DNA of 64,000 nucleotides. It comes from Nitrospira sp. MA-1 (lineage in GTDB: Bacteria > Nitrospirota > Nitrospiria > Nitrospirales > UBA8639). Of the stretch, positions 1 through 64,000 are shown in pieces (the stretch's first letter is position 1; every line of letters begins with the position of its first letter). The notes under the pieces were generated by a model. It searched no databases, had not been told where the DNA came from, and saw only the letters and a program-made list of their open reading frames with translations. A program made the translations under genes and the position numbers. The DNA lies in assembly GCA_032139905.1 (NCBI GenBank), contig JAQJDB010000006.1:1054001-1118000 (forward strand), in the 5' to 3' direction.

Positions 1-1
1 G

Positions 2-2140
2 AAATCTCAACCAAAGACTGTCCCGTTTTTGTTAGAAATTGGGACGGAAGAATTGCCGTCGGCTGTTATCCCGCAGGCATTGGAAGACCTGGCAAATCTT
101 GGGCAACGGCTCTTTGCGGACAGCCGGTTGGAGTATGAGTCCTTGAGGGTCGTGGGTACGCCGCGGCGCTTAGCCTTGCTGGTCAAAAGTGTGCAACCAC
201 AGCAAGCTTCCCTGACTCAGGAAATATTAGGCCCTCCGGTTTCTGCAGCCTTGGATGCTTCGGGCCAGCCCACCAAGGCAGCCTTGGGATTTGCCAAATC
301 TCAAGGGGTGCCGGTTGACCGACTTCGTAGGAAAGATACGCCAAAAGGGGCCTACATGGCGGTCGAAACGCATCAACGAGGTCAGTCGGCCAAGCGGGTG
401 ATCACGGAGGCGCTTCCGCAGATCTTAAGTAAACTGGCCTTTCCGAAATCGATGCGCTGGAATGCCTCAAGGGCAAAATTTGGTCGTCCAATTCGTTGGG
501 TGGTCGCGTTATTAGGCGACCAACCGCTCAGAATAGAATTTGCGGGAATTCAATCCGGCGCCATGACGAAAGGGCATCGATTTTATCGAGCGAAAGGGAA
601 AAAGCCGGGACAGGCGTTTCCTCTTACCACCGCCAACAATTATATCGAGGCCATGAAGCGACTGGGGGTGCTGGTTGACCCTGAAGAGCGTCGGAGCCTC
701 ATTACGGAACAAGTCTCTGCGTTGGCTAAGGCGGCAAAAGGCCAGGTGGATCCATTGTACCGGGATGAGCTGATTGAAACAGCAGTCTTCGGTGTGGAAT
801 ACCCTCACGCTATTCTTGGAACGTTTCAGAAAGACTTTTTAGCGATTCCCAAACCGGTGCTGATCTCATCGATGAAAGAGCATCAAGGATTTTTCTCGCT
901 GATCACCAAGGATGGTGGGCTCCTGCCAAAATTTATTGCGGTGACGAATATGCCGTGGGGAAATACCCCGCTCATGACCAAAGGGAATGAACGAGTCCTG
1001 GCCGCTCGCCTGAGTGACGCTCAATATTTCTTTACAGAAGACTCGAAACGCCCACTCCATGAACGAGTGCCGGCGTTAGAAGGGGTTCTGTTGCATCACA
1101 AGTTAGGCACGGTTCGTCAAAAAGTGGATCGGGTGGGTCATCTGGTCGGATGGATGGCTGAACAGATCGGCGGAAAGGATCTGGACGAGATGTGCCGTCG
1201 CGCCGCTTTTCTGGCCAAGGCGGATTTGACGACCGGAATGGTAGGTGAGTTTCCGACCCTGCAAGGGGTCATGGGGGAAGAATATGCCAGGCATGATGGC
1301 GAATCTCCAGAGGTGTGTCGCGCCATTGGTGAACAGTATTTTCCCAGGTTTCCAGATGACCAATTACCGAAAGAGCTGCCAGGAGTCCTAGTCGCCGTGG
1401 CCGATCGGTGTGATTCCATCGTGGCTTTTTTTGCGGCCGGCATGTCTCCGTCCGGCTCGGAAGATCCGTTGGGGTTGCGCCGCGCTGCGTATGGGTTGGT
1501 GCGGATACTCGCCGAAACGCCCCTCCGGTTGAATGTCAATTCCGTTGTGGATCAGGCGCTGCGGATCTTAGATGGACAAGGTGGTAAGGTGCGTGGCACC
1601 CCTCAAACCGGTTCAGATGTTGTGGCGTTCATTCTTGACCGGCTTCGGTTTTATGGCAGGCAACATCTGGGCTTACGGGAAGATATCATGGAAGCGGTCA
1701 TCCATGTTTCCAATTCGATGGTCTGTGATATGGCTGATTTGGTCGCACGCATGCAGGCTTTGGAAGCCATGGTGCCTCAGCCGGATTTTGATCCGCTGAT
1801 GATCGGATTTAAGCGGGCTCATCGAATTGTCGAAAAAGAACAATGGACGAACGCGCAGGCCCTGCCTGAACAGTTTGTGCATGAATCGGAGCGTCGGCTG
1901 TTTCAGGCCTTGGAAGTGGTGCAACAGCAAGTCCGCGATTCGGTGAATGACCGGAATTACGGGAAAGCCCTTCTTTCGTTGTTGGAACTCAAGAGCCCGA
2001 TTGATGAGTTCTTCGGAGCGGTGATGGTCAATGATTCAGACCCACAGACGCGGGCTAATCGCCTTTCCTTATTAAAGGCGACGGATGACCTGTTTCTCAC
2101 GGTTGCCGATCTGTCCTGTCTGCAACCGGCAAGTGGATAA
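2..2140 (+). CDS. glyS: Glycyl-tRNA synthetase beta subunit (5' end off window)
   Basis: Beta subunit of the bacterial heterotetrameric glycyl-tRNA synthetase, which charges tRNA-Gly in the cytoplasm together with GlyQ. The frame is open from base 2, and the codons before the first TTG (base 29) read KSQPKTVPF, which suits this family's N-terminus, so the true start lies left of the window. The family signature LLEIGTEELP follows directly. The C-terminal stretch ANRLSLLKATDDLFLTVADL matches the end of the DALR anticodon-binding region. The roughly 710 residues visible agree with the usual 690-720. The partner glyQ would be expected just upstream, outside the window. Identification is firm; only the start is missing. 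Confidence 0.96.
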   Translation, partial: KSQPKTVPFLLEIGTEELPSAVIPQALEDLANLGQRLFADSRLEYESLRVVGTPRRLALLVKSVQPQQASLTQEILGPPVSAALDASGQPTKAALGFAKSQGVPVDRLRRKDTPKGAYMAVETHQRGQSAKRVITEALPQILSKLAFPKSMRWNASRAKFGRPIRWVVALLGDQPLRIEFAGIQSGAMTKGHRFYRAKGKKPGQAFPLTTANNYIEAMKRLGVLVDPEERRSLITEQVSALAKAAKGQVDPLYRDELIETAVFGVEYPHAILGTFQKDFLAIPKPVLISSMKEHQGFFSLITKDGGLLPKFIAVTNMPWGNTPLMTKGNERVLAARLSDAQYFFTEDSKRPLHERVPALEGVLLHHKLGTVRQKVDRVGHLVGWMAEQIGGKDLDEMCRRAAFLAKADLTTGMVGEFPTLQGVMGEEYARHDGESPEVCRAIGEQYFPRFPDDQLPKELPGVLVAVADRCDSIVAFFAAGMSPSGSEDPLGLRRAAYGLVRILAETPLRLNVNSVVDQALRILDGQGGKVRGTPQTGSDVVAFILDRLRFYGRQHLGLREDIMEAVIHVSNSMVCDMADLVARMQALEAMVPQPDFDPLMIGFKRAHRIVEKEQWTNAQALPEQFVHESERRLFQALEVVQQQVRDSVNDRNYGKALLSLLELKSPIDEFFGAVMVNDSDPQTRANRLSLLKATDDLFLTVADLSCLQPASG

Positions 2141-2206
2141 CCGTCGCTGGAAGAGGATTCCTGGACGCCCTCGTGAAAGCGAGACGGTCATGGGAAGGAA
2201 CATCCG

Positions 2207-2692
2207 ATGGGGGGTAGTACGGACGGGGGAGTGAGCCCAAAGATTTCACGACGCCTGAAACGCTTTACCCTGGTCGTGACGGTTGCCCTTATTATTGTCT
2301 GCAATGCCTTAATTCTGACCGGTCTTTGGGTGAGTGGTGTTGATTTGGAGAGCATCGTGTCAAAATCGGAACTCTTTGATCCGGAAAATGGGCATTGTGT
2401 TCAGGTCACGTGGTTAAAGGTTGCGGGTGTGGACGGGTTGGTCAAGGTCTGCTCCGAATGGCTTGATTTCTCCGATATCTCGGGTGAGACACATCGGTTG
2501 CCGAAAGGAAAACCCCTGGCCATGGGGCCGGATGGCAACCTGTATGTCCCAGGGAATCCGGCGGAGAATTACCGATTGATTGCGCTCATGATTTTTGCCA
2601 TAGTTGTCATAATATCCGGCATGTGGACAAAGCAAATATTGATAGCTAAATATCAGGACCGTCTTCAATCTGTAAATCATCATTCAACCTGA
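2207..2692 (+). CDS. Hypothetical small membrane protein with two transmembrane segments
   Basis: A 161-residue protein that I do not recognise. A hydrophobic segment at about residues 20-45 and another at about 122-145 flank a central soluble part containing DPENGHCVQV and a second cysteine in VKVCSEWLDF. The two cysteines suggest an extracytoplasmic loop that could form a disulfide. The ATG follows GGAAGGAAC by a suitable distance. It lies 66 bp after glyS on the same strand and could be cotranscribed. No enzymatic motif is visible. Confidence 0.7.
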   Translation: MGGSTDGGVSPKISRRLKRFTLVVTVALIIVCNALILTGLWVSGVDLESIVSKSELFDPENGHCVQVTWLKVAGVDGLVKVCSEWLDFSDISGETHRLPKGKPLAMGPDGNLYVPGNPAENYRLIALMIFAIVVIISGMWTKQILIAKYQDRLQSVNHHST

Positions 2693-2825
2693 ATGCTTGT
2701 GTATCCAACCTTTGTTCTAACAACCAGCTCACATATTTATATTCATACACCACGCCTGTCTCAGGCGTCTCTGAAAAACAAGACTGTTGCTCGAGAGGGT
2801 CTCCTGACAACAGGGAGAATGGTCG

Positions 2826-2875
2826 GGAGAAGAATGCCAGGCATTCTGTCTTCTCCGGTGCTGACGTCTTTTTTT
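2826..2875 (+). terminator. Hairpin followed by a T-run ahead of ppdK
   Basis: The palindrome AGAATGCC-A-GGCATTCT (2831-2847) is extended by GGAGAA pairing with TTCTCC (2851-2856) around a small bulge. A run of seven T lies at 2869-2875. The stem-to-T distance is longer than in a classic intrinsic terminator. It could end transcription from the upstream gene or act in the ppdK leader. Confidence 0.4.
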
Positions 2876-2913
2876 CCGGGAGGCCGGTGGGTCGGGTAAA
2901 GGAGAGCGAAGAA

Positions 2914-5900
2914 ATGCGGCACAAAAAATATGTCTATTTCTTTGGCGGCGGTAAAGCTGAAGGATCCGGCAACATGAAAGAACTCTTAGGAGGGAAAGGG
3001 TCGGGATTGGCCGAAATGACCAACCTGAAAATTTCCGTGCCTTCAGGGTTCACGATTACGACCGAGGCCTGTGTGGAATATTTTTATTCAAAAAAACGCT
3101 TTCCAGCCGGGATGTGGGATCAAGCGCTGAATGGCCTGCGGCAGGTCGAAAAAACCATGAAGGCCAGACTCGGCGATCCGGACAATCCATTGCTGGTGTC
3201 GGTACGGTCCGGGGCACGAGCGTCCATGCCCGGTATGATGGATACGGTATTGAATCTCGGCCTCAACCAACAGACGGTTCAGGGTTTAGGCAAAAAAACC
3301 GGCAATCAACGGTTTGCCGTAGATGCGTACCGGCGTTTCATCACCATGTTTGGCAGCGTGGTGATGGGCATTCCCCGTGAGCGGTTTGAACATAGCCTGG
3401 AAGCCATGAAACAGGCGCATGGGGTCAAGCATGATACCGATTTGTCTGAACAGGCCTTGGCGGAGTTAGTGGTTCAATATCAGGAATTGGTTAAAACCGA
3501 GACAGCACGAGACTTTCCGCAAGATCCCTTTGAACAACTCCGGATGGCGGTGGATGCGGTGTTTGATTCCTGGTTCGGGGATCGTGCCGTGACGTATCGC
3601 CGGCTCTACGATATACCCGATGAATGGGGAACGGCCGTCAATGTCCAGTCCATGGTATTTGGCAACATGGGGGACACCAGTGGAACGGGGGTGGCCTTCA
3701 CCCGAAATCCGGCAAACGGCGTCCCGGTCTTTTTTGGCGAATGTCTGTTGAATGCCCAAGGCGAGGATGTTGTGGCCGGGATTCGAACTCCCATGCCGGT
3801 GTTGGCGTTACAAGACACGTTACCGGGAGCGTACAAGGATCTCATCAAGACCCAGCGTACTCTGGAAAAACATTACCGGGACATGCTCGATCTGGAATTC
3901 ACGATCCAAGAGGGCAAACTGTATATGTTGCAAACCCGGGTTGGAAAACGGACCGGGATCGCTGCGGTTCGAATTGCCGTGGATATGGTTCGTCAGGGAC
4001 TCATCGACCGGAGAGAAGCGGTCAAACGGGTCGCGCCCGAACAACTCTCTCAATATTTGTACCCCATATTCGAAAGCAGTGATGAAGCCAAATTTCAGTC
4101 GGTCGGGAAGGGACTTCCGGCTGGTCCGGGAGCGGCGGCCGGGCATATTGCTCTCACTCCGGATCAAGCGGTGGCCATGAAGGCCAAGGGCGAACGTGCC
4201 ATTCTGGTCCGTCATGAAACCAGTCCTGATGATATTCAGGGGATGCATGCAGCCGAAGGATTTCTTACGGCGAAGGGCGGAATGACATCGCATGCGGCCG
4301 TGGTGGCCCGTCAGATGGGAAAAGTCTGTATCGCCGGTTGTGATGCCGTGGAGGTCTTGCCAAATGGAAAGGTCCAGTTTGGGTCCATGGTTCTGTCCGA
4401 AGGAGACTTTCTCTCCTTGAACGGGTTTACCGGACAGGTTTATGCGGGGGACATCCCGGTAGTGGATTCCGAAGTGATCCAGGTCATTCAGGGAAGAATG
4501 GATCCGAAAGATTCCGAAAAATATCAGTATTTTTCCACGATTTTAAAATGGGCCGATGCGTTTAGAGTGCTCAAGATCCGGTCCAATGCGGACATTCCCG
4601 AGCAGGCGCACATTGCGCGAGGATTCGGGGCCGAGGGCATCGGCCTCTGCCGGACGGAGCACATGTTCTTTGCCGAAGACCGGGTACCCATCATGCAGCA
4701 GATGATCCTGGCATCTTCAAGAGAAGAACGGGAGCTGTATTTAGAGCAACTTCTTCCCCTTCAACGGCAGGATTTTATCGGACTCTATCGGGAAATGAAG
4801 GGATATCCCGTCACGATTCGCTTACTCGATCCTCCCCTCCACGAGTTTTTACCCAAACGAGAACATCTCCTGGTTGAAATCGCGAAATTGGAAGTGACCA
4901 ATGGAGACCCTCAAGTCATTCAGGAGAAACAGCGCATCCTGGATCGAGTCGAAGAGTTACATGAATATAACCCCATGCTGGGTCTTCGTGGATGTCGGCT
5001 TGGGATTACCATGCCGGAAATTACCCGCATGCAGGTTCAGGGGATTTTTGAAGCGGCCTGTGAAGTGGCGCGCGAGGGCAAAAAGATTGTGCCGGAGATT
5101 ATGATTCCGTTGGTGGGGATGCCGTCAGAGATGAAAGCCCAAAAGGAGCTGATTCAAGACGTGGCGGAAAAGACCATGGCGGAATATGGCATGAAGTTGA
5201 GTTACTTGATCGGCACCATGATCGAGCTGCCTCGTGCGGCGGTAACGGCAGGGCGAATCGCCGAACATGCTGAATTCTTTTCCTTTGGGACCAATGATCT
5301 GACTCAAACGACATTCGGGTTTTCGCGCGATGATGCAGGACCCTATATCGGCTTTTATCTGGATCGCCAGGACCGGTGTCCGGTCTGCCAACGGACCAAC
5401 GTCGATTGGAAGAAAATGGTATGCCGGATGTGTAAGGCTACGATCGACAAAAAAGCCGAAAATATTTTGGAGGCGGATCCCTTCGCGGTATTGGATCAGG
5501 AAGGGGTTGGAGCCTTAATGAAATGGGCGATTCAGGAAGGGCGGAAGACCCGCCCGTTAATTAAACTTGGAATCTGCGGAGAGCATGGGGGTGAACCGAG
5601 TTCCGTGGCTTTTTGTCATGAATTAGGCCTCAACTATGTGAGCTGTTCGCCTTACCGAGTGGCGATTGCACGCCTCGCTGCCGCTCAAGCGGCAGTAGCG
5701 GTGCTCGAACGTGAGGAGAGTCAACGTGAGTCTCGATCAACGTTTCGCATAGTCAACAAATCCCGGGCGGTGTCCTCCAAATCCGGTTCCGCTAAAACGC
5801 CTAAAAAGGCGCCAACAAAGAAAACGACAGGAAAAAAAGTCACGACCAGGAAAGTCGTGGCTGGGAAGAAACCGGCCACAAAAAAATCAGCCCCAAAGAA

Positions 5901-6030
5901 ACCGGCGGCGAAGAGCACCGTGAAGAAAAATGTCGTGACAAAGACAACAGGCAAGAAGAGTACATCCAAGAAAAAGGCTTCTCCCTCTCCTAGACGTAAA
6001 AAACCGACTGCGGCTGCTAAAAGGCGGTGA
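2914..6030 (+). CDS. ppdK: Pyruvate, phosphate dikinase with zinc-ribbon insert and lysine-rich tail
   Basis: Interconverts pyruvate, ATP and phosphate with phosphoenolpyruvate, AMP and pyrophosphate, in the cytoplasm. ATG 2914 is chosen over the GTG at 2887 because AAAGGAGAG sits just upstream and the protein then begins MRHKKYVYFFGGGKAEG as in the family. Domains: N-terminal nucleotide-binding part, swivelling phosphohistidine domain with GGMTSHAAVV (His460), and C-terminal PEP/pyruvate barrel with GICGEHGGEP (catalytic Cys888). Two departures from standard enzymes of about 875 residues: a CPVC-x11-CRMC insert at residues 822-840, and about 100 C-terminal residues rich in Lys, Ala, Thr and Pro from about residue 935. 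The stop overlaps the ribD start by 4 bp, implying translational coupling. Confidence 0.95.
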   Translation: MRHKKYVYFFGGGKAEGSGNMKELLGGKGSGLAEMTNLKISVPSGFTITTEACVEYFYSKKRFPAGMWDQALNGLRQVEKTMKARLGDPDNPLLVSVRSGARASMPGMMDTVLNLGLNQQTVQGLGKKTGNQRFAVDAYRRFITMFGSVVMGIPRERFEHSLEAMKQAHGVKHDTDLSEQALAELVVQYQELVKTETARDFPQDPFEQLRMAVDAVFDSWFGDRAVTYRRLYDIPDEWGTAVNVQSMVFGNMGDTSGTGVAFTRNPANGVPVFFGECLLNAQGEDVVAGIRTPMPVLALQDTLPGAYKDLIKTQRTLEKHYRDMLDLEFTIQEGKLYMLQTRVGKRTGIAAVRIAVDMVRQGLIDRREAVKRVAPEQLSQYLYPIFESSDEAKFQSVGKGLPAGPGAAAGHIALTPDQAVAMKAKGERAILVRHETSPDDIQGMHAAEGFLTAKGGMTSHAAVVARQMGKVCIAGCDAVEVLPNGKVQFGSMVLSEGDFLSLNGFTGQVYAGDIPVVDSEVIQVIQGRMDPKDSEKYQYFSTILKWADAFRVLKIRSNADIPEQAHIARGFGAEGIGLCRTEHMFFAEDRVPIMQQMILASSREERELYLEQLLPLQRQDFIGLYREMKGYPVTIRLLDPPLHEFLPKREHLLVEIAKLEVTNGDPQVIQEKQRILDRVEELHEYNPMLGLRGCRLGITMPEITRMQVQGIFEAACEVAREGKKIVPEIMIPLVGMPSEMKAQKELIQDVAEKTMAEYGMKLSYLIGTMIELPRAAVTAGRIAEHAEFFSFGTNDLTQTTFGFSRDDAGPYIGFYLDRQDRCPVCQRTNVDWKKMVCRMCKATIDKKAENILEADPFAVLDQEGVGALMKWAIQEGRKTRPLIKLGICGEHGGEPSSVAFCHELGLNYVSCSPYRVAIARLAAAQAAVAVLEREESQRESRSTFRIVNKSRAVSSKSGSAKTPKKAPTKKTTGKKVTTRKVVAGKKPATKKSAPKKPAAKSTVKKNVVTKTTGKKSTSKKKASPSPRRKKPTAAAKRR

Positions 6031-7157
6031 CGTCCGTCCCATCAGATAACACTTTCATGAAGCGAGCCCTTTCCCTCGCCGCCAAAGGGAAAGGGCGTAC
6101 GAGTCCCAATCCCATGGTAGGGGCTGTGATCGTCAAGGATGGGCAGATCGTCGGAGAAGCCTATCACCGTCAGTCCGGCGAACCTCATGCAGAAGTATTA
6201 GCCCTCCATCAAGCGGGCCCTCGAGCGCGAGGGGGCGTCCTCTATGTAACGTTAGAACCCTGTTGCCATACCCACAAGCGCACGCCTCCCTGTGTCCCTC
6301 TCCTTATTCAGTCCGCGCTAGCACGGATATGCGTGGCGATGATCGATCCCAATCCACAGGTCAATGGACGGGGGCTTCAACAACTCAAGCACGCGAATAT
6401 TCCCGTGTCGGTTGGCATGTTAGAACAGGAGGCCAGAAACCTGAATGAGGTCTATGCATATTGGATTACGACCGGACGCCCATTGGTAACCCTCAAAGGG
6501 GCCATGACGTTGGATGGAAAATTGGCGACCGCCACCGGCGAGTCACGGTGGATCACAGGTGAACGCGCCCGACAGGATGTCCATCGTCTGCGTAACCGGA
6601 TGGATGCGATTCTGGTGGGAGTGGGCACGGTCATTGCCGACGATCCTGAATTATCTGCCAGAGGAAAAACGATGACCAACAGGCGGGTGGGACGGCAACC
6701 GGTGAGAGTCATTCTCGATAGCCGATTGCGCATTCCCTCCAATGCCAAGGTGTTGCAATGGGTGGAGGAGCAGCCCACCATTTTGTGTACGACCACACAG
6801 GCTCCAGTCAAAAAAATCGAGCACTTTGAAAAACGTGGCATTCAGGTGTGGGTGTTGCCTGGGCAAGCGGGACGCGTCTCGTTGAAAGCCTGTCTTGCTC
6901 GATTAGGAAAACAGGGTACCACATCGGTCCTCATCGAAGGCGGCAGTAAGGTGAATGCGACTGCGCTTCACCAGGGATTGGTGAATCGGGTAAGATTGTA
7001 TACGGCTCCAATGCTGCTGGGTGGGCAGGATGCCATTGGCCTCATCGGCGGACTGTCGCCGAAAAAAATTGATCGAGCCTGGCCACTCGCGGATTGCCAA
7101 CTCAAAAAGCTCGGGAAGGATTGGCTCATGACGGGAACAATTGAGCCACGACGGTGA
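6027..7157 (+). CDS. ribD: Bifunctional riboflavin biosynthesis deaminase/reductase RibD
   Basis: Catalyses deamination and then side-chain reduction of the pyrimidine intermediate from GTP in riboflavin synthesis. The N-terminal deaminase domain (about residues 10-145) shows the zinc site HAEVLAL and EPCCHTHKRTPPC. The C-terminal reductase domain starts near PLVTLKGAMTLDGKLAT and contains GGSKVNA. The length (376) is normal. The start GTG overlaps the ppdK stop (GTGA). An ATG at 6057 is the alternative and would give a protein beginning MKRALSLAAKGKG, which also fits the family. No FMN riboswitch was recognised. The other rib genes are not in the window. Confidence 0.95.
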   Translation: MTSVPSDNTFMKRALSLAAKGKGRTSPNPMVGAVIVKDGQIVGEAYHRQSGEPHAEVLALHQAGPRARGGVLYVTLEPCCHTHKRTPPCVPLLIQSALARICVAMIDPNPQVNGRGLQQLKHANIPVSVGMLEQEARNLNEVYAYWITTGRPLVTLKGAMTLDGKLATATGESRWITGERARQDVHRLRNRMDAILVGVGTVIADDPELSARGKTMTNRRVGRQPVRVILDSRLRIPSNAKVLQWVEEQPTILCTTTQAPVKKIEHFEKRGIQVWVLPGQAGRVSLKACLARLGKQGTTSVLIEGGSKVNATALHQGLVNRVRLYTAPMLLGGQDAIGLIGGLSPKKIDRAWPLADCQLKKLGKDWLMTGTIEPRR

Positions 7158-7265
7158 GGGTCTACTAAGTCATCGATAACGGGCAGGCTGACGGTGTCTG
7201 CGATTCATTACCATAGAGAATACTCCAATCGTGTGCAGTACAGAGAAACCGGGGAGATCGCGCTC

Positions 7266-8060
7266 ATGTCCAATCTCAATAAAGTTGACGAGCAGTATTT
7301 AGCATTAGCAGTAGATCTCTTAGAAACCCCCAGCTTTGCAGCTAAAGTCACGAATCTCATCGGAGGGCCGGTCGAACGGGCCATCACCATGTTGCCCGAG
7401 GGATTCTCCAACAAACTTCTGACGACCACGCAAAAAGCTTTGAATAAAGCGTTAAATCTGGCCGTGTCCAGTATAAATGAACGGTATCGGGGTAAGCCGG
7501 CAAATGGGGCTCACCGGGTATTGACGACCGTCAGCGGTGCAATCGGGGGATCGATGGGGCTCATGGCGTTGAGCGTAGAATTGCCGATCTCGACGACACT
7601 GATGTTGCGCTCTATCGCGGATATCGCGAGAAGTGAGGGAGAACCGATTATGGAGGCCGAGAGCAAGCTGGCCTGTTTGGAGGTGTTCGCCATGGGAGGC
7701 ACCAGTCAAGCGGATGACGGGGCGGAAACGGGATATTTTGCAGTGAGGGCGGCGTTGGCGGGTGCGATGACCGAAGCGGGCAAGTATCTGCTTGAACGTG
7801 GCTTGGCGGGGTCAGGCGCTCCGCCATTGGTCAGACTTCTGTCTGAAATTGCCTCACGGTACAGTATCCAAGTATCAGAAAAAGCTGCCGCCCAGGCAAT
7901 CCCGTTGCTGGGGGCCGCAGGAGGAGCCACCATCAATTTTCTGTTTATGGAACATTTCCAAAATATGGCGCGTGGCCATTTTATCGTCCGACGTTTGGAA
8001 CGTATCCATGGCAAAGAGGCCGTGAAGGACGCGTACCGCCAAGTTGCCGCCAGGAATTAG
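7266..8060 (+). CDS. EcsC family protein
   Basis: A 264-residue protein resembling the EcsC family, named after a gene beside a Bacillus ABC transporter; its biochemical role is not established. Family-like features are the segment LPEGFSNKLLTTTQKALNKA, the glycine-rich hydrophobic stretch around GAIGGSMGLMAL, and LMLRSIADIARSEGE followed by KLACLEVFAMGG. ATG 7266 is preferred to the GTG at 7194 because GGGGAG lies shortly upstream and the 24 extra residues look non-family. It stands 100 bp after ribD. Family membership is recognised from pattern only. Confidence 0.8.
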   Translation: MSNLNKVDEQYLALAVDLLETPSFAAKVTNLIGGPVERAITMLPEGFSNKLLTTTQKALNKALNLAVSSINERYRGKPANGAHRVLTTVSGAIGGSMGLMALSVELPISTTLMLRSIADIARSEGEPIMEAESKLACLEVFAMGGTSQADDGAETGYFAVRAALAGAMTEAGKYLLERGLAGSGAPPLVRLLSEIASRYSIQVSEKAAAQAIPLLGAAGGATINFLFMEHFQNMARGHFIVRRLERIHGKEAVKDAYRQVAARN

Positions 8061-8301
8061 ATTTGTCGCTTTCTGGTTCGTCCTATCCGCCGGTTGTGAG
8101 CCGGTATCCACCTGAATGAATTGCAGGAAGCTCGCACTGGGGATATTGGGGATCATACCGAATATAGGATTCTACGGCCTACAGCGCTCATTCATCTGAA
8201 CAGATGAATCCTGATGGGGTCCATTGAACGTCTGCGAATGACAAGAATACCAGGGGGGAGACATCCTCAACAGAATCGTCATGCTGAGCAGCGCGAAGCA
8301 T

Positions 8302-8470
8302 CTAGCTGAGCCCTTTCGACTTCGCTCAGGGCAGGCATGGCCTTTTGGGCTGGGCTCAGATCCTTTGTTGCTCTCGAGATGACAAGGAAAGGCGCGGAGC
8401 CTTCTAGAGCCTGTTCTGAGCTTGCCCGAAGAACTTGTACTGAGAGCAACGTCGAAGGGCTCGAACAATA
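8302..8470. repeat. Interspersed intergenic repeats in a gene-free 650 bp gap
   Basis: The 8061-8707 gap holds no convincing gene. It carries two oppositely oriented copies of a sequence family around AGTCGAAGGGCTC: one inverted at about 8309-8337 (GAGCCCTTTCGACTTCGCTC) and one direct at about 8403-8468 (ending GTCGAAGGGCTCGAACA). A further copy occurs at about 33905-33941. These are dispersed elements and not part of either neighbour. Confidence 0.55.
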
Positions 8471-8707
8471 ATTTCCGTATGATCCTCAAAAAAGTCTATT
8501 TCGAGTTCAGCGATTACTCCACTCCATATATCTTCTACGAAGATCCCGCATAGCCCGACTACTTCTTTTATTCCTTCCCTGCTATTGATGTAGCGACGAC
8601 CCGGTGGGTCGTCTATCCAAATCGCAGGTTACATTATTGCCCGTGTTTGGCATAATCCCCGGAGCGTGACCATCTCCTCATTTAAGAGTAGGGAAAAAGC
8701 CAAGCCT

Positions 8708-11700
8708 ATGGACCCGGTGACAATAAGTAGTCTACTCGCAGCGGCGGCAGGAGCCTTGGGCGGTGAGGCGGTGAAAGATGCCTATAAAGTGACGAAGCAA
8801 GCGATCAAGGACCTGTTTGGCCAGGATGAAGATCTGCTCGAAGCCTTGGATGATGTCGAAGCCAAACCTCAATCCCGGTTAAAACAAGAAACTTTGCAAG
8901 GACAAATTGAAAAACACGACTTTTCTCAGAACCGAGAACTGCTTCAGCACCTTGCCGAATTAGAACGCCTCTTGATCCAAAAAGAATTGTATGTTTCCAC
9001 CACATACTCTGCCACGCAATCGGGTTCCGGCGGTCTGGCGCAAGGGCCAGGAGCGATTGCCGCCGGTGCTGGAGGCGTGGCGGTCGGCCGCGACGTGCAT
9101 GGTTCCATTTATATAAACCCTCCTGCCGCCGACCCTGTACAAAAAGCCAAGCATCGATATCTCGAACGGCTCATCAATGAATTCCAAATCTTGCCTCTTG
9201 CCGCTATGGGAGGTGGAGATGAACTGAAGGGAGAGGTGACGCTGGATCAAGTCTATATTGAACTGGATACGCAAACTCCCCTTGCTGAGATAATCAGTCC
9301 CGCGCATTCAGAGCAAATTCTTAGGGCACAGAGCCCTCCAGGGGCAGCAGAAAGAGAAGTCTACACGGCGTTGGACATTGTCACCAAGACGAAGAAAGTC
9401 CTGTTGTTAGGTGGGCCTGGGAGTGGAAAGAGTACGTTTGCAAAAAAACTCTGCGCAAAAATGGCCCTAGCGCAGCTAAACAATGAAAAAGTGCTTGAAG
9501 GTTGGGAGTCTACTACCTTTCCGCTCTTTCTTACCCTTCGCCACGTTGTCCAGGAATTAGGTAAGGTTGATCTCAAGAGTTGTCCTCCGGAACAACAGGA
9601 TCATCGTTTGGCGGATGTGCTGTTTCAAGCCTGGTGTAAGCAGTTTGGTCCAGACCAGAAGAGTGCGACGGACAGCTTAGAAGAGTCGTTACTTTCCGGA
9701 AATATGCTGCTGGTCTTTGATGGCGTTGATGAAGTACCGGTTGAACAGCGTCCCCGCGTGTATCAGGCGGTCATGGCCATCCTGGGCCGGTATCCGAAGA
9801 TCAAACATACGATCATTACATGCCGCAGCCGCTCCTACACAGGACCGAAAATGCTTCCCGGGTTTGCGCCACACCATATTGCCCCCTTTTCAGAAGAAAA
9901 AATAGGGCAATTTGCCCAGGCGTGGTATACAGCCCAACATGAACTGGATGAGGGAAGGCGTAAAGGCCTCATCCAGGATCTGCAAGCAAACGCTCTAGGC
10001 CCGTTAGCGGAATTATCCCCCAATCCGATGTTGCTCACCACTATGGCGATTCTGCATCGAAAAGGAGCGGGGCTGCCAAAAGAACGCGTGAAGCTTTATA
10101 ACTTGGCGGTCAATAACATGTTGCAACGCTGGGAGAAAGATCGAGACACGGAGGAGTCGCGGCCAATTAGTGGGGTGCTGAAAGATGAGCGGCGGCTTCG
10201 GAAATTGATGGAACATATCGCGCACTTTGTGCACGAGACGGAAGGCTGGCAGGAAAGCCACAAGGGTATGGATCGTTATATATTGTTACAAGAATTGGAG
10301 CAGTCAGAGGTTTTAGGTTGCTTGGCTGGGCCATTTCTCAATTATGTGGATCAGCGGGCGGGGCTGTTCATGGGTGAGGGAGGAGGTAAGGGAGGCATTC
10401 CCGAAACCTATCGGTTTCCCCATCGCACCTTCCAGGAATATCTGGCCGGGTGTCATATGGTTAATCGGCATGTCAATCGAGCATACCGCAGACGTACGAG
10501 CGAAGGGGATTATTGGTATGTGGCCGCGCAGTTAGGAATTGAGGAACTCTGGTTTAACCGTCGCAATGAGGAAGGGCTTTTAGGGTTAGCTTATGAGTTG
10601 TGCCCCGAGGCACGACCGGATTCTGTGGCTAAATGGAGAGGAATTCTTTGGGCAGGAACTATAGCAGTCTTGCTTGGTGTCGAGCCGTTTGAAGCCGATG
10701 GGGAACATTCTAGGGGGGGAGTAAAATTTCTCCAAATATTGAAGAAGCGATTGCAACAAGTCATGCGAGAGAGTCCATTACCGGCTATAGAGAGGGCAGA
10801 GGCGGGCCGACATCTGGCGAAACTTGGCGACCCACGATTTCGCGAAGGTGCTTGGTGGCTTCCTGATGAGGGGTTGTTGGGATTTATTGAAATCCCGGCA
10901 GGTTCATTTCAGATTGGGGAAAAGTGGAAGATCATCAACATCGATATTCCCTATACCTATTATATCTCTCGCTATCCTGTCACCCAGGCCCAGTTTCAAG
11001 CGTTCGTGAAAGATGGAGGGTATCAAGAAGAACAGTTTTGGCCGGAAGCCGAAGCGGCGGGAATATGGGACGCAGGAAAGGTGAAAAGCCAATACGACGA
11101 TGAACCCCGCCAACAACCAGAAAAGTTCGGCGACCCTTTTGGGCTTTCCAATCATCCGGTGGTGGGTGTGACCTGGTATGAAGCTCTGGCCTATTGCCGG
11201 TGGCTCACGCAGAAGCTGCGAGAATGGCATGACACGCCAGAACCCTTACGGACCTTGCTGCAAGCGGGTGGGGAGACCGGAACCCCATGGTCCATCATGT
11301 TGCCAAACGAGCCGGAATGGGAAAAGGCCGCCCGAGGAAGTCACGATGATCGAACGTATCCCTGGGGTAAACACGTCGATCCCAATCGGGCGAACTATAG
11401 GGGAACCAACATCATTGGGACGAATGCGGTTGGATGTTTCCCGGGAGGGAAAAGTCCATACGAGGTGGAGGAGCTGAGTGGGAATGTGCGGGAATGGACG
11501 CGAAGTGTCTACGAGGAAGAATCGTATACGCCTGACCCAATAGCTTGGGCCACACGAGAAGTCCTCACGGCTGGAGTCGATAAAAGCCGTGTGCTGCGTG
11601 GCGGGTCGTGGGACAACGACCACTACTACGTGCGCTGTGCGTACCGCCTCAGGCTCAACTCGCCGTGTGACTGGGGCAACTTTATCGGGTTTCGCGTGGT

Positions 11701-11725
11701 GGCCTCTCCATTTTCTTCACGCTGA
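8708..11725 (+). CDS. NACHT ATPase with C-terminal FGE-sulfatase (SUMF1-like) domain, copy A
   Basis: STAND-type NTPase of about 1005 residues. ATG 8708 (MDPVTISSLL) is preferred to GTG 8666 because the small gene at 11871 starts the same way (MPDPITLI). Order: alpha-helical N-terminal domain (1-100); glycine-rich linker GPGAIAAGAGGVAVG (about 110-135); NACHT domain with Walker A GGPGSGKS (235-242) and Walker B FDGVDE (337-342); helical region with FPHRTFQEYLAG; FGE-sulfatase domain from about 722 to the end. The C-terminus RVLRGGSW...IGFRVVAS (from residue 961) is of the type diversified by retroelements. NACHT-FGE proteins are candidates for conflict and defence sensors; that role is inferred. 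No upstream partner is visible. Confidence 0.9.
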   Translation: MDPVTISSLLAAAAGALGGEAVKDAYKVTKQAIKDLFGQDEDLLEALDDVEAKPQSRLKQETLQGQIEKHDFSQNRELLQHLAELERLLIQKELYVSTTYSATQSGSGGLAQGPGAIAAGAGGVAVGRDVHGSIYINPPAADPVQKAKHRYLERLINEFQILPLAAMGGGDELKGEVTLDQVYIELDTQTPLAEIISPAHSEQILRAQSPPGAAEREVYTALDIVTKTKKVLLLGGPGSGKSTFAKKLCAKMALAQLNNEKVLEGWESTTFPLFLTLRHVVQELGKVDLKSCPPEQQDHRLADVLFQAWCKQFGPDQKSATDSLEESLLSGNMLLVFDGVDEVPVEQRPRVYQAVMAILGRYPKIKHTIITCRSRSYTGPKMLPGFAPHHIAPFSEEKIGQFAQAWYTAQHELDEGRRKGLIQDLQANALGPLAELSPNPMLLTTMAILHRKGAGLPKERVKLYNLAVNNMLQRWEKDRDTEESRPISGVLKDERRLRKLMEHIAHFVHETEGWQESHKGMDRYILLQELEQSEVLGCLAGPFLNYVDQRAGLFMGEGGGKGGIPETYRFPHRTFQEYLAGCHMVNRHVNRAYRRRTSEGDYWYVAAQLGIEELWFNRRNEEGLLGLAYELCPEARPDSVAKWRGILWAGTIAVLLGVEPFEADGEHSRGGVKFLQILKKRLQQVMRESPLPAIERAEAGRHLAKLGDPRFREGAWWLPDEGLLGFIEIPAGSFQIGEKWKIINIDIPYTYYISRYPVTQAQFQAFVKDGGYQEEQFWPEAEAAGIWDAGKVKSQYDDEPRQQPEKFGDPFGLSNHPVVGVTWYEALAYCRWLTQKLREWHDTPEPLRTLLQAGGETGTPWSIMLPNEPEWEKAARGSHDDRTYPWGKHVDPNRANYRGTNIIGTNAVGCFPGGKSPYEVEELSGNVREWTRSVYEEESYTPDPIAWATREVLTAGVDKSRVLRGGSWDNDHYYVRCAYRLRLNSPCDWGNFIGFRVVASPFSSR
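11588..11725 (+). other. Variable-region-like 3' end of NACHT-FGE copy A
   Basis: Encodes RVLRGGSW, about 25 variable residues, then IGFRVVASP. Between the fixed ends, codons are dominated by NNC triplets (GAC, AAC, GAC, CAC, TAC, TAC, CTC, CTC, AAC, GGC), as expected if AAC codons of a template were mutated at adenines. The matching segment of copy B (15010-15144) has the same ends and different residues in between. The assignment to a diversity-generating retroelement is an inference, since no template or reverse transcriptase was found in the window. Confidence 0.5.
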
Positions 11726-11870
11726 ACTCTGTCTGCTCTGACCTCTGGAACTCTGAAGCTTATTAGGTGGGCGTTCACGATTCAGCGATACTTTGGAGCA
11801 GCAAAGAAAAACCTGAACATCTTTTGGAATTGCATTTTCATTTTTAAATTTTAGAGAGGGAGGAGTCATC

Positions 11871-12320
11871 ATGCCAGATCCAATCACCTTAATCGTGGAG
11901 GTGTTGGTCGCAGGGGCAAAATTGGTAGGGGAAGAAGTCGTCAGCCAAGCTGTGATAGATGCGTGGAACGGTCTTAAAAAACTCATCGGCTCGAAATATG
12001 AATCCAACCCGAACGTCGGAGCCTCTCTGCAAATCTTGGGGACCAAGCCCGATTCAACGGACATCCAAGAGGCGGTTGAGAAGGCCTTGAGAGAAGCTGG
12101 TGTCGATTACGATGAAGAGATCCGAGCCAAAACGAATGAGTTGAGGATCAGGCTCGAACAAGAGAATTTGATGCCTCGGATCGTTTACCAAGCAAAAGTG
12201 GAGGGGAGTGGATCCGTGGCGCAGGGTAAAGGTGCTATTGCGGCGGGTGCTGGTGGGATTGCTGTTGGCGGCAATGTTCATGGGAATGTGACAACTGGTG
12301 AGAAATCCGGGCAATCCTGA
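11871..12320 (+). CDS. Small adaptor-like protein related to the N-terminus of NACHT copy A
   Basis: A 149-residue protein starting MPDPITLIVEVLVAGAKLVGEEVV, similar in layout to the first 130 residues of the 8708 protein: an amphipathic helical head, a coiled middle, then a glycine/alanine-rich end GKGAIAAGAGGIAVGGNVHG. The start is well supported by GGGAGGAG 8-10 bases upstream. It ends 13 bp before the next NACHT gene, so it probably forms an operon with it and supplies the domain that copy A carries in cis. No catalytic motif is visible. A scaffold or effector-recruiting role is a guess. Confidence 0.75.
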   Translation: MPDPITLIVEVLVAGAKLVGEEVVSQAVIDAWNGLKKLIGSKYESNPNVGASLQILGTKPDSTDIQEAVEKALREAGVDYDEEIRAKTNELRIRLEQENLMPRIVYQAKVEGSGSVAQGKGAIAAGAGGIAVGGNVHGNVTTGEKSGQS

Positions 12321-12333
12321 ACCGTCATTCAAC

Positions 12334-15144
12334 ATGGATGATCTCACAAAAAAGTTAGCGCAACTTCGTCAGGCTCACGAGAGGGGAGTGTTGGATGCTG
12401 AGACCTATCAGGCTTCCGTGGCGGCATTGGAACAGCAAGGGAAACCGGCGGGTAATGCAGTGGTGCAAGGCAGCGGGAGTGTGGCGCAAGGGTCAGGAGC
12501 GACTGCTGCCGGTGCAAGAGGTGTGGCGGTGGGTGGCAACATTGTGGGCGATGTCTATATGGGTCCCCCTCCGACAGATCCCACCCAGGCGCTGAACATT
12601 TATTGCCGCGTTCTGATAGAGCAAGGACAATTTTTTTTGCTTCGGGGTCTGGATAAACAATCCAGCGATTCCACCGATAAGAAGCAACAGCCTCTCCAAC
12701 TGGATCATGTCTACGTCAATTTACATACCACCGCTCAACACGAGAGAGATCAGGATGATGAGACAGAGCGGAAACCTGTGACCGCACTTGAAGCGGTCCT
12801 GAAGCATCCTCAGGTGGTGAACCTGGGCGATCCAGGTTCTGGGAAGTCCACATTTGTGAATTATCTGGCTTTCTGTTTAGCCTCAGCCTGGCTTGAGCCC
12901 ACAGGCCATTGGATGGAGAAGTTGCCGGGGTGGGAGGATGTGAACCCGGGGTCTTGTATTCCAATTCCTGTCACGCTTCGGGAATTTGCGCAGTGGGACC
13001 CTCCCGATGTGGGGAAAGCTCACCTGTGGGAGTTTCTTGTATCTCGCTGGAATGCCAAAAATCTCGAATGTGTCGCCGCGCCATTACAGCAGTGCTTGGA
13101 TCAGGGAAATGTCATCGTGCTGTTGGACGGTCTGGATGAGACGGTAACGGAAGAGCAGTTAGCCTTGGTGAGTCGAGCCGTGAGAAGTTTTATGCAGCGG
13201 TATAGGAAGAGCCGAATGCTGGTGACCTGCCGAGTCTTGCCCTTTCAAGGGCTTCGGAGTGACTTTAGTGACTTTCAGGGTATTCCCGATTTTGAACTCG
13301 CCCCATTCACACCAAAACAAATCGATGCGTTCATCGAATCCTGGTATGCCAAGCTGTATCGCGCTCGACAAATCAAAACTCAGCAGGAGGTTGACGACCT
13401 CATAAAAGAGCTTAAAGAGGCCGTGTGCCGTCCTGATCTTCGAAAGTTGGCGCCCAATCCGCTTCTGCTCATGGTCATGGCGCTTGTCCATACGCACAAA
13501 GGGCGCCTTCCTAATGAGCGTGCGCTGCTTTACGAAAAGACTATTGAGATTTTGTTGTGGCGATGGGAACAGATGAAGGTCAAGGACAAGGCGCAAAAAG
13601 AACAGGAAGTAAGTGTGCTGCAGTTGTTACAGCAAGCCAAGCGAACCAATGTGGACCTTAAGCGGGTGTTATGGGAATTGGCCTTTACCGCCCATTGGAA
13701 AGGCCGTAGTGGATACGAGCGTATCGCAGATATCGGTGAAATGGATTTAATTCAAGCCTTGGCCCCGCTGCATCCCACACAGAGTTTGGATTGGGGAAGA
13801 AAAATGGTGGCGGCAATCAAGCTGCGGGCGGGCCTGTTAGTCGAACGGGTGCCGGGGCGATTTACCTTTCCTCACCGGACCTACCAAGAATACCTCGCAG
13901 GTGCGCATATTGCCGCACAGACCGACTTTTGCCGGCAAGCCGCGCAATTGGCTGAGGAATTTGCCGTGTGGCGTGAAGTCATTCTTTTAGCGGTTGGACG
14001 ACTCGTCCATTGGAGCGGAGATATTGAGAAACCTCTCGCGTTGATCGCGGAACTGTGTCCGGAACAGATCAAGGAGGGCTCGATTGTCGAATGGCCCAAG
14101 CAATGGTTGGCGGGAGATATTGTGAAGGAGATTGGCCTCAATCGTGTGAAGGACCGCAGCCTGGGCCGGGAACTGTTGCCACGTGTGCAAAATCGCCTAG
14201 TGAGCGTGATGAGGGACGGTCTCCTTCGTCAACGAACGAAAGCCTCCCAAACATTGGTCGATATCGGTGATCCCCGATTTCGAGCCGCTGGATGGTCACT
14301 TCCGGATGAATCTCTTTTAGGTTTTGTGAAAATTCCGGCTGGCCACTTTCAGATGGGCGAAAGATGGGCAAACAAAAAGATTGAAATTCCGTACGACTAT
14401 TATATCTCTCGCTATCCCGTCACGCAGGCCCAATTCCAAGCGTTTGTGGAGGATGGCGGGTATCAAGAAGAAGCATTGTGGCTGGAAGCCATAGCGGCGG
14501 GTATCTGGGAGGCAGGGAAAGTACAGGGACGAAATGGACCCAAAAATTATGGTGGCTTCTTTGATCTTCTCAATCATCCCGTAGTGGGTGTGACCTGGTA
14601 TGAAGCTCTGGCCTATTGCCGATGGCTCACGCAAAAGCTTCGAGCGTGGGATGACACGCCGGAGCCGGTGAAAACATTGCTAAGCACAGGAGGAGAGACT
14701 GGAAAGCCTTGGGCGATTGTTCTACCTAACGAACCAGAATGGGAGAAGGCTGCACGAGGCGAACAGGATGACCGAATGTACCCCTGGGGTAACAAGGCTG
14801 ATCCCAATAGAGCGAATTATCGTGAGACCTACCTCAACGCGACGACCGGGGTTGGCTGTTTCCCACAAGGAATCAGTCCTTATGGCCTCGAAGATATGAG
14901 CGGCAATGTGTGGGAATGGACAAGGAGTTTATTTATGATGGAGCCATACCCTTCTGATCAAAAAATATGGTCCACACGGGAAGATCTCACGGCCGAAAGA
15001 AATCAATCCCGTGTGCTGTGTGGCGGGTCGTGGAACAACAATGAACACATAGTGCACTGTGCCTACCGCAACTGGTACTTCCCGTGTCGCAGGTATGACT
15101 ACCTCGGGTTTCGAGTGGTGGCCTCTCCATGTTCTTCACGCTGA
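12334..15144 (+). CDS. NACHT ATPase with C-terminal FGE-sulfatase (SUMF1-like) domain, copy B
   Basis: A 936-residue paralogue of the 8708 protein. ATG 12334 lies 13 bp after the preceding stop; GTG 12298 is an overlapping alternative. It opens with a SHOCT-like helical hairpin (LTKKLAQLRQAHERGVLDAE), then the glycine-rich linker GSGATAAGARGVAVGGN, a NACHT domain with Walker A GDPGSGKS (165-172) and Walker B LDGLDE (264-269), a helical part with FPHRTYQEYLAG, and an FGE-sulfatase domain from about 662. The NACHT part differs strongly from copy A while the FGE part is nearly the same at DNA level. The C-terminal variable segment begins at residue 893. Function as a sensor is inferred. Confidence 0.9.
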   Translation: MDDLTKKLAQLRQAHERGVLDAETYQASVAALEQQGKPAGNAVVQGSGSVAQGSGATAAGARGVAVGGNIVGDVYMGPPPTDPTQALNIYCRVLIEQGQFFLLRGLDKQSSDSTDKKQQPLQLDHVYVNLHTTAQHERDQDDETERKPVTALEAVLKHPQVVNLGDPGSGKSTFVNYLAFCLASAWLEPTGHWMEKLPGWEDVNPGSCIPIPVTLREFAQWDPPDVGKAHLWEFLVSRWNAKNLECVAAPLQQCLDQGNVIVLLDGLDETVTEEQLALVSRAVRSFMQRYRKSRMLVTCRVLPFQGLRSDFSDFQGIPDFELAPFTPKQIDAFIESWYAKLYRARQIKTQQEVDDLIKELKEAVCRPDLRKLAPNPLLLMVMALVHTHKGRLPNERALLYEKTIEILLWRWEQMKVKDKAQKEQEVSVLQLLQQAKRTNVDLKRVLWELAFTAHWKGRSGYERIADIGEMDLIQALAPLHPTQSLDWGRKMVAAIKLRAGLLVERVPGRFTFPHRTYQEYLAGAHIAAQTDFCRQAAQLAEEFAVWREVILLAVGRLVHWSGDIEKPLALIAELCPEQIKEGSIVEWPKQWLAGDIVKEIGLNRVKDRSLGRELLPRVQNRLVSVMRDGLLRQRTKASQTLVDIGDPRFRAAGWSLPDESLLGFVKIPAGHFQMGERWANKKIEIPYDYYISRYPVTQAQFQAFVEDGGYQEEALWLEAIAAGIWEAGKVQGRNGPKNYGGFFDLLNHPVVGVTWYEALAYCRWLTQKLRAWDDTPEPVKTLLSTGGETGKPWAIVLPNEPEWEKAARGEQDDRMYPWGNKADPNRANYRETYLNATTGVGCFPQGISPYGLEDMSGNVWEWTRSLFMMEPYPSDQKIWSTREDLTAERNQSRVLCGGSWNNNEHIVHCAYRNWYFPCRRYDYLGFRVVASPCSSR
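15010..15144 (+). other. Variable-region-like 3' end of NACHT-FGE copy B
   Basis: Encodes RVLCGGSW, a variable core with AYRNWYFPCRRYDYLGF, then RVVASP. The core aligns with what a template of repeated AAC codons would give (AAC, TAC, TTC, TGT, CGC, TAT, GAC, TAC, CTC). A few codons (GAA, ATA, TGG) do not fit adenine-only mutation of AAC. The flanks match copy A almost base for base, and the match continues about 50 bp past the stop. Confidence 0.5.
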
Positions 15145-15184
15145 CCTCTGTCTTCTCTGGCCTCAGGAACTCTGAAGCCTATGA

Positions 15185-15201
15185 GGCGGGCGTTGCCCGC
15201 C
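15185..15201. other. GC-rich perfect hairpin 40 bp after NACHT copy B
   Basis: GGCGGGC-GTT-GCCCGCC forms a 7-bp stem with a 3-base loop. There is no T-run after it, so it is a poor intrinsic terminator. The aligned place after copy A (GGTGGGCGTTCACGATT, about 11766-11782) keeps the left arm and loop but has lost the right arm. Such hairpins occur just after retroelement target regions, but similar palindromes are also common dispersed repeats. Confidence 0.5.
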
Positions 15202-15576
15202 CTACCGTTCTGCCATCATGTTGTCCAATGACGAAGACGTTCCACCGGAACGTCCCAACAAGATGAAATCCTGGTTGTGTTCAGGTTGGTCTTTGTAGCG
15301 AAGCCCCGGTGGGGCGTCTCATCGGTTTTGGGGACCTTTGCCTCCACACAAAGGATCCGCTCTTCGAGACGAACCAGACGTTAGGTCGCGCTCTTCGGGA
15401 CGCAGCAGGCAAAACCTCGGCTGCTCGGCCGAAACCCGGAAACGCTTGTACATGCCAATTATTCTAGTTGATGCAATATTGTCCTCGAAAACGTCTGAAA
15501 ATATTTGGAGGGGCTCTATTGTGTTGGTCCTTCAGACATTCGCATGGGTAAAAAGTAGAGTTGATCCTCCTCGAGC

Positions 15577-15702
15577 CCCCTCCTTTGTAAGGAGGGGCGG
15601 AGGGGAGGTAGCCTCTTCACCGCACGGAATGGCTGATACCATCGTGGCTTCCTGATGGTACCAGGACTCTACCTCACCTTGCCTCTCCTTACAAAGGAGA
15701 GG
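15577..15702. repeat. Two related inverted repeats in the gap before the esterase
   Basis: CCCCTCCTT-TGT-AAGGAGGGG (15577-15597) and CCTCTCCTT-ACA-AAGGAGAGG (15682-15702) are perfect 9-bp stems of the same kind. They lie in a 777-bp stretch (15145-15921) with no gene I can support. A 105-codon frame at 15338-15655 overlaps the first repeat and reads like repeat sequence. Confidence 0.55.
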
Positions 15703-15921
15703 AATTCAAAGCCGATTCAATTCCCAAAAAGATCAGTAGCCTAGCGGATTATCCACGGAAAACTTGGATGCGCCATAATGTTAAGCGGTCAGTTCTTCTC
15801 GTCTTCCAGTTGCCTTCACTTCCATGAGCCTATAGGAATGCCTGTTGGAATATGAGAGGATACATAGAGAACGCTCAATGATCCGAACGCTTTCATAATC
15901 ATAATTGTAAGAGTGATATTC

Positions 15922-17253
15922 ATGATGCACGGTAAAAAAATTATTGTCCTTCTCTCATGTCTGGTACTGAGCCTGGGGGCTCTACAGAGTTGGGCTCATC
16001 CATTTCCGGAAACAGCAGGAAACCAGAGCGCACAGCCTTCTGATCGGAGTCTGTCCTCATTGGTGCAAAAATATGTGGAGGCCGCTCCGGATAGAGCCAA
16101 AGAGTTGTTGGCTGACATTCAACAGCGCCCCGACGCCACGGTTGAATCCATTTCAAAAATTCTTCAGCAGCCCCGCCAATATGAGACTCAACCGGTTGGT
16201 GCCCAACCCAGACGACCAATACGAGTGAGAGGTGAGGATGCTGAGTATGCCTTGTATGTTCCTCCTTCCTATTCACCCGAGAAGCCTATGGCCCTCATTC
16301 TCTGTTTGCATGGGGCAGGGTTTACGGGGGAAGCTTATCTGGATCGCTGGATTCCACGTCTGGGTGAAAAATACATTCTGGCTTGTCCGTCGGTAACCAT
16401 GGGGTCATGGTGGACCCGATTCGGGGAGAATCTGGCGTTAACGGTCTTAGCTGAGGTTCAAACGCAATACCATATCGATCCCGATCGGATCTTTCTCACC
16501 GGCATGTCCAATGGTGGGATTGGAACCTGGATTATCGGGATGCATTATGCGGATCGCTTTGCGGGTATTGCGCCGATGGCTAGCGGTATTGATGATGTGC
16601 TGTTTCCCTTCGTCGAAAACCTGGTCCACACGCCCGTCTATGTGATTCACGGTGCGGCGGATAGGGTCATGCCCGTGCAGTTGAGTCGCGACTTGGTCAA
16701 AGAGATGGAGCGTCGCGGCATTTCTTATCAGTACCAGGAGCATACCTGGACGCATCCCCATGCGGGAGGGCATTTCTTTCCCAAGCAAGCCCTGCCGGAA
16801 TTGATCACCTGGTTCGATAGTCAACAACGAAAGCCATTGCCACGGACCATTTCATTGGTTCGGGATGCCACCCATCTGACGCCCTTCTCGTGGGTGCGTA
16901 TCGATATGACGGATCAGATTGCCGCCTTTACGGAAAACCTGATTGACAGCCGGGATGAATTTATCACGGGAGGGGTATACGCCAAATTGCACGCCCAAGT
17001 CACAGATTCCAACAAATTTGAGGTGAGTACCAATCGGATTCGCCGCTATACCCTGTTTCTAAATCAGGACCTGGTGGATTTTTCCAAACCCGTCATCGTG
17101 GAAACGAATGGGAAGGTATCCTATGAAGGCATGGTCGAGCCACGCATCGACACGCTTTTACAGGAAGTCCGGCACCGCTCAGACTCCCACACACTCTTTC
17201 CTGTCAAACTCACCATTGATGTGCCCTCTTCCGATATCGTGAAAGAGAAGTAG
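15922..17253 (+). CDS. Secreted alpha/beta-hydrolase (esterase, polyhydroxybutyrate-depolymerase-like)
   Basis: An exported hydrolase of about 443 residues. ATG 15922 or the adjacent ATG 15925 is preferred to GTG 15913. The signal peptide is about residues 1-26 (KKIIVLLSCLVLSLGALQSWA). After a 75-residue helical pre-domain, the alpha/beta-hydrolase part has the oxyanion region LILCLHGAG, the nucleophile elbow GMSNGG, a candidate acid in HGAADRVMP and a candidate base in HPHAGG. The last 100 residues form an extra beta-rich part. The substrate is unknown. A degenerate copy of its 3' end lies at 20624-20745. It is convergent with the peroxidase gene. Confidence 0.85.
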   Translation: MMHGKKIIVLLSCLVLSLGALQSWAHPFPETAGNQSAQPSDRSLSSLVQKYVEAAPDRAKELLADIQQRPDATVESISKILQQPRQYETQPVGAQPRRPIRVRGEDAEYALYVPPSYSPEKPMALILCLHGAGFTGEAYLDRWIPRLGEKYILACPSVTMGSWWTRFGENLALTVLAEVQTQYHIDPDRIFLTGMSNGGIGTWIIGMHYADRFAGIAPMASGIDDVLFPFVENLVHTPVYVIHGAADRVMPVQLSRDLVKEMERRGISYQYQEHTWTHPHAGGHFFPKQALPELITWFDSQQRKPLPRTISLVRDATHLTPFSWVRIDMTDQIAAFTENLIDSRDEFITGGVYAKLHAQVTDSNKFEVSTNRIRRYTLFLNQDLVDFSKPVIVETNGKVSYEGMVEPRIDTLLQEVRHRSDSHTLFPVKLTIDVPSSDIVKEK

Positions 17254-17421
17254 TGGTCTGATCAAAAATCTACCCACCTGCGCGGGAACCGAAAAGGTGG
17301 ATGATGACAAAAGGCAATCTGAAACACCCCCAAAATGAATAGCAGAAAACCCGGGTGCTGCCCATTTGAGCTTCCTGCCAGGGTTGATTCAAAATCTAGA
17401 TCGTGGTCTTGAGGAAAGGGC

Positions 17422-19182
17422 TTAGCGTCTTCTCTGACGATTGTCTTTTTGCGAGACGAGAAACACGTTATCTTGAATCTCCCGGTCGATGGAAGTATTC
17501 CGCCTGATGATGTCGGCTAGGGTGGTCTCTTCCAATTTTTTAATTTCAAAAGTAGGGAACCCATTGAGATAAAAAAACCGGTCTCCGTCCCGCAACCGTT
17601 CGAACTGATCCACCAGAATCGTATAAAATAAATTCCCCACTAACGTGCCAGGGCGATGATCTTCAGACACCCCGCCCATCCATAAATCCACAAGTTCGAC
17701 GCTTCCATATGCAGCTTCCAGACGTTCTTGTACTTCACGATTCTTGGTGATGTCGTCAAAGGACACGGCAGGTGAGAGGCCCAAGGCCAACCGGGCATCA
17801 TTGTAGCTCGCCAGTCCGTGGTCCCGTCCCCGTTGAAGATTGAGTGAGACCAGGTCGAATCCTCCTCCTCCAGGGAGGCCGAAGAGGAAACCCCTTACGT
17901 CGTCGATGATATAGTTGTCGACCTTTTGCGCGCGATTGTTCGCGAGCCCTCGAAGTAACGGGTCAATCCCTCCTTCATTGATGAGACGCCCTGGAGCAAA
18001 AAATGCCTCTCGCAGCGGTAAATGGCCTTCCCGAATCGACTTTCCATCTTTACCCAGTCGGAGTAATACCGGTGAGAGCAGGGTATGGCCCACACGATAG
18101 GCAGCCGTACTGAACTCATTGCCAATATCGGGATTGACCCCACGCTTGTACCCGGTGTAGGGCCTCAGGGCATTGGGTCCGAGGAGTACGGGGAGAAATT
18201 CCTTATAGGTGATGACCTGGATCAACGCCCCGACCCAGATCCTCGCGGCTTCGTAAATGGCATCCTCGCTTAATCGGGGGGAATTGGCATGCATGAGGTC
18301 GGCCAGGCGATTATGTTCCCGCATGAACAACGTATGCATGGCCGTCAGCCCCACTTGCTCATTGGCTCGCACATCTCCCGCCACAAATAGCGTGGGAGCG
18401 GGACCGCCCTGGTTAGGCAGGCCGATGGTATTGAACGGCAGCAAATTGCCCGGGCTGGTTTTCAGCCGGCCTGTTCCGTCAGTGGCTCTAAGGGCCGCGG
18501 CGCGTACCGGGTCGGAGCCATACACCATCGATGCGTCGATGAACGCTGTGATTTGGTTCATTTGCTGCCGTGGATTCCGGGAATCCGTCCCGGTAGCCGG
18601 ATCATAGGTGGACCGGTTCAGCGACATGTGCTGTGTTCCGGTTGATTGTGGATCGAAGTGAGGATCGCCTGTCGGGATTTGAATATGGAAGGGTTCGAGG
18701 GGGTCTGCCCCCTCGGTCAGGTCGATATCGTGGTCGATGAATTGTCCCCATTGCCAGATAAAGTCCGAGGCCGATTTTTCGTTGTAGATCGCTTTGTCTT
18801 GGGCGGCCACCGTATTGGAAATGTCACGGACATTTGGCCGGTTGGAGCCGGCAGGTGTCCAGCTACCATTTTCGTAATCCGGTTTAACCTGCCGAAGCAA
18901 TTGGCTATTGGCGCTTCCCCAGTCGGGGTTCTGCACATTATTGTTCCTGCCATCAATGGCTCTGATCTCGAGATTGTTCCAGCCATGATCGGGTCTGGTC
19001 TCGGGATTGTCCCTGTTAGCACCGGGTCTGCGGTCGTGATTGTCCCTGCCGACATTGGGTCTGTTCTCTTGTGCGAACGTCTCGGGTAAGAGGGTTCCTA
19101 TGAGAGCGATCAAAACGCTGCCGGCCAAAACGGATCGTGTCCATGCCGGGACTATTTTTTTGTTCTGGAATGTGCGATTCAC
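17422..19182 (-). CDS. Secreted animal-type haem peroxidase
   Basis: A 586-residue member of the peroxidase-cyclooxygenase (myeloperoxidase/peroxidasin) superfamily. Signal peptide about residues 1-37 (SVLAGSVLIALIGTLLPETFA). A low-complexity Asn/Arg/Asp-rich linker with RDN-type repeats follows. The catalytic domain has the distal histidine motif WGQFIDHD, the catalytic arginine region MREHNRLA, the proximal histidine motif AYRVGHTLL, and LQRGRDHGL near the end, all typical. It probably oxidises halides or phenolics with peroxide outside the cytoplasm; the substrate is not deducible. It is followed convergently by the esterase. Length and motifs argue for an intact enzyme. Confidence 0.93.
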   Translation of the reverse strand: MNRTFQNKKIVPAWTRSVLAGSVLIALIGTLLPETFAQENRPNVGRDNHDRRPGANRDNPETRPDHGWNNLEIRAIDGRNNNVQNPDWGSANSQLLRQVKPDYENGSWTPAGSNRPNVRDISNTVAAQDKAIYNEKSASDFIWQWGQFIDHDIDLTEGADPLEPFHIQIPTGDPHFDPQSTGTQHMSLNRSTYDPATGTDSRNPRQQMNQITAFIDASMVYGSDPVRAAALRATDGTGRLKTSPGNLLPFNTIGLPNQGGPAPTLFVAGDVRANEQVGLTAMHTLFMREHNRLADLMHANSPRLSEDAIYEAARIWVGALIQVITYKEFLPVLLGPNALRPYTGYKRGVNPDIGNEFSTAAYRVGHTLLSPVLLRLGKDGKSIREGHLPLREAFFAPGRLINEGGIDPLLRGLANNRAQKVDNYIIDDVRGFLFGLPGGGGFDLVSLNLQRGRDHGLASYNDARLALGLSPAVSFDDITKNREVQERLEAAYGSVELVDLWMGGVSEDHRPGTLVGNLFYTILVDQFERLRDGDRFFYLNGFPTFEIKKLEETTLADIIRRNTSIDREIQDNVFLVSQKDNRQRRR

Positions 19183-19589
19183 GTACTTTTTCTCTCGAAT
19201 TTCCTAATGGTATGACTTATGGTTGTAACCCTTTGGGAAACTCGGATAGAAAAAGATGAATTTAGAAAAACGATGAAGCCGGGATGAAAAAATCCGGCGA
19301 TGATGAATAAATCCATGGGAAAAAGAAATTTACCCCAGTCGTGGAAATAAATCCAGTAGAGGGAAAACTAGTTCGGAGGTTTAAACTCAGAGAAGTGATG
19401 GGGTGATTCGGCGGGTGAAAAATGGAAATTAGTGAAGCGGGTCTTAAAAAATTATGGCTGGTTTCAAAACTTCGACCGAAATCCGGCCTGGCTTGGGAGA
19501 ATATCCCCGTTTGGCTGGCAGTTGGATGACCTTTCTCGCCTTCCTACTTAGCGGTATCCCTCCTGGATGGTTTGGGTATCTACGGTTTG
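19183..19589. other. Gene-free stretch between peroxidase and membrane hydrolase
   Basis: About 400 bp, A-rich in the half next to the peroxidase start (19240-19360). It must hold the peroxidase promoter. I see no supported open frame or clear structure. Confidence 0.5.
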
Positions 19590-20519
19590 TTACGTGTTTG
19601 AAAATTTTTTGAATTTGTGTGAATAGGGGAACATGCCTTGTTTCAGGAATGCCCCCACCCACATGCCAAACAGGAGAAGGATACCCAGGTAACTACCCGT
19701 ATCACGGAACCAACTGGAATGTTCATGAAATTCAAGAACGTCCAGTTTGGTGGGTGTGACAAACCGCCCACGAACCGAGACGGTAGCGGAGTGATCCAGA
19801 ATCTGTTGCGTGGTGCCGATTTGTTCACCATTGAATAGGCCAATCAAATCTTCTGAGGGGGTTTTCAGATAGAATGACCGATCCAGTTCCAGAAGATGTC
19901 CTGGGCGATTCTCCGTTTCCTCAAGTGTTCGGACGAAATGGTTATTGGCGTTTCGCGGTCCTTCTAACAGGACAAAGGGCAGTGCGAAATAGAGTATGAG
20001 TAACGACGCCGATATCGCCAATTTGAACGGAGACAGAAGCGAAATTGGGAGAGGCTGTGAGATCCCCTTTCGCCATTGCCATCCGATATAAAATAAGCCA
20101 CCCGCGGTCATGATATAGGTTGGAAGACTTTCCGGCCAAAATAACCCCACATTCCATAAGTCCCATGACAGTGGAGCAAAGAGATGGACGCCATTGGCCC
20201 ATTTGGTTTGAAGCGCATCAAGCACGAGATGTAGGAGAACGTTGACCCCGAGAATCAGGAACACGGCTCGTGGTGTACGCGTAAGAAAGGCCAAGGCCCC
20301 GCATAAGACCAACGTGACGAATAAAGAGGCCTGGGCGATACAATACAGGCGAATGGTGTAGGGATCGCTTCCCGGCAGGAATCCCATCAAGACTCTTTGG
20401 AAAATCCAGGGGATGTCCGGAAGCAAACAACCCATGCAGACCAGTTTGGGATCGATTCCGGGTTTGACCGCCTGATTCAGAAGGCCTTGCACGCCGATGT
20501 GGGCTAAGGTATTGGGCAC
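19590..20519 (-). CDS. Polytopic membrane protein, predicted metal-dependent hydrolase family
   Basis: A 309-residue membrane protein starting MPNTLAHIGVQGLLNQA, with the early conserved pair CMGCLLPDIPWI and then VLLHLVLDALQ. This pattern of His and Asp near membrane segments is seen in the DUF457/YdjM-like predicted membrane-bound metal-dependent hydrolases. I count about five or six hydrophobic segments, with an extracytoplasmic loop at about residues 195-275. The substrate is unknown. It stands alone, divergent from the desaturase region. Confidence 0.75.
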   Translation of the reverse strand: MPNTLAHIGVQGLLNQAVKPGIDPKLVCMGCLLPDIPWIFQRVLMGFLPGSDPYTIRLYCIAQASLFVTLVLCGALAFLTRTPRAVFLILGVNVLLHLVLDALQTKWANGVHLFAPLSWDLWNVGLFWPESLPTYIMTAGGLFYIGWQWRKGISQPLPISLLSPFKLAISASLLILYFALPFVLLEGPRNANNHFVRTLEETENRPGHLLELDRSFYLKTPSEDLIGLFNGEQIGTTQQILDHSATVSVRGRFVTPTKLDVLEFHEHSSWFRDTGSYLGILLLFGMWVGAFLKQGMFPYSHKFKKFSNT

Positions 20520-20623
20520 GACTTCCTTTCACCAGAAATTAGGTAAGGTATCGGCAAAATGTTTGCCCACCATAATCGGCTTCACTGGGCATTCTCAAGG
20601 AGGATGTTTCTCAGGATTCATTT

Positions 20624-20745
20624 ATCGTGGAAACGAATGGGAAGGTTTTTTAGGAAGACATGGTCGTGCCTCGCATCGACATGCTTCTCCAGGAAGTCGG
20701 ACACCCACAGCATCTTTTCCGGCAAGGTTACCATTCAGGTGCCAG
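20624..20745 (+). pseudogene. Decayed copy of the 3' end of the secreted esterase gene
   Basis: Bases from ATCGTGGAAACGAATGGGAA onward match the esterase gene at about 17095-17215 through GCATCGACA and CAGGAAGTC, with substitutions, small deletions and an in-frame TAG soon after the start of the match. It lies in the 514-bp gap 20520-21033, which otherwise holds nothing I can support. Confidence 0.7.
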
Positions 20746-21033
20746 AGCCTCCGGTTGTTTAATACCACCGTTCACTTGTTGTTTCGAATGAGCCATTCCT
20801 GTGGGTCATATCCTTTTTAGGCTCATGCCCCCTTGTCAGACGCCCTCGTTCAGTTAAAATTTCCTTACACTCCCCAACCCATTGTCTTGGGGTAAAAGGC
20901 TGGTGCATGTTCCGGTTGGTTTTCTCCTTTTGACGTCAAAACGCAAATGGCTTTCTTGTAATGTTGGATCAAATTTTTTCAAGGTGAATGAGAGACACAG
21001 ACACCTGTTTTGTGAGGAAGGTAGGAGTTTCTG

Positions 21034-21921
21034 ATGAGGGTGGAATTGAGTGAAGTGGGCATTATGACAGATTCAAAGGCCATGAGGCGCAATGCTATCG
21101 TGAATGGGGTGTCGATTGGAATCCCTTTTATTGGCACGCTTATCGGGCTCCTGTCTTCTGGTTTCTCTGCTCCCACTTCCTCCACGGTTTTTCTCTTCCT
21201 GTTGTTTTTCCTGTTCAACCTTATCGGGGTGAGCGTGGGGTTGCATCGATATTTCTCTCATCATGCCTTCGAAACGAGTCCTTGGGTTCGATGGCTATTG
21301 GGTATTTTGAGCACCTGGGCGATGCAAGGTCCTATTGATCGATGGGTGGCTGACCACCGGCGGCATCATCGTTTTTCTGATCAGCCATTGGATATTCATA
21401 GTCCGTATTGGAGTCGGCAAAATAAGATCACCTCCGGGTTCAAGCGTTTCGCGCATGCTCATCTATTATGGATGTTTGTGGAATGGCCAACCGATACCCG
21501 TCTCTATGCGAAAGATACGATTAGTGATCCGATCAGTCGAAGATGCAGCCGGTGGTATTGGCCGATCTGTGCCACGTCGTTTTTGGTGCCGGCCATGCTT
21601 GGGTATGCCATGGGAGGTTCGGATGAAGCGGTTCGGGCTTTCTTCTGGGCCGGGTGTTTGAGAATTTTCCTCATGCACCAATTTACCTGGATGGTTAATT
21701 CTTTTGGTCATATGTTCGGTGGGAAAACGGAAGGGAGCCGGGATGAATCGCGAAATATGCATTGGGGAGTCACGCTTCTCTTTTTGGGTGAAGGGCTACA
21801 TAGCTACCATCACGCCCATCAGCGCACCGCTGTGAACCAACCGGCGTCTTTGGATCCGGCCGGATACCTCATCACCTTCCTTGAAACCATTCATGTCGTC
21901 TGGAAAGTCCAACGCTTTTAA
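21034..21921 (+). CDS. Membrane fatty-acid (acyl-CoA/acyl-lipid) desaturase
   Basis: A 295-residue di-iron membrane desaturase. The three histidine boxes are present: HRYFSHH (H-x4-H), HRRHHRF (H-x2-HH) and HSYHHAHQ (H-x2-HH). Hydrophobic hairpins lie at about residues 25-70 and 175-210. It introduces a double bond into acyl chains at the cytoplasmic face, probably at position delta-9, though the regiochemistry cannot be read from sequence. ATG 21034 is preferred because GTAGGAG lies 7 bases upstream; ATG 21064 is an alternative. It is transcribed alone. Confidence 0.93.
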   Translation: MRVELSEVGIMTDSKAMRRNAIVNGVSIGIPFIGTLIGLLSSGFSAPTSSTVFLFLLFFLFNLIGVSVGLHRYFSHHAFETSPWVRWLLGILSTWAMQGPIDRWVADHRRHHRFSDQPLDIHSPYWSRQNKITSGFKRFAHAHLLWMFVEWPTDTRLYAKDTISDPISRRCSRWYWPICATSFLVPAMLGYAMGGSDEAVRAFFWAGCLRIFLMHQFTWMVNSFGHMFGGKTEGSRDESRNMHWGVTLLFLGEGLHSYHHAHQRTAVNQPASLDPAGYLITFLETIHVVWKVQRF

Positions 21922-22112
21922 ATCCTAGCCGGTTCTGATCGTGGGAACCGTGTGGCAGGGTTAAAGCTTATCCAGAATTTAGGATTCCAGTCTTCCAGCG
22001 GTATGTAGGCTTCCGGAAAGGGTATAGCCCTCGCGCAATCTGCGACGGGTCTCAAACGCTTACATCAGAAATGGGGGAACTCCCTTATGGGCCTCGCTAG
22101 GTGACGGAGCGA

Positions 22113-25100
22113 TCATATTGCACATGGAGGTGAATACATGGTCAATTTGCAAAACAAATTGATGAGTTTCATCTCCTCCAGGGAACCGGGAGGAGTGCCG
22201 GCGATGCGGGGATCAGCAATGACCACGGCAAGACATTGAGCCCGGGAGATGGCCACATTCACCCGGTTGCGGTCGAGAATGAAGGCCAGTCCGCGTGAAC
22301 CGTATTCACCGTAACTGGAGCAGAGGGAAAGAATGCAGACGGGAGCTTCCTGCCCTTGAAATTTGTCAACGCTTCCGACGCGTGCGCCGTCGGGTAGCAC
22401 GGCCTGAAGCGCGCGGACTTGAGCGTTGTAGGGGGCGATGAAAAGAAAGTGATCCAAGTCTAATGGTTTGGTGATGCCATCCTTGTCGGTGTAAAGACGT
22501 CCATGGAGTTCATGGTACATGGACGTGACCCGTTCAACCTCTTCATCGCTCTGTTGGATGTTGCCATCATGCTCCACCCCACAGAAGAGGATTCCGCTTT
22601 CGCAGGTGATGAGGCTGTTGGCACCTGGTGGGACACTGATCCGCTGCCGGGCGCAATCCGGATGGGACCCAAGGCGGCCCTCATATATGCTTTCCGAGAT
22701 GAAACGGCAGACGGCCGGATGCATCCGGCGGGACTCCCCGAGGAAAAGCCCGTAGTCGGGAGGTACCACGGCATGCATGACGGGATAGTCGGGTTGGCTG
22801 ACCTCCATGTCCTTGAGCGCATACTGGAGGACGGAAAGTCCCGCATCGCCGGGATGGGAGCCTTGCACGGGTTGTTCGAGTTGCATCTGATCACCTAGAA
22901 GCACAAGGTTCTTCGCGCATCGAGCCATCGCCATGGCGTTGGCTAGGGCCACCTGCCCGGCTTCATCAATGAACAGGAAATCAAGTGTGCCTTCCCACTC
23001 AGGCCTGGTAAAAAGCCAAGCCGTTCCGCCGACCACGCCACGGGTGTAAGTCTGGTGCGCGGTGCCGGTGTCTTTGAGGTATTGCACGCCGGGGTTACAG
23101 TTAAACAAGGGATCATCGGGGTCACCACCAACTTTAAGTCCGTGGAGCTGGGAACCACTCCCTTTAACAGCGTCCCCGCAGGCAGTGAGAAGATTGATCA
23201 CGGCCTTGTGGCTGTTGGATGCGACGCCGACTTTCTTGCCGGAAGCGAGCAATCTGGTGATGACCTGTGAAGCTGTGAATGTTTTTCCCGTGCCGGGAGG
23301 TCCCTGAATGACTAAGCATCCACCGGCCATTGAGCCGGCGATCCGGCTGGCCGCATCCGTTGGCGTTTCGTCCGCATGTTGCAGAGGTGTTGCGGGTGGC
23401 ACTCGGTTCAAGAGGGCGGACACCGAGGCATCGAGGTTTCCCAATAGGTGCCTGCCTACCACTTCTGTCAGCGCAAGCTGAATGGCCGTTGGCGACACAT
23501 GTTCGTCGGGAAGCAGTGACCCCTGCTGAGGGAATATACCTGCGCATTTCTCGGTTAGACCCTTCTTGCCGATTTTGAGAGCCAGTCTTCCGATGGACAC
23601 ATCCAACTCCACGAGTGTGAATTTCGCATTCAGGTTATGGGTGAACATCACTTTGGATTTATCCCCCGCAGACAATTTGCATTCCTGAGAGGGGTCGAAA
23701 CGATATTCTTGTACAAGTGAAAGTTTTTCGGGCACGGGAGGCCCAACGGCGCGAATCCCCTCGATGCAGGCCTGGTCGTCGCGGAGTTCTTCAGGGGTCG
23801 CGGTGGCGCGGTCAAACATGCGCCACCACATGGGCTTTTCTTCCCGGCGATGAAAGTCGATCACATCGGCAAGAATCAGGGAAATAGCATCTCCTTGCGT
23901 GCGAAGCTGTGCAGCGGTCTCCAATCGCGCCACGACCTCCGGGGGCAATTCTTTTGGGGCCGAAGGAGCCGGGTCGGGATTTTGGTTCACCGCAGTGATC
24001 TGATGTTCGACGATCACTTTTCGTAACCACTGCAGCAACTCTGCCGTGGATGTGCAATCGTCCTGATTGTAGTCGCGGATATCTTTCAGGATGGGGCTGT
24101 GATTCCAATCATCCGGCTGTTGGCTTTCGATCCACCTGGCGTATTGAACGATCGAGTCAGCCGCGGTGGCCACCTCGGTGGCGCGTTTCGGTCGGTAGAG
24201 GCGTTCGACGGTTTTGAGTGAGTAGCTGTTCTCGCCGAGGCGCAGGCCGTGACGGACGATTTGAAAGAGATCAACAAACACCTCGTTCCGGAGCAGCGCG
24301 TCCACCTCGTCCTGCCGGGTATCGTGGCGTGTGCTCAACCGCCGAACTGCGCTGACTTCGTAGGGGGCGTAATGGTAGATGTGCATGCCGGGGTTGTGCT
24401 GCCATCGATTAAAGACCCAGTCCACGAAGCCTTCGAAAGCGAGCTGTTCTTCCTCACGTGTGTGTGCCCACCAGTCCATGAACTCAAAAGAATCCGACTG
24501 TTCGCTCCGGGTGCAGATTCCAAACAGGTATTCCAATCCACCGGCAACCAGCGGGTATCCCTCCATGTCGAAGAAGACATCCGTCGGATGATCGGGCGGA
24601 AGAGCGGCGAGGCCCACGGGTTCGCCATTCGCCCCAATGGAAGACAGTACTTCGTAGCGGGGCGGGGCATCGGGATTTCCTATGCGGTCGGCCCGGGTCT
24701 GGCACTGCAGACGCGCCTGAGCCACGAGTTTTTCCAGTGAGTCGGCAGCCAGTTTGCGAATGGACGTGCCTGAGGCCTCAGAAAGATCGGCGACTGTGGC
24801 GATCCCACCCTTCTTCAGCTTCTTGATCTGGCCCACGGTGATTCCCGCCACCTGCACAAGGTGGTCCGTGTCGTGGAAAAATTTTTCGGCATGGGAAGTC
24901 CACCGGCCGTGATCGGCTCGGGGAAGGGGTTCAGGGCGATCCGTGATGTTCCCGGTGAAACCGTTCTGCATGGTCAGGAAATTCGCCGTGATGCGACGGT
25001 AGTAATGAATGAAGTCCTCGATGCGAAACTGAACTCGTTCCTGAGTGCCGAGGATGAGTCCGAACTGTTCGGGCATTGGAGCGTCGGTGACGGCGGCGAG

Positions 25101-25547
25101 CAAGTCCGAATAGCAACACAGCTGAATCGCATAATACGGCTTAGGCGAGCGGGCCAGCTTCGTGTCCCACACCTGATACTGTCCCGATTCCTCGAGCAGA
25201 AGAAAGTCCGCAAACCCGGCGAACGGCTCATGCTCCAAAAACGCCTGATAGATAATGGGGACTTTTGAGCTGATTGCGGAGAGGGTTGTTGTTCGGGCAA
25301 TGACCGGATCGGACTTTGAAATCTCGACCACGTTGGCACCGGATGATTTGAACTCATCGAGCACCTCGCGCTCGTGCTGCGCGCCGGTCTGTGCAATCAG
25401 TTGTCCATCCTCGGTATCCTCATCAGGCGCAACGGCGCCGGGGTTTTCCAAAAAATATCGGTCCATCCATGATGCAAACGGTGAGCCCAGATAGCGAATA
25501 AGGTCGCTCGGCGAGAACACCAGTTGCCCTGAGAGATCTTTCTTCAT
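22113..25547 (-). CDS. TM0106-family RecB-like nuclease fused to SF1 (UPF1/Dna2-like) helicase
   Basis: A 1144-residue two-part protein. The N-terminal half (about 1-530) has the RecB/Cas4-like nuclease layout, with GFADFLLLEESGQYQVWDTK as the D...D-x-K type core, and a second RNase H-like exonuclease part around DVFFDMEGYPLV and YNQDDCTSTAELL. The C-terminal half is a superfamily 1 helicase: Walker A QGPPGTGKT (about 747), Walker B FIDEAGQ (about 857), VDKFQGQE and NVAISRA. This resembles TM0106-type proteins, which act on nucleic acids but have no settled role. It lies 615 bp after the type I restriction operon on the same strand and may belong to the same defence island. Function in defence is inferred from position. 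Confidence 0.88.
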   Translation of the reverse strand: MKKDLSGQLVFSPSDLIRYLGSPFASWMDRYFLENPGAVAPDEDTEDGQLIAQTGAQHEREVLDEFKSSGANVVEISKSDPVIARTTTLSAISSKVPIIYQAFLEHEPFAGFADFLLLEESGQYQVWDTKLARSPKPYYAIQLCCYSDLLAAVTDAPMPEQFGLILGTQERVQFRIEDFIHYYRRITANFLTMQNGFTGNITDRPEPLPRADHGRWTSHAEKFFHDTDHLVQVAGITVGQIKKLKKGGIATVADLSEASGTSIRKLAADSLEKLVAQARLQCQTRADRIGNPDAPPRYEVLSSIGANGEPVGLAALPPDHPTDVFFDMEGYPLVAGGLEYLFGICTRSEQSDSFEFMDWWAHTREEEQLAFEGFVDWVFNRWQHNPGMHIYHYAPYEVSAVRRLSTRHDTRQDEVDALLRNEVFVDLFQIVRHGLRLGENSYSLKTVERLYRPKRATEVATAADSIVQYARWIESQQPDDWNHSPILKDIRDYNQDDCTSTAELLQWLRKVIVEHQITAVNQNPDPAPSAPKELPPEVVARLETAAQLRTQGDAISLILADVIDFHRREEKPMWWRMFDRATATPEELRDDQACIEGIRAVGPPVPEKLSLVQEYRFDPSQECKLSAGDKSKVMFTHNLNAKFTLVELDVSIGRLALKIGKKGLTEKCAGIFPQQGSLLPDEHVSPTAIQLALTEVVGRHLLGNLDASVSALLNRVPPATPLQHADETPTDAASRIAGSMAGGCLVIQGPPGTGKTFTASQVITRLLASGKKVGVASNSHKAVINLLTACGDAVKGSGSQLHGLKVGGDPDDPLFNCNPGVQYLKDTGTAHQTYTRGVVGGTAWLFTRPEWEGTLDFLFIDEAGQVALANAMAMARCAKNLVLLGDQMQLEQPVQGSHPGDAGLSVLQYALKDMEVSQPDYPVMHAVVPPDYGLFLGESRRMHPAVCRFISESIYEGRLGSHPDCARQRISVPPGANSLITCESGILFCGVEHDGNIQQSDEEVERVTSMYHELHGRLYTDKDGITKPLDLDHFLFIAPYNAQVRALQAVLPDGARVGSVDKFQGQEAPVCILSLCSSYGEYGSRGLAFILDRNRVNVAISRAQCLAVVIADPRIAGTPPGSLEEMKLINLFCKLTMYSPPCAI

Positions 25548-26162
25548 ATGCAGGGAACAAATTCAGTTTGCGGGTTACAGTGGTCGTCAGGACAGTCCGG
25601 GAGAATGACGAGGAAGAACGGATACATGAAACCGTGCGATGGGAACGCCCATATCTTAAGCATTGGTGCGGGAATCTTCAAGGAAGTCATCATCTACAAA
25701 AATTGGAATTAATCATTTCAGGCTTTAGGGCAACACCTGCTGTCTCAGTTCGCCCTTCCCCAAGTTGTCATCCTGAGTCCATGACGAATGATCTGTATCC
25801 AGGTGAAGCATTTAAAGTTCGGCGAGGTCCATCTTCATCTTCATGATGCCATAGGCGCCCAGGCCTGCGTGCCTCAATCGCTTACCATTCAGCTGATCCT
25901 AACGGTGTTACTCAAGCTTGTTCAAATCATCACTCGAAAGACGGAAGGCAACAAGTGACGAACCGTGAGCAAAGAAATCTAATGGGATTCGCTGTCAATT
26001 TTTTACAGAAAGTGCTGATAAAAGGATTACCAAAATTGGTGCCTTTCAGGGGATTTTGTTCGTCTCGGAAACATCCCACAGGAAGGCGATATACTCCTGC
26101 TCCTTTGGGGTCTTGGAGGAGAGCGGTAGGTAGTTTCCGAGTTCGGAGGCTCCTTCCATAGA
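25548..26162. other. Gene-free stretch between the helicase and the DUF3644 gene
   Basis: About 615 bp with several overlapping short frames on both strands, none with a ribosome site or recognisable sequence. I see no repeat or terminator here. Confidence 0.5.
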
Positions 26163-27155
26163 TTATCCTTTCGCTTTTGCCTTGGCTTTGGTGAAGAAGG
26201 CCTTGTCTTTGCTGTATTGATGTACCAACCAGTCAATAAAAGCTGGGCTATATTGGGTCGGAGATCCCTTAATTTTTCCTTTGTAAAAATATTCCGAACG
26301 TTTTTTGATGCCATACACTTTACTTACGCATTGGATGCCGTGTTGATTGATCTGCAATCCTGGAACCCTTGTTTTCATCTGTTCAATTATTTCTTTTTGC
26401 CGGAACGGGTGGGACTTGCTGGGGTCTTTGGGGACTTCAATAATCCTGACGGAATCACCGCTTTCCGTTCCCGTCGAAAGCACAATATCTGCATCATTTT
26501 GATTTTTTGTCAGTACTAGGCGATATTCGATACCGATTGAAAATTGTGAAGGCCGTTGGAGGGAGTCGAATTCATGTTTGATTTGCGAGCAGTAGCGGGT
26601 GAGAAATTCTGCGGTATCCCGGCCTAACTCTCGACGAAGTCGTTTGTCGGTCAGGTCGCTTTGCTCCGGGCAAAGATCGTAAACCAGGCTCATCATTCCT
26701 ACCGGCACTCGATCGGAAAGCGAAACTTCGAACCAGCCATTCAGGCGGTTGTGGTAGTTGATTACGCTTGCCTGGAAAAGACAGAGCACTTCGCGCGGAA
26801 TCTGGCTGAACACAAGGTGAACCGTTTCATCTCGCAGGTCAGCAATGCGTTCAATATTTCTCCGCTCAGGGATTTCTTGCTCGGGGATGATCTTTTCCAG
26901 ACAGTCTCGCAAAGAAAGCGAACGTTTCGGAAGTCCTCGTTTCTTTTTGTAATAGATAGAGTTTTGCTTCCCTGTGTCCTCCAATATCTTTGCTTTGAGT
27001 AACAATTCCCAAGCATTGCAGATCAAGTAACAGAACGTTTCGAGCCGGTATTTGATGGAAAGCCTGTTGATGGTTTCTAAGGCGTGGATGTATGCCTCTA
27101 CACTCTTATCAACCAATCGTCCTTTAAGCCCTGGGTTTCCTCGATGACCCTTCAC
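26163..27155 (-). CDS. DUF3644 domain protein in the type I restriction operon
   Basis: A 330-residue protein. The N-terminal part KGRLVDKSVEAYIHALETIN and FCYLICNAWELLLKAKI is the DUF3644 signature, a family often found beside restriction systems and without an assigned activity. Residues 90-115 (ERIADLRDETVHL) look like the histidine-containing helix of abortive-infection/HEPN-like families. This is suggestive only. The end is Lys/Ala-rich (KAKAKAKG). It starts 4 bp after the hsdMS stop, so it is cotranscribed with the restriction genes. Confidence 0.82.
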   Translation of the reverse strand: MKGHRGNPGLKGRLVDKSVEAYIHALETINRLSIKYRLETFCYLICNAWELLLKAKILEDTGKQNSIYYKKKRGLPKRSLSLRDCLEKIIPEQEIPERRNIERIADLRDETVHLVFSQIPREVLCLFQASVINYHNRLNGWFEVSLSDRVPVGMMSLVYDLCPEQSDLTDKRLRRELGRDTAEFLTRYCSQIKHEFDSLQRPSQFSIGIEYRLVLTKNQNDADIVLSTGTESGDSVRIIEVPKDPSKSHPFRQKEIIEQMKTRVPGLQINQHGIQCVSKVYGIKKRSEYFYKGKIKGSPTQYSPAFIDWLVHQYSKDKAFFTKAKAKAKG

Positions 27156-27159
27156 AATC

Positions 27160-29742
27160 CTATTCCTCCGATGAGGTAGCTGGTTCTTCCCCCCAGATGC
27201 GGGCGAGGGTGGCTTGGATCTTTTGCTCGAAGCGTTCGATCAGTTGGCGGTTGGCGGCGACCAGTGCTTGCTCTGCTTCGATCTCGGCCACGATGGCTTG
27301 TTGTGTGGCGAAGGGTGGGAGGGGGATTTTGTATTCTTTAAAGAAGCCGTTGGAGAAACTTTGAACCGTAACGCCCGGCTTAATGCCTTCTGCGAGGATG
27401 GAAGCAGATTTTGTTTTGAGCACATAAAACAAAAAATCTGGGCTCATTGCCCTGTCTTTTGGTAGGAACGCGATCAAATCCTGATTGATGCACATAGGCC
27501 GCGAAAGGATGGCCACAGGGAATGAGTGTTTGAGTATGCCTGATCGCACCACGCAAACAACTGTTTTGGCAGGAAACAACTTCGTGGAACTTCCGGCTAT
27601 CGCCTTCTCCGAGATGTGGTCTGCGGTATCGACAATAACATCTGATTTCATGTCCTTCGGTGAGACCCACGGAATCTCACCTATCCAATAAATTGGTTCC
27701 TCCGTCGATGGGGTGCCACCACTTGAGGTTGAGAAGTGCTCACCAAGATTAACCATCGGCCAGTCGGGGTGGATGGGGATGTGGGGGCGGTAGTTGTCGA
27801 GGACGGCGCGGGCGCCGTCGATGACTTTCTGGTAGCCCTCGATCTCCGCCACGATCTCCTTCTGCACCTCCAGCGGCGGCAGGGGGATTTTAATTTGAGT
27901 GAGCGCGTTGCCGTTGAACTGTGGCTGTCCGCCGCCGGTCGTAAGGTTTCGCGCCTGTTCCCAATACTTTTCTGATTGAGCGAACGACCAGTAGAAATCA
28001 GGCAAAAGGCTATCCTGTGGAAATCTGAGGCGAATCAGGTAGGACGCGAAGACTGCCGGATATTCTTCGTCGAACAGCATCGTTTTGCCGAAGGTGGCAC
28101 CAGTTCTCGCAACGAGGAGGTCGCCTTTTTTTAACAGATACGGCTCGGAATCCTGAGTAAGCTTGATGAACTTGGGTTCGTCTTTCCTGATTCGCCCATC
28201 TGGAGCGATGTCAGTGATCCTCACAAACCGTGCATCACCTTTTTCCTCGGCGCTCGCCGTGAATCCGTATTCCGGTTTGCAGATGGTGCCGAGTTCCACC
28301 TGTGGCCACTTTTGATTCAAGACCCCCCTCTCTCGATACCGCTCCCCACTCAGGTTGTAGTCGCCGTTTTCGGCGATCTTTTCCTTCCCAACGATCAAGC
28401 CAAGGGTAGTTTGAAAGTTTTCAACCAGGCCTTGTTCCCGCAAGCGACGCAAGTATTCATTGAGTTCCACTAGGGCTTGTGGTAAGTCGTCTTTATCAAA
28501 GCGACGCCGCTGGGCGCCAAGCCCAAAGCCATCGTTCTCGATTTTGAAGAAGGCGATGGTGTTTGTCTTCTTTGCCAGGGACTTGTCGAGGATGAGGATC
28601 GAGGTCTTCACACCAGAGTAAGGATTGAAGACTCCTGCTGGAAGTGAGATGACGGCAACCAGGTATTCCTCGACCAGCATCTTGCGTAGTTGGGTATAGG
28701 CATTTTGGCTCTGGAAAATGATACCCTCGGGCACAATGATGCCAGCACGGCCAGTGGGCGTGAGGTGCTCCGCCATGTAGTCCACGAATAGCACTTCGCT
28801 TCGCTTGGATTGCACCGAAAAACGGTTGTGCGGCTTGATGCCTCCTTTTGGTGACATGAAGGGCGGGTTGGCGAGAATGACGTCGGCATACTCGTTCCAT
28901 CGGTCCTGGCTGGTGAGCGTGTCGTATTCGACGATGTGTGGGTCGGTGAAGCCGTGCAGGTAGAGATTCACCAGGGACAGGCGCACCATATCTGGTGAGA
29001 TGTCGTACCCCTTAAAGTTGGTGGCCAGGCGACCCTTTTCATCCGGGGTCAGCAGGTCGCCCTTGGCGGGGGGAATTTTGGAAGTATGGAGTGCTTCTTC
29101 CCCGCTTATCTTGCTCCCGTTCGGTTCGATACCTTCCGGTGAGCTGTTTGCTTTGAGGATGTGCTTGTAGGACGAGATGAGAAATCCAGCGGTGCCGCAG
29201 GCTGGATCGAGCACCGTCTCGGTCTTCTTCGGATCGAGGATGGCGACGATGAAGTCGATGATGTGCCTCGGCGTGCGGAACTGTCCGGCATCTCCCTGGG
29301 AGCCGAGGACAGAAAGCAAATACTCATAGGCGTCCCCTAAGCGCTCGGAGTGGTCGTAGGCGAACTCATCGATGATCTTAAGAAAGGCACGCAGGGTTTC
29401 CGGGTCACGATAGGGCAGGTAGGCGTTCTTGAAGATGTCGCGAAATAGAGTCGGAATGCCGGGGTTCTCCGGCATCTTGGCGATGGCCTCAGCGTAAAGG
29501 GTCAAGATTTCGTGCCCGCCTAGGCCGGAGCGCATGAGTTTGGCCCAACCGTAGCGCGCAAACTCTCTGGCGAAGAACTTGCGCTTTCCCCCGAACTCTT
29601 CGCTCTCGGCATCCATGTCGTCCATGAATTTATAGATGAGCGCGATGGTGATCTGCTCGACCTGGCTTTTGGGGTCTGGCACTTTGCCCACGAGAATGTC
29701 GCGGGCGGTATCGATTCGGCGTTTGGTGTCGGTGTCTAACAT
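27160..29742 (-). CDS. hsdM: Type I restriction-modification methyltransferase fused to specificity subunit (HsdM-HsdS)
   Basis: An 860-residue fusion. Residues 1-465 are HsdM: helical N-terminus, AdoMet motif DPACGTAGF (179-187) and catalytic NPPF (about 292-295). Residues about 475-860 are HsdS: target-recognition domain 1 from WPQVELGTI, a first conserved helix after IPLPPLEVQKEIVAEIEGYQ, domain 2 from WPMVNLGEHF, and a second helix after IPLPPFATQQAIVAEIEAEQ. It methylates adenine within a bipartite site. The specificity cannot be read. HsdM and HsdS are usually separate chains. Its ATG shares one base with the KilA-N gene stop (TAATG). Confidence 0.94.
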   Translation of the reverse strand: MLDTDTKRRIDTARDILVGKVPDPKSQVEQITIALIYKFMDDMDAESEEFGGKRKFFAREFARYGWAKLMRSGLGGHEILTLYAEAIAKMPENPGIPTLFRDIFKNAYLPYRDPETLRAFLKIIDEFAYDHSERLGDAYEYLLSVLGSQGDAGQFRTPRHIIDFIVAILDPKKTETVLDPACGTAGFLISSYKHILKANSSPEGIEPNGSKISGEEALHTSKIPPAKGDLLTPDEKGRLATNFKGYDISPDMVRLSLVNLYLHGFTDPHIVEYDTLTSQDRWNEYADVILANPPFMSPKGGIKPHNRFSVQSKRSEVLFVDYMAEHLTPTGRAGIIVPEGIIFQSQNAYTQLRKMLVEEYLVAVISLPAGVFNPYSGVKTSILILDKSLAKKTNTIAFFKIENDGFGLGAQRRRFDKDDLPQALVELNEYLRRLREQGLVENFQTTLGLIVGKEKIAENGDYNLSGERYRERGVLNQKWPQVELGTICKPEYGFTASAEEKGDARFVRITDIAPDGRIRKDEPKFIKLTQDSEPYLLKKGDLLVARTGATFGKTMLFDEEYPAVFASYLIRLRFPQDSLLPDFYWSFAQSEKYWEQARNLTTGGGQPQFNGNALTQIKIPLPPLEVQKEIVAEIEGYQKVIDGARAVLDNYRPHIPIHPDWPMVNLGEHFSTSSGGTPSTEEPIYWIGEIPWVSPKDMKSDVIVDTADHISEKAIAGSSTKLFPAKTVVCVVRSGILKHSFPVAILSRPMCINQDLIAFLPKDRAMSPDFLFYVLKTKSASILAEGIKPGVTVQSFSNGFFKEYKIPLPPFATQQAIVAEIEAEQALVAANRQLIERFEQKIQATLARIWGEEPATSSEE

Positions 29743-30563
29743 TATTTCATATTTTTCATTGCGGGACTGGAGAGCAATGACCCCATTTGGGTGATCGCAA
29801 TCTGGTTTAATTTGACGAGGCGCTCGGATTGGGGAAGCCTTTGGCGGATAAGGACTGCGTTGAGGCTTTCCAGATTGGTCAGAACGACCAACTGCTCCAA
29901 TGTGGCCTGGTCACGAATATTGCCCTGGGTATTCGAATGCCGTGTGCGCCATTCCTTTGCTGTTTTCCCGAATAGTGCGACGTTGAGCAGATCGGCCTCA
30001 TTGGCATAGACAAGAGATGTCTGCTTACTCGTGACGATGGCCGGGAGCAGGGTTTCCTTGATGGCATCCGTATGGATGCGATAGTTGATCTTCGAGAGGG
30101 TCCGTTGCAGATTCCACTCCAGCTTGAGCCGATTGCTCTCCTCTTCCTTGAGCCTCTGGAACTCCTTGATAAGGTAGATCTTGAATTCCGGACTGATCCA
30201 CATGCCGAATTCAAAGGCAATGTCCTTGTGTGCAAAGGTCCCACCGTATCTTCCGGCCGTGGCTCGAAGGCCGACGGCGTTGGTCTTGGCGACCCATTCC
30301 TTGACACTGATTTTGTAGCTGTTCAGACCTGCTTGGCTTTTAATTATGGCGAATTCGCCATAATTAAAGTCGGGGTTGTGGACGCGTTCCCAGATACCGA
30401 GAAACTCAACGGTGTTGCGATTTCTTAGCCAGTCCGAGATGAAAAATTCGCCGTCTTTCGCCTTCAACATATCCGTCAAGGAAATATAGTCCGCATCCTT
30501 GCGCGAAAGGACAGTGATGGTCGTTCCGAGGACATCAATGCTTGTTTTCTTGGATTTGCTCAT
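29742..30563 (-). CDS. KilA-N domain protein inside the restriction operon
   Basis: A 273-residue protein. The N-terminal KilA-N-type DNA-binding domain (about residues 10-130) shows DYISLTDMLKAKDGEFFISD, RNRNTVEFLGIWE and YGGTFAHKDIAFEFGMWISP. The C-terminal half is helical. KilA-N proteins come from phages and large viruses and recur between hsdR and hsdM in some type I systems. Its role there is not established. It starts 14 bp after hsdR and overlaps the hsdM start by one base, so translation is probably coupled. Confidence 0.9.
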   Translation of the reverse strand: MSKSKKTSIDVLGTTITVLSRKDADYISLTDMLKAKDGEFFISDWLRNRNTVEFLGIWERVHNPDFNYGEFAIIKSQAGLNSYKISVKEWVAKTNAVGLRATAGRYGGTFAHKDIAFEFGMWISPEFKIYLIKEFQRLKEEESNRLKLEWNLQRTLSKINYRIHTDAIKETLLPAIVTSKQTSLVYANEADLLNVALFGKTAKEWRTRHSNTQGNIRDQATLEQLVVLTNLESLNAVLIRQRLPQSERLVKLNQIAITQMGSLLSSPAMKNMK

Positions 30564-30577
30564 TTTCCTATTTTCTT

Positions 30578-33121
30578 TCAGGCGACGAACTGGGTCAAGG
30601 AGACGTAATCCTTGATGTACTCGGGAATGAGGGCGCGATATTTCTCCGGCACCGCCTTATAGTCGCGTGTGGAGAAGACCGCATTGGTGGCCAGGTCCGT
30701 GAAATGTCGATTTTCAATAATGGAGCGAATCTGGTTGCTACTGACATAGGCTTTGAAATAGTTTTTGATGGCTGAAATGGCTTCGGCTTTGTCCGGCTTG
30801 TGGTCGGCGACGAACTTGGCGAATTCCTCTTCCAAAAGTTCGTCCTTGGATTTGAACCGTGGGATGAGGCCAAATATTTTTTCCAGAATCTCGCGCAGCG
30901 TGAGGCGGCGATCCACTGCGGCAGCTTTGCGCAGCTTGTCGAGGTTGTAGTATTCCTCGGGTTTATCGAAGACCTCCCGGTTGACGTAGTCGATGACTCT
31001 ATCCCATTGTCCAGCCTCGACGGCTTGCGCAATGTTTTCGTTCTCGCGCATAGAGTCTCCAAACCTCTCAAAGAACATGCGGTCGATTCTCATGCCGTAT
31101 TCATTGATTTTCTCTTCTTTAATGGTGGAGAGGATGTCTTGCCCCAGGTGCTCGTAGGTGCCTCCCACCACGACCGGGTCAGTTCCCTCTCCTTCACCAT
31201 CACTTCTTCCACGAGTAGGTTTGGGCAGCTTTATGACTTCATCGTAGTTGTATTCCTCCTCAAAGTATTCGCAATTAGCGAAGAAGTCGAAGAGCTTATA
31301 CGACGTCTTATTTGGTTCCTTAACTCCTTCTTTGATGGTGTCGTCGAAAAGCTGCTCCAGGAAGTTATGCTTACGGGTGCCACGCCCTTTAATTTGGATG
31401 AAATCCGTGGGAGAAAAGATAGGCCGAAACAGGCCGAGGTTGAGAATGTCCGGGCAGTCATATCCGGTTGTCATCATGCCGACTGTCACGCAGACTCTGG
31501 CTTTGCTGGTTTTGTAGCTGGGTAGAACGTTGGCCGAACCGAGCAAGTTATTGTTGGTGAAGTTGATCGTGAACTGTTGGGCATCCGGTATCTGCGACGT
31601 CACCTGGACGGCGAAGTCCGACTGATACATGCCCGGAAACATGCGGTCGGCGATCTCATTGAAAATCTGCGCCAGTTTGGCCGCGTGATTCTGACTGACA
31701 GCAAAAATGATGGACTTGCCGATTTCACCGCTGACCGGATCGCGAAGGGCATTATCTAGGAAGGTCTTGCAAAAGAGTTGGTTGGTGGACTTGGAAAAGA
31801 ACTGTTTCTCGAACTCACGTTGCTTAAAGGCTTCCTGCTGATCCTCCCCTGTATCGTCGTTCATGGAAACCACGAATCCCTCTTTGGAAAGCAGCTCGGT
31901 TGTGACGACCGTCCGCGCATCCACCACGATGGGATTGATCAGGAAACCCTCCTTCACCCCATCTAGCAAGGAGTAGCGAAAGGTGGGCTGGCTATTTTCG
32001 CACCCGAAGGTCCGGTAGGTATCCAGCAGCAAACGTCGCTCTGCCTCACGCGGATCCCGCGTGGTTGGGCTGCTCTGGTCGAACCGCTTCAGGTAGTCAC
32101 GGGGTGTGGCGGTCAGGCCAAGTTTGTAGCCAATGAAATAGTCGAACACGGCGCGGGCATTCCCGCCAATCGAGCGGTGCGCTTCGTCGGAGATCACTAA
32201 ATCGAAGTCGGTTGGAGAGAAGAGCCTCTGATATTTGTTGTTGAACAGCAAGGACTGCACCGTGGTGACGACCACTTCGGCGCGTCGCCAGTCGTCGCGG
32301 CTTTCTTTGTAGATATCCGTTTTGAAGTCTGAGGAGAGTAGCCCCACAAAGGCCTTTTTCGCCTGGTCCTCCAGTTCGAGTCTATCGACGAGAAAGAGCA
32401 CGCGATGGGCATTGCCGGACCGGAGAAACAGCTTAATGACGGCGGCGGCAATGAGCGTTTTGCCTGTGCCCGTGGCCATCTCGAAAAGGAAGCGATCTTT
32501 TCCGTCTTTGACAGCCCGTTGTAATGCATGCACGGCCTTCAACTGATAAGGGCGTAGGAATCGCAGTTTGTTGGTTTGTATGTAACCAGTTCGTTCGGGT
32601 TCGTTTTTCCAGGCCGCTTCGGATGCATAGGTCGGGCGTTGGGTGAGGACAATGTAGTCGTCCCCAACTTGCTCATCGATCAGGCGCTGTGGGTTAGGCG
32701 TGATTTTTTGATAGCCAACCACCGAGCCCGGGGTCGGGAACGAGGTGATGAGGTAGGGGTTGCCTCTTTCAAGATCCCAGAAGTAATGCAGGTTTCCATT
32801 CGAGAGGATGATGAAGCGGCAATTCTGAGAACGGGCATATGTGCGAGCCTGCTCTTTGCCAACCAACGGGTTTTTATCTTCGGACTTGGCCTCAAGAACA
32901 ATGAGCGGATAATTTCTGGCGTCCAGGAGCAGAAAGTCAATGTAGCCTTTGGTCGTTTTTTCGAAATTGTTACCTAACGCGTCGAGATCGGTCGTTTTGA
33001 TCGTGACGCTGGGTTCAAGGCGGATGTTGGCTGGGGCATTGCCATCGGCGAAGAAGCGCCAGCCTGCGCCGTCAAGCAGCCTGTTGATTTTAATCCTGGC
33101 TGTGGCTTCCTTGGCGGACAT
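30578..33121 (-). CDS. hsdR: Type I restriction endonuclease subunit R
   Basis: An 847-residue motor and nuclease subunit that translocates and cuts unmethylated DNA with HsdM/HsdS. ATG 33121 (MSAKEATARIKINRLL) is chosen over GTG 33160 because CAGGA lies upstream and the protein then starts like its family. The N-terminal nuclease has GYIDFLLLDARNYPLIVLEAK (D...E-x-K). The helicase has Walker A ATGTGKT, DEAH-type SDEAHR and the motif VI-like IQIKGRGTRKH. A C-terminal helical part binds the methylase. First gene of a four-gene operon. Length is typical for the smaller HsdR class. Confidence 0.94.
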   Translation of the reverse strand: MSAKEATARIKINRLLDGAGWRFFADGNAPANIRLEPSVTIKTTDLDALGNNFEKTTKGYIDFLLLDARNYPLIVLEAKSEDKNPLVGKEQARTYARSQNCRFIILSNGNLHYFWDLERGNPYLITSFPTPGSVVGYQKITPNPQRLIDEQVGDDYIVLTQRPTYASEAAWKNEPERTGYIQTNKLRFLRPYQLKAVHALQRAVKDGKDRFLFEMATGTGKTLIAAAVIKLFLRSGNAHRVLFLVDRLELEDQAKKAFVGLLSSDFKTDIYKESRDDWRRAEVVVTTVQSLLFNNKYQRLFSPTDFDLVISDEAHRSIGGNARAVFDYFIGYKLGLTATPRDYLKRFDQSSPTTRDPREAERRLLLDTYRTFGCENSQPTFRYSLLDGVKEGFLINPIVVDARTVVTTELLSKEGFVVSMNDDTGEDQQEAFKQREFEKQFFSKSTNQLFCKTFLDNALRDPVSGEIGKSIIFAVSQNHAAKLAQIFNEIADRMFPGMYQSDFAVQVTSQIPDAQQFTINFTNNNLLGSANVLPSYKTSKARVCVTVGMMTTGYDCPDILNLGLFRPIFSPTDFIQIKGRGTRKHNFLEQLFDDTIKEGVKEPNKTSYKLFDFFANCEYFEEEYNYDEVIKLPKPTRGRSDGEGEGTDPVVVGGTYEHLGQDILSTIKEEKINEYGMRIDRMFFERFGDSMRENENIAQAVEAGQWDRVIDYVNREVFDKPEEYYNLDKLRKAAAVDRRLTLREILEKIFGLIPRFKSKDELLEEEFAKFVADHKPDKAEAISAIKNYFKAYVSSNQIRSIIENRHFTDLATNAVFSTRDYKAVPEKYRALIPEYIKDYVSLTQFVA

Positions 33122-33320
33122 GATGATTCCTGGCTCAGTGGAGCCGATCAAGCGTGTCACTTAACGTTGATACTTGGAATGGGGGAATTGTAGGCGGCAT
33201 GTGCAACGGAAATTAGACGTAACCCCTTACGATGTCAAGCATTTTTCTTATTCCAGAACTTGATTTAAAGAAGGAGGAAACTCGTAGTCATTCTGCAACG
33301 GGAAGCAGGGTTTGAGCTTG

Positions 33321-33686
33321 ATGGAAAGGTCTTATTGGCTTACACTCGCTGGTATGCAGAATTATTCAACTCCTTCCTCATCTCATGGCCTTAAAATTTT
33401 ACCAGCCTATACGGGTTTGGATACTGTTGAGGCCATTCTGCAAGTCCCTCGGGCCAGACGGTTGTTCTGGTTGGAAATACTTTTTAACGATCAACTCGAC
33501 CTCAAACCCTGGCAGGATCACCCTGAGGTGCAGGACGCCTATCAGAAAGCTTGCCAGTGGTTCACCACGTATAGAAGTTTGATTCAATCCGTGTTGCCTC
33601 GGGTGTCGCTCCCCCTCGACAGCGGAAAAATTGACCAGCGAGACTATCGGAGGTTTGCGGAGGCTCTTCAATTTTTTAACGCCTAG
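33321..33686 (+). CDS. Hypothetical protein of 121 residues
   Basis: Not recognised. Starts MERSYWLTLAG at ATG 33321 (TTG 33312 would add three residues). The body has an acidic, aromatic helical look, with LFWLEILFNDQLDLKPWQ and QWFTTYRSLIQSVLPRV. No signal peptide or membrane segment. The ribosome site is weak. It is divergent from hsdR with a 200-bp gap. It could be real because its composition is protein-like throughout. Confidence 0.45.
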   Translation: MERSYWLTLAGMQNYSTPSSSHGLKILPAYTGLDTVEAILQVPRARRLFWLEILFNDQLDLKPWQDHPEVQDAYQKACQWFTTYRSLIQSVLPRVSLPLDSGKIDQRDYRRFAEALQFFNA

Positions 33687-33782
33687 TTCTTCCTTCACCT
33701 AAAAGTATTTCTGAATAATTGCCAACAAGTTTGAGCCCCCTCCTTTTATTACCTGGGTGTGATTTGCATATTCGAGGGTTGC

Positions 33783-33941
33783 CGGGTTTCGGCCCGGCAG
33801 CCGAGCTACTTTTGGTCGGGCAAAAGTAGCCAAAACCCGTGACGCCCTCCCTGGGAAGATCGGAGAGGCCGGACGCGAACTTGGGGAGAGCCGCCCAACT
33901 CACGGAGCCTGCCCTGAGCCAGGTCGAAGGGCTCGAACAGG
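33783..33941. repeat. Structured intergenic repeat plus dispersed GTCGAAGGGCTCGAACA element
   Basis: GCTACTTTTG-GTCGGG-CAAAAGTAGC (33805-33830) is a perfect 10-bp stem, enclosed by an outer pair CGGGTTT (33783-33789) and AAACCCG (33833-33839). A copy of the GTCGAAGGGCTCGAACA family found at 8452-8468 follows at about 33925-33941. The 33687-34044 gap has no supported gene. Confidence 0.6.
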
Positions 33942-34044
33942 GGCTGCCGGTGGATGAGAGCGTCCGCCCAAGGGCCAGGGAGCAGGCGTCGTGCCGAAGA
34001 AAGAAGTGAGGCGTAAGAATTTTGAATATTTCGATAGTATATTT

Positions 34045-34920
34045 TTACGAGGAGGGGGGCGGGTTGCCACAATGTTGTTCGCGAAGGGCGAGGGCTTCGG
34101 GCATCCATTCCTGAAATTGTTTGATGCGGGTCCCGTGGCTGGGATGGGTGGACATGAATTCGGCCGGTTGTTTCCCTTGACTCATTTCTCCCATGCGCTC
34201 CCAGAGTTTTGGAGCTTCGGTCGGATCGAAGCAGGCACGGGCCACAAACAGCAGGCCCATATAATCGGCTTCTGATTCATGGTCACGGGAAAAGGGGAGG
34301 AGCACACCATATTGAGCACCCACTCCTAATGCGCCCATGACCATTCTCTGTGTGTCGTAATCCATATCGCCGACGGCCACCGTGGCGGCGATGGTGCCCA
34401 TCTGCACTAATTTTTGATGAGCCATGCGCTCGGCCCCATGACGCGCGATGGCATGGGCGATTTCATGGCCCATGACGATGGCCAACCCGCTTTGGTTTTC
34501 CGCAACTGGAATGAGCCCGGTATACACGGCGGTTTTTCCCCCCGGTAAGGCAAATGCATTGGCCTGTTGAGATTCAATGACATTAAATTCCCAGTCGAAT
34601 CCGGGATCCACATCGGTTGCCGCATTTGCCAGACGGCGTCCGATGGTTCGGACCAGATCCACGACCTGCCCTTCCGGAATGACTTGGGACTGGCTGAGGA
34701 TTTCTTGATACGATTGCAGCCCTAAGGCCATTTCCTGCTCATGGGTCATGTCCACCAATTGGGAACGGCCGGTCAACGGAACTGTTTCCTGGTTCGAGAC
34801 GTAAAAATACAGTCCGTATATCGCGAATAGGACGAGCGGGATGAGCCGCATTTTCCAACTCATGCGTGCACGGGGTTGTCCACCTATTCCCCTATTTCTC
34901 CCAAATAATCCGAAGCGCAT
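34045..34920 (-). CDS. M48 family zinc metallopeptidase, membrane-anchored
   Basis: A 291-residue peptidase of the Oma1/LoiP/YcaL type. One N-terminal membrane segment (about residues 24-41, RLIPLVLFAIYGLYFYVS). Zinc site: VMGHEIAHAIARHG (HExxH) and a downstream third ligand in HESEADYMG. Family landmarks FNVIESQQANAFALPGGK and STHPSHGTRI are present. Probably acts in periplasmic protein quality control. Ends with a Pro/Ser tail. Stands alone on the - strand. Firm family call; substrate unknown. Confidence 0.92.
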   Translation of the reverse strand: MRFGLFGRNRGIGGQPRARMSWKMRLIPLVLFAIYGLYFYVSNQETVPLTGRSQLVDMTHEQEMALGLQSYQEILSQSQVIPEGQVVDLVRTIGRRLANAATDVDPGFDWEFNVIESQQANAFALPGGKTAVYTGLIPVAENQSGLAIVMGHEIAHAIARHGAERMAHQKLVQMGTIAATVAVGDMDYDTQRMVMGALGVGAQYGVLLPFSRDHESEADYMGLLFVARACFDPTEAPKLWERMGEMSQGKQPAEFMSTHPSHGTRIKQFQEWMPEALALREQHCGNPPPSS

Positions 34921-35090
34921 CGCCTGTGTTCTCCGGGGGCTTAATCAAGCAGTATCGCTAATAAATTTTTGCGGTAGAATACATGGGAAGGCAGTGAAAG
35001 CTTACTGCAAACAAGCCAGGCGAGGCTAGCGTTGATAATCATGAGATGCATGTATCCATGCCGGATGGGCACCTGGAAAAGGGAGAGGCG

Positions 35091-35786
35091 ATGAATACTG
35101 AGACAACCCAAGTCGTGGTTTCACGGCGAAAGTTTAGTGGGAAACAGGTTATCCTTGTAGTCGGGCTTGCGATGTTGGTCATGGCGTTGGGCGTTGTATT
35201 GTGGATCAACCAGTACGTGAATGCCGCGATGTTTCCGCCGACCCGATTGGGTGAGTCGGAACAGCAGGTCCTGAATGTCAAAATGGCTCATTTGCTTCAC
35301 ACGGCCGATTCCCCTTCTTCATCTATGTCCCAACCTCCTTCCTCCACGGTAAATTTGCCCATTGAGCCGGTGCCGTATTCTGAAGCGGATGCGAGTCGGC
35401 AGATTCAGTTAACCGAGCGGGAGGTGAATGCCTTGATTGCCACCGATTCGTATATGGCCAGACATATGGCTGTTGATATGTCGGATGATCTCCTGAGTGT
35501 CCAACTTGTGGTCCCGGTAAAACACGAGATGCCCCTTGTGGGTGGAAGGATGTTGAAGGTCAATTTTGGATTGGCGCTGAGTTATGCCGATGGAAAGCCG
35601 GTGGTGGCGATGCGCGGGATTAGTTTAGGTGGAATTCCGCTTCCCAGTGCCTGGTGGGGAGATATCAAAAATACCAACCTGGTGGAAGAATTTGGCGGCT
35701 CAGGCGGGTTTTGGGATCAATTTTCGAAGGGGGTGAAGGATATGAAAGTTCAGGATGGTCAATTGTATGTGATGTTGAAAGAATAG
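35091..35786 (+). CDS. Hypothetical single-pass membrane protein
   Basis: A 231-residue protein starting MNTETTQVVVSRRKF at ATG 35091, chosen because GGGAGAGG directly precedes it (the longer frame from 35046 lacks this). A membrane segment lies at about residues 20-42. The rest is probably outside the cytoplasm, with the conserved-looking stretch IQLTEREVNALIA and then a beta-rich part (LLSVQLVVPVKHEMP, MRGISLGGIPLPSAWW). The pattern recalls membrane-associated lipid-binding-like proteins, but I cannot name the family. Confidence 0.7.
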   Translation: MNTETTQVVVSRRKFSGKQVILVVGLAMLVMALGVVLWINQYVNAAMFPPTRLGESEQQVLNVKMAHLLHTADSPSSSMSQPPSSTVNLPIEPVPYSEADASRQIQLTEREVNALIATDSYMARHMAVDMSDDLLSVQLVVPVKHEMPLVGGRMLKVNFGLALSYADGKPVVAMRGISLGGIPLPSAWWGDIKNTNLVEEFGGSGGFWDQFSKGVKDMKVQDGQLYVMLKE

Positions 35787-36073
35787 CCGTCCCCATCCCG
35801 AGTTCAAGCCTATTCATTCGTCTGGAACAGGCTTGATTTTCAAGCATCCCGGTAACGTACCCTCTCCGTCTTTCGTGTCGATCCATACGAAGGGGATTTT
35901 CCTACCCGGCGCTGATCATATTCAGTGGTTTGAATCGAAGTGCGTCCTGCCTGCCTGGAGTTCCTGTTCTCCGGTTGTTGTTTTAGGTCCCCGTCTCCCT
36001 TGTTGTTTTGTAATCCCTCGTTGATCCTTCAGATGGTCCTACCCCTCTTTCTGTTCACTGCCGGGGTCTGGTT

Positions 36074-36751
36074 TTATGGGGCTGTGGGGTTTCCCGGAAT
36101 CACCAGACACGTCATAGGCGGGATGGCCGCCCAATACAGAGCCTGGGCTTCCACAGGATCAAGTGAGAGCACCAGGTATTGGTGGGACCCGCCCCAGGTG
36201 CCTATTCTGGCTGTGACCCGTCGCCCCCAGCCGGCTATCTGGTGTCCCATGTTTGCCCAAAAAGAGGGAAGGTGAGACGGTTGTACCAAAATAGTCACGG
36301 ATTCTTGAAAGATGAGCTCATAGCGATTGGGCATATTGTTGACGGTTAACGGAGTGATGGGATCTACCGGCGGAGAGTCCGGAGAAGAATCTGATGGCGG
36401 GGAAATGGGCAGGGGTGAGACCGATGGGTCTTTCGTCTTGAGATGAAGCACGGTTGAGTGGGAGAACGGGTCTCCGATCCACTCGGCGCGGGTGAGGGGA
36501 AATGTCCGCAAGGGAATGCCACGGGCTTTGAGCAATACGATGTTTTTGTCGGTATCGACGATGACATAGAGAGATTTTGTTTGTGCCATTTGCAGTTCTT
36601 GTTCAACGGGATGAGAAGAGGTTTTCGGTTGAGCCCCGCTCTGAGAAGAACAGGCTTCTCCCAGGACAAGGGTAAAAAGAAGCGTCACCACCAGGTAGGA
36701 ACCGGGGGGTTGGAGCGGCCAGGGGTTGAAGGAAGCTTTGAGCGGGTTCAA
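36074..36751 (-). CDS. Exported protein related to the start of a YkuD domain, lacking the catalytic motif
   Basis: About 225 residues with an N-terminal hydrophobic signal (YLVVTLLFTLVLGEA, then a cysteine that is a poor lipobox). Residues 58-90, LYVIVDTDKNIVLLKARGIP, parallel LYLVVDTAQNRVSLRKGNRI of the neighbouring L,D-transpeptidase. The later HGCIRL motif is absent and the middle is Pro/Ser-rich. The start is TTG, overlapping the upstream stop (TTGA), so translation is coupled to it. It may be an inactive partner or regulator of the transpeptidases. Confidence 0.65.
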   Translation of the reverse strand: MNPLKASFNPWPLQPPGSYLVVTLLFTLVLGEACSSQSGAQPKTSSHPVEQELQMAQTKSLYVIVDTDKNIVLLKARGIPLRTFPLTRAEWIGDPFSHSTVLHLKTKDPSVSPLPISPPSDSSPDSPPVDPITPLTVNNMPNRYELIFQESVTILVQPSHLPSFWANMGHQIAGWGRRVTARIGTWGGSHQYLVLSLDPVEAQALYWAAIPPMTCLVIPGNPTAP

Positions 36752-37386
36752 TAGATGATCAGGGTGGTGCCAAGGGGCACGTGGTGAAAGACATATTCAA
36801 GCGGTTCATCGCCAAGTCGGATGCAGCCATGGGTGACGTTGGTGCCCAGCGTTCGCGTGTACAGCGTGCCATGGATGAAATAGCCATTGCCGAAGCCGAG
36901 GGCATAGTCGCCGAGCACCCCGGTTTCAATCCGGTCTTTGGGTTTAGTTGGAATGGGTTGCCCTTCTTCAATGAAGGCCCAGTCGGGTTTGTTCCAGGCC
37001 GGGTTTTTAATTTTGCTGGAAATGGTAAAGACCCCACGCGGAGTATCGAATACCCATCCGTTGCCGGGATTGCGAGGATCTTGTAACCGCGCTCCACTGC
37101 CGGTTGAGGCTACGGCACTGTAGAGGATTCGATTGCCCTTTCGAAGGGACACCCGATTTTGGGCCGTATCGACCACGAGGTACAGGCCCTTGGGCGCCGT
37201 GGCGAGGAGGCGGGGAGCGGAAGGATAAAACGGGATGTTTTCTTCCTGGGGGTGCGCCGCCACCGGGACCACGGTTGTAGTGCGTTTGGGGGCGGGGGGG
37301 CGTGAGGCCCCAAGTGTCGTTGTCAGCAGGACGAGTAGGCTCAGCAGAAGCGTCAGGTGTGAGTGGGGGGTCATGAAGAATGACAT
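36748..37386 (-). CDS. L,D-transpeptidase (YkuD), small form
   Basis: A 212-residue exported enzyme. Signal peptide about residues 8-26 (LTLLLSLLVLLTTTLGAS). The YkuD domain starts near LYLVVDTAQNRVSL and ends with FIHGTLYTRTLGTNVTHGCI, where the His and the Cys of HGCIRL are the catalytic pair. It forms 3-3 crosslinks in peptidoglycan or attaches proteins to it. Third gene in a run of four envelope genes on the - strand, 1 bp from the next upstream gene. Confidence 0.9.
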   Translation of the reverse strand: MSFFMTPHSHLTLLLSLLVLLTTTLGASRPPAPKRTTTVVPVAAHPQEENIPFYPSAPRLLATAPKGLYLVVDTAQNRVSLRKGNRILYSAVASTGSGARLQDPRNPGNGWVFDTPRGVFTISSKIKNPAWNKPDWAFIEEGQPIPTKPKDRIETGVLGDYALGFGNGYFIHGTLYTRTLGTNVTHGCIRLGDEPLEYVFHHVPLGTTLIIY

Positions 37387-37387
37387 T

Positions 37388-38623
37388 CTATTCTATGTCG
37401 GTGAATGAGGCCGCAAATGTGGGGAGGGTGTGCCAGCGTTCATTTCGCTCCTGAATATGCGCTTCCATCCGGCGTACTAAGTTCACGACCTCATTGTCTT
37501 GGTTCAGTGCCCCGACGATGGTGACAGGCGTTCCAACTTGTGTCCGACCAAATACGTCATCCATGGTTGAATTCTTCAAGGCAATACAGCCGCTGGTGGT
37601 ATTTTCGTTATTAGGTCCTTCGCCATGGATTTCAATCAGACTGCCGATGGATCGATCCGCTGGAACCAGGCCATTGGCTTGGGCATCCTGGAAGCGCTTT
37701 TGATGGGCAACGGTCGGGTAATCTAATAATAAGGCCTTATAATAATTGGTCCCCGATCCGTCTTTTTTGTGTATCACATGAAACTGGCCTTCCGGCGTGG
37801 CGCCGTCTCCCTCGTAGAGCTTATCTGCCAATCCTGAAAACCCCACGCGTGCCGGATAGTCGGCAATGATCCGGCCCCGTTGGTAGACGAGTAGGCGACG
37901 GGGAGCTTTGAGCACAATGACCGCTGTGCCGGCTGTCCCGGTTGATCGTTGAATGGTGTCCGTGACCCATTGTTCCCAGAGGGTAATCTGGGCATCATTT
38001 CTGTAGCGATTCATCTGAGCCAGTACGTGGGGTTCCACGCGGCGAAGATGCTCAAGGGCCTTTTCTCCGGCTGCCCGTGCCTGCCGGTATTGTCCCTGCT
38101 CTAATCGCAAGATACTTTCTTGTAACAGTCCCTCTGCCAGGGAAAGCGCAAACATGTCGTCTTCCAGATCGAACAGGTGGGACAGTTCACGTAATCGTGT
38201 GAGATGAGCTTGTTCGGGTTGAAGGAGTTCCTTGACCTCCGTGTGAAGCGCTGACACTTTCTGGCGCGAAGCTTGGATCAGCAGAGAGCCTTCTTCCACC
38301 AGTTGTTGATACTGCTGGTTGAAGGTCGCTTCATCGCCGTTTGTCCACCAGTAATTGGCCTCCCTCCGCCATTGGGAACGGAGTTCAATCACCTGGTGAT
38401 GAAATTGTTGGTAACGATCAGGAAATAAGGCCTCTGCGCCGTTGGCCCGGGCTTGTCGGTCCAGATCCTCGATCAGAGGGGGAAAGGTCTCGGGCTTCCC
38501 TGTGTGCCCCCACCAGGCATACGCCAAGGCTGGAAGCAGGACCAGTATGAACGTGATGATCCAGCGCCGACGCCAGGCCGACTGAAAACAGGTGGGCGGA
38601 GTGATCAATGTGTTCTCTCTCAT
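37388..38623 (-). CDS. L,D-transpeptidase (YkuD) with helical stalk, cassette 1
   Basis: A 411-residue protein. One membrane anchor (about residues 19-38, RWIITFILVLLPALAYAWW), then about 180 residues of helical stalk, then a YkuD domain from about residue 240 (TAVIVLKAPRRLLVYQRGR). Catalytic motif IEIHGEGP...TTSGCIAL. Its ATG shares one base with the stop of the DUF4398 gene (TGATG), so the two are coupled. The gene at 46265 is a paralogue with the same layout and the same partner. Substrate and acceptor are unknown. Confidence 0.9.
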   Translation of the reverse strand: MRENTLITPPTCFQSAWRRRWIITFILVLLPALAYAWWGHTGKPETFPPLIEDLDRQARANGAEALFPDRYQQFHHQVIELRSQWRREANYWWTNGDEATFNQQYQQLVEEGSLLIQASRQKVSALHTEVKELLQPEQAHLTRLRELSHLFDLEDDMFALSLAEGLLQESILRLEQGQYRQARAAGEKALEHLRRVEPHVLAQMNRYRNDAQITLWEQWVTDTIQRSTGTAGTAVIVLKAPRRLLVYQRGRIIADYPARVGFSGLADKLYEGDGATPEGQFHVIHKKDGSGTNYYKALLLDYPTVAHQKRFQDAQANGLVPADRSIGSLIEIHGEGPNNENTTSGCIALKNSTMDDVFGRTQVGTPVTIVGALNQDNEVVNLVRRMEAHIQERNERWHTLPTFAASFTDIE

Positions 38624-39267
38624 CAGGCCTGTTGCTTTGCGGGAAGCCGTTTGAGAGAGATAATCCGGGCTTGAAGTCGGGTGGAAAAAGATTCTACGGA
38701 ATGGGAGGTGATCATCACGTCGATGAATTGTTCCTGGGCCATAATGGAGTCGATTTCGGCGAGGAGCCTTTCGGTATCCTGAAAGGCTTGGAGAAGTTGG
38801 TCCAGCTTCCCGTGATCAGATGCGGGAGTGGACACTTCTGTCAGAAGGGCACGAACGTCTTGAAGATGCTGTTTGGCAAAGGCGAGAGCCACCTCGGCAT
38901 TCGCTTTACTCTCTCTTTTATTGGCGATGGCTTCCATTTTGGCTTGGGTCGCATCGTCGAAAACTTCTGACAATATCGTGATCGCAGGATCATAATTTCG
39001 AAAGAGCGGTATCCGATCTCCCTGTTGATCCAGATTTTGCTTGACCTGTTGATACCCCGTTTCTGCTTCAGTGAATCTCTCAATCGCGTACTGTTCGGCT
39101 TCTGACATTCTCGCGTCTTCAAGGGCTTGCGTGGCTGCGTTCCATTGGGAGAGAGGTGGTTCTGCGCAACCGGCTATGAGCAGCCAGAGCAGAAAAAGTG
39201 CCTGGGTGTAGTGGAGAAGGTTAACCTGTCGAGGGCTGCGTTGACTGGTGGATTTCCATACAGCCAT
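38623..39267 (-). CDS. DUF4398-like lipoprotein, cassette 1
   Basis: A lipoprotein of about 214 residues with lipobox LIAGC after a hydrophobic stretch (ALFLLWLLIAG). The mature part is almost entirely helical and coiled-coil-like (EAETGYQQVKQNLDQQG, ANAEVALAFAKQHLQDVRAL), as in DUF4398 proteins of the outer membrane. ATG 39267 is preferred to 39315 because it gives a shorter positively charged signal region. Neither has a good ribosome site. It is paired with the L,D-transpeptidase that follows. Confidence 0.8.
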   Translation of the reverse strand: MAVWKSTSQRSPRQVNLLHYTQALFLLWLLIAGCAEPPLSQWNAATQALEDARMSEAEQYAIERFTEAETGYQQVKQNLDQQGDRIPLFRNYDPAITILSEVFDDATQAKMEAIANKRESKANAEVALAFAKQHLQDVRALLTEVSTPASDHGKLDQLLQAFQDTERLLAEIDSIMAQEQFIDVMITSHSVESFSTRLQARIISLKRLPAKQQA

Positions 39268-39341
39268 GTTGAGTTGAAGTCTTTCTGTCACGATTATTGG
39301 AGCATTCTTTGACATCGGGAAGGTCGTTCTTCATGAAGAGG

Positions 39342-39371
39342 AAGAGGGGCCGAAACGTTCCGGCCCCTCTT
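39342..39371. terminator. Strong inverted repeat, possible terminator of the 38-residue gene
   Basis: AAGAGGGGCCG (39342-39352) pairs perfectly with CGGCCCCTCTT (39361-39371) around 8 bases. On the - strand it follows the small gene at 39464-39580 by about 90 bp and precedes the DUF4398 gene. No clear T-run follows. Confidence 0.5.
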
Positions 39372-39463
39372 GTCGTTCGCCCGCATCAAAACCTGAACAG
39401 GTAGGGCCTTTTCCTCAATGGTAAAAGGTCGGGAGTTGCAGGTCGTGGGGATCGTCAGGATAC

Positions 39464-39580
39464 CTATTTGCCGAATGGCTTTTTGGGCGGATTTTGCTGT
39501 GGTTTAGCAGGGCTGGGAGCGGCAGTCGGTTTCCCGATTGGCATACCCTTTTTGGGATCTTTTTGATTGGATTGGCTCAC
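39464..39580 (-). CDS. Small Pro/Lys-rich protein of 38 residues
   Basis: Starts GTG 39580 with an excellent ribosome site, AAAGGAGGTG, 6 bases upstream, and ends at TAG 39464. The peptide begins MSQSNQKDPKKGMPIG and ends QQNPPKKPFGK: no cysteine, no membrane segment, very basic and probably disordered. The strong Shine-Dalgarno match is the main evidence. Function unknown. The rest of the 39372-39976 interval holds nothing I can support. Confidence 0.6.
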   Translation of the reverse strand: MSQSNQKDPKKGMPIGKPTAAPSPAKPQQNPPKKPFGK

Positions 39581-39976
39581 AGTAGCACCTCCTTTGAAGG
39601 TTAGGTAAGCCGTCATGGCTTACTATTCGGAGATATAAAAGCAAAGGTAATGCCAGTTTTTGATCCGTGTTGCAGGGGTAATTTCCCTATTTTTTGCGGA
39701 TAAGTCGATGAAATTTCGCGAAGGAACATGATGCGAAGAGACATCCTGTCCAGTGCAAGAAATCTTGTCCAAAATTTCTGGAAATTCTGGTCCCGCTTGG
39801 GAGGTTCGTTTTAAAATTTTCTCCTGGGGTTCCAGGGAGGGTCGGGAATAAATTCTGGCTGGTCATCCGAGGCTTGACCAGCCCTTACCATTCTGTTGCC
39901 TACGCTGGAGGATACCTGGTCGGCACAGACGGAGGCCGTTGAATACGTCCAGGAAACTGAAGGAGTTCAATGCCTC

Positions 39977-40756
39977 TTATGATGATCGGCGTTGTAAATA
40001 TTGTGTGGCGGCATCTAAGGCCCGGCTCAGTAGTTCAGGCCCCGCCCAGGTTCGGGTGGTTTGGCTTTCATGAGCCTTGGCCCAGTCCAGGGCGAAGGGG
40101 AGGGGAATGAGGCGAATCGGGCCTTGGTAACAATCTGCCCATAGTTTGCTTAGGACCGTGCCGATTCGAAACGGGGAGGGTATCAGATTGACGGGGTTCT
40201 GTATCACGTCTTGGCAAAGTTCCGCAGGGGACGTGACCAGCAATTCCCGACAGGCGGAGGGCCGCTGTTCATAGATGGAGCAGATTTCGTTTTCCAGAAA
40301 TGGACAGGGCATTCGAAGCGCATAGTACGCGCGATTAAGAGGTTCCAGTTCTTCATCGGAGCCTTGATGTTCGGAAAAAGCCAATCGTTGCAATCCATCC
40401 TCCAGGCCGGCCTCACGTAAGATTTCTTGAGCCGCCTGAAATCGCTCAAGCAAACGCTCCTTTTTTGGAGAAGGGAGTGCCTCGACAACCGACAGGAGCG
40501 CAAAGGCCTCCGGTGGGGCGACGGGAATCATCATGCGACAGCAGGCGGCACAGCCTTTTTGGCAGGAAATGGTGTCACCGGTTTGAGTGGTGTTGTCGAT
40601 TTCCAACTGTTGAGCTTGTTCTCCAAGGGATCGCATGAGGGGGAGAATATCGGTAAGGGGAATGAATCCAGTCGGTACGGAAACCGACGCCGCCAGATTT
40701 CCGGCAGGGGTTTGAATATCCAGGTTGTACGATTCGTGAGGTCCGGAGGTTTTCAT
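39977..40756 (-). CDS. YkgJ-type cysteine cluster protein
   Basis: A 259-residue cytoplasmic protein with SCQKGCAACCRMMIPV near residue 65, and a second cluster CPFLENEICSIYEQRPSACR at about 150-170. This is the zinc/iron-chelating CxxCxxCC family. The residues between are helical. The family has no firmly assigned reaction. It stands alone on the - strand. Confidence 0.85.
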   Translation of the reverse strand: MKTSGPHESYNLDIQTPAGNLAASVSVPTGFIPLTDILPLMRSLGEQAQQLEIDNTTQTGDTISCQKGCAACCRMMIPVAPPEAFALLSVVEALPSPKKERLLERFQAAQEILREAGLEDGLQRLAFSEHQGSDEELEPLNRAYYALRMPCPFLENEICSIYEQRPSACRELLVTSPAELCQDVIQNPVNLIPSPFRIGTVLSKLWADCYQGPIRLIPLPFALDWAKAHESQTTRTWAGPELLSRALDAATQYLQRRSS

Positions 40757-41191
40757 GAGAAAATCTTATGAAAGATCAATCAACTAAACAGATTACGTTA
40801 ATAGACGTCATTGCCCGGCCGTGACATGCACTGGAGGGGAGCCGGAGATTGAATTGTAGAAGAACCCGTATGTTGAGGAAAAGCTGATGGCTTGGGTTCA
40901 CCCGACATGCCGGGGAGGGCATGATTTTCTGCATGGCGCCATTCCAAGAGAATCATGGGTCTTACAAGATACCCGGGCTTTTACCTTGAGAGTTTTAATT
41001 CTTGAGGAAGAACGAATTCAAATTCAAGTCCTTCTGCTTCAAATGGGCTTCTCGTATCCAGGGGGCTGACATCAGGCACAGTTATAGCATAGTCGGGTCG
41101 TGCTTAGGGAGTGAAGGTCTCTTTTTTCTAAACCGGTCCTCCCCTTAAGGCATAAAAACCGTACCTTGGAAAGGAAAGTCGAACCACCACT
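40757..41191. other. Gene-free stretch before the permease
   Basis: About 435 bp holding the divergent promoters of its neighbours. A 60-codon frame at 40887-41069 has GAGGAAAAG upstream of its ATG but an unremarkable product, and I do not call it. Confidence 0.45.
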
Positions 41192-42643
41192 ATGCTTGAA
41201 CGTGTGATGGATCGTTCAGTATTTCGGACGAAACGTTTACTGAGCCACCCGCGCTCCGAGGATTCCCATGAATTGAAGTTAAAACGGGATCTGACTGTGT
41301 GGCATTTAGTCGCGCTTGGGATTGGCGCCATTATTGGGACCGGAGTGTTTGTCTTAATAGGAACGGCCACGGTCGGCAATTCCCACCGACCGGGTGCGGG
41401 GCCCGGCATCATTCTGTCCTTTTTGTGTTCGGGAATGGTCTGCGCGCTGGCTGCGCTCTGCTATGCGGAATTTGCCTCTATGATTCCAGTGGCCGGCAGC
41501 GCGTATTCCTACACCTATGCCACGTTGGGAGAATTGATTGCCTGGTTAGTGGGGTGGAATTTGATTCTGGAATATGGCGTGGCGAGTGCGGCTGTGGCCA
41601 TTGGCTGGTCCGGGTATTTTGTCAATGTTCTCAAGTTGGTGGGAATTGAACTGCCGGATCTGCTGGCTCATGCTCCAGAAGCAGGCCGCGGTGGCCTGAT
41701 CAATCTTCCGGCTGTAGTCGTCTGCCTTGTGATGATGGGCCTACTCTTGATGGGAACCAAGCGAAGTGCACAGATCACCGGTGTGATTGTGGTCGTGAAA
41801 CTTTTCGTTATTCTTTTTTTTCTGGCTGTTGGAGCAGGAGGGGTGAACGCCGAGAATTGGACCCCGTTTCTTCCTAATGGGCTATCCGGGGTCGGAGCAG
41901 CCGCAGCCATTGTGTTTTTTGCGTATGTGGGTTTCGATGCGGTCTCGACGGCGGCCGAAGAAGCTCGAAACCCCCAGCAGGACATCCCTCGGGCTATCTT
42001 AATATCCTTGGCATTCTGCACGCTTATTTATATCTTGGTGGCAACTGTTCTGACGGGGTTAGTCCCTGTAACAACCATTGATGTTCATGCACCTGTGGCA
42101 GACGCCCTCAGCCGAGCAGGATACCGGTGGGGCGCAGCCCTGGTTGCCGTTGGGGCTTTGGCCGGGATTACCGGCGTATTACTGGTCATGATGCTCGGGC
42201 AAATCCGGATCTTCTTTGCGATGTCTCGAGATGGTCTTCTCAGTCCTCGCCTGGCCACGATTCATTCCAAGTATCAGACTCCGTCCCTGTCCACCATCCT
42301 GACTGGATCAGGGGTCGCGCTTCTCGCTGGGTTTATCCCCATTGGAGAAGCCGCTGATATGACGAATATCGGAACCCTTTTTGCGTTTTGTCTTGTCTGC
42401 CTTGGCGTGCTGTGGCTCCGTGTCACCCAACCGGAGCATCCACGGTCGTTCCGGCTTCCCTGGATGCCCTGGATACCCGTATTGGGAACACTATCGTGTT
42501 TTGGGCTTATGCTCTTTCTCCCCTTACTTACCTGGATTCGTTTTGGGGCGTGGACATGTATCGGACTTCTGGTCTACGCCTTCTATGGCCATCGCCACAG
42601 CCGGTTGGCCGCCCCTCATGGAAATATTTCGAGACTCCCATAG
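41192..42643 (+). CDS. APC-superfamily amino-acid permease (cationic amino-acid transporter type)
   Basis: A 483-residue polytopic membrane protein with about 12-13 hydrophobic segments. Hallmarks: LGIGAIIGTGVFVLIGTA in the first segment, AGSAYSYTYATLGELIAW, and FFAYVGFDAVSTAAEEARNP, which is typical of the CAT/YfnA branch. It imports amino acids, probably with protons. ATG 41192 lacks a clear ribosome site; ATG 41207 is possible. It is convergent with the UPF0114 gene, with only 3 bp between stops. Confidence 0.92.
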   Translation: MLERVMDRSVFRTKRLLSHPRSEDSHELKLKRDLTVWHLVALGIGAIIGTGVFVLIGTATVGNSHRPGAGPGIILSFLCSGMVCALAALCYAEFASMIPVAGSAYSYTYATLGELIAWLVGWNLILEYGVASAAVAIGWSGYFVNVLKLVGIELPDLLAHAPEAGRGGLINLPAVVVCLVMMGLLLMGTKRSAQITGVIVVVKLFVILFFLAVGAGGVNAENWTPFLPNGLSGVGAAAAIVFFAYVGFDAVSTAAEEARNPQQDIPRAILISLAFCTLIYILVATVLTGLVPVTTIDVHAPVADALSRAGYRWGAALVAVGALAGITGVLLVMMLGQIRIFFAMSRDGLLSPRLATIHSKYQTPSLSTILTGSGVALLAGFIPIGEAADMTNIGTLFAFCLVCLGVLWLRVTQPEHPRSFRLPWMPWIPVLGTLSCFGLMLFLPLLTWIRFGAWTCIGLLVYAFYGHRHSRLAAPHGNISRLP

Positions 42644-42646
42644 GGG

Positions 42647-43213
42647 TTAATGGTTCTTCTCCTTGGTCATGATTTTATCGGTCCAGGCTAACAACACGGC
42701 CGAGCCTAAAAAGGTCAGATGGATGATGAGTTGCCATTGGATGTGTTCAATTGGCACATTGGCAATGTTGACGAAGGCCTTGAGTAAATGAATGCTGGAG
42801 ATGCCAATCAACGAAGCCGCTAATTTTACTTTGATGGTTCCCGGGTCGATATGGCTGAGCCAATCCGGTCGATCAGGATGACTCTCCAGACTAATTTTAC
42901 TGACAAAGGTCGCATACCCTCCGATGACGACCATAGTAAGCAGATTGGCCACCATGGTGATATCCACCAGGGTGAGAATTCCTAACATAAATACGGTTTC
43001 AGTGAGGGTGCCAATTTCATGGACCATGTGCCACAGTTCGGTCAGAAATTTCCAGGCATAGAGCACTTCAGCGATAATCAATCCACCATATAATGGTGCT
43101 TGGATCCACCGGCTGGCAAAGATGCCCATTTCGAATGCATGTTCAATCCAATGCGGGATGTCTTCCGGCGTGGAATCGATGGGAGAACCCGGTGAAGTCG
43201 GGGATTGGGACAT
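42647..43213 (-). CDS. UPF0114 (YqhA-like) membrane protein
   Basis: A 188-residue protein with four hydrophobic segments, typical of the YqhA/UPF0114 family: SRWIQAPLYGGLIIAEVLY, DITMVANLLTMVVIGGYATF, KLAASLIGISSIHLLKAFV and LTFLGSAVLLAWTDKIM. ATG 43213 is chosen because AAAGGAGG lies 6-8 bases upstream; the frame to 43375 has no such site. Function is unknown in the family. Confidence 0.92.
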   Translation of the reverse strand: MSQSPTSPGSPIDSTPEDIPHWIEHAFEMGIFASRWIQAPLYGGLIIAEVLYAWKFLTELWHMVHEIGTLTETVFMLGILTLVDITMVANLLTMVVIGGYATFVSKISLESHPDRPDWLSHIDPGTIKVKLAASLIGISSIHLLKAFVNIANVPIEHIQWQLIIHLTFLGSAVLLAWTDKIMTKEKNH

Positions 43214-43669
43214 GAAAACCTCCTTTGAAAAAATGATGAATGAACGTGTAAGGCTCTCCAGTCGGTCTGGGAGCATGACCGCGTTGGGAACGCATGCGAA
43301 AAATAACTTGTAATCATTGAAAGATAGACTGATGTTGCAGAATGTGATGTGAAAAAAGAGAGGAACGCACATCATTCCACGTTGATCAATTACAGGTGGT
43401 AGGAAAGAAATTTTATGAGTGAGGAGGAATGATCAATATCAGTGCGGGAGGTGGGCAAGCAAGGAATTGAAACAAGAGTATGGAATTGTTTTCTTGACCT
43501 TGGTGAGTTGTCTGTCAAATATACTGGGAGCGCTCAAATCAGATCAAGTTATTCTAAAACGTTCTTCGGTGGCGACTCCTCATTTCATTTCAGGTGGTGT
43601 CGGCCACCGATATGTCAGACGGTGGCCAATGTGCCTATACACTCCCAAATGCCATGCCCGTTATTTCCT
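43214..43669. other. Gene-free stretch before the subtilase stop
   Basis: About 455 bp. It contains the promoter side of the UPF0114 gene. Short frames here lack ribosome sites. No repeat was noticed. Confidence 0.45.
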
Positions 43670-45637
43670 TTAGAAAATCAGCGTCACTGAGAACTGTAAG
43701 ATGCGCCCGGTATCCAGCTTCTCTTTATCCTGAACCGTGAGTGACCATTTTCCCTTTGGATTTTTGCCTGCTAATGCCAGGAGGTCCGGTGTCGTGGTGA
43801 CATCGTAGGTAGTGTGGATATTGTCTGTCCCGCCTCCAATGCGATTGTGGAGCAGAATGGGCGAGGCCCCTGTTGAATTGGGCGGGACCACCTTTATGAT
43901 TAAATCACCGATATAGGAATGTTCAATGTCCACTCCGATTTTGACGGAGGTGGGTACTGTGGTCTCGGCCACTTGAACAGAGAGTCGTGAAGTTTGAAGA
44001 TCGCGAATGGGAATGACGGCGGTGGAGGCATGAACGGTGGTGGGAGTCGGAATGGCTGGTGCAGCCAACTCAACAGCGCGTTTGGCATTGATCCGTCCAT
44101 ATCCATATAAGGTGCTATGGCCGTTGGTGTCATATTTTCCCCCACTTGGATCGATTTGATCACACGAGCGCTTGAGGAGATCTTTAACCTCATCCCAGCG
44201 CAGTGAGGGGTTGCGAGCGAGAATGAGGGCGGCCACTCCTGCGACACCGGGACAGGCGCTTGATGTGCCGCCAAAATCGTTGACATAATTGCCTGCCGCA
44301 TCGCCTCGACTCACTTGTCCGGGATTGTATCCTGCTGACGCCGAGCGATCGGTGGTCCAAATTCCCGGGATGGGGAGAACGGTATCGTTGCTGGGAAAGG
44401 TACACCAAATGGCCTTGCCGAAATCGCTATAGGCACTCTTTTTCCCTTTGGCGTGGCAGGCGGCCACGCCAATCACTTTTTCATAGCTGGCGTATCCATC
44501 GTTATCGACACTTTCGTTCCCGTTTCCGGCGGCCCAGGTGATCACACAGCCTTTTCCGTTGCGTCCATTGGCGACGGCCCAATCTATGGCAAGTCGGGTG
44601 GAATCCGGCAGGGGAACCAGGGTGTGATGAAGGGGATCGCGGGGGTCCCACCAGGCGCCATCTTCAGGCCCCCAGCTACAGGAAATGACATCAGCACCAT
44701 GTTGCGCGGCCCAGATAAATGCATCAGCCTCGGCCTGTGAGCCTAACGGGGAGACATAGCGAATGGCCATCAATCGGGCTTTGGGAGCGACCCCGGCGGC
44801 ACCATGAAAACCGTTGCCGGTGGCGACGCCTGCACAGGCGGTTCCATGATTATCCCGGCTACCGGGTCGAGGATCGTCAGTGGCGCGTGTCACATCGCGA
44901 GGAGCGAGAAGTTTTCCAGAACTGGCAAACTCTTCGTGATCAAGATCCATCCCGTCATCGATGATCGCGACAGTGGTATTTTCTCCTTCACTGAGTGCCC
45001 AGGCGGCCTCCACGTTGGCATGGGCATCATAAACCGTTCCATCAATCGTGGTCTTTTTCAGGTGCCATTGTTGTGGAAATGCGGTGCGCCATCCCATTTG
45101 TCTGACAAGTTCAGGGTGACAGAGTTCCACATATTTATGCCGCAAAAGACTTTCGGCAATGGCAAATACCTCTTGCCCTGTGCCCTCCGGCGCTTCGACA
45201 AAGAAGGTATTGCGAGCATATTCCAGTACCCGTTTGATTCCGAGTCCGGAGGCTTTCAAGATTTTCCGACAAGTGGATTCGGCCAGGTCATCGTCAAATT
45301 TAACAAAAAGATTTTCGGTGTACAGCACCGGTTTTTTTGATTGAGGATCGACCAGGACCCGACCGGCAAATTGCACGTCTTTTACCGATTTAATAGTGGT
45401 GCGGATTGCTCCTCGCGCACTCGCGCGTCGAACGTTTTGGGGATAGCGAAAGATTTCCACGCCGGCATGTTGAAACCGGTGGACCGGCTCAAGATCGTCC
45501 AGGGCTTGCCGGGCTCTAAGCGACTGCGCTGCAGCTTCCAACGGTCGACGACTCTGAGTTCGCACGACGACGAGCTCTTCATCGGTTTTCAGCCTGAACG
45601 ATTTCCCGTTTTGTCCTCCATAACGAAATGACAGCAT
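43670..45637 (-). CDS. Subtilisin-like serine protease (S8) with P domain, no signal peptide
   Basis: A 655-residue kexin-like subtilase. The start MLSFRYGGQNGKSFRL has AAGGAG upstream and no hydrophobic signal. Prodomain about 105-190 (LFVKFDDDLAESTCRKIL). Catalytic triad: Asp227 in VAIIDDGMD, His264 in DNHGTACAG, Ser459 in GGTSSACPG. The C-terminal P/Homo-B-type domain covers about 540-655 (VEHSYIGDL-like region, then NPKGKWSLTVQDKE). It probably acts in the cytoplasm or leaves by a non-Sec route. It is divergent from a gene resembling its own prodomain (45708-46244), only 70 bp away. Confidence 0.92.
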   Translation of the reverse strand: MLSFRYGGQNGKSFRLKTDEELVVVRTQSRRPLEAAAQSLRARQALDDLEPVHRFQHAGVEIFRYPQNVRRASARGAIRTTIKSVKDVQFAGRVLVDPQSKKPVLYTENLFVKFDDDLAESTCRKILKASGLGIKRVLEYARNTFFVEAPEGTGQEVFAIAESLLRHKYVELCHPELVRQMGWRTAFPQQWHLKKTTIDGTVYDAHANVEAAWALSEGENTTVAIIDDGMDLDHEEFASSGKLLAPRDVTRATDDPRPGSRDNHGTACAGVATGNGFHGAAGVAPKARLMAIRYVSPLGSQAEADAFIWAAQHGADVISCSWGPEDGAWWDPRDPLHHTLVPLPDSTRLAIDWAVANGRNGKGCVITWAAGNGNESVDNDGYASYEKVIGVAACHAKGKKSAYSDFGKAIWCTFPSNDTVLPIPGIWTTDRSASAGYNPGQVSRGDAAGNYVNDFGGTSSACPGVAGVAALILARNPSLRWDEVKDLLKRSCDQIDPSGGKYDTNGHSTLYGYGRINAKRAVELAAPAIPTPTTVHASTAVIPIRDLQTSRLSVQVAETTVPTSVKIGVDIEHSYIGDLIIKVVPPNSTGASPILLHNRIGGGTDNIHTTYDVTTTPDLLALAGKNPKGKWSLTVQDKEKLDTGRILQFSVTLIF

Positions 45638-45707
45638 GGGTGGTCTCCTTCTGTGTGAATTGGCAATGATCCTTGGATTTGCTCCGCATTCCTTCGTAGA
45701 ATGACGA

Positions 45708-46244
45708 ATGCCTTTGAACGATCCGTTTTCCCACTTTCCTCTAAGGATGACCGTGGTAGCCCAAGCGGTATCCCGTGTCTATGTTCGTGAGTTCGACTGC
45801 TTTGCGGTTCATGGGCCGGTCCCTCCCGCTTTGATTACGTCGGTGTTGTACTCTTTTGATGATCCGGTTATCAACGTGTGCCGGGGTGAGGTCTCTGACC
45901 TCTCGACGTTTCCTGCCGACCTCACGCTGACACCGGTCTATCGTCTTGAGCCCAATGGTCCGCAGGGAGTGCCGTCTGGCAAGGTGTTTATTCGTTTCCA
46001 GTCCCACGTCCCCGTCGAGGGCCGGCGGCAAGAATTAGAGGCGTGCGGGTTCTTAATTCGTGAATCACTTTCCTATGCGCCTCATGCCGCATGGCTTGAG
46101 AGTTGTGATGGGAATATTGCCACGGCGCTTCATGGTATGGCAAAGCTGCGTGACCTCAACCACATTGAGCTGGTTGAACCGCAGATGTTGATGCGGCGGA
46201 TGCAGCGGTCCCGAGATGATCCCCCACCGAATCCACCACCTTAA
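45708..46244 (+). CDS. Stand-alone subtilase-prodomain-like protein
   Basis: A 178-residue protein, unknown by name. Residues about 88-165 parallel the prodomain of the divergent protease: KVFIRFQSHVPVEGRRQELE against NLFVKFDDDLAESTCRKILK, then RESLSYAPHAAWLES against RVLEYARNTFFVEA, then IELVEPQMLMRRM against VELCHPELVRQM. The first 85 residues are a separate part with several prolines. It ends Pro-rich (DDPPPNPPP). Free prodomains can inhibit or help fold subtilases, so this could be an inhibitor or chaperone of the neighbour. That role is inferred. Confidence 0.7.
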   Translation: MPLNDPFSHFPLRMTVVAQAVSRVYVREFDCFAVHGPVPPALITSVLYSFDDPVINVCRGEVSDLSTFPADLTLTPVYRLEPNGPQGVPSGKVFIRFQSHVPVEGRRQELEACGFLIRESLSYAPHAAWLESCDGNIATALHGMAKLRDLNHIELVEPQMLMRRMQRSRDDPPPNPPP

Positions 46245-46264
46245 GAGATTCTCTCCGAATAATC

Positions 46265-47473
46265 TTACCGGTTTCGGACCGTCAGGGAATCCGTAGGGAG
46301 AGCAATGCGTTGGCGGGTATGGTCGGTGATGTTGCCGAGAGCTTTCATCACCCAATTGTCTGATTGCAGGGCTCCGACGACGGTCACCGGAGTCCCTTCT
46401 TTAGCCAGATGAAAGACGGCATCCATGTCTGTATTGGATAAGGCAATGCAGCCATTCGTCGTACTGTTGCCATTGGGTTGTTGTCCGTGAATTTCTATGA
46501 GACCTCCGATGCCGCGTCGCGCCGTCAGGCCGCCCTTGAGCTTGGCTTTCTGGAAGCGTCGACGATGCTCGTTGGTTGGATAATTGAGTAAGAGGGCTTT
46601 ATGGAATTTGGTGGATCCCGGTCCTTTCTTCTGCTGGATGTGAAACTGCCCCTCCGGTGTTGCGCCATCGCCTTCCTGTAACTTGTCCTGAAGTCCTGAA
46701 AACCCGAGATCAATGTAAAAACGGCGCAGCGGTTTTCCATTACGATAGAGCACGAGTTGGCGGGAGGCTTTGATAACCACGATGGCCGTGCCGCCTGTCC
46801 TTGAAGACCAATCCACTGTGTTAGTGGCCCAAAGGTTCCACTTGGCAAGTTGTGAGAGGGTTCCATACCGTTTCATTTGGGCCATGACATGAGCCTCAAC
46901 GGGTGCAAGAGAATCTCTTGCCTGTCCAAGAAGAATATGAGCGTGATTGTCAGGGTCTTGCCCGAGTCGAGAGGCGGCCTGGTTCAGTAACCCTTCTGTC
47001 ACGGAGAGTGCGCGCAGATTTCGTCGAACATCAAATATCCCGGTCAATGCCCGTAAACGGGTTACTTGCCGACGTTCAGATTCTAATGCGGTTGTCAGTT
47101 GCTGGTGTCGAGTGGATTTTTGGTGCTTGGAGACTTCAAGAAGGGCCGAGCCTTCTTGCAGCAGGTTTTGGTAGGTTGCCTGAAGCGTATGGGTGTCGGC
47201 GGTCGGCCACCAGCGCGCTTGTTCTCTTCGCCATTGCATCCGGAGATCGATGATGGCTTGATGAAATGCGCGGTATCGTTCCAGGGAATAAGCTTCCGCG
47301 CCATGGCTCCACACCTGTTGGTCGAGCAATTCAAGGTGAGGTGGGAAGATTTGGGGAAGGCGATCTGCCTTCCACCAGCCCACAAACAGAAAAGAAAACA
47401 TGATGAGGGCTCCAGCCGCCAGCCAAACTGCCGGTTGCTTGGCTGGTTGTCGGCCGGAGCCCCACCATCGCAT
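46265..47473 (-). CDS. L,D-transpeptidase (YkuD) with helical stalk, cassette 2
   Basis: A 402-residue paralogue of the 37388-38623 protein with the same order: membrane anchor (about residues 14-31, VWLAAGALIMFSFLFVGWW), helical stalk beginning LPQIFPPHLELLDQQVW, and a YkuD domain from about 230 (TAIVVIKASRQLVLYRNGK). Catalytic motif IEIHGQQP...TTNGCIAL. It starts 3 bp after its DUF4398 partner. Two such cassettes in 12 kb indicate duplication. Substrate is unknown. Confidence 0.9.
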   Translation of the reverse strand: MRWWGSGRQPAKQPAVWLAAGALIMFSFLFVGWWKADRLPQIFPPHLELLDQQVWSHGAEAYSLERYRAFHQAIIDLRMQWRREQARWWPTADTHTLQATYQNLLQEGSALLEVSKHQKSTRHQQLTTALESERRQVTRLRALTGIFDVRRNLRALSVTEGLLNQAASRLGQDPDNHAHILLGQARDSLAPVEAHVMAQMKRYGTLSQLAKWNLWATNTVDWSSRTGGTAIVVIKASRQLVLYRNGKPLRRFYIDLGFSGLQDKLQEGDGATPEGQFHIQQKKGPGSTKFHKALLLNYPTNEHRRRFQKAKLKGGLTARRGIGGLIEIHGQQPNGNSTTNGCIALSNTDMDAVFHLAKEGTPVTVVGALQSDNWVMKALGNITDHTRQRIALPTDSLTVRNR

Positions 47474-47476
47474 GTG

Positions 47477-48094
47477 TTATGCCTTCTTGTGTTTTCCGGT
47501 CTTCTGAATAGCCTGTGCGACCTGTTCAGTGACGCGGGAGGCTAAGGCTTGAACGGATTCGGCTTTAGCCTTTACGCCAATATAGTCTTCCGTGGCCATA
47601 ATGGCGTCAATTTCACCCAATGTGGTTTCTGCTGCTTGCAGGTCTCCCCGTAAGGCTTGCAGGTCGGCCTGGGTTCCCTTGCCCGCTGGCGCTTGGGCCA
47701 ACTGATTTTTGGCTTCTTCTAATGAGGTTTTGGCTAGGACCACGGCCCCTTCGGCACCGGTTTTCGCCAATTGCTTGCTGGCGATGGATTCGGTTTTGGC
47801 TTTTTCCGCATCCGCTACGACCTTGACCAAAATGGCATTTGCCACTTCATAGTTGCGTGTCAGCATAAAGGCATCGTCCTGCACTGCGATTTCTTCTTGC
47901 GCTTTTTGATATTCGTCCTCAGCAACACGCAAGGATTCAGGAGCATATTCCGCCGCACCGGCTTGCTTGGCAGCCTGAAGAGCTTGCAATGCCGAGTCAG
48001 TCCCCTGGATGGGTTTTTCGGCACAGGCCACGAGCATGATGCCGAATAACACTGCCAGAGCCGCCGTTTTAAATGATTGAATCATCATTCCCAT
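47477..48094 (-). CDS. DUF4398-like lipoprotein, cassette 2
   Basis: A lipoprotein of about 205 residues: signal FKTAALAVLFGIMLVAC with the cysteine of LVAC as lipid site, then an Ala/Glu/Lys-rich helical part (AEDEYQKAQEEIAVQDDAF, AVVLAKTSLEEAKNQLA), as in DUF4398 proteins. AAGGAGG lies upstream. ATG 48094 is 12 bases from it and TTG 48103 is 3 bases from it, so the start is not certain. Operon with the L,D-transpeptidase. Confidence 0.85.
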   Translation of the reverse strand: MGMMIQSFKTAALAVLFGIMLVACAEKPIQGTDSALQALQAAKQAGAAEYAPESLRVAEDEYQKAQEEIAVQDDAFMLTRNYEVANAILVKVVADAEKAKTESIASKQLAKTGAEGAVVLAKTSLEEAKNQLAQAPAGKGTQADLQALRGDLQAAETTLGEIDAIMATEDYIGVKAKAESVQALASRVTEQVAQAIQKTGKHKKA

Positions 48095-48103
48095 GTTTGT
48101 CAA

Positions 48104-49001
48104 TTTCCTCCTTCATAATTGAGGGAGAACACGTTCTCCCCCTTGGTTATGGTTGTACGAGCCCGGCCCACGATGCGTGAAAGGGGCGAATTACTCCCCC
48201 TCGTTTACGAAATCCACGGACTTATCAGAAAAGCACGGCGTTGTTTTATCCCTGGTATGCTTGGGTAAGACATTTTAGATAAGAGGAGCGTGAGTTCTTT
48301 TGTTCGCTTCCTGTTTCCTGAGCGGCTTTTTCTGCAAGTAAATATAATGAGCAAAGAAGATGCCATGAATCTGTGACCATAAAAGAGGACTAAGGGGAGT
48401 ATGACATGAAAAAAGAACCTCTTTTGAGTGAAAAACAAGGAAAATGATCGAACGATGCGGGATTACCCATGGACAGCATGTCCTGGTAAAGAAACTTTGT
48501 CCTGAATTTCTCTAAGAGAAGTAAATGAAAAATCAATTGGACTTTGCTGGGACGCATGGAAGTTTTTGGATCGGTGTGACATTAGTTTAGGAAGATCCAA
48601 TTTATTGAATAAGGGGATCGTTGAACTCCCGTTCGATGCAAGCCCTATTCAATCGGAGTTCTTATTTGTCCCGTAAAACTCTTTGTAAGAATGAAAAAAA
48701 AGGCTTGGAGACAGAAATTACGTTCAGTCTAAAAGCACGATGACGGCCAGAATGATCAACTCCGTGGTTGGAGGGGTTGGGCTATTCGGTCTTTAATAAG
48801 TGAGGCATGACATACGCGTGGAGGTGAGGTGTGAACAAGCGAAAGATGCGGGCAGGTAGACTGCTCGTGAAGCTGAAATCACTCGATTGCGGACCTGCCA
48901 CCCGGGCGGTAATGTTTCGATGGGTTATCAATCCCTTGAGGGTGTATTTCCCGCCGTTTGCGGCATAAACGATGCGTGTGAGCGAGTACATTGATAAGAG
49001 A
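48104..49001. other. Gene-poor stretch with small palindromes
   Basis: About 900 bp without a supported gene. It contains GGGAGAAC-AC-GTTCTCCC at 48123-48140, just upstream of the DUF4398 gene, which could be an operator or a hairpin, and a loose pair TTGAATAAGGG with CCCTATTCAA around 48604-48655. Composition is AT-richer than the coding flanks. Confidence 0.45.
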
Positions 49002-49026
49002 TGACCCACGGAGATTCCGTGGGTCA
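49002..49026 (-). terminator. Perfect hairpin after the 103-residue gene
   Basis: TGACCCACGGA-GAT-TCCGTGGGTCA, an 11-bp stem with a 3-base loop, lies 25 bp past the stop of the - strand gene at 49052, followed on that strand by TCTCTTATC. It is probably its terminator. Confidence 0.6.
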
Positions 49027-49051
49027 CGTGATGAACCTCGAACGGGGAAAC

Positions 49052-49363
49052 CTATCCGACTAGTTGCGCTACAAGATTTTGAGAAGACCGGTGGTTGTGT
49101 TTTCGGAGTTTAGTCCATTTGCCGGTAGTAGAAGGAATTGATTCTAAGGTCGGTTGGTTAGCATGTGTAGGCTGGTTTTTACCAGTTAGGGTATCTTCCA
49201 CCCGTTGAAGTTCATTGAGATGGGACTGGTGCTGTTCCAATTCCCAAGCCACCGCTTTTGAAAGTTGCGCCACCTGTCTTCGTAATTGGTTCATGGCGTG
49301 CTCATGTTGTAATAATTCGCTTTTGCGAGCCATGCTTATGTACCGGCTATCTACATACATCAT
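49052..49363 (-). CDS. Small coiled-coil protein of 103 residues
   Basis: Not recognised. ATG 49363 has GGAGGG 8 bases upstream. Residues 12-60 form a heptad-like helix (MNQLRRQVAQLSKAVAWELE, LNELQRVEDTL). The tail is Asn/Gln/His-rich and basic. No signal peptide. A hairpin follows the gene. It may be a small structural or regulatory protein. Confidence 0.6.
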   Translation of the reverse strand: MMYVDSRYISMARKSELLQHEHAMNQLRRQVAQLSKAVAWELEQHQSHLNELQRVEDTLTGKNQPTHANQPTLESIPSTTGKWTKLRKHNHRSSQNLVAQLVG

Positions 49364-50130
49364 TTGTTGAACCCTCCGTGTGGTGAAAACTTACACTTTC
49401 AATGAATTGATGAATTCGATTGCCCGTTGCTTTGTTAGGCAAAAGCAAATGGGTTGCCACATTCAATCTTGGTGAGGATTTGACGCGTAAGGCCTTGAAT
49501 ATTCAATGGAATTTTCCTGTTAAGTACTCAGCAGATTTATGCCAGATTTCTGAGATGGGTGAATGCGGGCAATGTTTTTTACAATGAGTACAACACGATT
49601 CATTTCTTGTTAAGCATCAGTAGAAGTGTGATTACATCTGCCATCAAGCGACAAGAACGTGGGAAAAATTTTCGACAAAACCTCGTATTCACGAGCTCTT
49701 TAATTTTGAGGCAGATTGGGACATGCTGTGGAATGCCTCACATTCCGAGTACCTTGCTGAAAATTTGAGAATTTGATTGCTTTTAAGCGATTTCTATTTT
49801 GGGATGGCTTTGAATTCATGTTATGAAGAAGAAAGAATGATGTGGATAATGATATTGAATATAATAGGGTTTTAGCTGTTATTATTGGTTTTGGTGCTGG
49901 AACGCATGCGTGTGTTTTCTCGGCAATCCTCCTGTTTCGCAAGGATAAATGGCGAAATTGACTCATTCTGCTCATTTGAATGTTTGGGCCAGCTTTCCAT
50001 ACGAAACAGATATCATCTTCCAATAGTTGAATTTGTGGTTTTCAATTTTCAAAAAAATCAAAGACTTTAGAAAGCCGCTTGAAATCCAATTGGTTGTCAA
50101 ATCGTTGAATTCAGCTTGGATATTGATTGA
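49364..50130. other. AT-rich gene-free stretch
   Basis: About 770 bp, clearly richer in A and T than the window average. All frames are short and lack ribosome sites. It probably contains the promoter of the following enzyme gene. I see no repeat or element ends. Confidence 0.45.
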
Positions 50131-50934
50131 ATGACAAATCCCAAAACCTTTTGCCAGAAAGAGGGTATCCCTATTAAAAAATTATCTTCAGCACAATTCC
50201 GCATGCAATTGCTGGATATTATGGCTCGGAAACATCATTGGGCCTGGCCACAGTTTGTCGGGCCATCCATGTCTAAACAGCAGCTCAAAATTCATTTCCA
50301 GCAGGAGTATATGTCATATGTTCGGGACTTCCCGGTATTCCTGGCCCGCATTCATGGGCAAAATCCTCCGTTAGAAGTCCGAAAAATGTTAGCCGAAAAT
50401 ATTTATGAGGAAGATACCGGGATGCTTTCATTGGGGACTTCACATCCAGAACTCTTTATGAGAATGATGGAGGGATTAGGGTTTCGCCCACGCGAATTTG
50501 AGAAGATTCAGTTGTTGCCTGCTACACGGCGGTATCGGTCATGGTTGGAGCGGATTTCTAATAGTTCGGATTGGGTCTTAGGCGCAGCCGTTTTGACGAT
50601 TTTTGTCGAAGGCAGCGTCAATGATCGTCAGGAACTGCTCCACACGGTCAAATCAAAAACTCCCCGGCAGATTCATGAAAAAATTAAACATCATCCATTG
50701 GTCAAGCATCAGGGGGTATCGCCCCAAGCCATGGATCTCATTCGAGCGCATCAAATGGTTGAGACCGGTCATCGTCATGATGCCTATGGGATAGTGGTCC
50801 GCTATGCCGGCACTCGTTCCCATCAAGAGAAAATTCTGGCCGCGATGAAAAAAACATTGGACCTTTGGCTTCGCTATCGAGATGGAGTTGCCCGTGCTTG
50901 TGGATTAAAGAAAAACGAGAGTGAAAACCGCTAA
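50131..50934 (+). CDS. Haem-oxygenase-fold (PqqC/TENA-like) iron-dependent enzyme
   Basis: A 267-residue all-helical protein. Landmarks of the iron-containing redox (HDO-like) family: HFQQEYMSYVRDFPVFLARI, ENIYEEDTG, VEGSVNDR and LIRAHQMVETGHRHDAYG, which supply Glu, His and Asp ligands for a di-iron or single-iron site. Members oxidise small molecules or fatty acids. The substrate here is unknown. Transcribed alone ahead of the CBS gene (125 bp gap). Confidence 0.82.
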   Translation: MTNPKTFCQKEGIPIKKLSSAQFRMQLLDIMARKHHWAWPQFVGPSMSKQQLKIHFQQEYMSYVRDFPVFLARIHGQNPPLEVRKMLAENIYEEDTGMLSLGTSHPELFMRMMEGLGFRPREFEKIQLLPATRRYRSWLERISNSSDWVLGAAVLTIFVEGSVNDRQELLHTVKSKTPRQIHEKIKHHPLVKHQGVSPQAMDLIRAHQMVETGHRHDAYGIVVRYAGTRSHQEKILAAMKKTLDLWLRYRDGVARACGLKKNESENR

Positions 50935-51060
50935 TACGATGAGCCCTTTTCCTTGTTATATTTGAAGATCGATAGAACACGAAAACGTTTTTCATCTGGA
51001 TCTTTTCGGGCATTTCCTCCACAATAGACTTTTCCAATTTTGAAGTAGGAGGGAAGAGAC

Positions 51061-51474
51061 ATGGCCACAATTGGGCAATTCATGACACGGAATCTGAGTT
51101 TTGTGACTGAAGATGCCAGCATTCAGGAAGCGGCTACACACATGTATATGAGGCGGATTGGTTCCATGTTGGTGAAGCAGGAGTCTGAATTTTCCGGAAT
51201 TGTGACCGAAACGGATGTAGTGCGTGCGGTAGCTGAACAACCTGCCCAGATTGAACGCTTGAAGGTGAAGGAACTGATGTCCAGCCCCATCATAACCGTA
51301 GACCGGAATATGTCTGTTCATTATGCCCGGGATCTTATGGCCGATCGAAAAATTCGTCACTTGGCTGTCACCGGAGAAAATGGAGAAATCGTTGGAATTA
51401 TATCTGTGCGAGATCTTTTGGCCTACTTTAAAACAGTAGCGAAGGAACTTAAAACATCTGAAGAGGATAAGTGA
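51061..51474 (+). CDS. Two-CBS-domain regulatory protein
   Basis: A 137-residue protein made only of a CBS pair: MTRNLSFVTEDASIQEAATH with FSGIVTETDVVRA, and ELMSSPIITVDRNMSVHYAR with IVGIISVRDLLAY. CBS pairs bind adenosyl nucleotides and act as energy sensors. A good ribosome site (AGGAGGG) precedes ATG 51061. It has no attached effector domain, so it must act on another protein. Confidence 0.93.
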   Translation: MATIGQFMTRNLSFVTEDASIQEAATHMYMRRIGSMLVKQESEFSGIVTETDVVRAVAEQPAQIERLKVKELMSSPIITVDRNMSVHYARDLMADRKIRHLAVTGENGEIVGIISVRDLLAYFKTVAKELKTSEEDK

Positions 51475-51548
51475 ACCTGGCTATAGCTGAGGAGGGAAGG
51501 TATTGAATCACTAAAATGATTGCTGGTGATGAGACATTTCTGGTGAGC

Positions 51549-52625
51549 TTACTCAATTTTTTCTGCCTCGGCTTGTTGAATCAGAAGGGTCAGACGTTCT
51601 TCTTCCTGACGAATCCGCGTAATCCGTTGCTCTATCCAGGGGCCGATGTGTTCTTTTTTTGATTTGGCTTGACCCTCCAAGACAGCAATTTCCTCTCGAA
51701 TCGCTTCACGCTGCTCTTTTAACCCCTCTATCTGTGCCATGGCGTCGGCTTTGTCAAAGATCAGTGATTCAGGATTACTCTCCCCGGCGTTTTCTTCTCC
51801 ATGCGGCAAATCTGGGGATTGGGGTGGCAAGACTCGAATGCCATCCTCTAGCTTGCGTTGATTCATGACGACGGGAGAGACAATTTCGATTCCGGCATTA
51901 TGTAACGTGGTGAGCATTTTCGCGCGAAGATTTGACCGTGCACTAAGAAGTTGCTTGACCTCCACTAAAAACCCCGACACCCGATAGGTTACGGAATAAT
52001 CGCCGAGTTCCATGATGTGGACGAACGGGTCTTTGAGATTGGCCGCAAGAGCCGATTCGGCTAGCAGTTTTTCAATGGTCTTGTGGGAAATATCATAACC
52101 TAACGATACTGTGGCGGAAACAATCGTGCCTGAGGAGCGGAGTACTGTAATCGGGTGAGAAACTAAGAATAAGTTGGGAAGAGTCGTGAGGTCGCGTTCT
52201 TCTGTTTGTATTTCCGTGTGAAACAAGCCCCGTTCTGTGACCCGGCCGAATTGATTTTCCACGCGAAGAAAATCACCCAATCGAAAACTTTGCATGCCCC
52301 GCAACATAAAGCCTGCCAGGGCATTCGAGACGAAGGTGGTAGAAGAAAGAGTAATGACTGCTGTGATCAACAGGGCCAGTAGTTGGAAAAGCTCTTTGTG
52401 CGTTTCTCTGTCGAGAGGCAGGGCCAGAAGAATGAGCACAATCCCGATCCCCACCAGCAACAACATTCCCACACGGGCTGAAAAACGATCTTCCTCCTTC
52501 AGTCCCCCATTGCGGCGAAAGAAAAACCAATGAGCAAACCATAAACCTGAGCTGACCAGTGCGAAGACGAATAAAATTGGGAGAAAGATCGGGAGAGCGG
52601 CAAAAAAGTGGTCAAGGAGCGTCAT
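51549..52625 (-). CDS. Mechanosensitive channel, MscS family
   Basis: A protein of about 358 residues with membrane segments at about 10-30, 52-70 and 82-115. The pore-lining helix and beta domain follow (FVSNALAGFMLRGMQSFRLG, then DFLRVENQFGRVTERGLFHT). The C-terminal 90 residues are a charged coiled coil (IEGLKEQREAIREEIAVLEG) beyond the usual vestibule. ATG 52625 is preferred to GTG 52649, though neither has a clear ribosome site. It releases solutes on hypo-osmotic shock. Confidence 0.88.
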   Translation of the reverse strand: MTLLDHFFAALPIFLPILFVFALVSSGLWFAHWFFFRRNGGLKEEDRFSARVGMLLLVGIGIVLILLALPLDRETHKELFQLLALLITAVITLSSTTFVSNALAGFMLRGMQSFRLGDFLRVENQFGRVTERGLFHTEIQTEERDLTTLPNLFLVSHPITVLRSSGTIVSATVSLGYDISHKTIEKLLAESALAANLKDPFVHIMELGDYSVTYRVSGFLVEVKQLLSARSNLRAKMLTTLHNAGIEIVSPVVMNQRKLEDGIRVLPPQSPDLPHGEENAGESNPESLIFDKADAMAQIEGLKEQREAIREEIAVLEGQAKSKKEHIGPWIEQRITRIRQEEERLTLLIQQAEAEKIE

Positions 52626-52808
52626 AATGTTCAGAACAGATAATACCACATTATGCCCGAATTCAGGGGTAGGATAAAGCTAAAAGAGCAATTGAATAAG
52701 TAGGAGGAGGGTAGGCCAAAAGGACTCCTCCTCGAATTCCCCTCTCCGTTCAGGGAAGCGAGTGGGAGTCTTTTCCTGGAGCCCACCAAAAATACAGAAA
52801 GTACAATC

Positions 52809-53267
52809 TTAAGCAAACCAGTTGAGTTGTCGTGAGGCTATGGCATCGGCCACGGCGGCGGTTAATTTTTTCCGATCCACCGGTTTGACCAAATAATCGG
52901 TTATGCCTTGTTTCATGAGTTGCGTGGCCAGATCGATATCGGGAAACCCGGTTAGGACGATCAACGGCACGCTGGGGTATGCACGTTGAAAATATTTTAT
53001 GGCTTCTATGCCATTGATATTGGGCATCCGAATATCCGTAATAACGACATCAATGATCATCGGATTCTCTCCTTCGTTGAGGATGTGGATAGCTTGCGCG
53101 CCGTCTTCCGCCTCCGCCACGTAATAGCCGTCCTTTTCCAAGGCCATTCGAACCACTTTTCGAATGGCGGCTTCATCATCGGCGACCAATACTCCGCCAC
53201 GATAGTTTTGGCCGGAAAACATTCCTGCCGTTCGTTGAGTGGTGCCCGGTACATAATTCGTGTTCAT
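52809..53267 (-). CDS. Single-domain response regulator (receiver only)
   Basis: A 152-residue CheY-like receiver with a 30-residue N-terminal extension. Phospho-acceptor Asp in VVITDIRMPNINGIEA, acidic pair in LVADDEAAIRK, switch Thr in IVLTGFPD, and the conserved Lys in YLVKPVDRKK. ATG 53267 is chosen because AAGGAGG lies 8 bases upstream; the longer frame to 53378 is not supported. There is no output domain and no sensor kinase beside it. Confidence 0.93.
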   Translation of the reverse strand: MNTNYVPGTTQRTAGMFSGQNYRGGVLVADDEAAIRKVVRMALEKDGYYVAEAEDGAQAIHILNEGENPMIIDVVITDIRMPNINGIEAIKYFQRAYPSVPLIVLTGFPDIDLATQLMKQGITDYLVKPVDRKKLTAAVADAIASRQLNWFA

Positions 53268-53666
53268 TGCGAATCCTCCTTGAAGCCTCGTATGAAGTTG
53301 AATGAAATCTCTCCCCCAAAAACCCAGCTGAACTCTTCCGTATAGTATGAAGCATGAATAACCATCAGTATCTTGCAACGAGTGTGCCCTGTTGGCCTGA
53401 TATGGGAATGTGGCCTTGTTTTGGATAACAGCCCTGAAAATTAATAGGAAACATGGGAAGGCTGTTTGGATTTTTTATGAACAGGAGGAGAAAGGTTCAA
53501 AGGAGATGTATACCGAAGATTCACCTCGTACCCATCGTAGGCATTTTGATTGAATGGAGCGACCTGAGAAGCCGGAGGAAAAATGAGCTCATTGAAGATG
53601 TGAAAATAGATTCTCCAAATTTTTGAGTTCGTTGTGATATGGCTTGAAGAGGGAAATTGGGTGGAG
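53268..53666. other. Gene-free stretch between receiver and methyltransferase
   Basis: About 400 bp. An 82-codon frame at 53441-53689 overlaps the end of the methyltransferase and has no ribosome site. No other structure was noticed. Confidence 0.45.
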
Positions 53667-54452
53667 TCACATTGTAAGCTTGCGGGCAATCACGGAGGTG
53701 GTGGAATGGTACAAGCCCCAATGGGTGGAGTTTTGTGAGAGTTTGACGTACTGTTGAATGTCCTCGGGTGAGCATAACCCGGTCTTTAAATATTCCTGTT
53801 CGAGGACCAGAGCCGATTCCGCCATTACTTTGGCCATTGGCGAATTTCCCGGACACAGATGCATGAGAGATTGAACCCTGACGATATGAAATCCTGATTC
53901 TTGCAGTGTGTGCGGAAGCCGGAGAGCATAGGCCGGATCTAATCCGACATTGATGAACATCTGGCAAATGGCTCGGTTCACTCTTCCTTGCGGCGTCTCT
54001 TGCTTCTGGTCGGGCAATGTTGCCGAGGTGAAGTCCGGTTCTTCGAATATCGCCCAGCCTCCTGGTTTAAGGAGAGAAAACAATTTTTTCAGAATGGCTC
54101 CCGCTTCTTGATTATGAATCAGGACATACCGGCAATGAAGGAGATCAAAAGATTGTTCTAATTGAACATTAAGAAAGGATCCTTGGTAAATTTGAACATG
54201 GGGAGCAACCTCATGGTGAAGATAGGTGATTTTCTGGTCGACACCCACAGCTAGTCCCGTCGGTCCAATTTGATTTCCCATCCACCGCAAAATGGATCCT
54301 GCCCCTGCCCCAAGCTCCAGACAATGCCACCCCGGTTGAATTCCCGTTTCTTCCAATAGCCTGATGGTCGTCGGATCGTTTGCGGCTTCAACCAATTGTA
54401 ACCGTCGATATTCACGGTCTTCAGATTTGTTGTCGAAAATATACTGACTCAT
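53667..54452 (-). CDS. Class I SAM-dependent methyltransferase
   Basis: A 261-residue enzyme. AdoMet motif I is LELGAGAGSILRWMG (about residues 45-60), with the acidic residue in AVGVDQK, motif IV region FDLLHCRYVLIHNQE and LLKPGGWAIFEEPDF. The start ATG 54452 shares a base with the stop of the flavoprotein gene (TGATG), so the two are translationally coupled. The substrate is unknown. Confidence 0.9.
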   Translation of the reverse strand: MSQYIFDNKSEDREYRRLQLVEAANDPTTIRLLEETGIQPGWHCLELGAGAGSILRWMGNQIGPTGLAVGVDQKITYLHHEVAPHVQIYQGSFLNVQLEQSFDLLHCRYVLIHNQEAGAILKKLFSLLKPGGWAIFEEPDFTSATLPDQKQETPQGRVNRAICQMFINVGLDPAYALRLPHTLQESGFHIVRVQSLMHLCPGNSPMAKVMAESALVLEQEYLKTGLCSPEDIQQYVKLSQNSTHWGLYHSTTSVIARKLTM

Positions 54453-55729
54453 CACCGTTCCTCTCCTGTCGGTTGTTTCATGATATCCAAGGCCGCATGG
54501 CATCCGGTCACATACCCTGTCGCCCAGGCCCATTGAAAGTTAAACCCGCCGATGCGGCCATCGCAGTCCAACATTTCTCCAATCACATAGAGCCCTGGCA
54601 TGTGTCGGGAGCCCATGGAATGAGGGGATATTTCTTCAAGAGGGACTCCTCCGGCCGTGACTTCGGCAAAGTTCCATCCACGTGATCCGATGATGGGAAG
54701 GCCAAGGTTCGTGAGTGTCTGGACCAGATTCCGGCGAGCCTCCTTGGATAGGAGATTAACCGGAGTGTCAGAAAGAGCAGGTTGTTGGATATCCGCCAGC
54801 ATAGTGGCTACACGCGTTGGTAACCGTTCCGCTAGTAGTGTGGGGACGAGTTTTCGTCCGGCCAGGGAAGCTGCCTGAATCAGCCATTTCTCCACATCTT
54901 GGTTGGAGGGTTGAGGGAAGCAATCGAGATGAAGACGGACATCCTCTCCTTGCGCGGCTGCGCGAACCCAAACCCGGCTGGTATCCAAAACCACCGGTCC
55001 ACTGATGCCGAAATGTGTCCACAACAAGCTGCCGGTGCGACGATCGATGGTTTTTCCGGCTACCGTAGTCGTGAGTGTTACGTCATGGGAAATGCCTGAT
55101 AGCTTTGCATGAAAAAACGAGGGCTCAAGGAGTAAAGGCACCAGGGCAGGATAGGTGGCGGTGACCGTATGTCCCAACTGTTGGGCCAATCCCCAACCCG
55201 ATCCATCGGATCCGGTTTTGGGGAGGGACCGGCCACCCGTCGCGAGAATGGCTCGTTTGGTCCGAAGCGTTCCATGGGAATGTTGGATCAAGAATTCCCC
55301 TCCTGCCCTGGTCAGGTCCCGAACGAGGTGGTGAGTCAAAAGAGAAACGTTCAGTGCCTCGCACCGCCTGAGAAGCCCATCGAGGACTGTTCGGGCTTTG
55401 TTGCTTTTGGGAAATAGTTTGCCGGTGGCTTCGGTCTGTAATGGGACCCCCAAAGAGTCAAACCATCGAACGGTGGCCTGTTCGTCGAAGCGTCGAAGAA
55501 TGCGTTCAATCAACTTTCTGTTCCCGTGAAAGTCGGAAGCGGTGACACGTTGATTGGTGACATTACATCGTCCCCCACCGGAGACGAGGATTTTGGCCCC
55601 GAGGGTTTTGGCGCCGTCCAAAAGAGCGATAGAAAGATTGGGGTTTGTCTCCGCAGCAAAAATGGCGGCTGCCAGCCCTGCTGCTCCAGCGCCGATGATG
55701 GCGATGTCGATATTTGAAGGCATAGGCAA
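54452..55729 (-). CDS. HI0933/YhiN-family FAD-dependent oxidoreductase
   Basis: A 425-residue flavoprotein: dinucleotide-binding motif IAIIGAGAAGLAAAIFAAE, then GAKILVSGGGRCNVTN, which is the family signature, and a C-terminal FAD-binding stretch ending GGFNFQWAWATGYVTG. The reaction in vivo is not settled for this family. It lies between two methyltransferase genes on the same strand (20-bp gap upstream, 1-base overlap downstream), probably one operon. Confidence 0.93.
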   Translation of the reverse strand: MPMPSNIDIAIIGAGAAGLAAAIFAAETNPNLSIALLDGAKTLGAKILVSGGGRCNVTNQRVTASDFHGNRKLIERILRRFDEQATVRWFDSLGVPLQTEATGKLFPKSNKARTVLDGLLRRCEALNVSLLTHHLVRDLTRAGGEFLIQHSHGTLRTKRAILATGGRSLPKTGSDGSGWGLAQQLGHTVTATYPALVPLLLEPSFFHAKLSGISHDVTLTTTVAGKTIDRRTGSLLWTHFGISGPVVLDTSRVWVRAAAQGEDVRLHLDCFPQPSNQDVEKWLIQAASLAGRKLVPTLLAERLPTRVATMLADIQQPALSDTPVNLLSKEARRNLVQTLTNLGLPIIGSRGWNFAEVTAGGVPLEEISPHSMGSRHMPGLYVIGEMLDCDGRIGGFNFQWAWATGYVTGCHAALDIMKQPTGEER

Positions 55730-55749
55730 CGTCGGGAGCGAGCGAGAAT

Positions 55750-56406
55750 CTATCCGTGTTGGGAGTCAGACGGTTTACGAAACAAGACGACGTTCTTGTG
55801 CAAATAGATGATTTCTCCTCCCCATCGTGAATTCAACCATGCCCAGGTCTCGTGTGAGAAAAAGCAGACATGCGTCGGATCTTTGATGTAATACCAATCC
55901 AGAAACGGTCGATCGGGTGGTGCCAGTTGGGTCATGATTCCCAATATGCCATTAGCTTTCAGTCGTGCCCATAACCGGTCAAATTCCTGTCCGGGATGGT
56001 GCAGATGCTCGGCCACTTCCGTGGCCGTGATGAAATCATAGGTCTGTTCCAGGACTCCAGGATTGTACGCATAAAAGGGGTCGTAAATCGACATGGTATG
56101 TCCGGATTCTTGAAGCATGAAAGAGAGAGTTGGACCCGGACCAGCCCCAAAATCCAATCCGGAACTATTGGGTCTCAGGTGTTGGTGGAGTGGTTCGGCT
56201 AATTGGTTTAAAAACTTTCGATAGCCCGGGTCTTCAGAATTATTTTCATGGTGATCGTACTGTTTTTTTTCCTCGTTGAGTGAGACGTAATAGGCGGGAG
56301 GAACGAAAATGAGCCGACACTGTCCACAGGAGAAGTATGGTCGACACTGGTCACTTCCCACTAATGTGGGTTCCGGTTTACAACATAGTGGACAGTTATG
56401 AGGAAT
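55750..56406 (-). CDS. Class I SAM methyltransferase with N-terminal zinc ribbon; start uncertain
   Basis: About 218 residues if translation begins at ATT 56406. The earliest standard start, GTG 56361, cuts off the first half of a zinc ribbon. In frame upstream of it, codons read HNCPLCCKPEPTLVGSD, and then CRPYFSCGQC completes CxxC...CxxC. An AGGGGA lies 9 bases before ATT 56406. No ATG, GTG or TTG exists between the preceding in-frame stop and GTG 56361. The AdoMet site is LDFGAGPGPTLSFM, with EVAEHLHHP after it, typical of the family. The substrate is unknown. Confidence 0.7.
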   Translation of the reverse strand: MPHNCPLCCKPEPTLVGSDQCRPYFSCGQCRLIFVPPAYYVSLNEEKKQYDHHENNSEDPGYRKFLNQLAEPLHQHLRPNSSGLDFGAGPGPTLSFMLQESGHTMSIYDPFYAYNPGVLEQTYDFITATEVAEHLHHPGQEFDRLWARLKANGILGIMTQLAPPDRPFLDWYYIKDPTHVCFFSHETWAWLNSRWGGEIIYLHKNVVLFRKPSDSQHG

Positions 56407-56518
56407 AGCGATATGTCCCCTGCGAGAAAATTCAGGATGAGCATGGAGTGGGTTTGTACTCCGCGTTCATTCGTTGATTCCGGTAGGGGACGGGTCGATT
56501 GTGCAGCGCCTGTGACAA

Positions 56519-56872
56519 TTATCGATTCCTTCCATCGGCACAAGCGATACAGAGGGGGGCGGTGGGATCCACGTCTAATCGTTTCCTGGAAATTTCTTCC
56601 TCGCACCTCAGACACCAGCCGAATTTGCCGTTTTCGAGCCGTTGGAGGGCTGATTCGATACGCTGCAATTGAATGTGTCGACGTTGTTGAGCCGCTTGAG
56701 CCATGGCTTGTTGTTGGAGGGCATCCATTCGTGAGACGCGCCCGATCGTCGTTTGGTCCAGTTCCACCGGTTGGGCTGCTTCCTGCCCGGTGGAGGATAC
56801 GGCCTGCAATTCGTCCTTGAGGTTCAGGAGCGTTGTTCGAAAATGGTCGTAATGAGAAGTCGGCTGTGTCAT
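56519..56872 (-). CDS. DksA/TraR-family zinc-finger protein
   Basis: A 117-residue protein: coiled helices with QRRHIQLQRIESALQRLENG, then the C4 zinc finger CLRCEEEISRKRLD...CIAC. Such proteins bind the RNA polymerase secondary channel and tune transcription, often with ppGpp. The N-terminal tip lacks an obvious DxxDxA motif, so it is an atypical member. ATG 56872 is preferred to the frame start at 56887. Divergent from the carbonic anhydrase. Confidence 0.88.
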   Translation of the reverse strand: MTQPTSHYDHFRTTLLNLKDELQAVSSTGQEAAQPVELDQTTIGRVSRMDALQQQAMAQAAQQRRHIQLQRIESALQRLENGKFGWCLRCEEEISRKRLDVDPTAPLCIACADGRNR

Positions 56873-56953
56873 GAGGGCAAGAATCAAAGAGGGTTATGTG
56901 TTTCTTGTCCTATACTATGGATACGAGAGAACGGGCATAGGACGCTATTGGGT

Positions 56954-57685
56954 TTGGAGGATGATGGAAGCAATGTACCCCAGCCAGACCGTGAAAGGCC
57001 AATAATCGACAAAAGGAAATTAAAAATCCTTCAGCAGGGAGAGCACATTGAAAAAATATTGAAGGGGTTAATCAAGTTCCAGGAAGAGGTGTTTTTGAAA
57101 AAGAAAGAGTTATTCGCCGGGTTGTCCGGTCATCAAAAACCAAGAGCCGTATTTGTGACCTGCTCAGATTCACGGATCGATCCGTCATTACTCACTCAGA
57201 CTGAACCGGGGGAGTTGTTTATTATTCGGAATGCAGGCAATTTAATTCCAACCTACGGAGCGGCTATCGGGGGCAGTACGGCCTCTCTCGAATATGGGAT
57301 TTCGGTCCTCCAAGTCAAAGATATTATCGTGTGCGGACATACGGATTGCGGTGCCATGGGGGCTTTGTTGCATCAGGAGAAACTTCAGGAGCTTCCTGCT
57401 GTCAAAGCGTGGCTTCAGCATGCCGAGACCACCGTGCGTATAATGAAAGATTTATACACGCATTTGCACGGAGATGAGTTATTTGCCGCCGTCATACGGG
57501 AAAATGTGTTAGTTCAACTCGATCATCTAAAGACGCATCCGGCTGTCGCAACGGGATTGCGCCGGGGAAATTTGCGCCTGCATGGATGGGTCTATTCCAT
57601 AGGAACGGGTGAAGTGTGGGTGTATGACTGGGAGAAAAGAAGTTTCATCGATCCTCGAGAAAGAAAAAGCCCAACTATCGTTTGA
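56954..57685 (+). CDS. Beta-class carbonic anhydrase
   Basis: Reversible hydration of CO2; zinc ligands in CSDSRIDPS and HTDCGAMG (Cys, Asp, His, Cys). Family homology begins near HIEKILKGLIKFQEEVF and runs to YSIGTGEVWVYDW. The start is unclear: no ATG is in frame near the homology. TTG 56954 and TTG 57059 are the visible standard choices, and the frame further left runs under the divergent DksA gene and is not real. A 14-codon frame starting ATGATGG (56961) overlaps the beginning in another frame. In an autotroph this enzyme would supply bicarbonate. Confidence 0.88.
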   Translation: MEDDGSNVPQPDRERPIIDKRKLKILQQGEHIEKILKGLIKFQEEVFLKKKELFAGLSGHQKPRAVFVTCSDSRIDPSLLTQTEPGELFIIRNAGNLIPTYGAAIGGSTASLEYGISVLQVKDIIVCGHTDCGAMGALLHQEKLQELPAVKAWLQHAETTVRIMKDLYTHLHGDELFAAVIRENVLVQLDHLKTHPAVATGLRRGNLRLHGWVYSIGTGEVWVYDWEKRSFIDPRERKSPTIV

Positions 57686-57853
57686 ATAACTGCACTGAGG
57701 CTGTCTTTGGTGAGAGTCTGCCAAAATTTGCGAATGGGAGGCTTCTTCGTAGGCAATTATCGTAGGTGGGTGGCTCGAATTGCTACATGGGATAAACCAT
57801 CATCAATCCGAGCCATGAAAGTATATTACAGGTGCATGAAAGGAATGCTCGAA

Positions 57854-58285
57854 CTATCTCGGCCACCGTTTCCAGGCATTACTTTGTGAGTCAAACCACC
57901 ATTGAGGGCCACTTAGATAGATTCTTTTATGGCATTCCAAGGATTCCTGGTGCTCGTTAGGCCATTCCTTCCAGGTATTGTTTTGAGAGTCAAACCACCA
58001 GTCCGGCCCATCCATGTTTAGATTCTTATGTTCCTCGATAGTCCACTGAGGTTTCTCTGAGGGCCATTCCTTCCATGTATTGTTTTGAGAGTCAAACCAC
58101 CAGTCGGGGTGCTGAAGATATAACAGCTTATGCCCCTCCAGGGTAATTCTTCCTTCACTGTCCCACAAGTCGGCATGTTGTTGACAAAAGTCATTGCGTC
58201 TCATGTTGTCTTGCGCCCAGCCATAGGTAGCGAATGTGCAGCTGAGCAGAAGAAAAATAGCAGTCATATGCCCACATTTTTTCAT
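57854..58285 (-). CDS. Secreted protein with three Trp-rich tandem repeats
   Basis: A 143-residue exported protein (signal peptide about 1-24, TAIFLLLSCTFATYGWAQ). After a short head, three repeats of about 34 residues follow, each with a helical lead (HKLLYLQHP, HKNLNMDGP, HKRIYLSGP) and the core WWFDSQNNTWKEWP; the third copy reads WWFDSQSNAWKRWP. The repeats are also clear at DNA level. I do not recognise the family. It could bind a polymer or another envelope protein. Confidence 0.8.
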   Translation of the reverse strand: MKKCGHMTAIFLLLSCTFATYGWAQDNMRRNDFCQQHADLWDSEGRITLEGHKLLYLQHPDWWFDSQNNTWKEWPSEKPQWTIEEHKNLNMDGPDWWFDSQNNTWKEWPNEHQESLECHKRIYLSGPQWWFDSQSNAWKRWPR

Positions 58286-58676
58286 TGGCAGACTCCTTTT
58301 TTACGAAAGCCGGAAATTGAATAATGACCTCATGGGTTCCTGTCCTTTCTCCTTTTGGACCAAATGATGGAGAGGTTTTCCAGATCAGGCCATTATCTGG
58401 AAAAATTTAGAAGAAAGGATGAATTCTTTGAATTGTAATCAACGGTTGGAGAAGAATCGTAGAGATAATTTTGGTAGAAGAATCCGGATTATGTCTAACG
58501 GAAGAGTTGTGGTCCTATAACAACCTTCGGCAATAGGCATTCCGATGGTTTGCAATGGATTGATGGCGTGGGGAAGAGAGAGCAAGGTAAGGGATTAAAG
58601 GCTGTAATCCCGTTTGGAAGGGAATTCTTTCTATGCAACCGGGAAATAAGTTCTTTGTCAGCATGATCAATACGGG
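58286..58676. other. Gene-free stretch upstream of the repeat protein
   Basis: About 390 bp, with A-rich and T-rich patches near 58390-58500. No supported frame and no clear hairpin. Confidence 0.45.
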
Positions 58677-59270
58677 TCAAAGGCACTGGACACGTGTCAG
58701 GGTGTTTTGATCAGTGTGGTGAAACACCTCAGGTCGCCCCGCAATCTGTAACTGCGTATCTTCCTTATAGCTGAACTTCCAGGTTTCGTTAATGGTGACA
58801 GATAATTCATATCGCACCGTTTTCGCAGCCTGATCCAGATAGGGATTTGAGAGAATTCCATACACACCGGATCCCGCGTCAGCGGCCAGGTGAAACTCTT
58901 TTGCGTCGGGCTCCGAAGTCCCGCCTGCATTCACCATGACGCCCCGAGGAACCATAAAACACCGCATCACCTGTTTGCTGGCCGCATCCCATAACCAATA
59001 CCCCACTTCCTCGTGAAACGGCTGTTCCTTGATCAGCGGCCAGGCAATGGTCGAATAACGGAGGCCATAAAGCACCTGCAAACCATTTATTACAGGTCCT
59101 ATTGGTTCAAACTGCAATCGTTCTCGAAAATGAGTTTCGTGGCCACCCTCTTTGACTGGTGCGAGATCGACACCCTGATCGCCTTCCCAGAGTCCGGCTA
59201 GAGAAGCGAGTGGACCCAAGTGTCTAAGAATTTCGGCATCAGCGGCATCGGGATGATCTGCTTTGGTCAT
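58677..59270 (-). CDS. Nitrobindin/FABP-like haem-binding beta-barrel protein
   Basis: A 197-residue protein. The opening LGPLASLAGLWEGDQGVDLA matches the GxWxGxG start of the nitrobindin-like barrel. Further landmarks are RERLQFEPIGPVING, FHEEVGYWLWDAASKQVMR and the end EVFHHTDQNTLTRV, where the histidine pair is a candidate haem ligand. Family members bind haem and react with nitrogen oxides, which would suit a nitrite oxidiser. The role here is inferred. Confidence 0.85.
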   Translation of the reverse strand: MTKADHPDAADAEILRHLGPLASLAGLWEGDQGVDLAPVKEGGHETHFRERLQFEPIGPVINGLQVLYGLRYSTIAWPLIKEQPFHEEVGYWLWDAASKQVMRCFMVPRGVMVNAGGTSEPDAKEFHLAADAGSGVYGILSNPYLDQAAKTVRYELSVTINETWKFSYKEDTQLQIAGRPEVFHHTDQNTLTRVQCL

Positions 59271-59378
59271 GAGAATAGGCTCCTTTCAGGAAAGTGTGAG
59301 GAGGAACGGACATAGAACTTTTTTGGAATCTGGCGTAACCGACTTTACCAAATCGTACAAATGGTTTGTGAATGTTTT

Positions 59379-60071
59379 TTAAAACCACCAGATCCGCATT
59401 GACTGCATCCAACGAATACTATGAATGGCCAGGCCTGCTAATTTGGGGACGCTCAGTTGCACGGGTTTGGATTTTAAGCATTGGATGACATGGGCTGAAG
59501 CCTGATCGGCAGTCATCATTAGTGGTTTCCAGGAGTTCTTGGGCAGCTTCGTATCCACAAAACCAAAGCGAATATTGGTCACGTATATGCCATGCGATCG
59601 GAGCTTGAAGGCTATTGAAATCAAATAATTGCTGAAACCGGCCTTTGATGCCGTATAGGAAGGGGAGTCGGCGTTGTAAAAATCATCGGCGAGACTTGAT
59701 AGGCCGATAAAGTGTCCCTGTCCTTTCTCAAGCCAGCCCGGCGCGAGGGCGGCCAGGGTTCGTACCATTGACGTGAAATTCACCTCAACAACGCGCGCCT
59801 CCTGTGAGAGATCAGGCAGGGTCAAACGCGAGCCAATGGCCGCGCAATATATGCAGGCGTCAAAAGGCTCTTCTTCGGCAAGAAGCGTTTTCAGAATCTG
59901 CGGATACTCGGGAGCGGCGATGTCCTGCACGATATGTCGAGGCCCATCCCGACCGAGTGGACTAGGACTCCGGGAAATACCCACGACTCGATCTCCCTGA
60001 GCTAACAGCGCCCGGGTCACGGCTGCGCCAATGCCGTCGGAGTTGCCTATGAGTAAATAGGTGTGTTGCAT
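59379..60071 (-). CDS. Short-chain dehydrogenase/reductase
   Basis: A 230-residue NAD(P)-dependent enzyme. ATG 60071 places YLLIGNSDGIGAAVTRAL at the N-terminus as in the family; the frame to 60125 adds 18 unlikely residues. Catalytic residues lie in GLSSLADDF (Ser) and SYTASKAGF (Tyr-x3-Lys). The nucleotide site GNSDGIG departs slightly from TGxxxGIG. The substrate is unknown. It stands alone, about 110 bp before the haem-binding gene on the same strand. Confidence 0.9.
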   Translation of the reverse strand: MQHTYLLIGNSDGIGAAVTRALLAQGDRVVGISRSPSPLGRDGPRHIVQDIAAPEYPQILKTLLAEEEPFDACIYCAAIGSRLTLPDLSQEARVVEVNFTSMVRTLAALAPGWLEKGQGHFIGLSSLADDFYNADSPSYTASKAGFSNYLISIAFKLRSHGIYVTNIRFGFVDTKLPKNSWKPLMMTADQASAHVIQCLKSKPVQLSVPKLAGLAIHSIRWMQSMRIWWF

Positions 60072-60478
60072 GGGCTTTTGAATACCAGAGTCATAAAATC
60101 TTCTCAATCCTGACATGAAAGACATGGTATGTGAAGAGAAGAATCAACATGCATCAATGTCCGTCTTAAGGGAGGCTTGAGTTGTTTCCGGAGTGTGGTC
60201 TGGCACTGATAAATTGGAAGTGATGAACTTCCTCCGCTTGCCTTTTGAAAGGGCAATTACCCTACTCAATATTCCTAAACCAGGCGTTGTGGGGAGACTT
60301 CAATTGGTGTAATAAAGAACTTGTGTGATGAATGCGACGTTGGGGTTGGTCATGTTCGTGTCGCTGGTTTTTTGATTCTTTCGTCCATCCGATGTGGAAT
60401 GCTAAGGGGTGGTGTATGTGCAGCGGAGGTTTATCCTCAACGTTCATTTAAAAGCGAAACTATGGAGGCTGAAATAGG
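60072..60478. other. Gene-free stretch
   Basis: About 400 bp between the SDR and the Trp-rich membrane protein. Presumably holds both promoters. No supported gene or repeat. Confidence 0.4.
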
Positions 60479-60778
60479 ATGGGTATCCCGTCAAGATCTA
60501 GCCTGGGAAAAATTATGGATGTGACAGGTGGGCCTTCGACCTGGTGCCTGTGGTTGGTGTGTGCGCTTTTCTGGACTTGGCTGTGGATGCTGGTTTGGCC
60601 CCGGGTGGATAGTCTTGGGTTAGTTTTAGGTTGTGGTGTGGCCTTAGGGTTTGGTCTGGGTATTGGATTGGGGTTTCTCTGGAAGTGGATGGGGCTATGG
60701 CTATGGGTCTGGTTATTAGCCTATGGTTGGTCATGGGCCCTGCTTTGGTTATATCTGGCTCAGGTTGTCTGGCTATAG
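60479..60778 (+). CDS. Small tryptophan-rich membrane protein (uncertain)
   Basis: A 99-residue frame. ATG 60479 has GGAGG 10 bases upstream. After a short polar head, it is almost entirely hydrophobic, with 14 tryptophans and a glycine-rich middle (LGLVLGCGVALGFGLGIGLG), giving two or three membrane segments. Low complexity means chance coding is possible because the DNA is G- and T-rich. Not recognised. Confidence 0.4.
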   Translation: MGIPSRSSLGKIMDVTGGPSTWCLWLVCALFWTWLWMLVWPRVDSLGLVLGCGVALGFGLGIGLGFLWKWMGLWLWVWLLAYGWSWALLWLYLAQVVWL

Positions 60779-60799
60779 TTTTGCCCTATTTACCTACTG

Positions 60800-61168
60800 C
60801 TATTCCTTCGAATTCGTAGGCTCCTGGCGGGAATTTGGCCAAAAAGTCTCTGATGACTTGCTTGGCTTCTTCGTTTGGTCCAATGCATTTTCAGGTAAAT
60901 GGTCTGGTTCCGATGCAAAGGTCAATTCGCTTAATTCCTGAGGTCCGAGCTCTCTTCGGGTATTGATGTTGAAGATTGTTCGTTCTCTGACGTCAGAGAT
61001 CTGTAAACTTTTCATGTGCCCACCGTCAACGAAAGCTTGGAGCTCAATATCGTGATCGATCGTCTCAGTGAAAATCCTGGTGGCCTTGAATGGCAGTTCA
61101 TTGTTGTCTCCGGCTGCCAGCAAAGGGCTGGTCAGTACGGTGGTGATGAGGCCAAAGGCAAAAGGCAC
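60800..61168 (-). CDS. Hypothetical exported protein
   Basis: A 122-residue frame from GTG 61168. The opening PFAFGLITTVLTSPLLAAG looks like a signal peptide with cleavage after LLAAG. The mature part has a regular hydrophilic pattern (FTETIDHDIELQAFVDGGHM, ERTIFNINTRRELGPQELSE) and an Asn/Ser/Lys-rich end. An in-frame stop lies shortly upstream and there is no clear ribosome site. No family recognised. Confidence 0.5.
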   Translation of the reverse strand: MPFAFGLITTVLTSPLLAAGDNNELPFKATRIFTETIDHDIELQAFVDGGHMKSLQISDVRERTIFNINTRRELGPQELSELTFASEPDHLPENALDQTKKPSKSSETFWPNSRQEPTNSKE

Positions 61169-61392
61169 AACTTTTTGGGGCCGGTATTCCCGTCAATCCT
61201 CTCATCTTTGACAAAGGCGGACAGCTGGCAGCCCATTCCTGAATGGGCCATCCGGGTCTGGGCTTGACCTTCGCCAGATAATCCTGGAAATGATTCGCTA
61301 TCCTGCCTGATTGTCACCAACAGTCTTCTGTACATTTTCTCGGGGGTTGGCTAGGATGGGTGGGCATATCTGTCGATTCTGCCCCTACGAAC

Positions 61393-61881
61393 ATGAAGAA
61401 GAACATTACGATGTTTGTCTCGTATGCACGGGCCAATCGTGATCTGGCGACCAGATTTTTGAAAAAGTTCAAAGAGCAGGCTGCGCCCTCCAAGCTGTAT
61501 CACTATACCTTCTGGCGGGATAACGATATTCTGGTAGGCGAAAAATGGCACGAAGAAATTCAGCATGCTATAGAAGAATGTGATGTGGGGTTGGTCCTGG
61601 TCAGCCCGGCGTTTCTCGGATCACAATACATTCAGGATCACGAGCTTCCCACGTTTGTGAAGAGTGGCGGCAAGTCCGTTATTCCGGTCATGTTGCAACC
61701 GATTGATCTGGAGCACCATGATTTGAAAGGCTTACAACATACGCAAATCTTTCGGCTGCATCGCCCGCGTTTTTCCTCGTCTAAATCCTACGGGGAATGT
61801 TCGGGTTCCCATCGTGATCAATTTGCGTTGGAAGTGTTTCGGCAGATCGAAGCCCGTTTGGATACAATCTCGGAAAAATAA
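61393..61881 (+). CDS. Stand-alone TIR domain protein
   Basis: A 162-residue protein that is one TIR domain: strand A MFVSYARANRDLATRFLKKF, then YTFWRDNDILVGEKWHEEI, with the tryptophan-glutamate helix typical of TIR proteins, then CDVGLVLVSPAFLGS. Bacterial TIR domains often hydrolyse NAD+ or make cyclic ADP-ribose signals; a Glu in the WHEEI helix is the likely catalytic residue. ATG 61393 is preferred to GTG 61360, though neither has a strong ribosome site. It lies 80 bp upstream of the DUF2130 gene. Defence role is inferred. Confidence 0.85.
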   Translation: MKKNITMFVSYARANRDLATRFLKKFKEQAAPSKLYHYTFWRDNDILVGEKWHEEIQHAIEECDVGLVLVSPAFLGSQYIQDHELPTFVKSGGKSVIPVMLQPIDLEHHDLKGLQHTQIFRLHRPRFSSSKSYGECSGSHRDQFALEVFRQIEARLDTISEK

Positions 61882-61961
61882 TCCCTGAGAAGACCAAGTA
61901 TTTCTGAACCCTCCGTCCAAATGATATTTTTCCTATTACATGCCGATCAAAAATTACTCCC

Positions 61962-63248
61962 ATGACTGAACCAACGATCACGTGTCCCCAGTGCAAAACG
62001 GAAATCAAGCTGACGGAATCGCTCGCGGCCCCACTTCTCGAAGCCACGAAGCGGGACTTCGATCGACGATTGGCTCAAAAAGATGCGGATGCCGCCAAGC
62101 GGGAAGCGGCTCTGCGCGAGCGCGAAGCTGCCTTGGCCAAATCTCAGGAAACGTTGGACGCGCAAGTCGCCGACAAACTGAAATTCGAACGCGGCAAAAT
62201 TGTGGCGGAAGAAGCCAGAAAAGCCAGGCTGGCTCTCTCAAACGATCTGGACCAGAAGTCCAAAGAAATTCTTGAGATTCAGGGGATACTTAAACAAAAG
62301 GATGAAAAGCTGGCGGAAGCCCAAAAAGTCCAAGCCGATCTGCTCCGAAAGCAACGGGAGCTGGATGACGCCAAACGCGAGTTGGATCTCACCATAGAAA
62401 AGCGCGTACAGGAAGGACTCACCGTCACGCGGGATCAGGCAAAAAAAGAAGCCGAAGAAGCGCTCAAGTTTAAAGTCATGGAGAAAGAGCAGACGATTAC
62501 TTCCATGCAAAAACAAATTGAAGAACTTAAGCGTCGTGCCGAACAGGGGTCCCAGCAACTTCAGGGCGAAGTGCAGGAGCTTGAACTCGAAGCGATGCTC
62601 ACATCAAAATTCCCCCTGGATCAGATTCAACCCGTGGCAAAAGGCGAGCATGGGGGCGATGTGCTGCACCGGGTATCCAGCTCAATCGGCCAAGCCTGCG
62701 GAACCATCTTGTGGGAATCAAAGAGAACCAAAAACTGGAGTGATGGCTGGCTCATCAAGTTACGCGAGGATCAGCGGCAGGCCAAGGCTGAAATCGCGAT
62801 CATCGTCAGCCAAGCCCTGCCCAAAGAAGTGGAAACATTCGAATTTATCGACGGCGTCTGGGTCAGCCATCCCAAGGTCGCTCTTCCCCTGGCCATTGCC
62901 ATGCGTAATACCCTCATGGAGGTAGCTGGTGCCCGCCAAGCCTCGGAAGGGCAGCAAACCAAAATGGAAATGGTGTATCAATATTTGATGGGTCCGCGCT
63001 TCCGTCAACGGGTGCAAGCGATCGTAGAGGGGTTTTCCTCGATGAAGGGGGACCTTGATAAGGAGCGGAAAGTCATCATGAAGCAATGGGCTAAGCGTGA
63101 AGAACAAATTGATCGGGTCATGATGGCGACGGTGGGCATGTATGGGGACCTTCAAGGCATCGCTGGAAAAACCATGCAGGAAATTGAAGGGCTGGAACTT
63201 CAAGCCTTAGATGCACCCAAGGACGAATCCGACGGAAAATTGTTGTAA
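61962..63248 (+). CDS. DUF2130 family coiled-coil protein with nuclease-like core
   Basis: A 428-residue protein. N-terminal zinc-ribbon half site ITCPQCKTEI, then a long coiled coil (about residues 25-205, Ala/Lys/Glu/Arg-rich), then the DUF2130 core with FPLDQIQPVAKGEHGGDVLH and TILWESKRTKNWSDGWLIKL. The D...E-x-K arrangement (GGDVLHRV and WESK) is that of PD-(D/E)XK nucleases. Activity is unproven. Ends with a conserved C-terminal helix and EGLELQAL. It follows the TIR gene closely, and the two may be functionally linked. Confidence 0.9.
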   Translation: MTEPTITCPQCKTEIKLTESLAAPLLEATKRDFDRRLAQKDADAAKREAALREREAALAKSQETLDAQVADKLKFERGKIVAEEARKARLALSNDLDQKSKEILEIQGILKQKDEKLAEAQKVQADLLRKQRELDDAKRELDLTIEKRVQEGLTVTRDQAKKEAEEALKFKVMEKEQTITSMQKQIEELKRRAEQGSQQLQGEVQELELEAMLTSKFPLDQIQPVAKGEHGGDVLHRVSSSIGQACGTILWESKRTKNWSDGWLIKLREDQRQAKAEIAIIVSQALPKEVETFEFIDGVWVSHPKVALPLAIAMRNTLMEVAGARQASEGQQTKMEMVYQYLMGPRFRQRVQAIVEGFSSMKGDLDKERKVIMKQWAKREEQIDRVMMATVGMYGDLQGIAGKTMQEIEGLELQALDAPKDESDGKLL

Positions 63249-63758
63249 GAACTCCCGCCTCTGCTTTCGCCAATAAAAGCAAAGGTTTGGTCTTCGCACG
63301 ATCATGCCCGTATCGACTCATTCTCCCTAATCTTGCCGCCACGTGCCACAATTCTCCTGAGTCATTGTGGTATCTAGCAACATTTCTCATCTTTACTTTA
63401 ACCTCTGGTTCCCGGCCTTCTCTGGTTTTTGCCTTCGGTTCCGGGGGACTAGCCTTTCCGGTAATAGGTTTGTCCTGTACAGCCAAGTCGCTTCCTTTAA
63501 AAAATGATCATTGCTGGAAGGATGGGAGAGGTTCCTTTTCAGTGTCGTGTGGATTGGGGCCTCACAGCACACGACACCGGTTTGGGGAAATTTGTCCATC
63601 TGCATCCTCTAGCGAGTGAGGCAAATAGCCTCATTTCCATGATTGAAAAATGAAAACAGTAGAAAAAACTCACGTTAATATTGGCACGCAATTTGGAAAG
63701 ACTTATCGAAGGAGAGGCAAGAGCCGAGTCTATATCACAAAAGAAGGAGACAGTTCTG
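63249..63758. other. Gene-free stretch before the cytochrome
   Basis: About 510 bp. A 110-codon + strand frame (63287-63619) and a - strand frame overlapping the DUF2130 end have no ribosome sites or recognisable products. The + strand frame starting at 63650 overlaps the cytochrome gene in another phase and is not real. Confidence 0.45.
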
Positions 63759-64000
63759 ATGAAAATATTGAAGCAAAAGATTCAATCGAAAACCTGGATC
63801 ATCGTCGCAATGGTTTCCTTCGCCTGTGCTTCGGTGTGGGCGGGAAGTGCCGGGGATCTTCAGCCCCGGGTCCCATCCGATCGCATAGAACAGGCTCTGT
63901 CCTTTACCAATCCCTTCACCCCCACAGAGGAATTTATTGCGAGCGGAAAAAAATTATATGAAGGCAAGGGCTGGTGCGCCTACTGCCATGGCTGGGAGGG
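63759..64000 (+). CDS. Exported c-type cytochrome (3' end off window)
   Basis: ATG 63759 has AAGGAG about 11 bases upstream. The frame begins MKILKQKIQSKTWIIVAMVS and has a signal peptide ending near VWAGSAG, then LSFTNPFTPTEEFIASGKKL, and the haem-binding motif CAYCH (Cys-x2-Cys-His) near residue 72, reached just before the edge. It is a periplasmic electron carrier or a cytochrome subunit of an oxidase or nitrite-oxidising chain. The remainder lies outside the window. Confidence 0.88.
   Translation, partial: MKILKQKIQSKTWIIVAMVSFACASVWAGSAGDLQPRVPSDRIEQALSFTNPFTPTEEFIASGKKLYEGKGWCAYCHGWE

Follow-up and report, generated by a model that had tools for sequence, protein, structure and literature searches.

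The 178-residue protein encoded back-to-back with a subtilase in the window (the whole 64-kb stretch of DNA analysed here) is, by profile comparison, homologous to the prodomain of that protease, and in our estimate (probability ~0.7) acts as a dedicated trans inhibitor of the divergently encoded PrcA-type enzyme, perhaps also helping it to fold. The inhibitory role is well supported by this homology, by an arginine or lysine placed like a P1 residue, and by analogy with two tested precedents, ORF2 and SUB1-ProM, and regulated proteolysis by the pair is plausible. Both open reading frames (Table 1) lie where a sequence-only reading of the window had placed them, within a 4.76 Mb genome, with their start codons 70 bp apart. 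The same spacing is seen in several relatives of the genus and reaches several hundred bp in cyanobacteria, with no sigma-70 promoter consensus found in the 70-bp intergenic region.

Table 1. Features of the protease and small-protein locus, in window positions.
Feature	Position	Strand	Details and evidence
Protease, PrcA-type, kexin-like S8 subtilase with C-terminal P domain	43670..45637	-	655 aa; Pfam domains, motifs
Protease prodomain, residues 1-184	45086..45637	-	N-terminal subdomain (~1-100) and propeptide-fold subdomain (~103-184); VIA-align to PC1/3, Z 9.9
Arg184 codon, putative P1 of prodomain cleavage	45086..45088	-	R/K in 55/56 homologues, residues 181-183 variable
Free-standing prodomain-like protein, predicted trans-acting inhibitor	45708..46244	+	178 aa; hhalign, AlphaFold model, fold matches, dN/dS
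Propeptide-fold subdomain of small protein, residues 86-167	45963..46208	+	Gap-free against protease 103-184; VIA-align Z 8.3-8.7 over 87-167
Arg167 codon, putative P1-like residue	46206..46208	+	R/K in 59/59 homologues reaching the column
Intergenic region between divergent start codons	45638..45707	.	70 bp; from sequence

The catalytic domain of the protease is matched by Pfam Peptidase_S8 (PF00082) at residues 218–514 (4e-42) and is followed by a proprotein-convertase P domain (PF01483) at residues 564–652 (8e-12), with the motifs IIDDG (225), NHGTACAG (263), AAGNGN (369), and GGTSSACPG (456) in place and kexin and furin the best PDB relatives by sequence. It is the sole PF00082 match and the only subtilase of the genome, and is predicted to cleave after arginine. 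The combination of S8 and P domains, a length of ~660 residues, and a conserved N-terminal prodomain is that of the PrcA type, and the enzyme is ~60% identical to Nostoc proteases of 661–662 residues, which themselves pair divergently with genes of the small family and which we take to be PrcA by their architecture, size, and genus, rather than by comparison with a named sequence. PrcA was reportedly cloned from Anabaena by Maldener et al. in 1991; what it does and how it is controlled are, to our knowledge, unclear. Residues 1–184 of the window's protease have a predicted prodomain-like fold, and a complete and well conserved prodomain is kept in cis. Consistent with the sequence-only reading, the N terminus has no hydrophobic stretch and no evident signal peptide.

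The relation between the small protein and the prodomain is borderline when single sequences are compared. BLASTP aligns residues 110–181 of the protease with residues 93–165 of the small protein at 26% identity (E 8e-5 in a single pairwise comparison), placing the three shared blocks noticed earlier in one register, whilst the same pair reaches only E 0.31 in a whole-genome search. As the small protein also matches no Pfam, NCBIfam, or PADLOC family, homology would be doubtful from single sequences alone. Comparison of profiles built from 27 small proteins and 27 prodomains with hhalign gives a probability of 95.3 (E 2.3e-8), with 87 columns aligned without gaps between residues 83–169 of the small protein and 100–186 of the protease. 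The alignment extends past the three blocks to the C terminus, where Arg167 of the small protein meets Arg184 of the prodomain, and in both proteins the secondary-structure elements are predicted in the same sequence of strands and helices over the whole length. When the small-family profile is run against whole genomes other than that of the window, protease prodomains come up directly after the family itself (E 1.3e-7, 1.2e-6, and 2.1e-7), and they are also matched in most of the protease loci that were translated in six frames; against the window's own genome the profile gives no match to the prodomain at E ≤ 1. No Pfam or NCBIfam model matches the small family above chance. Pfam Inhibitor_I9 (PF05922) matches nothing in the genome at E ≤ 1 and none of the 27 small-family members, whilst Fervidolysin_NPro-like (PF22148) matches four of the 27 weakly (E 0.096). 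Neither the small family nor the prodomain family, run as a profile against PDB sequences, returned anything relevant.

The AlphaFold model of the small protein (pLDDT 86.6) has a predicted subtilase-propeptide fold. The sequence-only reading had staked its claim beforehand on a structural match to a propeptide fold of the I9 type, and such a match is found in the model, with subtilase propeptides at the top of the VIA-align results: the PC1/3 prodomain bound to furin (Z 8.7), the Tk-subtilisin propeptide (Z 8.6), and the subtilisin BPN' prosegment (Z 8.3). PC1/3 likewise heads the matches of the protease prodomain (Z 9.9 and 9.6). The small protein also matches ORF2 (3wqb_B) with a Z of 6.8 over residues 12–168, and in Foldseek the compact matches 3wqb_B and 9fid have a probability of 1.00. 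Tandem-RRM proteins came first in plain Foldseek (~12 Å rmsd) and were set aside, their two RRM domains being spread over the model. The fold thus supports the relation to prodomains, however on its own it is no proof, since it is a common one, with an RRM protein reaching a Z of 7.7 against the small protein.

The Arg167 column holds arginine or lysine in every one of the 59 small proteins that reach it, and is one of only two columns that are more than 95% basic. The chain ends exactly at this column in 23 of the 59 and no more than three residues beyond it in 25 others, with the remaining 11, including the window's protein (11 further residues), extending further. The position of Arg184 in the protease is similarly conserved as arginine or lysine (55 of 56 homologues), in contrast to the variable residues 181–183, and is the likely P1 of prodomain cleavage. 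The C-terminal strand of the small protein (EPQMLxxRxxR) is among its most conserved parts and would face the active site. From the sequences, this junction pattern is what should be expected of a product-like inhibitor of an arginine-specific, kexin-like protease. Profile comparison, fold, and the conserved junction residue all support the earlier description of the small protein as a free-standing copy of the prodomain.

Scanning ~85,000 species for the small family by itself returned 60 loci, from Cyanobacteriota (38), Nitrospirota (10), Chloroflexota (4), Actinomycetota (3), and Pseudomonadota (2), with one locus each from NC10 (Methylomirabilota), Thermodesulfobacteriota, and a Bacteroidia-labelled MAG, the last of which (75% identity) is probably misassigned. 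In 56 of the 60 loci the small gene has a PrcA-like protease upstream of it in divergent orientation, within ~0.9 kb in all but one (L076), and the two are divergent wherever both occur (56/56), such that the recurrence of the pair elsewhere, proposed as a check with the sequence-only reading, extends to several phyla. Three of the other four loci (L050, L053, and L054) are cut by a contig end. In the fourth, from an Anaerolineales genome, the small gene survives as a degenerate orphan (L106:8001-8237), and the 16 kb of the locus contain no PrcA-like protease. In the exceptional L076, from a Nostoc, ~5 kb with a predicted STAND/NB-ARC-like gene lies between the pair (L076:2939-7989).

Two surveys covered whole genomes. 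Among genomes of relatives, 13 hold both genes, six the protease only (E < 1e-60), none the small gene only, and 79 neither; in the Nostoc family the corresponding numbers are 6, 1, 0, and 111, with PrcA counted there as full-length orthologues at ≥78% and a partial 60% match in G140 and homologues of 36–42% left out. One genome (G016) has the two genes on different broken contigs. The Fisher values of 5e-12 for the relatives and 2e-9 for the Nostoc family are inflated by relatedness. The protease thus stands alone in 6 of the 19 relatives and 1 of the 7 Nostoc-family genomes that have it, and a search of these protease-only genomes with the small-family profile found no diverged partner. Plasmid records hold more distant S8 proteases (Pantoea, Leisingera), with no annotated neighbour of the small-family kind. 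At one locus (L040:4505-8929, G034) a PrcA-like protease lacks the small gene and has a trypsin and a serpin after it, which may be another way of inhibiting such an enzyme, and in two relatives (L041 and L042; G071 and G073) the protease and small gene lie beside eCIS_core (DUF4157) proteins.

In the window, a two-gene cassette, consisting of a YkuD L,D-transpeptidase (45% identical between the copies) and a small lipoprotein-like gene, is present on either side of the protease pair (37388-39315 and 46265-48103). Two adjacent NACHT NTPases, each with a fused FGE-sulfatase domain and of a kind seen in conflict systems, are encoded at 8666-11725 and 12298-15144. A type I restriction-like cluster, recognised by eye from translations, occupies 27160-33160 and comprises a fused methylase/specificity gene, a KilA-N-like gene, and a helicase/restriction subunit.

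In a tree of only 82 columns, the small proteins are separated from the prodomains by one branch with full SH-aLRT support, arguing against a recent duplication in this lineage and suggesting one old duplication, after which the pair was inherited or transferred as a unit. The divergence of the small protein runs parallel to that of the catalytic domain (r = 0.96 over 52 pairs and 0.73 over 21 diverse pairs), however common descent would also give such a correlation, and it is no proof of interaction. Purifying selection acts on the small gene (dN/dS 0.26–0.43), whose dN is ~3–5 times that of its protease partner in the genus.

The mechanism that we propose begins with the ancient duplication, in which the two prodomain copies would have split. 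The small protein may bind the catalytic domain in the manner of the cleaved prodomain, with Arg167, the equivalent of Arg184 of the prodomain, presented to the S1 pocket like a cleavage product. Encoded by a separate, divergent gene, it could hold down the mature enzyme after removal of the cis prodomain, with release by some trigger, be it calcium, inhibitor turnover, or the expression ratio, and it may also aid folding. This reading draws on the gap-free homology to the junction, the shared predicted topology, the propeptide fold, and the basic residue conserved in both families; on the pairing across the 60 loci, the lack of any small gene without a protease in the two surveys, and the protease being the genome's only subtilase; and on the parallel divergence of the pair together with the precedents of ORF2 and SUB1-ProM. 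Against it stand the cis prodomain that the protease already has, the seven proteases without a partner, the several-fold faster evolution of the small protein, and its extra N-terminal subdomain (residues 1–85), to which no role is assigned. On balance, we also lean towards the broader view that the pair is ancient and spread over several phyla, with a second, separate prodomain copy carrying a C-terminal or near-C-terminal arginine and providing two-layer control, in cis and in trans, of an arginine-specific PrcA-type protease.

The small protein could alternatively be mainly an external folding chaperone, as ORF2 of Aeromonas sobria is for the protease ASP, with inhibition a transient by-product. 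The fold (3wqb_B, Z 6.8) and the C-terminal basic residue are common to both, Pfam ORF_2_N (PF18492) weakly matches seven of 27 protease prodomains (best E 0.0034), and maturation of ASP requires ORF2 (PMC5638518). However, ASP is made without a prodomain, whereas the Nitrospira protease has a complete, well conserved one, and related proteases occur without the small gene, making a mainly chaperoning role unlikely. Still less probable is a role as substrate, adaptor, or localisation factor, in which the small protein would dock through the prodomain fold without inhibiting. The N-terminal half of the small protein, which has no function assigned, could serve such a part, and the site could be cleaved in the 11 homologues with longer tails, that of the window among them; in the 23 that end at the arginine, however, there is nothing to cleave, and conservation is strongest in parts that include the strand predicted to face the active site.

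The sequence-only reading had also raised a self-killing module, which would make the protease a toxin and the small protein its antitoxin. The genes are neighbours, the small protein probably binds the enzyme, and a signal peptide is not evident in the protease. However, the genes diverge and do not form one operon, the protease has an inhibitory prodomain of its own and persists in genomes lacking the partner, and PADLOC gives no match for the pair beyond a generic subtilase model. As proteases are found alone, the small gene does not behave as an obligatory antitoxin and the trans copy is optional, and we consider the self-killing proposal highly improbable.

Alr1381 of PCC 7120 is PrcA, a calcium-dependent protease (PMC3610870), and is contiguous and divergent with All1380, described as having "no similarity"; both are found in the Anabaena exoproteome, with lysis not excluded in that study (PMC4390845). 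The presence of both proteins there renders weakly informative the earlier argument that a protease lacking a signal peptide calls for an internal inhibitor. In a Nostoc-family genome (G209), a 178-residue member of the small family lies exactly at the place of All1380, and All1380 should by this synteny belong to the family, the comparison having been made with G209. If the two-layer reading is true, All1380 would be an unrecognised regulator of the Anabaena calcium-dependent protease, with the inhibitor gene beside PrcA offering a direct handle on the role of PrcA in Nostoc and on its targets. No published inhibitor of PrcA, and no paper on the small family or its pairing with PrcA, was found in the open-access literature, whilst the subscription literature could hold an earlier report. 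Free-standing propeptide inhibitors as such are known already.

Among the closest known systems is ASP/ORF2 (PDB 3wqb; Pfam ORF_2_N), likewise a kexin-like bacterial protease with a neighbouring propeptide-like gene whose product has a basic residue at or near its end. The C-terminal lysine of ORF2 lies at the catalytic centre of ASP, which it inhibits with an IC50 of 84 nM; ASP is secreted, and orf2 lies downstream in the same operon (PMC5638518). In contrast to the propeptide-deficient ASP, the Nitrospira protease keeps its own prodomain, and its small gene is divergent rather than downstream in one operon. With the Inhibitor_I9, subtilisin, and proprotein-convertase propeptides the small protein shares its predicted fold, but it has no Pfam Inhibitor_I9 match and carries an extra N-terminal subdomain (~85 residues). 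A separate gene for a propeptide-like protein is also found in the stand-alone mimics TgMIC5 and POIA1 and in SUB1-ProM of Plasmodium, a potent inhibitor encoded beside a subtilase that keeps its propeptide (PMC6993865), the Plasmodium system differing in being eukaryotic and in having a signal peptide. If our reading is true, the present system, in which a bacterial kexin-like enzyme has one prodomain in cis and a second copy encoded apart from it in trans, would be a bacterial counterpart of those eukaryotic stand-alone propeptide inhibitors whose protease keeps its own prodomain.
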